The position numbers and the translations under genes were made by a program. A stretch of 24,270 nucleotides of DNA from a virus. The stretch lies in IMG/VR virus record IMGVR_UViG_3300032224_000202, positions 1 through 24,270 of that record; one strand, 5' to 3'. The notes beneath the pieces were generated by a model that was not told where the DNA came from, ran no database searches, and saw nothing but the letters and a program-made list of their open reading frames with translations. Every line of letters starts with the position of its first letter. Position 1 is the first letter of the stretch. Of the stretch, positions 1-24,270 are shown one piece after another.

Positions 1-175
1 AAATAGCGTGGAAGGTAGTTTCAGCTGGTTCGATTAGTTTTTCGGCATTTGTATACCAATCTATCAGGAATTCCTTCCTAGCCTTACGTTCTGCCCCATT
101 CATCCTACCCCACTTCTTTTCGTTTGGAGGAGGTTGGGCTGCAAGAACTCCGTCAATATCATAGGAAACTATCAT
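1..175 (-). CDS. HAD-superfamily phosphatase-like protein (partial, N-terminus only)
   Basis: Reading the minus strand from an ATG at 175 gives an open frame of 58 residues running off the left edge. It begins MIVSYDIDGVLAAQ. The DxDGVLA signature (Asp6 and Asp8) after a short hydrophobic strand is the catalytic motif I of HAD-superfamily phosphatases: the first Asp is the phospho-acceptor and the second the acid/base. The start overlaps the stop of the upstream gene (ATGA), so the two are probably translationally coupled. HAD proteins in T4-like phages include nucleotidases and the 3'-phosphatase domain of polynucleotide kinase. Which applies here cannot be decided because the cap and motifs II-IV lie outside the window. 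Its position behind a base hydroxylase and a glycosyltransferase makes a role in nucleotide or sugar-phosphate metabolism possible, but this is inference. Confidence 0.75.
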   Translation of the reverse strand, partial: MIVSYDIDGVLAAQPPPNEKKWGRMNGAERKARKEFLIDWYTNAEKLIEPAETTFHAI

Positions 176-1179
176 AGAATTAGGGGATCCACTTTACCTG
201 TCTTTTCAACAATGGCTTTCTGTTTCTCCCAAATAGCCTTACGGATCTCTTCAGAATAAGATGCAAATTTATCTAGTTCTTCTTTGGTATCAGTTGGGTA
301 GCACCAATTTAAACCCTTGTTACCTGCTGGAGCACAGACAGGAATACCAGCATAAAGAGCATGATAAGCACGACCAGTTCTCCAACCAGACTTTTTATGT
401 TTGTCATCATACACAGCTAAACAACCATGGAATGTTTGGTAGAATTTACGACGATCTCTTTGTTGTGGATTGTCAAGAATTTCCAATGCTTCATAATCTT
501 CCCACTCAGCTTCCTTACCTGCAATTTGTAAAAACCGAGAAGAAGTGAATTCCTTAAAGTATTTGGTTCTTCCATTTGGTCTGCCGATATAAACAACCTT
601 TGGAATAGAACCACCATGAAATTCAGCAAACTCCATACCAGAAGCCATTGGTAAATCAACAGTAGTTGAACCGATAGGGCATTTTAAAATCTCAGCTACC
701 TCAGTGCAGTTAGTTGCATTGGCAGCAATAGTCCAACGTGACCAATCTTCATCGGGAAGCAAATTCCATAGGAATGGAAGATCTGGATCATCGTTCAAAA
801 AGATAACACGACCCTTATGAGCCTTAATCATTTCAATAGTTTTATCCCAATACTTCTGATAGAACTGCAAGTTAGTTCCACCAAACTCAAGCATGAGAAC
901 ATCACACTCTTGATAACTGTCAAATGATTTAAATCCATCATCAGATGTAGCATCAGTTGGTTCAGATAGTGGAATGATTCTATGACCAAAGTCAAGCATG
1001 TTCTTGAATAGAGCTACACGTTTCTCTACCCAAGCACCACGAACACCATTCTCTTTATTGGTTAAACCAATCTTACCCGAAACCCTACGATAGCCAACAC
1101 GTGTTCCAGTATTGGTGGAGTTCTTTGAATAGAACCACTCCAGCAATCTTTCTTCACCTAAAAATTCATGTAATGACAT
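172..1179 (-). CDS. Putative GT-B-like glycosyltransferase
   Basis: This 335-residue protein looks like a two-domain glycosyltransferase. Residues 92-101 (CDVLMLEFGG) and 123-130 (GRVIFLND) resemble strands of an N-terminal Rossmann-like domain. A second domain appears to begin at KVVYIGRPNGR (194-204). It continues through a stretch ending GCLAVYD (252-258) to TGRAYHALYAGIPVCAP (268-284), which resembles the nucleotide-sugar-binding C-terminal region of GT-B enzymes. The start is supported by AAGGA just upstream of the ATG. It lies 8 bases after the JBP/TET-like hydroxylase gene and overlaps the HAD gene by 4 bases. Phage DNA glycosyltransferases commonly follow the enzyme that creates the hydroxymethyl group, so transfer of a sugar to hydroxymethylated DNA is the natural hypothesis. 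Donor and acceptor cannot be read from the sequence, and a role on another acceptor is possible. The family call is by pattern only. Confidence 0.6.
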   Translation of the reverse strand: MSLHEFLGEERLLEWFYSKNSTNTGTRVGYRRVSGKIGLTNKENGVRGAWVEKRVALFKNMLDFGHRIIPLSEPTDATSDDGFKSFDSYQECDVLMLEFGGTNLQFYQKYWDKTIEMIKAHKGRVIFLNDDPDLPFLWNLLPDEDWSRWTIAANATNCTEVAEILKCPIGSTTVDLPMASGMEFAEFHGGSIPKVVYIGRPNGRTKYFKEFTSSRFLQIAGKEAEWEDYEALEILDNPQQRDRRKFYQTFHGCLAVYDDKHKKSGWRTGRAYHALYAGIPVCAPAGNKGLNWCYPTDTKEELDKFASYSEEIRKAIWEKQKAIVEKTGKVDPLIL

Positions 1180-1187
1180 TATATTCC

Positions 1188-2498
1188 TTAACCGAAAAAT
1201 TCTTCCAAGCCATTCTTCAATGCTTGTGACTTTGGATGATATTTAATTAACTCGTCTTTGCCAAGTTTACTTTCAAGATATTGATACCATTCATCAGATT
1301 CCCACATACCTTCGGATACACCATTCCAAAGTGGTTTCTGGAATTTATGTTCTTTGTTTAGTCTGCGAGATTCAACAAACTCATAACGACAATTTTCATA
1401 TTCATATGAACCAAGTTCAAGCATCTTCTCACGGAAGTAAACAACCAAAGAGATACGCTCAGAACCTTCTTCACATTTAATCTCAGTATTGCCATGCATT
1501 ACTTCATGGTTATTAATCAAAAGCAAATCACCTGGACGTGGATTAACAGCAATACGATACTCAGGGCAAACAAGATATGCGCCAGTATATTTTCCATCAG
1601 GAGACAAAGTCAAAAGATTTGATAGTCCCGTATTCAAATCACCTACGTCATAGTGTGCTGCAGTTCTAAATGTTTTATTAACAGTCACTGTTGTGAATGG
1701 TGTATTTGGAACTAAGAACCTTGGATCAACTTTGTTCGCTGCAGCCATCTGTGCTGAATAACGCTGAGGAAGAAATTGTTTAAATCCTTCAGCCAAGTGT
1801 TGCAGGAAAGGATAAGACATAGCAAACTTTTCAGGATTCCTTTGAGTGTATGAAGTAGCACGACCATAAGGAATACGTGGATAACGATCAAACCATCCAG
1901 CGATACCAGAGTATACAGAGTTAGCGTAAGTAGTTGCGCAGATTAGTTTATCAGCAACATACTTGGCTTCTTTCTTTTGTTCAGGAATTGATAGATCTTT
2001 AACTCGGTTGACCCAATCTTCAAATACAAACTTATCTTTCTTAACACGATCGATTGACCAAACATTATTGCGATTAGATGGTGATGGTGGTTTACCAACA
2101 TGACGTGCACGAATTTCTGCGACAGGATCTCCGTCCAAACTGTTCTTTGGATCTAGGAAGTGTTCTACCATGTCGTACTCATACTCAGTAACCCATTCAC
2201 GATTACCCAACTTCTCACCACGTGGACCAGCTGCAGCTCCACGATTTTGTGTTTCAGTTGCTGCTTCACGAAGACCTGCATACGCTTGGTCTTGTTGTTC
2301 TTGAGTAAAGAAGTTCTTACGAAACTTCAATACGATTCTTTCTTCACTTCCAGTCAATTCAGGTGATCCTGGAATTTCTGGCATGTAAACATCACAGTCT
2401 TCATCAACAAGAAAATCAAAGTGACTCTCATCAACAAACTGACCCATAAGGTGTTTACAATCAAATTTTTGTTTAGCAATAATAACTTTTACTGTCAT
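1188..2498 (-). CDS. JBP/TET-family 2-oxoglutarate/Fe(II) DNA base hydroxylase
   Basis: The protein has 436 residues and a C-terminal-half dioxygenase core at about 264-356. TVNKTFRTAAHYDVGDL gives the HxD iron motif (His282, Asp284). PRPGDLLLINNHEVMHGNTE gives the distal iron ligand His335. SERISLVVYF gives Arg348, placed to bind 2-oxoglutarate. This arrangement, with GDLNTGLSNLLTL and the GAYLVCPEY strand, resembles the oxygenase domain of trypanosome J-binding proteins and the TET/JBP family, which hydroxylate thymine or 5-methylcytosine in DNA. Residues 1-260 are not recognised and could bind DNA. The last residues, GLEEFFG, resemble the clamp-binding tail of the polymerase in this window. 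The start has AGGAGA overlapping the gp41 stop codon. It sits between helicase gp41 and a glycosyltransferase, consistent with post-replicative base hypermodification. The family is fairly secure; the substrate base is unknown. Confidence 0.85.
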   Translation of the reverse strand: MTVKVIIAKQKFDCKHLMGQFVDESHFDFLVDEDCDVYMPEIPGSPELTGSEERIVLKFRKNFFTQEQQDQAYAGLREAATETQNRGAAAGPRGEKLGNREWVTEYEYDMVEHFLDPKNSLDGDPVAEIRARHVGKPPSPSNRNNVWSIDRVKKDKFVFEDWVNRVKDLSIPEQKKEAKYVADKLICATTYANSVYSGIAGWFDRYPRIPYGRATSYTQRNPEKFAMSYPFLQHLAEGFKQFLPQRYSAQMAAANKVDPRFLVPNTPFTTVTVNKTFRTAAHYDVGDLNTGLSNLLTLSPDGKYTGAYLVCPEYRIAVNPRPGDLLLINNHEVMHGNTEIKCEEGSERISLVVYFREKMLELGSYEYENCRYEFVESRRLNKEHKFQKPLWNGVSEGMWESDEWYQYLESKLGKDELIKYHPKSQALKNGLEEFFG

Positions 2499-2507
2499 AA
2501 TTTTCTC

Positions 2508-3905
2508 CTAGAACTTAAATCCACTAAACTGCTCTTCTTTATGTATTCGTTTTCCAAATTCACTTTTATCAAATAATGGTTTATCATCATCTTTGGTTCC
2601 AGAATCCATCAAGTTTTCTTGAGCAGATAGTTCAACATCATATAATTTCATCTTGGCTCTATCAATACCAATAACAAATCTCTTATAATATCCTGGATCA
2701 TTGTAACGATTCTTCAACTGTTTAACAATAATCTGGTTCAATCCTTCCAGTTCTTCATTACTAATTAAAGCAAACATAAAGTCAGCTGTAGCTGGCAAAC
2801 CAAATGACTCAGACGTATCTTCAAGACCTGGATCTGAATTTGTGAAACCCGATCGAGTTGTTTGAGTTGCTGAAATAATTGGAACATTATGTTCAACTGC
2901 AAGACCACGAAGTTCTTCAGCAATACTCTTGATATATGTATAAGAGTTTACACCATGACTCATCTTCATTCTTTGACTTGCACAAATATTCAAATAGTCA
3001 ATCATAATAATATCAGGAGTAAACTCACGCTTCATCTTTAATTCTTCAAGTAAAGCACGGAAGTGTCCTGCGTGGGCAGAAGCAGTAGGATATTCTTTGA
3101 CCACCAACTTACCTGTAGTCTTGGAAGCAACCTTACCAATACGTGTATCAAAGATATCCTTATCAACTACTTTCAATTCATCCATGGTTAGGTTCAATAA
3201 GTTCGCATCAATACGTTCAGCGATACGCTCTTCAGCCATCTCCATGGTAATGTATAAAACATTCTTACCTTGCATCAAAGCACCAGCAGCAACGTGACAC
3301 ATAAACAAAGATTTACCAACCCCAGTTCCTGCCAGTGCAATGTTTAGAGTTTTCTTACTGAGTCCACCTTTGGTGATTTTGTTGAACATGTCCAAGTCGA
3401 AAGGAATCTTCTCTTCCACCCTGTGATAAAAATCAAAGCGAGCATCACTGTCCTCGATATAGTCATGACCGACATGATTATCAAAGCAAACACCAAGTGC
3501 ATCAGACAGAATAGAAGGAATCGCATCTTTCTGATGAACCTTGTCATTACCTTCAATAATTTTGATTGATTGTAGGATTGCATTATAAACTGCCTTGTCT
3601 TTACAAAACTTCTCTGTTTCAGAAAGTAACCACTCGTCATTTGTTTCTGTCTTGGTTAAATCCGCAGCAAACTTTTGATACTCTGGAACTTCTTTATCAG
3701 TTAGTCCGCTAATGTTACCAATCTCAATTGATAGGATTTCTTGCGTTGCTGGCTTGTTATACTTTTCAAAAAAATCTAAAAGTATCTTTACTGCGGTTAA
3801 TTCTTTTCTATCGCTAAAATATTCTTTCTTCAGATGAGGAACTACCTTACGGCAATATTCTTCATTGTGAATCAGGTTCGCTAGGATCGCCTGTTCTATT
3901 CTCAT
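2508..3905 (-). CDS. 41: DnaB-like replicative helicase, T4 gp41-like
   Basis: This is the hexameric 5'-3' helicase of the phage replisome, which unwinds the fork and works with primase. From the ATG at 3905 it has 465 residues, close to T4 gp41 (475). An N-terminal helical domain with MRIEQAILANLI is followed by the RecA-like core. This carries Walker A GTGVGKS (193-199), ITMEMAEERIAERIDANLL downstream, and Walker B DIIMIDYLN (298-306). GTG codons upstream extend the frame, but the ATG is preferred because AGGTGG lies 5 bases before it and the homologue begins similarly. The gene overlaps the 3' end of the gp40-like gene by 44 bases and follows uvsX in the T4 order uvsX-40-41. Its stop codon overlaps the ribosome site of the base hydroxylase gene. 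Confidence 0.95.
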   Translation of the reverse strand: MRIEQAILANLIHNEEYCRKVVPHLKKEYFSDRKELTAVKILLDFFEKYNKPATQEILSIEIGNISGLTDKEVPEYQKFAADLTKTETNDEWLLSETEKFCKDKAVYNAILQSIKIIEGNDKVHQKDAIPSILSDALGVCFDNHVGHDYIEDSDARFDFYHRVEEKIPFDLDMFNKITKGGLSKKTLNIALAGTGVGKSLFMCHVAAGALMQGKNVLYITMEMAEERIAERIDANLLNLTMDELKVVDKDIFDTRIGKVASKTTGKLVVKEYPTASAHAGHFRALLEELKMKREFTPDIIMIDYLNICASQRMKMSHGVNSYTYIKSIAEELRGLAVEHNVPIISATQTTRSGFTNSDPGLEDTSESFGLPATADFMFALISNEELEGLNQIIVKQLKNRYNDPGYYKRFVIGIDRAKMKLYDVELSAQENLMDSGTKDDDKPLFDKSEFGKRIHKEEQFSGFKF

Positions 3906-4203
3906 CAACACCACCTGTGTACGTTAAATTGTTTTTTGCTATACCTTCGTGTAGAAGTTCTTGAAGAATGTCTCCAATATATTTCTCGAAAGGTTTTGTA
4001 TCGGTAAGGACTTTATTATTGTAGTCTAGAATCTCATAATCAAATTTGATATGCAAAGATGACTCTTCTTCATTTTCTTCAAACGAAACCTTACCGTATT
4101 CATAAATTATACCATCAAATGGACTTTCTGTCAACTTTATCGCATCATGTCCATTGTTGCGATTTTCTACAACAACATATTTGAATAAGTTATTCTTCGT
4201 CAT
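3862..4203 (-). CDS. 40: Head vertex assembly chaperone, T4 gp40-like
   Basis: This 113-residue protein is placed exactly where T4 carries gene 40, between uvsX and 41. T4 gp40 assists assembly of the portal vertex at the membrane. The body reads as a small acidic alpha/beta protein with IIYEYGKVSFEE and LHIKFDYEILDY, patterns I associate with the head vertex assembly chaperone family of T4-like phages. The C-terminus is polar (DENRTGDPSEPDSQ). The chosen ATG at 4203 overlaps the uvsX stop by 14 bases. An upstream extension to 4260 would lie wholly inside uvsX and encodes a basic tail, so it is rejected. No strong Shine-Dalgarno is visible, suggesting translational coupling to uvsX. The identification rests mainly on position, size and motif memory. 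Confidence 0.72.
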   Translation of the reverse strand: MTKNNLFKYVVVENRNNGHDAIKLTESPFDGIIYEYGKVSFEENEEESSLHIKFDYEILDYNNKVLTDTKPFEKYIGDILQELLHEGIAKNNLTYTGGVDENRTGDPSEPDSQ

Positions 4204-5260
4204 CGATATTTGCCAATTCTTTTTCGATTTCCTCGTCTTTAAGGATCTCTGATGAACCAACTTGATATTTGTTTTTTACAAATTCAATAAAAGACTTTTG
4301 TTTAAGTACTGGCATCCAAAATTCTTTAGTATCTGTATCTTTGACACGGAACTTCTTATCTTCTATTTCACCAGATTCCTTGTCCACTTTTGAGTACCAA
4401 CCATTAGATGGCTTAATAACATGTCCCGACTCCAAGGCAATATCCAATAAACCAGACCAACGGCTAATACCACCATCATGATAAACCGTAACAGGTATCT
4501 TAGATTTTTCTCTGACATAACGACTCTTCTCTACGTTAATAATGAAGTTATATCCAATAACTTCAGTTCCTTCTTTTTCTTGTTGACGTCCAAGGATGTA
4601 TACGTTATCAGCTGAATACATCGCACCAGTTCCACCACCTACGATTGCTTTGGGGAACATACCAATTTCCATGTAAGTGTGATTCACAACAACTAATGGA
4701 ATATCTTTCAAGTTCAAGTGTGGGGTAATCATACGGAACAATGACTTCATTTGTTTTGCTCGAGTCATGTCACCAACAGACTTACCTTCCAACGCATCTT
4801 CTACTTCCTTTTTAGACGCAAGATTACCAATAGAATCAATAACAATAATAAGATGGTCGCCACGTTCAACTCCTTGTAGCTGTTGCATAATATCAAATTT
4901 TAATTGTTCTACATCGGTAAGGGGAGTATGAACAACTCGGGATGTGTCGATCCCAAAAGAATCAAAGTAAGACTGAGGAGTACCGAACTCACTGTCATAA
5001 AAAAGTAAAGCAGCATCTGGATATTTGTCCATGTAAGATTTGGCCATCAACAAACTGAAGGCAGTTTTAAAATGCTTTGATGGTCCAGCCCACATAGTGA
5101 TACCTGGAGTTAAACCACCATCAAGGCGACCTGATAATGCAATATTAATTGCAGGAACTGAAGTTGCGATCATATCCTTCTTAGTGAAGAATTTTGAAAC
5201 ATTAAGAACAGCTGAATCTTTGATCGTTGTGTTCTTTTTAATTTTATCTAAAATACTCAT
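4190..5260 (-). CDS. uvsX: RecA-like recombinase UvsX
   Basis: UvsX coats single-stranded DNA and carries out strand exchange in recombination-dependent replication and repair. The protein has 356 residues (T4 UvsX 391). It shows the family's variant Walker A GPSKHFKT (59-66), LLFYDSEFGTP (85-95) with the conserved acidic residue of RecA-type ATPases, Walker B LIIVIDSIGNL (137-147) and VVVNHTYMEIG (190-200). It ends in an acidic tail (IDDEE), as recombinases of this group do. The ATG has AAGG 7 bases upstream, shared with the end of the thioredoxin gene, which stops 1 base before. It is expressed with thioredoxin from the promoter at 5530-5558 and leads into gp40-like and gp41. Confidence 0.95.
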   Translation of the reverse strand: MSILDKIKKNTTIKDSAVLNVSKFFTKKDMIATSVPAINIALSGRLDGGLTPGITMWAGPSKHFKTAFSLLMAKSYMDKYPDAALLFYDSEFGTPQSYFDSFGIDTSRVVHTPLTDVEQLKFDIMQQLQGVERGDHLIIVIDSIGNLASKKEVEDALEGKSVGDMTRAKQMKSLFRMITPHLNLKDIPLVVVNHTYMEIGMFPKAIVGGGTGAMYSADNVYILGRQQEKEGTEVIGYNFIINVEKSRYVREKSKIPVTVYHDGGISRWSGLLDIALESGHVIKPSNGWYSKVDKESGEIEDKKFRVKDTDTKEFWMPVLKQKSFIEFVKNKYQVGSSEILKDEEIEKELANIDDEE

Positions 5261-5261
5261 A

Positions 5262-5513
5262 TTATACCTTTAAAAATTCTAACAATTGAGTTTCGTTCAT
5301 TCCACCAACTTTACGTTTTATTTCTTTACCACTATCATCAAGAAGAATCAATACAGGAACTGAACGAATGTTATATTCCGCAGATCGTGAACCGCAAGTA
5401 TCGATATCAATATCTTCAATTTCCATATTGATCTTATCTTCAGCACCTTTGATTACCATAGACAATCCTTGGCATGGACCACACCATTTAGCGTGAAATT
5501 TTAATAGTTTCAT
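5262..5513 (-). CDS. Thioredoxin-fold protein with WCGPC active site
   Basis: This is a small thiol-disulphide oxidoreductase of 83 residues. It has the canonical WCGPC motif (10-14) after the strand LLKFHAKW, a cis-proline segment SVPVLILL (Pro53) and the C-terminal Gly-Gly (70-71) before a final helix. It is shorter than E. coli thioredoxin (109) and lacks the first strand and helix, like T4-type glutaredoxin or thioredoxin (NrdC-like) proteins. In phages these usually serve as electron donors for ribonucleotide reductase. T7 polymerase uses host thioredoxin as a processivity factor, but this family B polymerase has gp45 instead. AGGAG precedes the ATG, and it is the first gene after the promoter at 5530-5558. 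Neighbours are UvsX downstream and the Asp/Asn-hydroxylase-like gene upstream. Confidence 0.9.
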   Translation of the reverse strand: MKLLKFHAKWCGPCQGLSMVIKGAEDKINMEIEDIDIDTCGSRSAEYNIRSVPVLILLDDSGKEIKRKVGGMNETQLLEFLKV

Positions 5514-5529
5514 ATATTCTCCTAAAGTA

Positions 5530-5558
5530 ATTATACACCATATGTATATTTTTGTAAA
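5530..5558 (-). promoter_or_regulatory. Sigma-70-type promoter for thioredoxin-uvsX-40-41-hydroxylase unit
   Basis: On the minus strand TTTACA (5558-5553) is separated by exactly 17 bases from a perfect TATAAT (5535-5530). It lies in the 47-base gap upstream of thioredoxin, one of the few non-coding gaps in this region. The spacer is AT-rich and differs from the ATAATTCAGG family seen at other promoters here. Confidence 0.8.
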
Positions 5559-5560
5559 GT

Positions 5561-6115
5561 TTATTTTGGATTCTTTTTATTGTGAGGAACATCAAATACA
5601 AAAGTAATCCTAACCTCTTCTCCAACATTCTCTGTTCCATGCAATAATTTATTATTGAACCACAACAGAGTTCCTGGTTCTACTATGTATTCTTCATCGC
5701 CAACGAAGTATTTGTATCTTCCTGCAATAGAAAGATGATAGCGATCTCGAGTTTGATAGTAGCTACCCACGTCAATATGTTTGCCAACAAATCCACCAAC
5801 AGGTAGTGACAAGAAACCACAGCGATCGTGTTTGTGGAAATGACGTTTCATAAAACTAACAATTTCTGTGTGTCTGTCATACGCAGGTGTCTTTACAGAA
5901 AGTTCTGAATCGCCTACATATTCACCTTCTTTGGCAATCGCACCCATTACTAATTGCAATACACCAGCCTCAAGAACTGGGAAACCAAAATCTTTGTGGA
6001 CGCTAGATGTTCCTTCGATTGTTTTCTCAGCACCCCAATCAGCTTTATATTGTTTTAGCTGAGCAAGAATCTTTGATACATTAATCCCTGTTCGAATGAC
6101 TTTGATGTTATCCAA
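5561..6115 (-). CDS. Aspartyl/asparaginyl beta-hydroxylase-like 2OG-Fe(II) oxygenase
   Basis: The protein has 184 residues with a C-terminal double-stranded beta-helix fold. Visible motifs are GFVGKHIDVGSYYQTRDRYH, giving HxD iron ligands His113 and Asp115, the distal ligand in LLWFNNKLLHGTENVG (His159), and EEVRITFVFDV (Arg169), suited to binding 2-oxoglutarate. The spacing and the YHLSI and KYFVGDEEYIVEPG segments fit the aspartyl/asparaginyl beta-hydroxylase family. In phages the target of these enzymes is unknown; it could be a protein or a modified nucleotide. It overlaps the end of DNA polymerase by 8 bases and is the last gene before the promoter at 5530-5558, so it is co-transcribed with the polymerase. 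It is distinct from both the JBP/TET-like and prolyl-4-hydroxylase-like proteins in the window. Confidence 0.8.
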   Translation of the reverse strand: MDNIKVIRTGINVSKILAQLKQYKADWGAEKTIEGTSSVHKDFGFPVLEAGVLQLVMGAIAKEGEYVGDSELSVKTPAYDRHTEIVSFMKRHFHKHDRCGFLSLPVGGFVGKHIDVGSYYQTRDRYHLSIAGRYKYFVGDEEYIVEPGTLLWFNNKLLHGTENVGEEVRITFVFDVPHNKKNPK

Positions 6116-8594
6116 AGAAATCCTCCAGCGATGCTTTATGTTCTACGTTCCATCCCAAAGGTTTAATAACAATTTGCACTGCATCCAAGAATGTCTTTTC
6201 AAACTGCAAATCATAATCAATAAAATCGTGCAACTTAAATTCTTTGGGCAATGCTTGAGGGAATGCAATCACATCTTCATTAAATGGGTTTGGTTTCTTG
6301 ACATAAACAAATTTAATCTTCTCACCTTCTTTGATGGGTTCATATTTCTTCTCAAGACCCAGACGTTTAATATGGTGATTGTAAAGTAGTGAACCTCTAA
6401 CATGAATAGGTGTTCCCTTTGTGTAAATGGGAGAACCTGAATATTGTTTAAGATTATTCACACCACGTGGGAAAGCAATATCCTCAAGTGGTAGTTGATT
6501 AAACTCTTCACGGAATTTCATTATGTAACTTTGTAAGTTTGATTCGCTACCTTTAAGGATAACCTCAATCGAATCACGCAACTTGTCACGGATAACTGCA
6601 GGAGTGGAAGATTTAACCATCTCAAGACCCATAACCTTTAACTTCGGTTGCGCATACTGAACACCCTCAGAGTTATGCACGTTGAGAATATATCGTTTCT
6701 TGGCAGTCCAGATTCCCTTATCGGCAAGAACCTCACGCTTCATAATCATCTTTTGTGAATATGCATTCATGTAGTCTGCCAACTTTTGATACGTCTGATC
6801 AATGAATGGTTGGAAGATATCTTCACAAACTTTATCCATATACTTGATCTTCTGTTCGTCAGTCTTACCTTCGCAAGTTCTTTCAACAAGTTCTTCAAGT
6901 GTTAGGTAGATAGAATCTGTATCGATGGCAATAACAAAGTCTTTACCTTCTGTCTTTAATGCTTTATTCATGTAGCGATTAAACTCATTAGCCATCCAAC
7001 GAATAGACAGCTGACCAGAAGTTGTGATACCTTCAGCCATACGAATATCAAAGTAACGGAAATACTGATTACCCAATGCACCATAAGCTGAGTTCAATGC
7101 AATCTTCATTGCCATCTGCAAGTTATTAAGTCGGCTGATATCTTTGAGAAGTGATTTCTTGGACTTATCGTTTTGATATTCCTGCTCACACTTCAACATC
7201 TGCTTTTTGAATTTACTTCTGTCGGTATACATCTTCTCCATCAACTCAGGCATGAACCCTTTGATATCTTTGCGATATGTCCAGCCATTGGCAGTCATGG
7301 CAAGATCTCTACGCTTGCAGTAGTCGGTGTCTACTTCTTGCTTAAGAAGTTTCTCTACGTTGCATGGGATCTTTTCTGAAGTTAATGTTTCAGGAGAGAT
7401 GTTATACTGCATAATCAAGTGAGGATACAGGGAGTTCAAGTCAAAGGAAGCTACCCACTTATGCAAACCAATCAACGGATCTTTAACAAAAGCACCTTCA
7501 AATGCTTCAGATTTAGCAGAGCCAGTTTTGGTAGGAATAGCAATCTTCTTCTTACGCAAGTGATTGTAAATGATAGCATCCCACATGCGAACCTGACTAA
7601 ACACATCCTCATAGTTAATCTTGGCATTGTATGCCATGGTAAGACACAACTCAATCAGTCGCATCTTATCTTCGAGTTTGTCAACCAACTCAACGTCGTG
7701 AATGTTATACTCAACAAACTTCTGCCAGTGAGATGTGTAGAATTCCTTGAATGAATCACCTGGATTTTCTTTCTTGGCATCAGCAAGTTCTTCACTAGCA
7801 ATATAATCCAAACGATATGATTCTTGTTTCTGATAAGTAAACTTCTTATACAGATCTAGGTAGTCCAACTGAGATATACCTTGCACATCATAAGATATTT
7901 CTTCCTTACCCATAACAAAGATCTTACGTTCATTGATAATACCCCATGGAGAAAACTTAGCTGCGATTGATTCACCAAGTTCATTGGTAATGCGTTTAAG
8001 TAGATAAGGAATATCAAAGAAGCCAGTGTTCCATCCTGTGATAACATCAGGATAGTTCTGTTGCCACCAAATCATAAACTCTTTGAGCATATGTTGTTCA
8101 TTGTTACAATAAACGTAGGTAACATCTTTGCGTGTGTTTTCAAACGATCGTGTGCCAAAGGTGGCGATCTGTTTGCTTTGACTATCTTTAATGGTGATGA
8201 GTAATACTTCTTCGTTGGCTCGCCTTATGTCAGGGAAACCTTCTTCAGTTGCAGTCTCAATATCAATCGTGAAGACTTTGATCTTGTCCATATCAAAACG
8301 AATATCGCTTTCATATGTGTCACTAATATATTGATGAACATAATTGGTATTGCCATAAACAGAAAAGCCAGAAACATCTTTATATCGATCCACGAAGTCA
8401 CGTGTTTCTTTAATTGTTCCTGGCTTAATCTCGTCAACAACTTGTCCGTCAAGTGTTCTCCACGCACTTTCTTTATTTGATGTTACATAAAGAGTTGGGT
8501 AGAAATCTATCTTTCGGCTAAAAGGTCTATCGTTCTCATAACCCCTTACTAACATTTTATTACCGTAGGGAAATACATGAGTATAAAATTGCAT
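6108..8594 (-). CDS. 43: Family B DNA polymerase, T4 gp43-like
   Basis: This is the replicative polymerase with 3'-5' proofreading, 828 residues (T4 gp43 has 898). Exonuclease motifs: Exo I FTIDIETA (Asp111, Glu113), Exo II GWNTGFFDIPYL (187-198) and Exo III YNIHD (296-300). Polymerase motifs: A SFDLNSLYPHL (383-393), B KIALNSAYGALGN (497-509) and C AIDTDSIYL (556-564). All catalytic residues are present, and no intron or intein interrupts the gene. The C-terminus KASLEDFFG matches the known clamp-binding tail type of T4 gp43. The start forms TAATG with the upstream exonuclease stop. A consensus sigma-70 promoter lies inside that upstream gene at 8759-8787. In T4, RegA represses translation of several early mRNAs; whether it does so here is not visible. 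Confidence 0.97.
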   Translation of the reverse strand: MQFYTHVFPYGNKMLVRGYENDRPFSRKIDFYPTLYVTSNKESAWRTLDGQVVDEIKPGTIKETRDFVDRYKDVSGFSVYGNTNYVHQYISDTYESDIRFDMDKIKVFTIDIETATEEGFPDIRRANEEVLLITIKDSQSKQIATFGTRSFENTRKDVTYVYCNNEQHMLKEFMIWWQQNYPDVITGWNTGFFDIPYLLKRITNELGESIAAKFSPWGIINERKIFVMGKEEISYDVQGISQLDYLDLYKKFTYQKQESYRLDYIASEELADAKKENPGDSFKEFYTSHWQKFVEYNIHDVELVDKLEDKMRLIELCLTMAYNAKINYEDVFSQVRMWDAIIYNHLRKKKIAIPTKTGSAKSEAFEGAFVKDPLIGLHKWVASFDLNSLYPHLIMQYNISPETLTSEKIPCNVEKLLKQEVDTDYCKRRDLAMTANGWTYRKDIKGFMPELMEKMYTDRSKFKKQMLKCEQEYQNDKSKKSLLKDISRLNNLQMAMKIALNSAYGALGNQYFRYFDIRMAEGITTSGQLSIRWMANEFNRYMNKALKTEGKDFVIAIDTDSIYLTLEELVERTCEGKTDEQKIKYMDKVCEDIFQPFIDQTYQKLADYMNAYSQKMIMKREVLADKGIWTAKKRYILNVHNSEGVQYAQPKLKVMGLEMVKSSTPAVIRDKLRDSIEVILKGSESNLQSYIMKFREEFNQLPLEDIAFPRGVNNLKQYSGSPIYTKGTPIHVRGSLLYNHHIKRLGLEKKYEPIKEGEKIKFVYVKKPNPFNEDVIAFPQALPKEFKLHDFIDYDLQFEKTFLDAVQIVIKPLGWNVEHKASLEDFFG

Positions 8595-9166
8595 TAATTT
8601 TCTTTCCAGTACATTAACATCATAGCATCAAGCGCACAATCATGAACAGGGTGATGTTTAATAACCTCTGCTCTTTGGAATGTTGGGTGGTCTACAGCGC
8701 AGTAACCATTGGTTGAGCCACTGAAACAATCAATGGCTGTTCTCACATCCCTATACATATTATACCCTGCCAATGGTTTTATGTCAAGTTTAACACACAA
8801 CGAATCCATTGCCATTTGATCCAACGAACCACGTGTCCAAACTGTTTTCTTGTCAGAGTTAGGATATTTTGCAATATATTTCTTAAGAATTGCAATAGCA
8901 TCTTCTGCAATTAAATCATCTGGTGATGGATCAAAACTAACCTGACGAATGTATGGATGAATATTCTTCCACCACTCAAGTGTGTCTTGACTAACAGTCC
9001 TGTCCAACCTGTCTACTTGATCCTTGGCATTTAACTTAACGAAGCATGCTTCATCAAGTAGATCTTTGTAGCTGGGTTGTTTCTCTGGTTCAAAATGGAT
9101 TAATGCCACCGATAGGATGGCACAATCCGATTCAATACCCAGACTTTCAATATCAAGAATAAACAT
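8594..9166 (-). CDS. dexA: DexA-like 3'-5' exonuclease (DEDDh, RNase H-like fold)
   Basis: The protein has 190 residues, a little shorter than T4 DexA (227). The DEDDh acidic set can be followed: FILDIESLG (Asp5, Glu7), TVWTRGSLDQMAMDSL (Asp116) and HHPVHDCALDAMML, with His175 and Asp180 five residues apart. DALMD-type 3'-5' exonucleases of this group degrade single-stranded DNA or RNA ends. In T4 DexA is non-essential and processes DNA. It is encoded immediately upstream of the polymerase with a one-base overlap (TAATG), suggesting coupled expression and a repair or end-processing role at the fork. AAGGA precedes the ATG. A consensus promoter for the polymerase lies in the coding sequence around residues 128-136. 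The alternative, an RNase of the Rv2179c-like group, has the same fold and cannot be excluded. Confidence 0.82.
   Translation of the reverse strand: MFILDIESLGIESDCAILSVALIHFEPEKQPSYKDLLDEACFVKLNAKDQVDRLDRTVSQDTLEWWKNIHPYIRQVSFDPSPDDLIAEDAIAILKKYIAKYPNSDKKTVWTRGSLDQMAMDSLCVKLDIKPLAGYNMYRDVRTAIDCFSGSTNGYCAVDHPTFQRAEVIKHHPVHDCALDAMMLMYWKEN
8759..8787 (-). promoter_or_regulatory. Intragenic consensus sigma-70 promoter feeding DNA polymerase
   Basis: TTGACA (8787-8782), 17 bases, then TATAAT (8764-8759) on the minus strand is a perfect match to both hexamers with ideal spacing. It lies inside the dexA-like coding sequence, about 165 bases upstream of the polymerase ATG. It would give the polymerase its own early transcript. 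Confidence 0.75.
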
Positions 9167-9175
9167 TATAATTCC

Positions 9176-9721
9176 TTATGACAGATGACTAAACCATCCT
9201 GTTGTTACATACTTTTCTTTAGTGTGAGAAATTTCACCACGATGTGTAAATGTCCAATCTGTTGGCCAAATTAAAGTCATTCCCTTTATAGCAGGTGATG
9301 TGAAATTTTGGTGTTTGAATTCTGTACCACCATCATCAACGTCATTTAGATATGTCATAAAAACTAAGTGACGAGCACTAATTCTTCCATGTCCACCATG
9401 TCGTTCACAATGCCACATTTTATATCCACCACTAATAGGATACCATTGAACACCAATAGGTTCAGTTATAGTCCAACGAGATTTACCACCTGCTTCTGGA
9501 TATTCTTTAACATATTTTTGTACTGCAATAACAAGTTCTTTATAATATCTAGAAGTAACATTATCTTTTAAATCTAAAGGAATGTCTATCGATTCTTTAA
9601 CATCTGGACTAAACAAAGACTTCTGTCCAGCTCTTCTCTCTGTGTGATAGTCAATCAAGTCATCACAAAGAGAGATATCTTCAAGAAAATATTTTCCAAT
9701 AAATTGAGGATACTCCAACAT
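9176..9721 (-). CDS. Prolyl-4-hydroxylase-like 2OG-Fe(II) oxygenase with HxE variant motif
   Basis: The protein has 181 residues. The C-terminal half has the order expected for prolyl-4-hydroxylase-type dioxygenases: an iron motif at YKMWHCER, the strand HLVFMTYLNDVDDGGTEF (118-135), the basic-turn region KGMTLIWPTDWTFTHRG (147-162) with distal His160, and KEKYVTTGW with Lys170 as the probable 2-oxoglutarate binder. The first iron motif reads His104-Cys-Glu106, H-x-E rather than the usual H-x-D. I recall HxE in phage proteins of this type, but it deserves checking. The target is unknown; proteins or nucleic acids are possible. It forms TAATG with the upstream unknown gene and precedes the DexA-like gene by 9 bases. 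Confidence 0.8.
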   Translation of the reverse strand: MLEYPQFIGKYFLEDISLCDDLIDYHTERRAGQKSLFSPDVKESIDIPLDLKDNVTSRYYKELVIAVQKYVKEYPEAGGKSRWTITEPIGVQWYPISGGYKMWHCERHGGHGRISARHLVFMTYLNDVDDGGTEFKHQNFTSPAIKGMTLIWPTDWTFTHRGEISHTKEKYVTTGWFSHLS

Positions 9722-10029
9722 TAATAATCTCGTTTGTAACCAATCGGTGTTACTAAATTCATTTTCTGTTCATCAGTCCATGTACTAAGGTATTCATTAT
9801 CTTGATCGCATAGTGGAATAATTTCTTCCTTGGCAATCTCACGAGTGCTTAGAATTGTTTCTCCAAGATACAGTTGAGAAAACTCAACATATTCTTCTGA
9901 CGTAACTGTATCAGCTGCCCATTGTTCAGCAGTACAAGGATACTCACCATCGTTATGGTTATCAGGTACTTCAATTACATAACGCATACGATATTGAATT
10001 AATGCGTCAACCAAAACATACTTACTCAT
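9721..10029 (-). CDS. Conserved phage protein of unknown function (102 aa)
   Basis: This acidic 102-residue protein begins MSKYVLVDALIQYRMRYVIEV, has a mid-region CTAEQWAADTVTSEEYVEF and ends with a basic IGYKRDY. I see no catalytic motif, signal peptide or membrane segment. The composition (start with strand-forming sequence, then an acidic helix) suggests a small soluble alpha/beta protein. Similar proteins occur in T4-like phages of aquatic hosts by my recollection. It overlaps the upstream gene by 8 bases and the downstream dioxygenase by 1 base, so it belongs to the same translation-coupled block. No function can be assigned. Confidence 0.72.
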   Translation of the reverse strand: MSKYVLVDALIQYRMRYVIEVPDNHNDGEYPCTAEQWAADTVTSEEYVEFSQLYLGETILSTREIAKEEIIPLCDQDNEYLSTWTDEQKMNLVTPIGYKRDY

Positions 10030-10390
10030 TAATCATCTCCTTAGTTAAAGCCAGCGAATTCTTCAATGCTTTTTCAGCAACTCGCAATCCATATTCCATC
10101 TCACGTTTCTGTTGTCTAGCAAGAGTCAACTCATTACGAGTTTTTTGATTCTCTTCATACAAGTCGATAGTATCTTTCTTAAGTTTATCAACCCAAGTAG
10201 TTACTTTATGAATAGTTACCCATGAACCATCAGCAAGTTTAGTATGACCATCACGAGTGCGGAACTCATCAGTCCATCGTTCACCATTTTTATAATTTGG
10301 CATTGGCTCAAACAAAAACAATTCTTGTTGTTCTAGTTTCCGTAGGAGAACGTCAAAGTTTTCTTCAATCATATCTTTACCATAAAACAT
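10022..10390 (-). CDS. Unknown phage protein with C-terminal coiled coil (122 aa)
   Basis: The N-terminal part has a compact segment with PMPNYKNGERWTDEFRTRDG and LADGSWVTIHKVTTW. From about residue 65 the protein is a long charged helix (KLKKDTIDLYEENQKTRNEL and onward) with heptad-like spacing, so a coiled coil and oligomerisation are likely. The start at 10390 forms TAATG with the upstream stop. A second ATG six codons in (MIEENF) is possible. No enzyme motif is seen. It lies in a run of conserved phage unknowns between the ligase and dexA/polymerase genes, where T4-like phages keep accessory early genes. Confidence 0.68.
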   Translation of the reverse strand: MFYGKDMIEENFDVLLRKLEQQELFLFEPMPNYKNGERWTDEFRTRDGHTKLADGSWVTIHKVTTWVDKLKKDTIDLYEENQKTRNELTLARQQKREMEYGLRVAEKALKNSLALTKEMINE

Positions 10391-10938
10391 TATTCATTCT
10401 CCTCATACTCATATTCTTCTTCTTTACCATTCATTGCTGCATGAATATCACAAAGGGTCATATGCCAACCATCAGTATACGTCTTACCTGGAGCACCACA
10501 CTCTTCACAAGTACGATAACTCATAGACTCTGCGAAACTAATGTAGTTATAGTGTTTATCAGTTGCAGCTTGAACATAGAACCGAAGTCCACCAAACTTT
10601 TCTTTAACCTGAGAAGCAACTGGAACTTTCAATGCTTCTTCTTCCATCTTTGCTTTGCGTTTATCAATCTCTTCTTGAGTAATAATTTTACCAGATGGGG
10701 ATCCATCAGCTTTATATCCATATGATGGTTGATCAACTTTATCTTTGATGTATTCGTACTGACTTTTCGCATTACGATAATCAGAAGTCAACAGACCACA
10801 AAGAGTATCAATAATATTATACCAACCATCACCACATTCAAGACCCCAGCACATGGCTGTTACTTGCATATTTTCGTGACGATCTTTAAAGATCAGCGGA
10901 TACTTTGCACAGAGTGCTTCGTCTAGTTTTCTATTCAT
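10390..10938 (-). CDS. Conserved phage protein with putative zinc-binding C-terminus (182 aa)
   Basis: The ATG at 10938 is chosen. A TTG 12 bases upstream would lengthen the protein by four residues but lies directly against the AGGA motif. The N-terminus (MNRKLDEALCAKYP, then AMCWGLECGDGWYNIIDTLC) and the core VKEKFGGLRFYVQAATDKH are hallmarks of a widespread phage family of unknown role. Near the C-terminus, TCEECGAPGKTY and MTLCDIHA supply Cys-x2-Cys and a later Cys and His, consistent with a zinc ribbon or treble-clef. The last residues are very acidic. A nucleic-acid-binding role is possible because of the putative zinc site but is not demonstrated. It follows the 121-residue gene with a 2-base gap. 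Confidence 0.75.
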   Translation of the reverse strand: MNRKLDEALCAKYPLIFKDRHENMQVTAMCWGLECGDGWYNIIDTLCGLLTSDYRNAKSQYEYIKDKVDQPSYGYKADGSPSGKIITQEEIDKRKAKMEEEALKVPVASQVKEKFGGLRFYVQAATDKHYNYISFAESMSYRTCEECGAPGKTYTDGWHMTLCDIHAAMNGKEEEYEYEENE

Positions 10939-10940
10939 AA

Positions 10941-11306
10941 TTAATACCAAGTCCTATGATCTTCTGCTACATGTTCACGACCATCATACTCATCGATGTG
11001 CCACTTGACATCATCAGGTACTTCAATAATCTTTAAATCTGCAGCCCAGCCCCATGATTCTTCACCCATCTCTTCAATCACAGCAATCAAATCTGGATCT
11101 GAACGATCTTCATAAAAGGAATACGTGTCAATATAATGGTCATCGCTACCTGCAAAACCTGCGTGGTAATAGTCAAAGTGGTCATTACCAATTTTAAATT
11201 TCGCTTCTGCTTTTTCAAAAGCGATACCCTTGCGTGTTAATAGTTTTTCAAATGCATCATTTGAAATACCAAATCCACCGAAACATGTATTGATTGCTAC
11301 TTTCAT
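10941..11306 (-). CDS. Conserved phage protein of unknown function (121 aa)
   Basis: It begins MKVAINTCFGGFGISNDAFE and contains DPDLIAVIEEMGEESWGWAA and IIEVPDDVKWHIDEYDGREH. I recognise this pattern (start strand plus CFGGFG, then EEMGE and W-x-I-DEYDG) as a common family of phage and some prophage proteins with no established function. It is acidic and soluble, with no membrane segment. AGAGG precedes the ATG by 7 bases. It sits between the GIY-YIG gene and the zinc-type protein. The family's frequent pairing with replication genes suggests an early role, but this is only association. Confidence 0.75.
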   Translation of the reverse strand: MKVAINTCFGGFGISNDAFEKLLTRKGIAFEKAEAKFKIGNDHFDYYHAGFAGSDDHYIDTYSFYEDRSDPDLIAVIEEMGEESWGWAADLKIIEVPDDVKWHIDEYDGREHVAEDHRTWY

Positions 11307-11317
11307 ATTATACCTCT

Positions 11318-11887
11318 TTAAATAAATCTAATTAATGAATATTCATGTTTATCTTTTAACTCTTTAATTCTTTTCGTTAATGCATTCTGTACTTTTAAAC
11401 ATGCTTCCAACGAATCCAATCTTTGTATATTCACTTGACTCTGTATCCTGCAAGACTTATATCCTCCAGACGCTTCTTCCCAAAGATATCCAATATCATA
11501 ACCCAACTTAGTTCGGTGTTCATTATGAAGATATCTCTCCAACCCTTTTTTATCATCAGCGATTAATACACGAACATAAACTGAATCAATATTAATGTCT
11601 TCTTCTCTGATATAAACTCCGCACATATGATGCGTAACTTTATTATTCTTGCCTGCGCTAGTTCGTAAATCACTTATACGTTTTGGCAAACAACCAGACT
11701 CGCCAATATAACATATATCTTTATGAACCAAGTCTGTAGGTTTAGTCAATGATACTTGATATACACCTGAGTGTTTTCCCTTAGTGAATGACTTCCAAAA
11801 ATCTAGACACGTCTGTGACATATCTTTGTAACTTGTGCAAGATGGAAAACTTGATAGACAATACCATTCAGTTGAATCGATTTTCAT
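11318..11887 (-). CDS. GIY-YIG nuclease-domain protein
   Basis: The protein has 189 residues with an N-terminal GIY-YIG-like core. GVY (41-43) opens the first strand and CYIGES (59-64) is the YIG strand. LPKRISDLR supplies arginines (70 and 75) expected on the following helix, and KGLERYLHNEH has Glu117, which can be the metal-binding glutamate. The strand between them is VYVRVLIAD (103-111). The region after 140 is not recognised. GIY-YIG domains occur in homing endonucleases, UvrC-like repair and some restriction enzymes. There is no intron here, and the gene is neatly embedded in an operon with a 4-base overlap after ligase, so either a free-standing homing nuclease or a domesticated nuclease is possible. 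A consensus promoter inside ligase (11989-12017) drives it. AAGG precedes the ATG. Confidence 0.7.
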   Translation of the reverse strand: MKIDSTEWYCLSSFPSCTSYKDMSQTCLDFWKSFTKGKHSGVYQVSLTKPTDLVHKDICYIGESGCLPKRISDLRTSAGKNNKVTHHMCGVYIREEDINIDSVYVRVLIADDKKGLERYLHNEHRTKLGYDIGYLWEEASGGYKSCRIQSQVNIQRLDSLEACLKVQNALTKRIKELKDKHEYSLIRFI

Positions 11888-13194
11888 TTGATAACCTTAG
11901 TTGTATCTGCAATATCTTTATCGTCACGAAGTTCAATAAAAACTGGAAGGAATAAACTATCTTCACCTTGTTTATTCTTTATTCTACTATTATACTTGAT
12001 AGCTACTATTCTGTCAACTAAATTTTCAGCCCAGTAATTCTTGCGTTGCAAATCATTGAAGCCAGAACCAACAGAAACTCTGACAACTCCATCTGCAGAT
12101 TCACAAACAATTGCACCAAGCATTCCTGCAGCTTTACCTTTACCTTCTTCAACTGCAACAATCTTTAGATCGCATTCCAACTCACCTTTAAATTTAATCT
12201 GAGTCTTGCTACGTTTATCTTCCCAAACTCCACTACCATCTTTAAGGATAATACCTTCGTAACCCAAAGACAAATACTCTTGGAAAATTTCTTGAGCCTG
12301 CTCCAATGTTTCAACAATAGTTGAAGTCACAGCCCAGATCTTCTTATCCTTGGATGACTGTTTATTAACAAGTTGCTCTAAAGATGAGAACCTTGTTGAG
12401 TATGGAGTTGCACAATATCCAGTCTCAAACATAACATAAGGAATCACATCCCAAACAGAAGCATGAACCTTTGCTGCATCTACAGCTGAGATAGTTCCCT
12501 TGTTTGCTTTGTTTAGGATACCATTACCAGTCTGACGATCCATAAACTGACAACTGTCGTCATCCATTACCAGAAGTTCGCCATCAAAGACACAATCAAC
12601 ATTATTAGCAAGAGAAATAAACTCTTGCTCCAAATTGCCAAGTAATAAAATTTCTTTGCCATTTCTACTCCTAAATTCACATTTACCATCTCGAACGATT
12701 GCGTTAAATCGCATACCGTCCATTTTCATTTGAGCATAGGCAGGGAATTTAATTTTATCCACTAACTTCTGTTCAAATGGTGAGCAAAGCATACAAGGAT
12801 ATTCGGGCACTAGCCCCATCCAAACTTTGTTGGCAGTTGACACATCAACACCACACTTTAAATCTTTTGCGATAATGCGTTCGATAACTTTTGCATCGTC
12901 AGCTGAGCAAGACTCTAAAATAAATTTAAGATGACTAATACCAGCGTTACCAGTGAGTGATCTAGAAGATAAAGTAAACAGTTGATCCATTGCTTCTGGC
13001 AATGTCATAAAATCTACTTTCATCGTTTGTGTATACGCAGGGATCTTACGGATGTAAAACTGTGTAAAGGGATCGAGAGCCAAGCGAACAACTTCACGCA
13101 GAGTTCCGTTATTGCTATTTGCGGTTAATTGTTCAATTTTGAAATTGCGAGAATTGTTATTCGCAAGACTCTCGAGAAAAGTGTTGATATTCAT
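11884..13194 (-). CDS. 30: ATP-dependent DNA ligase, T4 gp30-like
   Basis: This enzyme seals nicks in DNA by lysine adenylation. It has 436 residues (T4 ligase 487). The nucleotidyl-transferase core starts near residue 125. Motif I is AQMKMDGMRF with Lys157 as the adenylated residue. Then follow RSRNGKE (motif Ia region), FDGELLVM (motif III), EGIILKDG (motif IV) and TQIKFK (motif V). The OB-fold domain includes VRVSVGSGFND. The N-terminal 120 residues match the helical DNA-binding domain of phage and archaeal-type ligases. The ATG overlaps the preceding 62-residue gene by 4 bases (ATGA). A sigma-70 promoter lies close to its 3' end. In T4, ligase is early and recombination-linked. Confidence 0.95.
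   Translation of the reverse strand: MNINTFLESLANNNSRNFKIEQLTANSNNGTLREVVRLALDPFTQFYIRKIPAYTQTMKVDFMTLPEAMDQLFTLSSRSLTGNAGISHLKFILESCSADDAKVIERIIAKDLKCGVDVSTANKVWMGLVPEYPCMLCSPFEQKLVDKIKFPAYAQMKMDGMRFNAIVRDGKCEFRSRNGKEILLLGNLEQEFISLANNVDCVFDGELLVMDDDSCQFMDRQTGNGILNKANKGTISAVDAAKVHASVWDVIPYVMFETGYCATPYSTRFSSLEQLVNKQSSKDKKIWAVTSTIVETLEQAQEIFQEYLSLGYEGIILKDGSGVWEDKRSKTQIKFKGELECDLKIVAVEEGKGKAAGMLGAIVCESADGVVRVSVGSGFNDLQRKNYWAENLVDRIVAIKYNSRIKNKQGEDSLFLPVFIELRDDKDIADTTKVIK
11989..12017 (-). promoter_or_regulatory. Intragenic consensus sigma-70 promoter inside ligase
   Basis: TTGACA (12017-12012), 17 bases, TATAAT (11994-11989) on the minus strand, a perfect consensus. It lies in the last part of the ligase coding sequence, about 100 bases before the GIY-YIG start. 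It would initiate transcription of the GIY-YIG gene and the following unknowns. Confidence 0.75.
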
Positions 13195-13379
13195 TTATGT
13201 TTCAATTCCTTAAATGTTCTATATCGCATGTCCCAACGTATGGGGTTTTTGAATTTGGTAATTTTACCAGTTATAGTATTATAGAATGCGTAGATTTTAC
13301 TTTTACTATCACTGGTATAGTAGATATGGTTGGGAGCATTATGCTCCTTCCAATCAGTTGTTTCTTGAAAGACTCTCAC
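13191..13379 (-). CDS. Small unknown protein upstream of ligase (62 aa, GTG start)
   Basis: This 62-residue basic protein contains APNHIYYTSDSKSKIYAFYN and ITGKITKFKNPIRWDMRYR. The start is taken as GTG at 13379 because it overlaps the upstream stop in a GTGA junction and no ATG is available before it. The stop overlaps the ligase ATG (ATGA). Fitting exactly between two real genes in the same coupled style supports it being real. No domain is recognised; it is rich in Lys, Arg and Tyr and is likely a small beta-rich protein. Confidence 0.6.
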   Translation of the reverse strand: MRVFQETTDWKEHNAPNHIYYTSDSKSKIYAFYNTITGKITKFKNPIRWDMRYRTFKELKHK

Positions 13380-13711
13380 GCAGCCACCTTCACTTCGTAG
13401 TGACGTGCTTCGTTAAACTCCTCACCCCAGTTTTCCAACTTCCAAGCATCACGCTCTTTAGCGAGCCAATACGCTTGTTGCTGCAACTCAGGATCGGTTT
13501 CCTGAATGATCCAACCATTCTCACGCAACTCCTCACGACCAGCAAAGGTTTCTTGCATTTTGTCGTGATATGAACCAAGTTGTTCGCACTGACGAATCAA
13601 CTCTTCACGATCGTTGAAGTCAACGAAACGTGGACGAAAACCATGGGTATCTTTATACCAGTCAGAAAACAAACCACCAATTTCATCAGTTGTCATAATT
13701 GCATAGTTCAT
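13376..13711 (-). CDS. Conserved phage protein of unknown function (111 aa)
   Basis: The ATG at 13711 has GGAGA 6 bases upstream, which decides it over a TTG at 13723. The protein starts MNYAIMTTDEIGGLFSDWYK and has a helical middle (ELIRQCEQLGSYHDKMQETF) and a helix with many Gln, Trp and Glu. I know similar early proteins of aquatic T4-like phages, without function. It has no membrane segment or catalytic motif. It is the second gene after the promoter cassette at 13964-14048 and leads to the 62-residue gene and ligase. Confidence 0.72.
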   Translation of the reverse strand: MNYAIMTTDEIGGLFSDWYKDTHGFRPRFVDFNDREELIRQCEQLGSYHDKMQETFAGREELRENGWIIQETDPELQQQAYWLAKERDAWKLENWGEEFNEARHYEVKVAA

Positions 13712-13723
13712 ATATTTCTCCAA

Positions 13724-13933
13724 TTAAACCAAACTAAAAGTAGACTTCTTAGGCATACCATTTGCAAACCCAGAAGTACCAACCACAAAACCACGTGAAG
13801 ACTTACAATTCATTTTTTGAGTTGGAGCCTTGCGAGCCTTAACAACTTCAATAGCACCACCTTTACGGAGGAATGCTTTTACTTGCTTTTCAGTTTCAGC
13901 ACGTAGCTGGCTTTTGGTTTTCACGATTATCAT
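13724..13933 (-). CDS. Small basic phage protein (69 aa)
   Basis: The ATG at 13933 is chosen because AAGGA lies about 8 bases upstream and the sequence before it is the promoter region. The longer reading frame to 14038 would run through the -10 and -35 elements. The protein begins MIIVKTKSQLRAETEKQVKA and is strongly basic with KAFLRKGG and KARKAP; the C-terminus has RGFVVGTSGFANGMPKKSTF. It could bind nucleic acid but has no recognised fold. It is the first gene of the unit leading to ligase. Confidence 0.65.
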   Translation of the reverse strand: MIIVKTKSQLRAETEKQVKAFLRKGGAIEVVKARKAPTQKMNCKSSRGFVVGTSGFANGMPKKSTFSLV

Positions 13934-13963
13934 TTCAGTTCCTTTTCTCATCATCATAATATA

Positions 13964-13992
13964 ATTATACATGAAACCTGAATTATTGTAAA
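13964..13992 (-). promoter_or_regulatory. Sigma-70-type promoter, cassette A
   Basis: TTTACA (13992-13987), 17 bases, TATAAT (13969-13964) on the minus strand. The sequence TTTACAATAATTCAGG at its upstream end is identical to that of the promoter at 21417-21445. It drives the 69-residue gene and the ligase unit. Two stem-loops lie immediately upstream (14004-14048). Confidence 0.85.
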
Positions 13993-14003
13993 GAGATTTG
14001 TTT

Positions 14004-14048
14004 AATAACCCTGCAGAACGTAGGGTTATTCGTTGCAAAAAAGCAACG
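14004..14048 (-). repeat. Stem-loop pair of promoter cassette A (PeSL-like)
   Basis: Two adjacent inverted repeats lie upstream of the promoter. The first is CGTTGC/GCAACG with a 6-base loop (14031-14048). The second has perfect 9-base arms AATAACCCT/AGGGTTATT with a 9-base loop (14004-14030). The CGTTGC hairpin recurs at 21483-21500 and 23775-23792, and the CCCT/AGGG hairpin recurs in altered form at 21457-21482 and 24163-24184. Promoter/early stem-loop cassettes are known from T4-type phages. Confidence 0.8.
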
Positions 14049-14059
14049 ATTTTGGACGT

Positions 14060-14085
14060 AAAAAAACCCTCTACTAGAGAGGGTT
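14060..14085 (-). terminator. Intrinsic terminator after the Sm-like gene
   Basis: On the minus strand AACCCTCT, a 5-base loop and AGAGGGTT form a perfect 8-pair stem (14085-14065), running into seven T residues (14066-14060). It is placed 12 bases after the stop of the 97-residue gene and ends the long clamp-to-Hsp20 unit. Confidence 0.9.
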
Positions 14086-14096
14086 AGAGGGGTATT

Positions 14097-14390
14097 TTAT
14101 AGTCCCGCAAGGGTACTGGCAGAGGATAGTTGAATCCCTGAACCGAATATTCGGCTGTATTCATTCTCCATTTTGATATCTGGCAACCCTTCTGCTGCGA
14201 TTGCAGTAGTGTATAAGGTTACTGGACCTGTTGCGTATGGCATGTATGGAGCAACTCCAACACCCACACCTTGTTCTGTTTGCTGAATCATAATTACAGC
14301 TGGCTTATCAAGTCTATAGCCACCACTACATTCAGTGGACTTGCTAATCAATTCTTCGCCATTAATCAACTTAAATACTCGTACTGTCAT
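14097..14390 (-). CDS. Sm-like fold candidate, conserved phage protein (97 aa)
   Basis: The ATG at 14390 has AGGA six bases upstream, and the longer frame to 14486 overlaps the previous gene. The protein begins MTVRVFKLINGEELISK and continues KPAVIMIQQTEQGVGVGVAP, MPYATG and NEYSRIFGSGIQLSS. A short strand ending in ‘LINGEELIS’ followed by several strands and a conserved ‘EYxRIFGSGI’ tail is a family I associate with Sm-like proteins of T4-like cyanophages and relatives. If correct it may bind RNA. The identity is by pattern only, and I cannot test the fold. It is the last gene before the terminator at 14060-14085. Confidence 0.65.
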   Translation of the reverse strand: MTVRVFKLINGEELISKSTECSGGYRLDKPAVIMIQQTEQGVGVGVAPYMPYATGPVTLYTTAIAAEGLPDIKMENEYSRIFGSGIQLSSASTLAGL

Positions 14391-14400
14391 ATAAAATCCT

Positions 14401-14541
14401 TTAGTCATCGTGAGCCAACATATCAAGGAATGCTGCTGCATCTTCCTGATCTGTAAACTGTTGTATAATAAACTTTTCAGTTTCAAAATAGTGTTGTGCT
14501 AAAATCAGAACCTCTTTAGTTTTATATACGGATATTTTCAT
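14401..14541 (-). CDS. Small unknown protein (46 aa)
   Basis: The frame begins at ATG 14541 (MKISVYKTKEVLILAQ) and ends MLAHDD. An ATG at 14607 would extend it by 22 residues, but that position has no ribosome site and lies directly after the hairpin at 14619-14640. The shorter product reads as a compact strand-helix protein with an acidic end. A GGAACTGG stretch upstream is only a weak ribosome site. It fills the space between the tiny-gene cluster and the Sm-like gene. No function is known. Confidence 0.5.
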   Translation of the reverse strand: MKISVYKTKEVLILAQHYFETEKFIIQQFTDQEDAAAFLDMLAHDD

Positions 14542-14618
14542 GATCCAGTTCCCACGACGAATCGTGACGAACGATATAAGGTTTTGAGAGATTTTTGATT
14601 TCATCATAACAAATATTT

Positions 14619-14640
14619 AGGGGAACTCGAAAGTTCCCCT
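14619..14640 (-). other. Strong stem-loop with UUCG loop in a non-coding gap
   Basis: AGGGGAACT and AGTTCCCCT form nine perfect pairs around a TTCG loop on the minus strand. No T-run follows, so it does not look like a standard intrinsic terminator. It sits 6 bases after the stop of the tiny 25-residue gene and may protect or separate mRNA segments. Confidence 0.65.
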
Positions 14641-14645
14641 ATTTG

Positions 14646-14723
14646 CTACGATTTTTTTGGTTCTGGTAACTTACCGTTCACCCAATCCCAATCATCATCT
14701 GTCATTGGAATCCAGTTAAGCAT
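14646..14723 (-). CDS. Tiny conserved-looking protein (25 aa)
   Basis: This reading frame is MLNWIPMTDDDWDWVNGKLP, then a short basic end (25 residues). Its ATG shares bases with the stop of the upstream 48-residue gene (TAATG), the same coupling used between clear genes in this window. The Asp- and Trp-rich middle is not random-looking, but the short length limits confidence. No function can be assigned. Confidence 0.45.
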   Translation of the reverse strand: MLNWIPMTDDDWDWVNGKLPEPKKS

Positions 14724-14869
14724 TACAATCCCCTATACTGTTGGTGATTAAATACTCTAGTCCAGTGATCAACGTCACCAGCATTTAAAGGATTCTTAGA
14801 AATAATAAATTGTTCTAATGCAGATTTCTGTTTAAACAAGTTTGAAATTTTAGAAAGAATATTTTTCAT
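14723..14869 (-). CDS. Small conserved phage protein (48 aa)
   Basis: The frame starts MKNILSKISNLFKQKSALEQ and continues to KNPLNAGDVDHWTRVFNHQQ, ending YRGL. The pattern ‘K-x-E/L-E-Q-F-I-x-S-K-N-P-x-x-A-x-D-V-x-x-W’ occurs in short proteins of many T4-like phages as I recall. It begins with an amphipathic helix. Its ATG overlaps the preceding stop (ATGA), and its stop overlaps the next ATG (TAATG). Function unknown. Confidence 0.6.
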   Translation of the reverse strand: MKNILSKISNLFKQKSALEQFIISKNPLNAGDVDHWTRVFNHQQYRGL

Positions 14870-14967
14870 CTCTGAAAATACCTCTTCTTCAATTCCTCTG
14901 CTTGTCTAGCACGAGTTTCTTGAACAACTTCAATGAACGCCATAACAAATCTCTTGATGGCTTTCAT
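14866..14967 (-). CDS. Small basic helical protein (33 aa)
   Basis: This 33-residue frame reads MKAIKRFVMAFIEVVQETRA, then RQAEELKKRYFQR. AAGGAG lies 9 bases before the ATG, a good ribosome site, and the gene follows the Hsp20 stop by 3 bases. It is a single amphipathic, basic helix with a hydrophobic face; membrane or protein association is possible. Similar ‘VQEAR’-type mini-proteins are frequent in T4-like phages. It is the first of three chained tiny genes ending at 14646. Confidence 0.65.
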   Translation of the reverse strand: MKAIKRFVMAFIEVVQETRARQAEELKKRYFQR

Positions 14968-14970
14968 TGA

Positions 14971-15462
14971 TTATTCTCCTTCTCTAAGAAACTCTTTTTT
15001 ACCAGCAGTCTTTACAGGAACTTTCTTTGGCTTATTCTGTTCTGGAACTAAACGCTCCAAAGCAATCTTAAGCATACCATTGAATAGTTCTGCATTCTTA
15101 ACTTCGATATGATCATCGATAGCAAACGCACGAGTAAACGCACGATTAGCGATACCTTTGAACAAGAAGTTATCTTCAAGTTTATCTGTAGCAGTATCAA
15201 CATTACCCTTAACGATTAACTTACCACCATCAATCTCAACGTCAATTTCTGACTCACCGAAACCAGCAACTGCGATCTCGATTGTGTATGAGTTTTCATC
15301 ATTCTTGCGAATGTTGTATGGAGGATAGTTGGGAATGTTTTTTGTAAGATCATCATGCAATGCTTGGAATTGCTTTGCAGAATCTTCAAAACCGACAAAG
15401 AATTTGTCGAAGTCCTTGAACGCTGGACCAAATGCGATTTTACCGATGTTGAAATCAGTCAT
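14971..15462 (-). CDS. hsp20: Hsp20/alpha-crystallin small heat-shock protein
   Basis: This is an ATP-independent holdase that keeps unfolding proteins soluble. From ATG 15462 (AGGAGA upstream) it has 163 residues. Residues from about 45 form the alpha-crystallin domain: YNIRKNDENSYTIEIAVAGF, then EIDVEIDGGKLIVKG, and RAFTRAFAIDDHIEVKNAEL with GMLKIALERLVPE at its end. The C-terminal extension has KKVPVKT, resembling the I/V-x-I/V docking motif. A GTG-started extension upstream to 15501 is rejected because it has no ribosome site. Small heat-shock proteins are common in T4-like phages of aquatic bacteria, where a role in capsid folding or host stress is assumed. It lies downstream of RegA and a 64-residue gene in the replication unit. 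Confidence 0.93.
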   Translation of the reverse strand: MTDFNIGKIAFGPAFKDFDKFFVGFEDSAKQFQALHDDLTKNIPNYPPYNIRKNDENSYTIEIAVAGFGESEIDVEIDGGKLIVKGNVDTATDKLEDNFLFKGIANRAFTRAFAIDDHIEVKNAELFNGMLKIALERLVPEQNKPKKVPVKTAGKKEFLREGE

Positions 15463-15496
15463 GTTGTTTCTCCTATTAAGCGAGTGATTAAATTGT

Positions 15497-15597
15497 GACA
15501 CCCCGAAGGCATGTCGGTTTTGCTGGTTACTGGTTCCAGCGACAGCTTAACGTACTGACAGCTTTACCAACGATTCGTAACTTAGCGGTCCTAAGGT
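15497..15597. other. Structured gap with 23S rRNA-like sequence
   Basis: This stretch of about 100 bases between the 64-residue gene and hsp20 has no credible reading frame. It holds a hairpin with a C(UUCG)G loop on the minus strand (15497-15515), an inverted repeat GCTGG/CCAGC nearby, two copies of GACAGCTT, and at 15576-15597 on the plus strand CGTAACTTAGCGGTCCTAAG followed by GT. The last is nearly identical to the conserved 23S rRNA segment containing the I-CeuI site. The core CGGTCCTAAGGT (12 bases) is exact. Confidence 0.6.
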
Positions 15598-15604
15598 GAA
15601 TACT

Positions 15605-15799
15605 TTAAGCTGCAGGTGCTGCTGGTAATTCAGCAGATTTGGCTGCAGCTTCTTGCTCAGCTTTCACAATCGCTTCGACTTGTGGTTCGCCTTGCTCTTT
15701 AATTCTGTTAATAACAGCAACTACTTCCTCAAATGGGTGCTTACCCAATACACGAAGAATCATATTGCACTCATCAATACTCAGTTCAAGTTTAATCAT
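15605..15799 (-). CDS. Small conserved phage protein (64 aa)
   Basis: The product is MIKLELSIDECNMILRVLGK followed by HPFEEVVAVINRIKEQGE and an Ala/Glu-rich tail ending AAPAA. The pattern ‘L-s-v-d-E-x-N-x-I-L-R-x-L-G-K-x-P-F-E-E-V-x-x-x-I-x-x-I’ is frequent in T4-like phages as I recall. It is probably two helices with a disordered tail. Function unknown. It overlaps the RegA stop by 4 bases (ATGA) and precedes the structured gap before hsp20. The frame is retained over plus-strand alternatives because codon usage and neighbour coupling match the surrounding genes. Confidence 0.75.
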   Translation of the reverse strand: MIKLELSIDECNMILRVLGKHPFEEVVAVINRIKEQGEPQVEAIVKAEQEAAAKSAELPAAPAA

Positions 15800-16215
15800 T
15801 TCAGTTTCTTTCCTATGTTATATTTGGGAACAAGTTCCCACTCATTTTTCTCTTTGTAAGAGACTACCTTAATTTGCGACAGAGATGCTTTCTGATCGGC
15901 TTGCGTATTATTTAGGATCTTTACCAGATCCCAATCCTGTAGCAAACCTGCGATTGCATTTCTGCGCTCGATATCACCTGAAGTGATATTCGATTCTTTA
16001 CCGTCCAAAGCAAAGAGTTCTTTGAAGTGAACGATGAAGTACCTACCTTGCTTATGTAAGATATGGCAAGATTGATATAACTTATTTTCTTTTCTGGAAG
16101 CAATACCGATTCGAGTCAGAGTTTCACGTACCTTTAAAAAGTTATCGGGTTCGTGTAATGTCACCTCAAGCATCGACTCTGGCGTCCAGTCGTAGTAAAC
16201 CATTTCAACAGTCAT
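15796..16215 (-). CDS. regA: RegA translational repressor
   Basis: RegA binds the start region of several early T4 mRNAs and represses their translation, including its own. The 139-residue product contains FLKVRETLTRIGIAS, LYQSCHILHKQGRYFIVHFK and WELVPKYNIG, all strongly similar to T4 RegA (122). The ATG at 16215 forms TAATG with the gp62 stop and gives a 14-residue N-terminal extension (MTVEMVYYDWTPES) relative to T4. The T4-like start would be the internal ATG at 16173 (MLEVTLHEPD). Both are possible; coupling favours 16215. Gene order 45-44-62-regA matches T4. Downstream is a small gene rather than the polymerase, which in this phage is located about 7 kb away. Confidence 0.95.
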   Translation of the reverse strand: MTVEMVYYDWTPESMLEVTLHEPDNFLKVRETLTRIGIASRKENKLYQSCHILHKQGRYFIVHFKELFALDGKESNITSGDIERRNAIAGLLQDWDLVKILNNTQADQKASLSQIKVVSYKEKNEWELVPKYNIGKKLK

Positions 16216-16592
16216 TATTTTCCACCTTTGTATAATTTTTCTTTTATCATACTCAATTGTTCATTAGGCAAAATCGTCAAGACTTGCCTTGCTTTTTCTC
16301 TGGAATATCCGTAGTATTCCATGACCAATTTCATATCGTCAGAACTGGCTTCTTTTTTAGCCCATTTGCTGAAACGATTTTTCTTTGGTATACTATTTAG
16401 CAAAAATGAAAATTGCCATTCTTTTGGAATGGAGTAGTGGAAATTCATCTCATTAGCGTGCATAACGGTATCTGAGAACTGAGATAATCCTCGGTTTACC
16501 ATCCAAGGGCTATAATCTTTATTAGCCTGTGGATCTACGAATAGGTTTTCTTTGGTGGTATTAATCGCCTTTATAAAGTCAAATGGTGTCAT
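16215..16592 (-). CDS. 62: Clamp loader small subunit, T4 gp62-like
   Basis: With gp44 this protein forms the loader that opens the gp45 clamp on primed DNA. It has 125 residues, shorter than T4 gp62 (187) but like aquatic T4-like relatives. The recognisable part is KDYSPWMVNRGLSQFSDTVM, then FHYSIPKEWQFSFLL and RFSKWAKKE. The last is the conserved arginine/tryptophan region of gp62. ATG 16592 is preferred over a TTG six bases upstream. It overlaps the upstream 115-residue gene by 14 bases and forms TAATG with regA. It lacks an ATPase domain, as expected for this subunit. Confidence 0.9.
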   Translation of the reverse strand: MTPFDFIKAINTTKENLFVDPQANKDYSPWMVNRGLSQFSDTVMHANEMNFHYSIPKEWQFSFLLNSIPKKNRFSKWAKKEASSDDMKLVMEYYGYSREKARQVLTILPNEQLSMIKEKLYKGGK

Positions 16593-16926
16593 TATCAAAA
16601 CCTATTTCTTTCAAGTTTTGAGGTAGGGCTGCAAATCGCTTGTCTGGGAAATTCTTTGCAAGATTCTTTTCCAGTTCTTGTTTAGTTCTACCTTGCGCCA
16701 TGAACGATTTGTCTCTAATATTATAAACAAAAAACATACCCTTATCATGCTCAATCATAATTGGAATAAAGTCTTGTTGTTCCAAATATTCAGCAGTAAC
16801 AACTTCAGGAACTAGTCCACTTTCTCGCATCTTCTTAACTTGTTTAATTGCGTGCTGTTCTCTTGAGATCCAACCCCAACAAAATCCAATAAGGATCATA
16901 AAGAAGATGATTAGAATATCAGACAT
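16579..16926 (-). CDS. Membrane-anchored unknown protein between gp44 and gp62 (115 aa)
   Basis: The N-terminus ILIIFFMILIGFCWGWI is a clear transmembrane helix with few charges before it. It is followed by a basic segment (SREQHAIKQVKKMRE) and a small cytoplasmic-type domain with DFIPIMIEHDKGMFFVYNI and FMAQGRTKQELEKNLAKNFP. The positive-inside rule puts the C-terminal domain in the cytoplasm. It overlaps gp44 by 8 bases and gp62 by 14, so it is locked into the clamp-loader unit. A membrane protein at this place is unexpected and could tether replication to the membrane, but that is inference. I recognise no family. Confidence 0.75.
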   Translation of the reverse strand: MSDILIIFFMILIGFCWGWISREQHAIKQVKKMRESGLVPEVVTAEYLEQQDFIPIMIEHDKGMFFVYNIRDKSFMAQGRTKQELEKNLAKNFPDKRFAALPQNLKEIGFDNDTI

Positions 16927-17878
16927 TTTTAAATTTACAGTTAGCCATTACCTCAGTTAGTGCTGCCATAATATTTATCTCTTGGTCTGCCACGAATGCT
17001 GCTTTATATTGATAATCTGCAAGAACTAAAACCAGTTGTGGAATCGTGGCAGGTTCCATATACTGAATCGCATTATCATAAAGTTCTTTAAACAAAGGTG
17101 CAGCTCCATGCTCAGCATTCTTACCTGCCCATGAACGAACTGCCATAAAGTTCTTTTCTCTCATGTCTTTGATAAGTTGCTTGTATGATTCAGCACTTGC
17201 GTTTAAAAGAATACCTGTGTCAATTTTACCAGACACAGAATACCTTTGAAGTTCATTTAAAATTCTGCGGTAGTCAGGAAAATATTTAGTAATAAGTTCT
17301 GCGACCACTTTAGAATCAAACTCAACATTCTCCTGCTTTAGAATTTGAACAACACGTTTAAAGAATGTTGCAGCAATCTCTTGTTTCTGTGCAGAGTCAA
17401 TCTTAAACTCTACAACAGCGCATCGACTGTGGAGTGGTTCAATGATTCGGTTTTTAAAATTACAAGTAAAGATAAAAGAACAGTTGCTTGAGAACTGCTC
17501 GATAAATGCTCGCAGAGCAGGTTGAATTGAGTCTGCATTCATATAGTCTGCTTCGTCAATAATTACTACTTTCTTGGAGTCTGTCAGCGAGATAGTTGAT
17601 GCAAAGTTCTTGATTGTAGTTCTGAGTGTATCAATCGAACGACCTTCCTCAGATCCGTTAATCATAATAAACTCAGCACCTACCTCTGCGCATAATGCTT
17701 TCGCTACAGTGGTTTTACCTACACCAGCAGTTCCAGAGAACAGGAATGTGGGTAGGTTACCTTGCGAAATATAATCTTTGAATGTTTTCTTTAGTGCTTC
17801 GGGTAGCACACATTCATCGATAGTTTGTGGGCGATACTTCTCTACCCACAAAAAGTGGTTATCACGTGAATCAATCAT
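16919..17878 (-). CDS. 44: Clamp loader AAA+ ATPase, T4 gp44-like
   Basis: This is the motor of the clamp loader, 319 residues (identical in length to T4 gp44). LWVEKYRPQTIDECVLPE is the conserved N-terminal box. Walker A is SGTAGVGKTT (48-57) and Walker B is VVIIDEADYM (104-113). The arginine-finger SRC is at 151-153 (LHSRCAVVEF). Sensor 2 and lid follow with FPDYRRILNELQRYS. The start at 17878 is an ATG after a TTG at 17884. The upstream unknown stops 2 bases before. Its stop lies within the start of the membrane protein gene. It works with gp62 and gp45, both nearby. Confidence 0.96.
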   Translation of the reverse strand: MIDSRDNHFLWVEKYRPQTIDECVLPEALKKTFKDYISQGNLPTFLFSGTAGVGKTTVAKALCAEVGAEFIMINGSEEGRSIDTLRTTIKNFASTISLTDSKKVVIIDEADYMNADSIQPALRAFIEQFSSNCSFIFTCNFKNRIIEPLHSRCAVVEFKIDSAQKQEIAATFFKRVVQILKQENVEFDSKVVAELITKYFPDYRRILNELQRYSVSGKIDTGILLNASAESYKQLIKDMREKNFMAVRSWAGKNAEHGAAPLFKELYDNAIQYMEPATIPQLVLVLADYQYKAAFVADQEINIMAALTEVMANCKFKNV

Positions 17879-17880
17879 AA

Positions 17881-18195
17881 TCAATCTTTCAAAAATAAAA
17901 TCAAACTTGCAGTGGGTATTTTTGATTTTCTAGAAACTGGTAATTTACTAAAATCAGTTTTCCCTTTCACAATGTCCCACGCAGTAATACACATATTCCG
18001 AACATCGTTTGGATACTTCGCTTTCTTTGCGCTTTCTTTATAGAAATCCGCAATCCATTCCCACTGTTCGTGATACTCACACCAAACAACTTTTTTGATT
18101 CGTTTACCTGTTTCTAAATCTAGAGTATATAATTCTATATCATCTAAAACTGCTCTATCAACTCTTGGGTTAGGAATTTGCGAACGCTTCGTCAT
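17881..18195 (-). CDS. Unknown basic protein between gp45 and gp44 (104 aa)
   Basis: The product has 104 residues, with DIELYTLDLETGKRIKKVVW, CEYHEQWEWIADFYKESAKK and a basic C-terminus VSRKSKIPTASLILFLKD. It is rich in Trp and Lys and predicted soluble. I do not recognise a domain. GGAGA lies about 10 bases before the ATG. It lies between sliding clamp and clamp loader, a place where T4 has no gene, so it may be an accessory of this lineage. Its stop is 2 bases from the gp44 ATG. Confidence 0.68.
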   Translation of the reverse strand: MTKRSQIPNPRVDRAVLDDIELYTLDLETGKRIKKVVWCEYHEQWEWIADFYKESAKKAKYPNDVRNMCITAWDIVKGKTDFSKLPVSRKSKIPTASLILFLKD

Positions 18196-18216
18196 AATAT
18201 AAAATCTCCAAGTCAG

Positions 18217-18870
18217 TTATTCAAATGTTGAATCTGCTTCTACTGCTACATAATAAACCAAATCACCATTACCTTTGAAGCGAGAGATCTTCTTGCTAGA
18301 AATAGAAACATCATAATCGCCAGGAAGCATCTTCAAGTTCTCAACCTTCAAATTAACTTTGAATGTTTTGTCAGTTGTGCCGACAGACTCATCAAATGTA
18401 TTTGATGTTGCATTAGACTTGTTACCTACTTGAACAGTAATGGTAGAACCATTACCAACGATAGATACGTCTTCACTACTCAATACTCCAGCTGTCTTAC
18501 GAATGAAGTCCAATTGTTCTGCTGTTACTTTGAAGTTTACTTCTGCTTCAGGGAATGTAATAGCCTTGGATGGAGCAGTCAATACTTCTGGAGCAGCAGC
18601 ATAATATTTAATACTACGTCCGCCAGATTTGATTGTTACAAACTTCTCGCTGAATTCCAAATCAGGATCTTCGAACACAGACATCGCACCTAGAAACTCA
18701 TTGAGATCATAGATACCAAAGTCAGGGAATGTTTCTGCCACAGTGGCATCAGCCATTACGTTCTTTTGACCAGAGATCGTGGCGAGTTTGTTGCCAGACT
18801 TCAAAAGAAGATTACTGTTAATACCAGCAAAGTTCTTAATTACTGCTACTGTTTCTTTACTTAATTTCAT
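18217..18870 (-). CDS. 45: Sliding clamp, T4 gp45-like
   Basis: The trimeric ring tethers the polymerase to DNA and, in T4, activates late transcription. The 217-residue protein (T4 gp45 228) starts MKLSKETVAVIKNFAGINSN, close to T4, and has IYDLNEFLGAMSVF and VNLKVENLKMLPGDYDVSIS, both conserved in gp45. The C-terminal strand YYVAVEADSTFE matches the T4 ending. GGAG in the end of the preceding gene precedes the ATG, and the stop codon TAA is directly adjacent. Partners include the polymerase (clamp-binding tail LEDFFG) and, potentially, the base hydroxylase ending LEEFFG. Confidence 0.95.
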   Translation of the reverse strand: MKLSKETVAVIKNFAGINSNLLLKSGNKLATISGQKNVMADATVAETFPDFGIYDLNEFLGAMSVFEDPDLEFSEKFVTIKSGGRSIKYYAAAPEVLTAPSKAITFPEAEVNFKVTAEQLDFIRKTAGVLSSEDVSIVGNGSTITVQVGNKSNATSNTFDESVGTTDKTFKVNLKVENLKMLPGDYDVSISSKKISRFKGNGDLVYYVAVEADSTFE

Positions 18871-19206
18871 TTATTTCTCCAAAGAGTATTTAATATCATG
18901 CTCATATAAAAACATCAGACAGCACATCGCATGTGCCAAGTGATTCTTTCCAGTTTCGGGATCGTTCTTCTCTCCCTCTTTCCATGCCCAAAGATGTCTT
19001 TGCATTGCGTCAAAGTATCTACGTTTTGAGTCAGGAACAAACTTCCAATTATCTGGTTCGTATTTCTCCGCACCAAATGTCAGAATTTCCACAGTTGCTT
19101 TCAAAGCAAGTGGAGGTAACAAACCATATTGAAGTTTGTTACCATCAAATTTTCGCCCACCAGTAGTTGCTGTTTGGGACTTTTTAACTTCGTCTTTAGA
19201 TGCCAT
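18871..19206 (-). CDS. dATP/dGTP diphosphohydrolase-like protein (DUF5664 type)
   Basis: The 111-residue product has GGRKFDGNKLQYGLLPPLAL, then EILTFGAEKYEPDNWKFVPD and HLAHAMCCLMFL. These are features of the family annotated as the N-terminal domain of dATP/dGTP diphosphohydrolases, related to MazG-type all-alpha NTP pyrophosphatases. The acidic and histidine residues (GAEKY, HLAHA) probably bind a metal and nucleotide. Such an enzyme would alter the nucleotide pool. ATG 19206 has GGAGG 5 bases upstream and overlaps the 34-residue gene's stop (TGATG). It is immediately before the sliding clamp. Whether it acts on canonical or modified nucleotides is not visible. Confidence 0.75.
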   Translation of the reverse strand: MASKDEVKKSQTATTGGRKFDGNKLQYGLLPPLALKATVEILTFGAEKYEPDNWKFVPDSKRRYFDAMQRHLWAWKEGEKNDPETGKNHLAHAMCCLMFLYEHDIKYSLEK

Positions 19207-19310
19207 CAATCCTCCGCAGAATCAGTATTATTTCGTAGACATGAAACACCTACATAAATTATTCCCAATATTAAAAACAGAGTGACAACTAAGATAGTAA
19301 TTTCAATCAT
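19206..19310 (-). CDS. Small membrane protein (34 aa)
   Basis: From ATG 19310 the 34-residue frame reads MIEITILVVTLFLILGIIYV, then GVSCLRNN and an acidic end. About 18 residues form one hydrophobic helix followed by a Cys-Leu-Arg segment. The stop overlaps the next ATG (TGATG) and its last codons contain the GGAGG ribosome site of that gene, supporting a real coupled gene. GGAA upstream of its ATG is a weak ribosome site. It resembles other single-helix phage proteins with no known role. Confidence 0.62.
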   Translation of the reverse strand: MIEITILVVTLFLILGIIYVGVSCLRNNTDSAED

Positions 19311-19324
19311 ACGAGTTCCATAAT

Positions 19325-19361
19325 AAAAAATGAGTCAGGGTACTCTGAAAAATACCCTGAC
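19325..19361 (-). terminator. Intrinsic terminator after the winged-helix-like gene
   Basis: GTCAGGGTA and TACCCTGAC form nine perfect pairs around a 10-base loop (19361-19334). On the minus strand they are followed by TCA and six T residues. It lies 13 bases after the stop of the 86-residue gene. Confidence 0.9.
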
Positions 19362-19374
19362 ACAAGTGGCTTAA

Positions 19375-19635
19375 TTAAGCACGTGCAAATACACCAGTGC
19401 CAGCAACACGGTATGCAATAGCGAGCATACGCTTGCTTGGTTTACCAATGCGATACTTAGTAGCAACTTTACCAGTGCTCAAAGTAGCAGTGTTTGAGTA
19501 AACGCAATAACCTTGCTCACGCAAGTTACGGATAGTGCTTGCTGGATGAGCAATACCAAAAGAAGCAGAGATCTGCTTTGCGGTAAACTCTTTACCAGCT
19601 TGTAGGTGCTTCAATAAAAGGTCTTGTTTAGACAT
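19375..19635 (-). CDS. Helix-turn-helix/winged-helix-like small DNA-binding protein (86 aa)
   Basis: From ATG 19635 (GGAG 9 bases upstream) the product reads MSKQDLLLKHLQAGKEFTAK, QISASFGIAHPASTIRNLRE, and QGYCVYSNTATLS with a basic tail. The first 45 residues have the pattern of a helix-turn-helix: ‘TAKQISASFGI…ASTIRNLRE’, followed by two strands that would be the wing. This fits a small transcription regulator. I recall similar short proteins in aquatic T4-like phages. The frame beginning at 19650 has no ribosome site. Terminators on both sides make it a separate unit, possibly expressed from an extended -10 sequence TGGTATATT just upstream. Confidence 0.7.
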   Translation of the reverse strand: MSKQDLLLKHLQAGKEFTAKQISASFGIAHPASTIRNLREQGYCVYSNTATLSTGKVATKYRIGKPSKRMLAIAYRVAGTGVFARA

Positions 19636-19664
19636 GTGAGATAACTCCATAATATACCATCATT

Positions 19665-19701
19665 AAAAAAGAGAGGGTAGCGATGGCAGTACCACCCTCT
19701 C
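19665..19701 (-). terminator. Intrinsic terminator after the 137-residue gene
   Basis: GAGAGGGT and ACCCTCTC (8 pairs, 15-base loop) at 19701-19671 are followed by six T residues on the minus strand. It lies 7 bases after the stop codon of the 137-residue gene. Confidence 0.88.
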
Positions 19702-19707
19702 ACAAGA

Positions 19708-20121
19708 TCAGACTTCGATACCATTCTCTTTCAAGATAGCATTGAAATCTTCAACATCAGCATCATGCACAGGTGATTGATTAACAATCTTCTGCAGACG
19801 AGCCGAAACTTTCGCTTTAGGTTGTTTAACCTTAGCAACTTTTACAGTAGGAGCACTTTTCTGAGCATTATACTCAGCAAGTTCCTTAGCAGTTGGCCAT
19901 GGCATTTGGTATGTACCACGTCCAACGATTTGTGTTTTCTGCAACCACATTGGGAAACCAAGTTTCTCACCAGTAGTGCCACGTTGTTCTTTCAACATAA
20001 AGTATCCAGCCAACAATTGCTTCCAAGTCAAGTTCGCTTCAGAAGCATACTCAGGGCATACATCAAGAATACGGACACAGAATGCTTTTTGGGCTTTGGA
20101 CAAATCAGCAAATTTTTTCAT
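19708..20121 (-). CDS. Protein sharing the N-terminal domain of the CobS-like ATPase (137 aa)
   Basis: From ATG 20121 (AAGAG upstream) the product begins MKKFADLSKAQKAFCVRILD and includes ANLTWKQLLAGYFMLKEQRG, then GFPMWLQKTQIVGRGTYQMP. The last segment matches the N-terminal domain of the adjacent CobS-like ATPase (HPLWLMKTPIGRGLYALD). The first part is also alike (QKAF…L…P and T-x-x-QLL). The rest is Lys/Ala-rich and probably disordered (KVAKVKQPKAKVSARLQKIV). It could be a partner or regulator that uses the same contact surface as the ATPase. It has its own consensus promoter (20152-20180) and is followed by a terminator, so it is likely highly expressed. Confidence 0.7.
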   Translation of the reverse strand: MKKFADLSKAQKAFCVRILDVCPEYASEANLTWKQLLAGYFMLKEQRGTTGEKLGFPMWLQKTQIVGRGTYQMPWPTAKELAEYNAQKSAPTVKVAKVKQPKAKVSARLQKIVNQSPVHDADVEDFNAILKENGIEV

Positions 20122-20151
20122 AATCAATTTCTCTTTCAAGTCAATAATAGT

Positions 20152-20180
20152 ATTATACTACAGTTTAGGTTAAATGTCAA
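20152..20180 (-). promoter_or_regulatory. Consensus sigma-70 promoter for the 137-residue gene
   Basis: TTGACA (20180-20175), 17 bases, TATAAT (20157-20152) on the minus strand; both hexamers are perfect. It lies in the gap directly after the CobS-like stop codon, about 30 bases before the ATG at 20121. Its spacer is unlike the ATAATTCAGG group. Confidence 0.85.
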
Positions 20181-20182
20181 AT

Positions 20183-21361
20183 TTAAAATGGTACTTCATC
20201 TTTTGCAGATTCTGCAACAGGTGGTACCTCAGCTACAACAACTTCAGGAGCAGGGTTTGCAACTTTCTCAAAGAGATCTAAGAACGCAGCTTTCGTTGCA
20301 GAATCAAAACGATTGCAGCAAAGTTCCACAGCTTTCTTTTCATCTTTAAAGATTGCAAATGCACGAACGATATGGATCATACGACGTGTTGTAATCGTCT
20401 CGTCCACACCACCATCCTCGAAAGTGCGACGAATTGCTTCAGCCCACTTCACAAGGTTATCTGCAAACTCAGCATTTAAGCAGTTGTATGTTTGCATTAG
20501 GTTCTGAATAATCTTATTCTCGATCTTAGCATTAGGATAATCCTGTTCAAACGTAACAGCGAATCGCTCCAAGAATGCTTCGTTAAGTACGTTGGTACCG
20601 ATGTAACGACCATCATCGCTACCCTTACCTTTGGTGTTTGCAGTTGCAAAGATATTGAATCCAGGTGCAGGAACAATAACTTCGTTCTTCAACTTAAAGT
20701 AATATGGCTTACCCTCAAGAATTGGTTGCAAGCATAGCAAGGTATTTGCTGAGCCAGCATCAATTTCGTCAAGCAACAATGCAGTACCATTGCGCATAGC
20801 AATAAGAACTGGTCCTTCGACAATTTGCACGTCACCATCTTCCAATGTTTTGGAGCCGATGAGTTGCTCTTCGTCAGTCATCATGTTTAGGTTAACACGA
20901 ATTAGTGGACGTTTGTGCTTGGCACAAATCTGTTCAACCATGGTAGACTTGCCATTCCCAGTTGGTCCACTGATATATGCAGGATAGAAAATACCTGCTT
21001 TGATAATTGACTCCAAATCATTGAAGTTACCAAAGGGAACAAAGTTTGCATCTTTTGCAGGGATCAAAGATTTTGTGTTTGAATAATCCACGCTAAAAGA
21101 CTCTACAGGTTTTTGTTCAGGTTTACGTACTGTGTTTCCAACAACAGCAGGCGCAGGGGTAGACTTACCACCATCGAGCGCATACAAGCCACGACCGATC
21201 GGTGTCTTCATCAACCACAATGGGTGATAATCGATGTTATTCTTTTCACGCACATACAATAATTGACTGCGTGTAACCTTACCATCGGTTTTAGCATCAG
21301 GAAACATTGTGAAGAGTTTATCTTCGAAAAATGCTTTTTGGTCTTCGGTAATCTTTGCCAT
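20183..21361 (-). CDS. cobS: MoxR/CobS-like AAA+ ATPase
   Basis: The 392-residue protein has an N-terminal domain (residues 1-65) with FEDKLFTMFPDAK, TRSQLLYVREKNN and HPLWLMKTPIGRGLYALD. A disordered linker follows, then the AAA+ core: AYISGPTGNGKST (Walker A at 132-139), IRVNLNMMTDEEQLIG, ALLLDEIDAG (Walker B 195-201), FNIFATANTKGKG (sensor 1) and FLERFAVTFEQDYP. This pattern matches CobS-type ATPases of T4-like phages; CobS in bacteria is a cobaltochelatase subunit. The phage has no CobN here, so chelation is doubtful, and a MoxR/vWA chaperone role with the 726-residue vWA protein next door is likelier. ATG 21361 follows a GTG at 21364. It is driven by the promoter at 21417-21445. Confidence 0.88.
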   Translation of the reverse strand: MAKITEDQKAFFEDKLFTMFPDAKTDGKVTRSQLLYVREKNNIDYHPLWLMKTPIGRGLYALDGGKSTPAPAVVGNTVRKPEQKPVESFSVDYSNTKSLIPAKDANFVPFGNFNDLESIIKAGIFYPAYISGPTGNGKSTMVEQICAKHKRPLIRVNLNMMTDEEQLIGSKTLEDGDVQIVEGPVLIAMRNGTALLLDEIDAGSANTLLCLQPILEGKPYYFKLKNEVIVPAPGFNIFATANTKGKGSDDGRYIGTNVLNEAFLERFAVTFEQDYPNAKIENKIIQNLMQTYNCLNAEFADNLVKWAEAIRRTFEDGGVDETITTRRMIHIVRAFAIFKDEKKAVELCCNRFDSATKAAFLDLFEKVANPAPEVVVAEVPPVAESAKDEVPF

Positions 21362-21416
21362 CACTTACTCACTTTCTTTCATAATAAAATATAACGATTT
21401 ACAACTCTATACAATA

Positions 21417-21445
21417 ATTATACTCCAAACCTGAATTATTGTAAA
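21417..21445 (-). promoter_or_regulatory. Sigma-70-type promoter, cassette B
   Basis: TTTACA (21445-21440), 17 bases, TATAAT (21422-21417) on the minus strand, sharing TTTACAATAATTCAGG with cassette A. It lies upstream of the CobS-like gene. A long AT-rich leader separates it from the ATG at 21361. Confidence 0.85.
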
Positions 21446-21456
21446 GTCATTTTTAC

Positions 21457-21500
21457 AATAACCTTACAATCCGTAGGGGATTCGTTGCAATTACGCAACG
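21457..21500 (-). repeat. Stem-loops of promoter cassette B (PeSL-like)
   Basis: CGTTGC/GCAACG with a 6-base loop occurs at 21483-21500, identical in its arms to cassette A, followed by an imperfect repeat of the AATAACCCT stem (21457-21482). The first hairpin overlaps the stop codon of the vWA gene, so part of the cassette is coding. Confidence 0.75.
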
Positions 21501-23671
21501 TACCCTATGAACTGGTTTAGAAGGACTCGGCTGGTCTTTTTATTGGTCATATGTTTAGTGAAACTTCTTGCAATCTGTTTCGCAGTTTGTTTCTCTTCGA
21601 TAGCCAATTCTTTAACTTCAACAGCAAGACGAGTTTGCGGGATAATAAACAAATCATCACGACCACTATCTTTAACTGAAGCAAAACCATTATCACGAAA
21701 CTCTTTGCGCCACTGTTCAATCATACCATACTCACCACCTGTATATCCAGGTAAATTGGAATGAATAGCACCACAAAGATAACGACGATTATTGGGGCAG
21801 ATATAAAACCCAACGCTATTAACACCATAACGATCTTTAATCAAACTCAAAATAGCTGCAGTTTGTACTGGTCCATTGCGTGTAATTTTATAAGATTTCT
21901 TTGTAATAGGATCTTGTAAGAAATGCTTTAGGTTAATTCTGACACGTTTGTATGGGTCTTCTGGAGTTGCATAACTTTCGCTTCGATATTCTTCCAAACT
22001 ACCACGTGATAGAGGATATAACGCACCACCTTCGCCATCGGTTAGAGTGATGAATGACATTTTTTCAACAGAATTCTTTTTAATGAATTGTGGAATGTAT
22101 GTAACCATATATGCAAGTGCTTCATTCAATGGTGTTCCACCTGTGTGGTACTCGCCATGTTTTGAGTGCCTAAACATATTGATATCCAGAAGGTATTTAC
22201 ACATTGTAGTAAATTCAACATTGGACATTTTATGACTAAACAATTCTAGTAGCGCAAAATTATTACAAGCATTGTTAAGAACATTACTATTAGTATCAGT
22301 AGTTTCTTGATATTTCTTAGTCATTATTTCACGACTTAAACCGATATCATATTGGCTGCTAAATGCAAATACTTGATATGGAATTTGAGCACGTTGGCAG
22401 AACATAGCAAGTGTAACAACTTGTTTAACTGTATCTTCTAAACATTGATCCATTGAACCTGACCAATCAAGCAAGAAAATCATTCCATGATTTTTACCTT
22501 GTGGGAAAGTTGTCAGACGTTTAAACAAATCATCATTTAATTTGTAAGACCAAACTTTCTTCATATCCAAAGAACCAATCTTTGAAGTCTGAGCACGTTT
22601 ATACATCGTTGCAGACTTCTTCATCTCAAACTCTTTATTGAGATAACTCACAATACGACTTGCTTCATTTTTAAATTCATCAATCGGTTTGACTGGGAGT
22701 TCGCAACGTGCATAGTTCTCAGCTACGTCACTCAAAATTGTTTTGTAATGAACCACGTGATCCAAAGTAAACTTATCGTCAAGAGTATAATAATTAAACT
22801 CTGTAGTATCATCGGCTAGCTGAGCAAGATTTTCCTCGAGAGTTTTATCTGTTACAGACTCCAACTCTTTATCAATTTGTTCTTGTTTCTTTTCTTCAGG
22901 ATTGCGTGAACCACGACTGGCTTTAGTTTCTTCGTTCTCGAAACCTTTGTCGTCAGAATCATCTTCTTTAGGATCAGCGTCATCCATGTCAGAATCATCG
23001 ATGCTGTCGAAGTCTTCGTCTTCATCATAGATGTCATCGATATCATAGTTATCGTCAGGATCGTTTTCTTCGTCCTCTTCTTCAAACTCATCGGATGCTT
23101 GCATTTGCTCAGCACGTTTCTTTGCTTGCTCTTGCGAGTATGCATAGATGTCATGAGCCAACTGCACTACTTCTGAAATTTCTTCAGTTTTCTCTGCACG
23201 AATCACAAAGGGTTTTTCTTCAGGTGTAAAAGTAACACCACAAGAATAGCCTGCTTTGAAATATAGGTTCATGCGATCAATCAAGTTGAGAGTTCGCAGG
23301 TGTGATTTTGATACACCAAAGAAGTCCTTCTCGTTGAGTTGACGATAACCCTCTAGCATCGTTTTGCGGATACCAGGATATTTACGTTTGAGTAATTTCT
23401 CGATGCGTACGTCTTCAAGCACGTTGAGGTACGACATCATTTTTGGATTTTCTTTGATAGGTAAAGTATATTCTTCGCCTGTCCAAAGTGCGTGTCCTAC
23501 TTCGTGACCAACCAACATACCCTCAACTTCAGGTGTCATGTCTTTCCACATAGGGATGGTCAAAACACGGGACTTGATATCAAAGGATGCGGTACGACAT
23601 CTTGCACGACGCACGCTAATATTTTCTGTTGCCAATAGTTTGGCTGAAAGGTCAACTGCATTGATTTTCAT
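21491..23671 (-). CDS. cobT: CobT-like vWA protein with HExxH domain
   Basis: From ATG 23671 (AGGAAA upstream) it has 726 residues. The N-terminal third carries HEVGHALW (residues 56-63), an HExxH zinc-type motif, and LEDVRIE, which may supply a third ligand. Residues about 194-249 are an extremely acidic linker (for example YDEDEDFDSIDDSDMDD). The C-terminal part is a von Willebrand A domain with a full MIDAS: FLLDWSGSM (DxSxS at 402-406), HTGGTPLNEAL (Thr) and TLTDGEGG (Asp). This combination resembles CobT-like/vWA partners of MoxR ATPases. Its AAA+ partner is encoded directly downstream. The protein probably forms a remodelling complex with it; the substrate is unknown. Peptidase activity is possible but unproven. 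Confidence 0.88.
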   Translation of the reverse strand: MKINAVDLSAKLLATENISVRRARCRTASFDIKSRVLTIPMWKDMTPEVEGMLVGHEVGHALWTGEEYTLPIKENPKMMSYLNVLEDVRIEKLLKRKYPGIRKTMLEGYRQLNEKDFFGVSKSHLRTLNLIDRMNLYFKAGYSCGVTFTPEEKPFVIRAEKTEEISEVVQLAHDIYAYSQEQAKKRAEQMQASDEFEEEDEENDPDDNYDIDDIYDEDEDFDSIDDSDMDDADPKEDDSDDKGFENEETKASRGSRNPEEKKQEQIDKELESVTDKTLEENLAQLADDTTEFNYYTLDDKFTLDHVVHYKTILSDVAENYARCELPVKPIDEFKNEASRIVSYLNKEFEMKKSATMYKRAQTSKIGSLDMKKVWSYKLNDDLFKRLTTFPQGKNHGMIFLLDWSGSMDQCLEDTVKQVVTLAMFCQRAQIPYQVFAFSSQYDIGLSREIMTKKYQETTDTNSNVLNNACNNFALLELFSHKMSNVEFTTMCKYLLDINMFRHSKHGEYHTGGTPLNEALAYMVTYIPQFIKKNSVEKMSFITLTDGEGGALYPLSRGSLEEYRSESYATPEDPYKRVRINLKHFLQDPITKKSYKITRNGPVQTAAILSLIKDRYGVNSVGFYICPNNRRYLCGAIHSNLPGYTGGEYGMIEQWRKEFRDNGFASVKDSGRDDLFIIPQTRLAVEVKELAIEEKQTAKQIARSFTKHMTNKKTSRVLLNQFIGYVA

Positions 23672-23694
23672 AATATATTTCCTATTCTCAAGAC

Positions 23695-23880
23695 TCAATT
23701 ATACTCTACTTCTGAATTATTGTCAAGTGAAAAAGCATTATCGAACTCATATTTCGTTAAAACCGACTCAATTTCGTTGCGATTTTGCAACGATAAGTCT
23801 TGGTTAAACTGGAGTAGGTCTTGGAAACCATATTCGCCAGCGAGTTGAGCCAGCTCAAAATCATTAAAATCATTCCACAT
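23695..23880 (-). CDS. Small acidic unknown protein whose 3' end carries a promoter (61 aa)
   Basis: From ATG 23880 the 61-residue product reads MWNDFNDFELAQLAGEYGFQ and includes LSLQNRNEIESVLTKYEFDN and a C-terminus of NNSEVEYN. The pattern ‘DF-x-x-ELA-x-LAGEYG…NR-x-E-I-E-x-x-LT-x-x-E’ is familiar from other T4-like phages, function unknown. Codons for Ser, Leu and Asp at the C-terminus form the -35 TTGACA, and those for Glu, Tyr and Asn the -10 TATAAT of the vWA gene promoter. It follows the 68-residue gene with a 2-base gap. The CGTTGC hairpin also lies inside it. Both protein and regulatory roles appear to be encoded. Confidence 0.65.
   Translation of the reverse strand: MWNDFNDFELAQLAGEYGFQDLLQFNQDLSLQNRNEIESVLTKYEFDNAFSLDNNSEVEYN
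23698..23726 (-). promoter_or_regulatory. Consensus sigma-70 promoter for the vWA gene, cassette C
   Basis: TTGACA (23726-23721), 17 bases, TATAAT (23703-23698) on the minus strand, with ATAATTCAG directly after the -35 as in cassettes A and B. It is within the coding end of the 61-residue gene, about 27 bases before the vWA ATG at 23671. Confidence 0.85.
23775..23792 (-). repeat. CGTTGC/GCAACG hairpin of cassette C
   Basis: Six perfect pairs with a 6-base loop, the same arms as at 14031-14048 and 21483-21500. It lies inside the 61-residue gene, about 50 bases upstream of its promoter. Confidence 0.75.
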
Positions 23881-23882
23881 AA

Positions 23883-24089
23883 TCAACCCCGACCCAAAGA
23901 AAACGCAACCGATAAGTAACCAGCAAGGTATTCATCAGAACACCCAAGACGAGAGCGAAATTCACTCACAATATAATCAAGGGTAGGAGGAACAGCCTTT
24001 TCAGTAGGACCACCAGCCAAAATAGGACCAGCTTTCAAGTCAGTAAGACCATCATAAACCCCACTAGCAAAACTAACATAATCATTCAT
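23883..24089 (-). CDS. Small unknown protein (68 aa)
   Basis: ATG 24089 has AAGGG about 9 bases upstream and follows the promoter at 24120-24148. The product begins MNDYVSFASGVYDGLTDLKA and includes a Gly/Pro-rich stretch (GPILAGGPTEKAVPP), then LDYIVSEFRSRLGCSDEYLA and GYLSVAFSLGRG. It has a hydrophobic end but no clear transmembrane segment. The longer frame to 24113 has no ribosome site. No domain is recognised. It is the first gene of the window's first complete transcription unit. Confidence 0.65.
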   Translation of the reverse strand: MNDYVSFASGVYDGLTDLKAGPILAGGPTEKAVPPTLDYIVSEFRSRLGCSDEYLAGYLSVAFSLGRG

Positions 24090-24119
24090 AATTAAACCCT
24101 TTCTCAGTATCATAATATA

Positions 24120-24148
24120 ATTATGCCTGAAAAGTGAATTATTGTAAA
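24120..24148 (-). promoter_or_regulatory. Sigma-70-type promoter, cassette D
   Basis: TTTACA (24148-24143), 17 bases, CATAAT (24125-24120) on the minus strand, with ATAATTCA after the -35 as in the other cassettes. The -10 differs from the consensus in one base. It drives the 68- and 61-residue genes. Confidence 0.78.
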
Positions 24149-24162
24149 GAAGTATTTTTAGT

Positions 24163-24184
24163 AACCCTACAGTCTGAAGGGGTT
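24163..24184 (-). repeat. Stem-loop of promoter cassette D (PeSL-like)
   Basis: AACCCCT and AGGGTT pair with one bulged C around a 9-base loop on the minus strand, comparable with the AATAACCCT/AGGGTTATT stem of cassette A. The CGTTGC hairpin is not intact here; only AACGAGTT remains in its place. Confidence 0.6.
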
Positions 24185-24231
24185 TGTAACTCGTTGATTT
24201 TAATGGAGAAAATAACCCTTAAAACAACAGG

Positions 24232-24270
24232 TTATCGTTTTAGGAGGTTTTGTATCAGTTTGGCTATCAG
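24232..24270 (-). CDS. Possible C-terminus of an upstream gene (partial)
   Basis: Reading from the right edge, one frame gives LIAKLIQNLLKR and then a TAA at 24234-24232. An amphipathic helix at the end of a protein is plausible, and an ATAACC/GGTTAT inverted repeat just after the stop may be a weak terminator. Only 12 residues are visible, so the call is tentative. The rest of 24185-24231 shows nothing else. Confidence 0.3.
   Translation of the reverse strand: MIAKLIQNLLKR

Follow-up and report, generated by a model that had tools for sequence, protein, structure and literature searches.

Glycosylated thymine of the base J type has, to our knowledge, been described only in kinetoplastids (trypanosome-type parasites), in which JBP1/JBP2 act together with a J-glucosyltransferase (JGT) that is described as a GT-A enzyme. 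Among phages, Burke et al. in 2021 reportedly described systems that combine a TET hydroxylase with a C5-methyltransferase and a TAGT glycosyltransferase (Pfam PF20691). As of 2019, glucosylated 5-hydroxymethyldeoxyuridine (5hmdU) had not been reported in phage genomes (PMC6449724). Here, we analyzed a 24,270-nucleotide stretch of viral DNA (positions 1 to 24,270 of IMG/VR record IMGVR_UViG_3300032224_000202; "the window"), the first genes of which probably form a three-gene cassette of a T4-like phage. Based on sequence and structure models, its products would convert thymine to 5-hydroxymethyluracil (5hmU) and then to glycosyl-5hmU after replication, in a base-J-like manner, with a HAD protein aiding the glycosyltransferase (GT) step.

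The hydroxylase, glycosyltransferase, and HAD genes

The initial annotation had placed a JBP/TET-type core in the 1188-2498 protein, listing an HxD at 282/284, His335, Arg348, and the string GDLNTGLSNLLTL. All of these were found as stated (Table 1), and the core itself was borne out by a Tet_JBP match of the 436-aa protein in Pfam (PF12851, 85.8 bits where the cut-off is 34.9; E = 2.6e-24), by a TET2 fold, and by catalytic residues H282, D284, H335, and R348, which are unchanged across 36 homologues (lowest identity, 21%). The hydroxylase family profile also matched human TET2 (E 6e-11). The structure model (pLDDT 87) contains the TET-type double-stranded beta-helix and fell within the TET fold group, as the initial annotation would predict: the top matches were TET2 (Z 20.1), CMD1 (18.8), NgTET1 (18.1), and CcTet (18.0), with the AlkB fold well below them (next family, 6n1f and AlkBH3, at Z 13-14). 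Residue D287, the last D of HxDxGD, is N in 5 of the 36 homologues, and TET2 has Asn at this position (HRDxHN); in this comparison with TET2, the difference does not discriminate T from 5-methylcytosine. When all 436 residues were searched against Pfam, only a weak TauD match appeared besides Tet_JBP, with neither an SNF2 nor a J-DNA-binding domain; filing the protein as a JBP proper (JBP1/JBP2) was therefore rejected. The label "SNF2 DNA repair protein" carried by relatives in Cr30, DLP6, and S-CBWM1 is a misnomer for Tet_JBP proteins, as is "queuine tRNA-ribosyltransferase." These data support the assignment of a TET/JBP-superfamily hydroxylase, predicted to act on a 5-methylpyrimidine in DNA.

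Table 1. Features of the cassette and its upstream neighbors in the window
Feature	Position	Strand	Basis or remark
Start of HAD-superfamily phosphatase-like gene	1..175	-	58 aa in window, ~150 aa in relatives; ATG overlaps GT stop (ATGA)
GT-B glycosyltransferase, T4 beta-glucosyltransferase (BGT) fold, predicted to glycosylate hydroxymethylpyrimidine in DNA	172..1179	-	335 aa; structure model
GT Arg270, matched to T4 BGT Arg269	370..372	-	34/34 sequences covering the position; matched by eye
GT Arg200-x3-Arg204, matched to T4 BGT Arg191-x3-Arg195	568..582	-	Invariant 35/35; matched by eye to T4 sequence
GT Asp131, aligned to T4 BGT Asp100	787..789	-	Invariant 35/35; weak hhalign alignment, E 0.17
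TET/JBP-superfamily 2-oxoglutarate/Fe(II) dioxygenase, predicted thymine hydroxylase on DNA	1188..2498	-	436 aa; Pfam, model, profile
Arg348, 2-oxoglutarate binding	1455..1457	-	Invariant, 36/36 homologues
His335, distal Fe(II) ligand	1494..1496	-	Invariant, 36/36 homologues
Asp284, Fe(II) ligand of HxD	1647..1649	-	Invariant, 36/36 homologues
His282, Fe(II) ligand of HxD	1653..1655	-	Invariant, 36/36 homologues
DnaB-like replicative helicase (T4 gp41 role)	2508..3914	-	PHROG phrog_19 E 1e-127; Pfam DnaB_C
UvsX-like recombinase	4190..5260	-	Pfam T4_UVSX_C E 1e-18

The GT gene starts only 8 bases beyond the hydroxylase gene (1188-2498, minus strand). Both this gap and the GT-B fold that had been put forward for its product were confirmed: the model (pLDDT 93.7) lies within the glycosyltransferase folds, with T4 BGT as the best match (1j39; Z 22.7, 294 residues aligned, 3.1 Å, 12% identity; Foldseek E 2.8e-9) and T4 alpha-glucosyltransferase (AGT) and TarM as second best (Z 17.4). 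The sequence belongs to no family in Pfam or PHROG, and searches of Pfam, PHROGs, named phages, and the PDB returned no true relative, so the protein is placed by predicted structure only; its profile-profile alignment to T4 BGT by hhalign was weak (E 0.17). Matches to Adenylsucc_synt (Pfam, E 0.065) and to interleukin-2 were attributed to chance. Identity with TAGT was rejected, given that the PF20691 profile matched neither the window GT nor any protein in eight GT-type records; TAGT matches are present in S-CBWM1 and DLP6. A partner protein of 344 aa from C48C1 proved unrelated when compared to the GT profile. Cellular genomes almost entirely lack the GT (a single MAG contig carries it), and we therefore treated it as phage specific. 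We infer from the model that the 172-1179 product is a glycosyltransferase of the T4 BGT fold, with DNA as its predicted acceptor. The base J comparison needs correction on this point, since the modeled enzyme appears to resemble T4 BGT rather than the kinetoplastid JGT, which its description sets apart.

The third gene had been called a HAD phosphatase. Its HAD-like character stands, in that D6, D8, S59, K102, and E116-D117, which make up the DxD, S/T, K, and acidic motifs of HAD proteins, are invariant in 17 full-length homologues (the window covers motif I only). Pfam gave no family at threshold. Comparison of the HAD family profile to solved structures likewise gave no convincing match. 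Upstream, the DnaB-like helicase and UvsX-like recombinase genes are constant neighbors of the cassette within the T4-like set of neighborhoods compared.

Linkage and cassette exchange among relatives

Of the 75 GT loci long enough to show one, 71 have a Tet_JBP gene nearby, across varied genome contexts and gene orders. Were the two genes neighbors by chance, the hydroxylase would modify DNA while the GT modified host or virion glycans or proteins. Glycosyltransferases are indeed numerous in phages, and GT homologues occur away from any detected hydroxymethylase in L165 and in the short contigs L117 and L169; however, the observed linkage holds over unrelated contexts and in two gene orders, and the nearest GT folds are DNA glucosyltransferases. 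We therefore consider a chance arrangement highly improbable.

In hydroxylase relatives of 70-75% identity, the place of the GT is taken by GATase/amidoligase-like, GNAT, ADDT (PF18724), and P-loop kinase (PF18751) genes, and in no locus compared did the ADDT/kinase cassette co-occur with the GT cassette. Judging by Pfam names and published pathways, ADDT (amino-acid:DNA transferase) and the P-loop kinase would constitute a thymidine-hypermodification module. On two ADDT contigs, 164 and 168 kb long, no gene of the thymidylate-synthase family occurs and hence no dUMP hydroxymethylase, suggesting that the hydroxymethyl group there most likely comes from the TET/JBP hydroxylase. On contig L170, a distant GT (34-36% identical) and its HAD gene adjoin genes for HMUDK_hel (PF18723, E 9e-26), which is a helical protein of the 5-hmdU-DNA-kinase type, and for an enzyme of the thymidylate-synthase family, which takes the place of TET/JBP. 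The nearest relatives of this enzyme are from Yuavirus and Bordetella phages, some of them annotated as deoxyuridylate hydroxymethyltransferase (for Yuavirus, see PMC11946847).

The HAD gene thus stays with the GT even where the source of the hydroxymethyl group changes, and 61 of the 65 loci long enough to show it have it directly after the GT. This constancy lends some weight to an end product other than simple glycosyl-5hmU: thymine would still be hydroxylated, but the sugar moved by the GT would be an unusual or phosphorylated one, with the HAD protein removing the phosphate afterward or, alternatively, working on a DNA-bound adduct. In S-CBWM1, the genes next to the hydroxylase and TAGT encode a kinase, a nucleotidyltransferase, and a HAD-like protein, consistent with such chemistry. 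Nevertheless, the window lineage has no sugar-nucleotide synthesis gene beside the GT, and we regard this end product as a tentative possibility.

Thymine or 5-methylcytosine as the substrate

C5-methyltransferase (PF00145) was found in 0 of 28 distinct records, which include four complete isolate genomes and are otherwise mostly fragments. The record of the window gave no PF00145 match; it is a 24-kb fragment, so the absence holds for the relatives and not for the whole genome of this phage. The thymidylate-synthase family (PF00303) was likewise found in 0 of 14 GT-type records, and no dCMP hydroxymethylase matched among the window open reading frames scanned with Pfam (a subset of the total). 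These searches agree with the initial annotation, which had seen neither a cytosine methyltransferase nor a dCMP hydroxymethylase in the window. With no PF00145 in the 28 records, a substrate of phage-made 5-methylcytosine (5mC) is unsupported.

A cytosine route could still draw on 5mC from the host or from an undetected methyltransferase, which the hydroxylase would convert to 5hmC for glucosylation by the BGT-like enzyme, much as reported for the phage TET systems of Burke et al. (2021). The best fold matches of the hydroxylase are 5mC enzymes, the GT has the fold of T4 BGT, an enzyme of hmC, and phages with a C5-methyltransferase, TET, and glycosyltransferases make glycosylated cytosine (PMC12730594). 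The BGT fold does not in itself discriminate hmC from hmU, and T4 BGT prefers hmC, glucosylating hmU in some contexts only (PMC4111573). In contrast, the same hydroxylase alternates with ADDT and kinase partners in relatives, the GT-HAD pair of L170 adjoins a 5-hmdU-kinase-type protein and a thymidylate-synthase-family enzyme, and C5-methyltransferase is absent from the 28 records. Because of this gene context, thymine is favored over 5mC as the probable substrate, and we judge the cytosine route unlikely.

Proposed pathway and its significance

In the thymine pathway that we prefer, the TET/JBP-type dioxygenase would use Fe(II), 2-oxoglutarate, and O2 to convert the 5-methyl group of thymine in polymerized phage DNA, yielding 5hmU. 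The BGT-like enzyme would then place a sugar on the new hydroxyl to give glycosyl-5hmU, a base-J-like thymine; the sugar would most simply be glucose, taken from host UDP-glucose. The HAD protein, a putative phosphatase, may act with the GT step, and the modified DNA would presumably be shielded from restriction or CRISPR nucleases. The top folds of the GT (T4 BGT, then T4 AGT) are those of enzymes that act on DNA. The order proposed at the outset, in which bases of replicated DNA are hydroxylated and then decorated with a sugar, unlike in T4, is the best reading, and both enzyme assignments hold, that of the hydroxylase by profile and structure and that of the GT by structure.

More broadly, we lean toward a viral base J pathway in which a TET/JBP thymine hydroxylase and a BGT-fold enzyme would produce glycosyl-5hmU in finished DNA. 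The hydroxylase may serve as a platform behind which related phages swap the downstream cassette (BGT plus HAD, ADDT plus kinase, GT4, TAGT plus nucleotidyltransferase, or UDP-galactopyranose-mutase linked), allowing post-replicative thymidine hypermodification without a dUMP hydroxymethylase. If true, viruses run their own version of the kinetoplastid chemistry on a glycosyltransferase of another fold, thymidine hypermodification has an additional post-replicative entry, and compact enzymes exist for T hydroxylation and 5hmU glycosylation in DNA. A single hydroxylase with interchangeable decoration cassettes offers a directly testable model of the arms race against restriction enzymes, and cultured hydroxylase relatives (Caulobacter phage Cr30, of the ADDT type, Stenotrophomonas phage DLP6, and Synechococcus phage S-CBWM1) open thymine specificity to testing.

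Comparison with known systems

Like base J synthesis, the predicted phage pathway combines thymine hydroxylation in DNA by the TET/JBP superfamily with a separate glycosyltransferase acting on 5hmU, after replication. It differs in a hydroxylase with no SNF2 or J-DNA-binding Pfam match, in a GT that is T4 BGT-like, in genes located within a replication cluster, and in a modification that is likely protective. With T4 (gp42 plus BGT), the phage shares the BGT fold and a GT in the corresponding genome region (polymerase, UvsX, gp41 helicase). The conserved D131, R200, R204, and R270 of the GT would correspond to the D/R/R/R positions of T4 BGT, as a putative catalytic Asp and putative UDP-binding Args (mapped by weak hhalign alignment and by eye). 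However, T4 makes hydroxymethyl-dCMP before polymerization, whereas the window phage is predicted to add the hydroxyl on DNA; the GT-type relatives have no thymidylate-synthase-family gene (14 records), and the predicted base is thymine. The phage systems of TET, C5-methyltransferase, and TAGT likewise follow a TET/JBP hydroxylase with DNA glycosylation, but C5-methyltransferase is found in 0 of 28 records here and the window GT is not TAGT. Finally, thymidine hypermodification in M6/YuA, ViI, and phiW-14 (dUMP hydroxymethylase, 5-hmdU DNA kinase, and ADDT) is echoed in sister phages of the window, where genes for ADDT and a P-loop kinase stand downstream of the TET/JBP hydroxylase. These sister phages apparently hydroxymethylate on DNA via TET/JBP rather than through a dUMP hydroxymethylase, and the window phage carries a GT in place of the kinase and ADDT.

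Gene layout

The 24,270-base IMG/VR virus fragment carries a T4-like replication region, nearly all on the minus strand, with genes for an AAA protein, a VWA-like protein, sliding clamp, clamp loader (Gp44), RegA, DNA ligase, family B polymerase, thioredoxin, UvsX, and a DnaB-like helicase. The region ends downstream with three consecutive genes: hydroxylase, glycosyltransferase (GT), and HAD. Elsewhere the window encodes two more 2OG-Fe(II)/cupin-type oxygenases, which belong to subfamilies other than that of the hydroxylase; a third kind (PF13759) lies between hydroxylase and GT in some relatives with this GT (loci L007, L008, and L094). The window and Cr30 also encode a dATP/dGTP diphosphohydrolase match (dGTP_diPhyd_N, E = 6e-34), a family linked to 2-aminoadenine phages. 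A MoxR/CbbQ-like ATPase adjoins a protein resembling a VWA-type partner, which had no Pfam match.

Coordinates of features in the window and in related phages
Feature	Record	Position	Strand	Remarks
Hydroxylase	Window	1188-2498	-	436 aa
GT	Window	172-1179	-	335 aa; 8 bases after hydroxylase
HAD	Window	starts 175	-	ATG overlaps GT stop; 58 codons before record ends
Oxygenase	Window	5561-6115	-	PF05118-like
Oxygenase	Window	9176-9721	-	PF13640
Diphosphohydrolase	Window	18871-19209	-	PF18909
AAA ATPase	Window	20183-21364	-	MoxR/CbbQ-like
VWA-like	Window	21491-23698	-	735 aa
Diphosphohydrolase	Cr30 (L002)	10193-10720		PF18909
Hydroxylase-TAGT cassette	S-CBWM1 (L189)	3729-7921
Hydroxylase-mutase cassette	C48C1 (L190)	5902-9349
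ParB_N-FkbM-Tet_JBP row	P-HS2 (L194)	3647-5771

Identity of the hydroxylase and glycosyltransferase

The hydroxylase is a TET/JBP-superfamily enzyme. Its Pfam Tet_JBP match (E = 2.6e-24) was well above the family cut-off; H282, D284, H335, and R348 were invariant across 36 aligned phage homologues (identity down to 21%); and the family profile found human TET2 (E = 6e-11), whose HRD motif aligns with H282-D284. Compared with solved folds, the AlphaFold2 model (pLDDT 87) ranked TET2 (Z 20.1), CMD1 (18.8), NgTET1 (18.1), and CcTet (18.0) above other dioxygenases, including AlkB-type enzymes (Z 14 or less). We did not file the protein as a JBP, because it had no SNF2 or J-binding domain match and the thymine substrate is only predicted. 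Relatives occur on at least 296 viral contigs. Tet_JBP proteins in phrog_6059 and many RefSeq phage records, including mycobacteriophage gp2, are labeled "queuine tRNA-ribosyltransferase," apparently a propagated misannotation, as is, it seems, "SNF2 DNA repair protein" in Cr30, DLP6, and S-CBWM1.

The GT was recognized by neither sequence library (Pfam, PHROG). A model built on a deep alignment (35 phage homologues) was confident (pLDDT 93.7), and its best solved match was T4 beta-glucosyltransferase (Foldseek E = 2.8e-9; VIA-align Z 22.7 over 294 residues, 3.1 Å, 12% identity), followed by T4 alpha-glucosyltransferase (Z 17.4), level with the non-DNA enzyme TarM. A weak profile alignment placed Asp131 (invariant, 35/35) on T4 Asp100, and by eye, Arg200-x3-Arg204 (35/35) and Arg270 (34/34) lie in motifs resembling T4 R191-x3-R195 and R269. 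We take these T4 residues to be catalytic (Asp100) and UDP binding (R191, R195, and R269); a D100A mutant is named in the title of a matched structure.

Conserved linkage of the three genes

A Tet_JBP gene lay within reach of the GT in 71 of 75 loci with room (66 upstream, 5 downstream), the downstream cases having another order (ParB_N, GT, HAD, short Tet_JBP, e.g., locus L147). Since this linkage spans the UvsX/helicase cluster and quite different genome regions, chance pairing is unlikely. The HAD gene homologues had no Pfam match; D6-x-D8-G-V, S59, K102, and E116-D117, which correspond to a predicted HAD catalytic set, are kept in all 17 full-length homologues. Because 61 of the 65 loci with room for HAD have it next to the GT, and because it remains there where other cassette genes change, HAD probably serves glycosylation.

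Thymine as the predicted target

Three independent contexts point to thymine rather than 5-methylcytosine (5mC) as the target base. In 56 of 80 sister loci, whose hydroxylases are 70 to 75% identical to that of the window and share its UvsX-helicase position, the downstream genes encode a class II amidotransferase or amidoligase-like protein, a GNAT, an amino acid:DNA transferase (ADDT; PF18724), and a P-loop kinase (PF18751), a putative thymidine-hypermodification toolkit. ADDT and GT occurred together in no locus; ADDT and kinase were present in large ADDT-type records and absent from large GT-type records. ADDT-type contigs of 164 and 168 kb held no thymidylate synthase (TS)-family gene, so the hydroxymethyl group that ADDT pathways elaborate must come from elsewhere, most simply from the TET/JBP hydroxylase.

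In the locus of the most distant GT found (L170; GT 34 to 36% identical), the GT and HAD genes adjoin one for a protein that matches the 5-hmdU DNA kinase helical domain (PF18723, E = 9e-26; the sole occurrence among 13 records) and one for a TS-family enzyme. The named proteins most closely related to the latter come from Pseudomonas Yuavirus-type phages and Bordetella phages, and some carry the annotation deoxyuridylate hydroxymethyltransferase; Yuavirus phages carry a putative enzyme of this kind and a 5hmdU kinase (PMC11946847).

No C5-methyltransferase was found in 28 distinct records, which include the complete genomes of Cr30, DLP6, S-CBWM1, and C48C1 and the fragmentary window record. 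Nor was a TS-family gene found in 14 GT-type records (most relatives being represented by fragments), which removes the T4 route.

Possible exchange of modification cassettes

When 105 hydroxylases were placed on a tree, GT-type and ADDT-type members formed clusters that nonetheless interleave. For the same phages, GT/ADDT changes numbered at least 5 on the helicase tree versus 2 on the hydroxylase tree (both quick trees with some long branches), which is suggestive of a hydroxylase that moves with its cassette more than with replication genes. Partners vary further: GT4 in locus L044; a TET-Associated Glycosyltransferase (TAGT) with a nucleotidyltransferase/APH-like fusion in DLP6; and ADDT with a weak TAGT-like match in Cr30. 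In Synechococcus phage S-CBWM1, the hydroxylase precedes TAGT, HAD-like, NTP_transf nucleotidyltransferase, and APH-like kinase genes, apparently an own sugar-nucleotide supply for DNA glycosylation. In C48C1 it precedes genes for a 344-aa protein that Pfam did not match and for a UDP-galactopyranose mutase (PF03275, E = 6e-52), a hint of DNA galactofuranosylation. The cultured Prochlorococcus cyanophage P-HS2 has ParB_N, FkbM-type methyltransferase, and Tet_JBP genes in a row, annotated hypothetical; an O-methylated hydroxymethyl base is a possible product.

Proposed pathway and comparison with known systems

In the most likely scheme, the hydroxylase would act on phage DNA while it is replicated or afterward, oxidizing the methyl group on some or all of its thymines. 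The GT would attach a sugar, with a host nucleotide sugar as the donor (UDP-glucose in the simplest case), and HAD would take off or recycle phosphate during sugar addition. The end product, glycosyl-5-hydroxymethyluracil, would be base-J-like.

Phage TET/JBP hydroxylases paired with glycosyltransferases are already a known kind: Pfam includes the TAGT family (PF20691), and the cytosine route is summarized in PMC12730594. New here are a GT family with a predicted beta-GT-like structure but without a sequence family, its pairing with a HAD protein, and genomic evidence suggesting thymine as the target. A 2019 paper (PMC6449724) describes glucosylated 5hmdU as not yet seen in phages, and we found no report of it, within incomplete literature coverage. 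Whereas T4 makes hydroxymethyl-dCMP as a nucleotide, the window phage is predicted to add the hydroxyl to DNA, and whereas the published phage TET pathway begins at 5mC, this one is predicted to begin at thymine.

Follow-up and report, generated by a model that had tools for sequence, protein, structure and literature searches.

Phages that alter bases after their incorporation must finish the modification ahead of host nuclease cutting, and to our knowledge it is not settled how such phages keep pace with replication. The virus record G000 (hereafter the window, its whole 24,270 bases), to which our comparisons for the source phage are confined, raises this question through the ending of a single protein: why does a DNA base hydroxylase terminate in the same type of peptide as gp43, the phage DNA polymerase?

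In the window, the hydroxylase ends in KSQALKNGLEEFFG directly before the stop codon, its last residues being KNGLEEFFG, and gp43 ends in EHKASLEDFFG. The ORF translations confirmed both endings as the first-pass annotation had read them, GLEEFFG and SLEDFFG, and the span of 1188-1215 that it had assigned contains the tail with its stop. It had also taken this type of ending to be unique to these two proteins, which is borne out: of the 248 ORFs in the window that reach 30 aa or more, three match the pattern [LIM]xxF[FLMYW]x?-stop, two being gp43 and the hydroxylase and the third a 40-aa ORF, probably no real gene. The features concerned are collected below.

Table. Features of the window that bear on the putative clamp tail
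Feature	Position	Strand	Basis or remark
335-aa protein, starts MSLHEFLG	172..1179	-	directly downstream of the hydroxylase
TET/JBP-family 2OG-Fe(II) DNA base hydroxylase, 436 aa	1188..2498	-	Pfam, model, invariant residues
Hydroxylase C-terminus GLEEFFG with its stop codon, putative gp45-binding tail	1188..1211	-	sequence; homologue conservation
Variable linker, residues 423-429, between conserved HP (421-422) and tail	1212..1232	-	entropy, length, pLDDT
gp43 family-B DNA polymerase, reference clamp tail SLEDFFG	6108..8594	-	sequence, domain matches
gp45 sliding clamp, proposed partner	18217..18870	-	PF09116 E 3e-11; 1czd match

The designation of the enzyme as a base hydroxylase, also made in the first-pass annotation, is sound at the family level since the protein matches PF12851 (Tet_JBP) in Pfam with an E-value of 2.6e-24; it also matches PHROG 24024. 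Its predicted structure has a mean pLDDT of 90.5, with human TET2 as the top PDB match in Foldseek (E 1.2e-10, TM 0.48). Residues H282, D284, H335 and R348, which we take from their roles in the superfamily to be the iron- and 2-oxoglutarate-binding HxD...H...R set, show no variation across 51 aligned hydroxylases. C5-methyltransferases (PF00145) were found in just 2/20 records with hydroxylase homologues, so the substrate may not be 5-methylcytosine; 5-methylcytosine, cytosine and thymine are all candidates for the oxidised base. We also noted that public records label the TET-like hydroxylases of DLP6 (L082:11998-13344), Cr30 (L083:11998-13326) and S-CBWM1 (L085:3729-5165) as SNF2 DNA repair proteins.

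To follow the tail through evolution, hydroxylase homologues were drawn from IMG/VR and from named phages, and the sampling is unbiased towards the tail because the peptide search patterns omitted it. The 187 loci gave 179 complete ORFs which, together with the window, form 61 clusters at 90% identity, reduced to 60 by leaving out L208, whose frame is broken. Incomplete rows (L058, L071, L280 and L253) were also left out, and L260, L277, L288 and L290 had no hydroxylase match. In 51/60 clusters, [LIM]xxFFx? forms the C-terminal end of the protein. In the tailed set, entropy is 0.14 bits at the leucine and 0 at each phenylalanine, these columns being conditioned by the pattern itself, and F434 and F435 are at least 90% conserved also in an alignment that was not selected for the tail. 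The preceding linker behaves differently, with 2.5-3.4 bits per column at columns -10 to -5, a spacing of 5 to 11 residues between HP and the leucine, and a poorly fixed end in the structure model (mean pLDDT 53 for the last block). All six codons for leucine and both for phenylalanine occur at the invariant tail positions; this use of synonymous codons indicates that the tail residues rather than the DNA are under conservation.

The distribution of the tail follows the genomic context. It was found in 51/55 hydroxylase clusters in T4-like contexts and in 0/5 clusters in other contexts (Fisher p 2.3e-5 for 60 clusters, uncorrected for relatedness). A first context table read 47/4/4/5 (p 0.0023), with four tailed clusters lacking a T4 marker; in a wider comparison all four share proteins with T4-like genomes, which gives 51/4/0/5, the T4-like assignment of L255 and L256 being based on a few shared proteins. 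Retention of the tail in phages with gp45, on which the first-pass annotation had made its proposal depend, is thus what we observed. The five tailless non-T4 clusters are S-CBWM1, the L215/L216 pair, HTVC112P, P12024L and the L273 group. Neither gp43 (phrog_262) nor gp45 (phrog_223) was found in their records, which represent complete genomes for S-CBWM1, HTVC112P and P12024L and fragments for the others. Both non-T4 contigs L215 and L216 have a second hydroxylase-like match 3′ of the first (L215:12609-13358 and L216:12632-13354) and, farther along, an amidotransferase-homologue match.

Within T4-like phages, the tail also varies with that of the polymerase. In DLP6, gp43 and hydroxylase end in ATLDSFFA and ATLGDFFV, respectively. 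The LxxFF end is missing from four hydroxylase clusters in T4-like contexts, namely Cr30, G016, the L279 group and L289. In Cr30 the gp43 tail is ADLSSLFD and that of the hydroxylase GATLF. In G016, whose gp45 is 31% identical to the window gp45, gp43 ends in QVSLF and the adjoining glycosyltransferase in SVSLF; the G016 hydroxylase lacks an FF end and carries a degenerate SIEEFE that runs on into an extension. A deviant gp43 tail is thus accompanied by a deviant hydroxylase tail in both phages. The L279 group and L289 combine a tailless hydroxylase with an adjacent tailed glycosyltransferase.

Indeed, the tail is confirmed to be more general than the first-pass annotation had seen. First, a 287-aa protein close to the DLP6 hydroxylase ends in SDLSSFFN and matches PF20691 (TET-Associated Glycosyltransferase, TAGT). 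A family scan from this protein gave 47 loci which, with earlier ones and with some contigs counted twice, amount to 51 complete TAGT-like ORFs in 20 clusters. The LxxFF end is present in 15/20 of these clusters. Two of the 20, from L204 and L206, are only 24-27% identical and may not be TAGTs. At the single locus L257, the TAGT ends in ATLDEFFG, the hydroxylase in ASLEDFFG and gp43 in VSLEDFFV. The TAGT of the non-T4 L273 group is tailless though 55% identical to the tailed L209 TAGT, and the hydroxylase of this group is likewise tailless; its context has few proteins in common with the T4-like genomes compared. An unbiased tail census across the TAGT and hydroxylase loci, in which contigs are partly duplicated, returned 39 TAGTs, 36 hydroxylases and 17 gp43, together with 5 hub-like proteins and a second TAGT-family protein in 2 copies. 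The co-occurrence pairs likewise contain duplicate contigs (L209/L247, L210/L248, L211/L272 and L212/L250). The TAGTs of T6 and CF1 have no tail; both phages carry a dCMP hydroxymethylase gene, which is annotated in CF1.

Second, the gene after gp43 in C48C1 encodes a D12 adenine methyltransferase (PF02086) ending in STLDAFFG. Among its relatives (80 kept, 76 complete), the strict LxxFF end is found in 18/24 clusters and a looser form in 23/24. The D12 methyltransferases of the cyanophages Bellamy, ACG-2014d and P-HM1 are tailless (three examined of 440 matching records), and T4 Dam has no such tail. C5-cytosine methyltransferases lie directly 3′ of gp43 in two relatives (L312:1429-2601 and L313:1048-2247); they were rejected as tail carriers, as both examples end without it. 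Among the known types of clamp client, gp55 of four relatives has LD[DN]FI[EG] close to its end.

How widespread such endings are among phage proteins was assessed across the 3,385 ORFs of seven phage records, in which 0.63 LxxFF-type tails are expected and 21 were found: 6 each on gp43 and the hydroxylase, 5 on baseplate-hub proteins, 2 on short ORFs, and 1 each on a glycosyltransferase and a DNA adenine methyltransferase. The tail censuses led us to reject the LxxFF end as a common habit of many proteins, the baseplate hub being a genuine exception. The T4 baseplate-hub family PF12322 has this end in T4-like phages (L105:10984-11703 and homologues), and its presence on a hub protein means that the motif alone is no proof of clamp binding.

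What would such a tail bind? The first-pass annotation had argued from the C-terminus of T4 gp43 as a gp45-binding peptide, in agreement with PMC2988020, where T4 gp43, gp55 and gp33 are described as binding gp45 via interchangeable C-termini and the gp55 tail as carried by a divergent linker of varying length. A co-crystal that shows where the gp43 peptide sits on RB69 gp45 is also described there. LDFL is given as the gp45-binding motif of gp55 and gp33 in PMC9690074, and a hydrophobic patch of gp45 as the site for gp55/gp33-type motifs and for the T4 ligase motif in PMC7892883. T4 gp43 ends in KASLDFLFG and T4 gp55 has SLDFLYE close to its end; the window gp45 matches the T4 gp45 structure 1czd with an E-value of 4e-26. 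The likeness of the motif, its variation with the polymerase and its conservation thus make the hydroxylase tail a putative gp45 ligand. Docking on gp45 is the best reading because the T4 tails are interchangeable and because gp45 co-purifies with T4 alpha-glucosyltransferase (not with beta-glucosyltransferase), as stated in PMC13216743.

We therefore consider it likely that a modular clamp tail docks the hydroxylase on gp45, so that it would oxidise clamp-bearing, newly replicated DNA. The tail would be a gp43/gp55/gp33-type motif, S/T/G-L-E/D-x-F-F with an optional G/A/S/V, displayed on a flexible linker and docked on a hydrophobic patch that the gp45 ring offers; base oxidation by the docked enzyme would then take place on DNA that bears a clamp, which is to say on newly replicated phage DNA. 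This explanation is built on the presence of the tail, its conservation, its recurrence in three families, its co-variation with gp43 and its absence where gp43 and gp45 were not found; from these observations we infer the binding, the site on gp45, loading onto nascent DNA, the order in which the steps proceed and which base is modified. The first-pass annotation had proposed that the hydroxylase docks on the sliding clamp so that modification follows the fork. This interpretation stands in part: the comparative evidence strongly supports the docking on gp45, and that modification follows the fork may reasonably be inferred.

The fork itself is where the most serious competing explanation departs. 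The tail could bind gp45 for one-dimensional tracking and processivity on DNA whose replication is over, or for the use of clamps that stay on DNA for late transcription, rather than for coupling to the fork. T4 gp55 tracks on DNA as a gp45 ligand (PMC2988020), and in PMC13216743 the authors conclude that the dominance of alpha-linkages in T4 is mainly a matter of expression, clamp binding of alpha-glucosyltransferase being confirmed but not its main cause. Sequence offers nothing against this alternative, as the same tail is predicted either way; we hold it to be the less probable of the two, though a real contender.

That the LxxFF end binds some other phage protein or assembly, its likeness to gp43 being convergence on a generic hydrophobic end, appears improbable. 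The similar end of the baseplate hub, present in 5/7 phage records, speaks for it, but hub ends lack the S/T-L-E/D core and, hub and two short ORFs aside, the pattern is one of gp43 and DNA-modifying enzymes. Moreover, the tail mirrors the deviations of gp43 and was not found where gp43 and gp45 were not found. More doubtful still is recruitment to the host beta clamp: some tails are reduced to xLF (ATLF in Cr30, VSLF in G016, KLDLF in L204), and such ends resemble the bacterial clamp motif, but the usual form matches gp43, a gp45 client, and in G016 gp43 itself ends in VSLF. Finally, a match of seven residues is short, but the idea that a short, acidic C-terminus arrived at it by chance or drift can be set aside, as shuffling the last 30 hydroxylase residues (200,000 shuffles) yields the tail pattern in 0.0255%, the 51/60 clusters keep the tail despite a variable linker, and its invariant positions use synonymous codons.

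Returning to docking on gp45, the presence of the tail on unrelated modifying enzymes suggests that T4-like phages run DNA modification from the clamp used in replication. Clamp tethering would then be an arrangement common to the hydroxylase, TAGTs and some D12 adenine methyltransferases, and since TAGTs and some D12 enzymes carry the tail, several modification steps could be run from the trimeric clamp. In its fullest form, gp45 would serve as a modification tool-belt for which at least three unrelated enzyme classes have acquired an exchangeable tail, with oxidation and then glycosylation of freshly synthesised DNA performed from the protomers of one clamp; we regard this extension as evenly balanced. 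A clamp tail on oxidase and glycosyltransferase would be a simple and testable answer to the problem of pacing with replication. It would also add DNA hypermodification to polymerase and transcription on the list of gp45 clients, in mostly uncultured phages, and the tail could serve as a sequence tag for the discovery of more modification enzymes.

Several neighbours of the hydroxylase deserve mention in their own right. The 335-aa protein, found at eight loci including the window, adjoins the hydroxylase in some relatives only; it matches no Pfam family above cut-off and its structure model has a mean pLDDT of 48.6. Its MSLHEFLG start, an N-terminal resemblance to the clamp motif, is invariant in the eight loci, which says little because identity to the window protein over its full length is 82-91% in the six relatives aligned. 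The gp41-like helicase (2508-3914, minus strand) ends in a conserved motif of a different kind, F-x-[GD]-F-K-F, the first F being occasionally Y; it recurs in almost every relative whose C-terminus is complete, and T4 gp41 ends in ANELKF. In most freshwater relatives (e.g. L024:11320-12009), a class-II glutamine amidotransferase (PF13522/PF13537) begins in overlap with the hydroxylase stop; it does not occupy that place in the window, and it may point to an amidated base. Oxygenase/cupin matches were also recorded on the minus strand of the window at 5561-6115 and 9176-9721 (Asp_Arg_Hydrox, E 6.6e-6, and 2OG-FeII_Oxy_3, E 1.3e-6, respectively); a search of genome contigs for relatives gave none.

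Among known systems, the motif of T4 gp43, gp55 and gp33 shares its phage lineage and clamp family with the hydroxylase tail; its carriers are a polymerase and late-transcription factors, whereas the carrier here is a DNA base hydroxylase. TET/JBP (PF12851) and TAGT (PF20691) are the catalytic families of the window hydroxylase and of the glycosyltransferases that carry the tail in relatives; in the open-licence literature we found no report of a clamp tail on TET-like, TAGT or D12 enzymes, and reports elsewhere are possible. T4 alpha-glucosyltransferase, which Sommer et al. in 2004, as cited in PMC13216743, reportedly found bound to gp45, is like our hydroxylase proposal a phage DNA-modifying enzyme associated with the clamp. 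It differs in being a GT-B enzyme, tailless, that acts on hmC incorporated during replication; neither it nor T4 beta-glucosyltransferase has such a C-terminal tail, and the alpha enzyme was accordingly rejected as a carrier of LxxFF. As it binds gp45 without an end of this type, the tail is not the sole route to the clamp. The closest functional analogue is human DNMT1, which carries a PCNA-binding motif (PMC9690074): it is likewise a DNA-modifying enzyme that works from a sliding clamp on new DNA, but enzyme, motif and clamp lineage are unrelated, and it serves cellular methylation rather than phage hypermodification.
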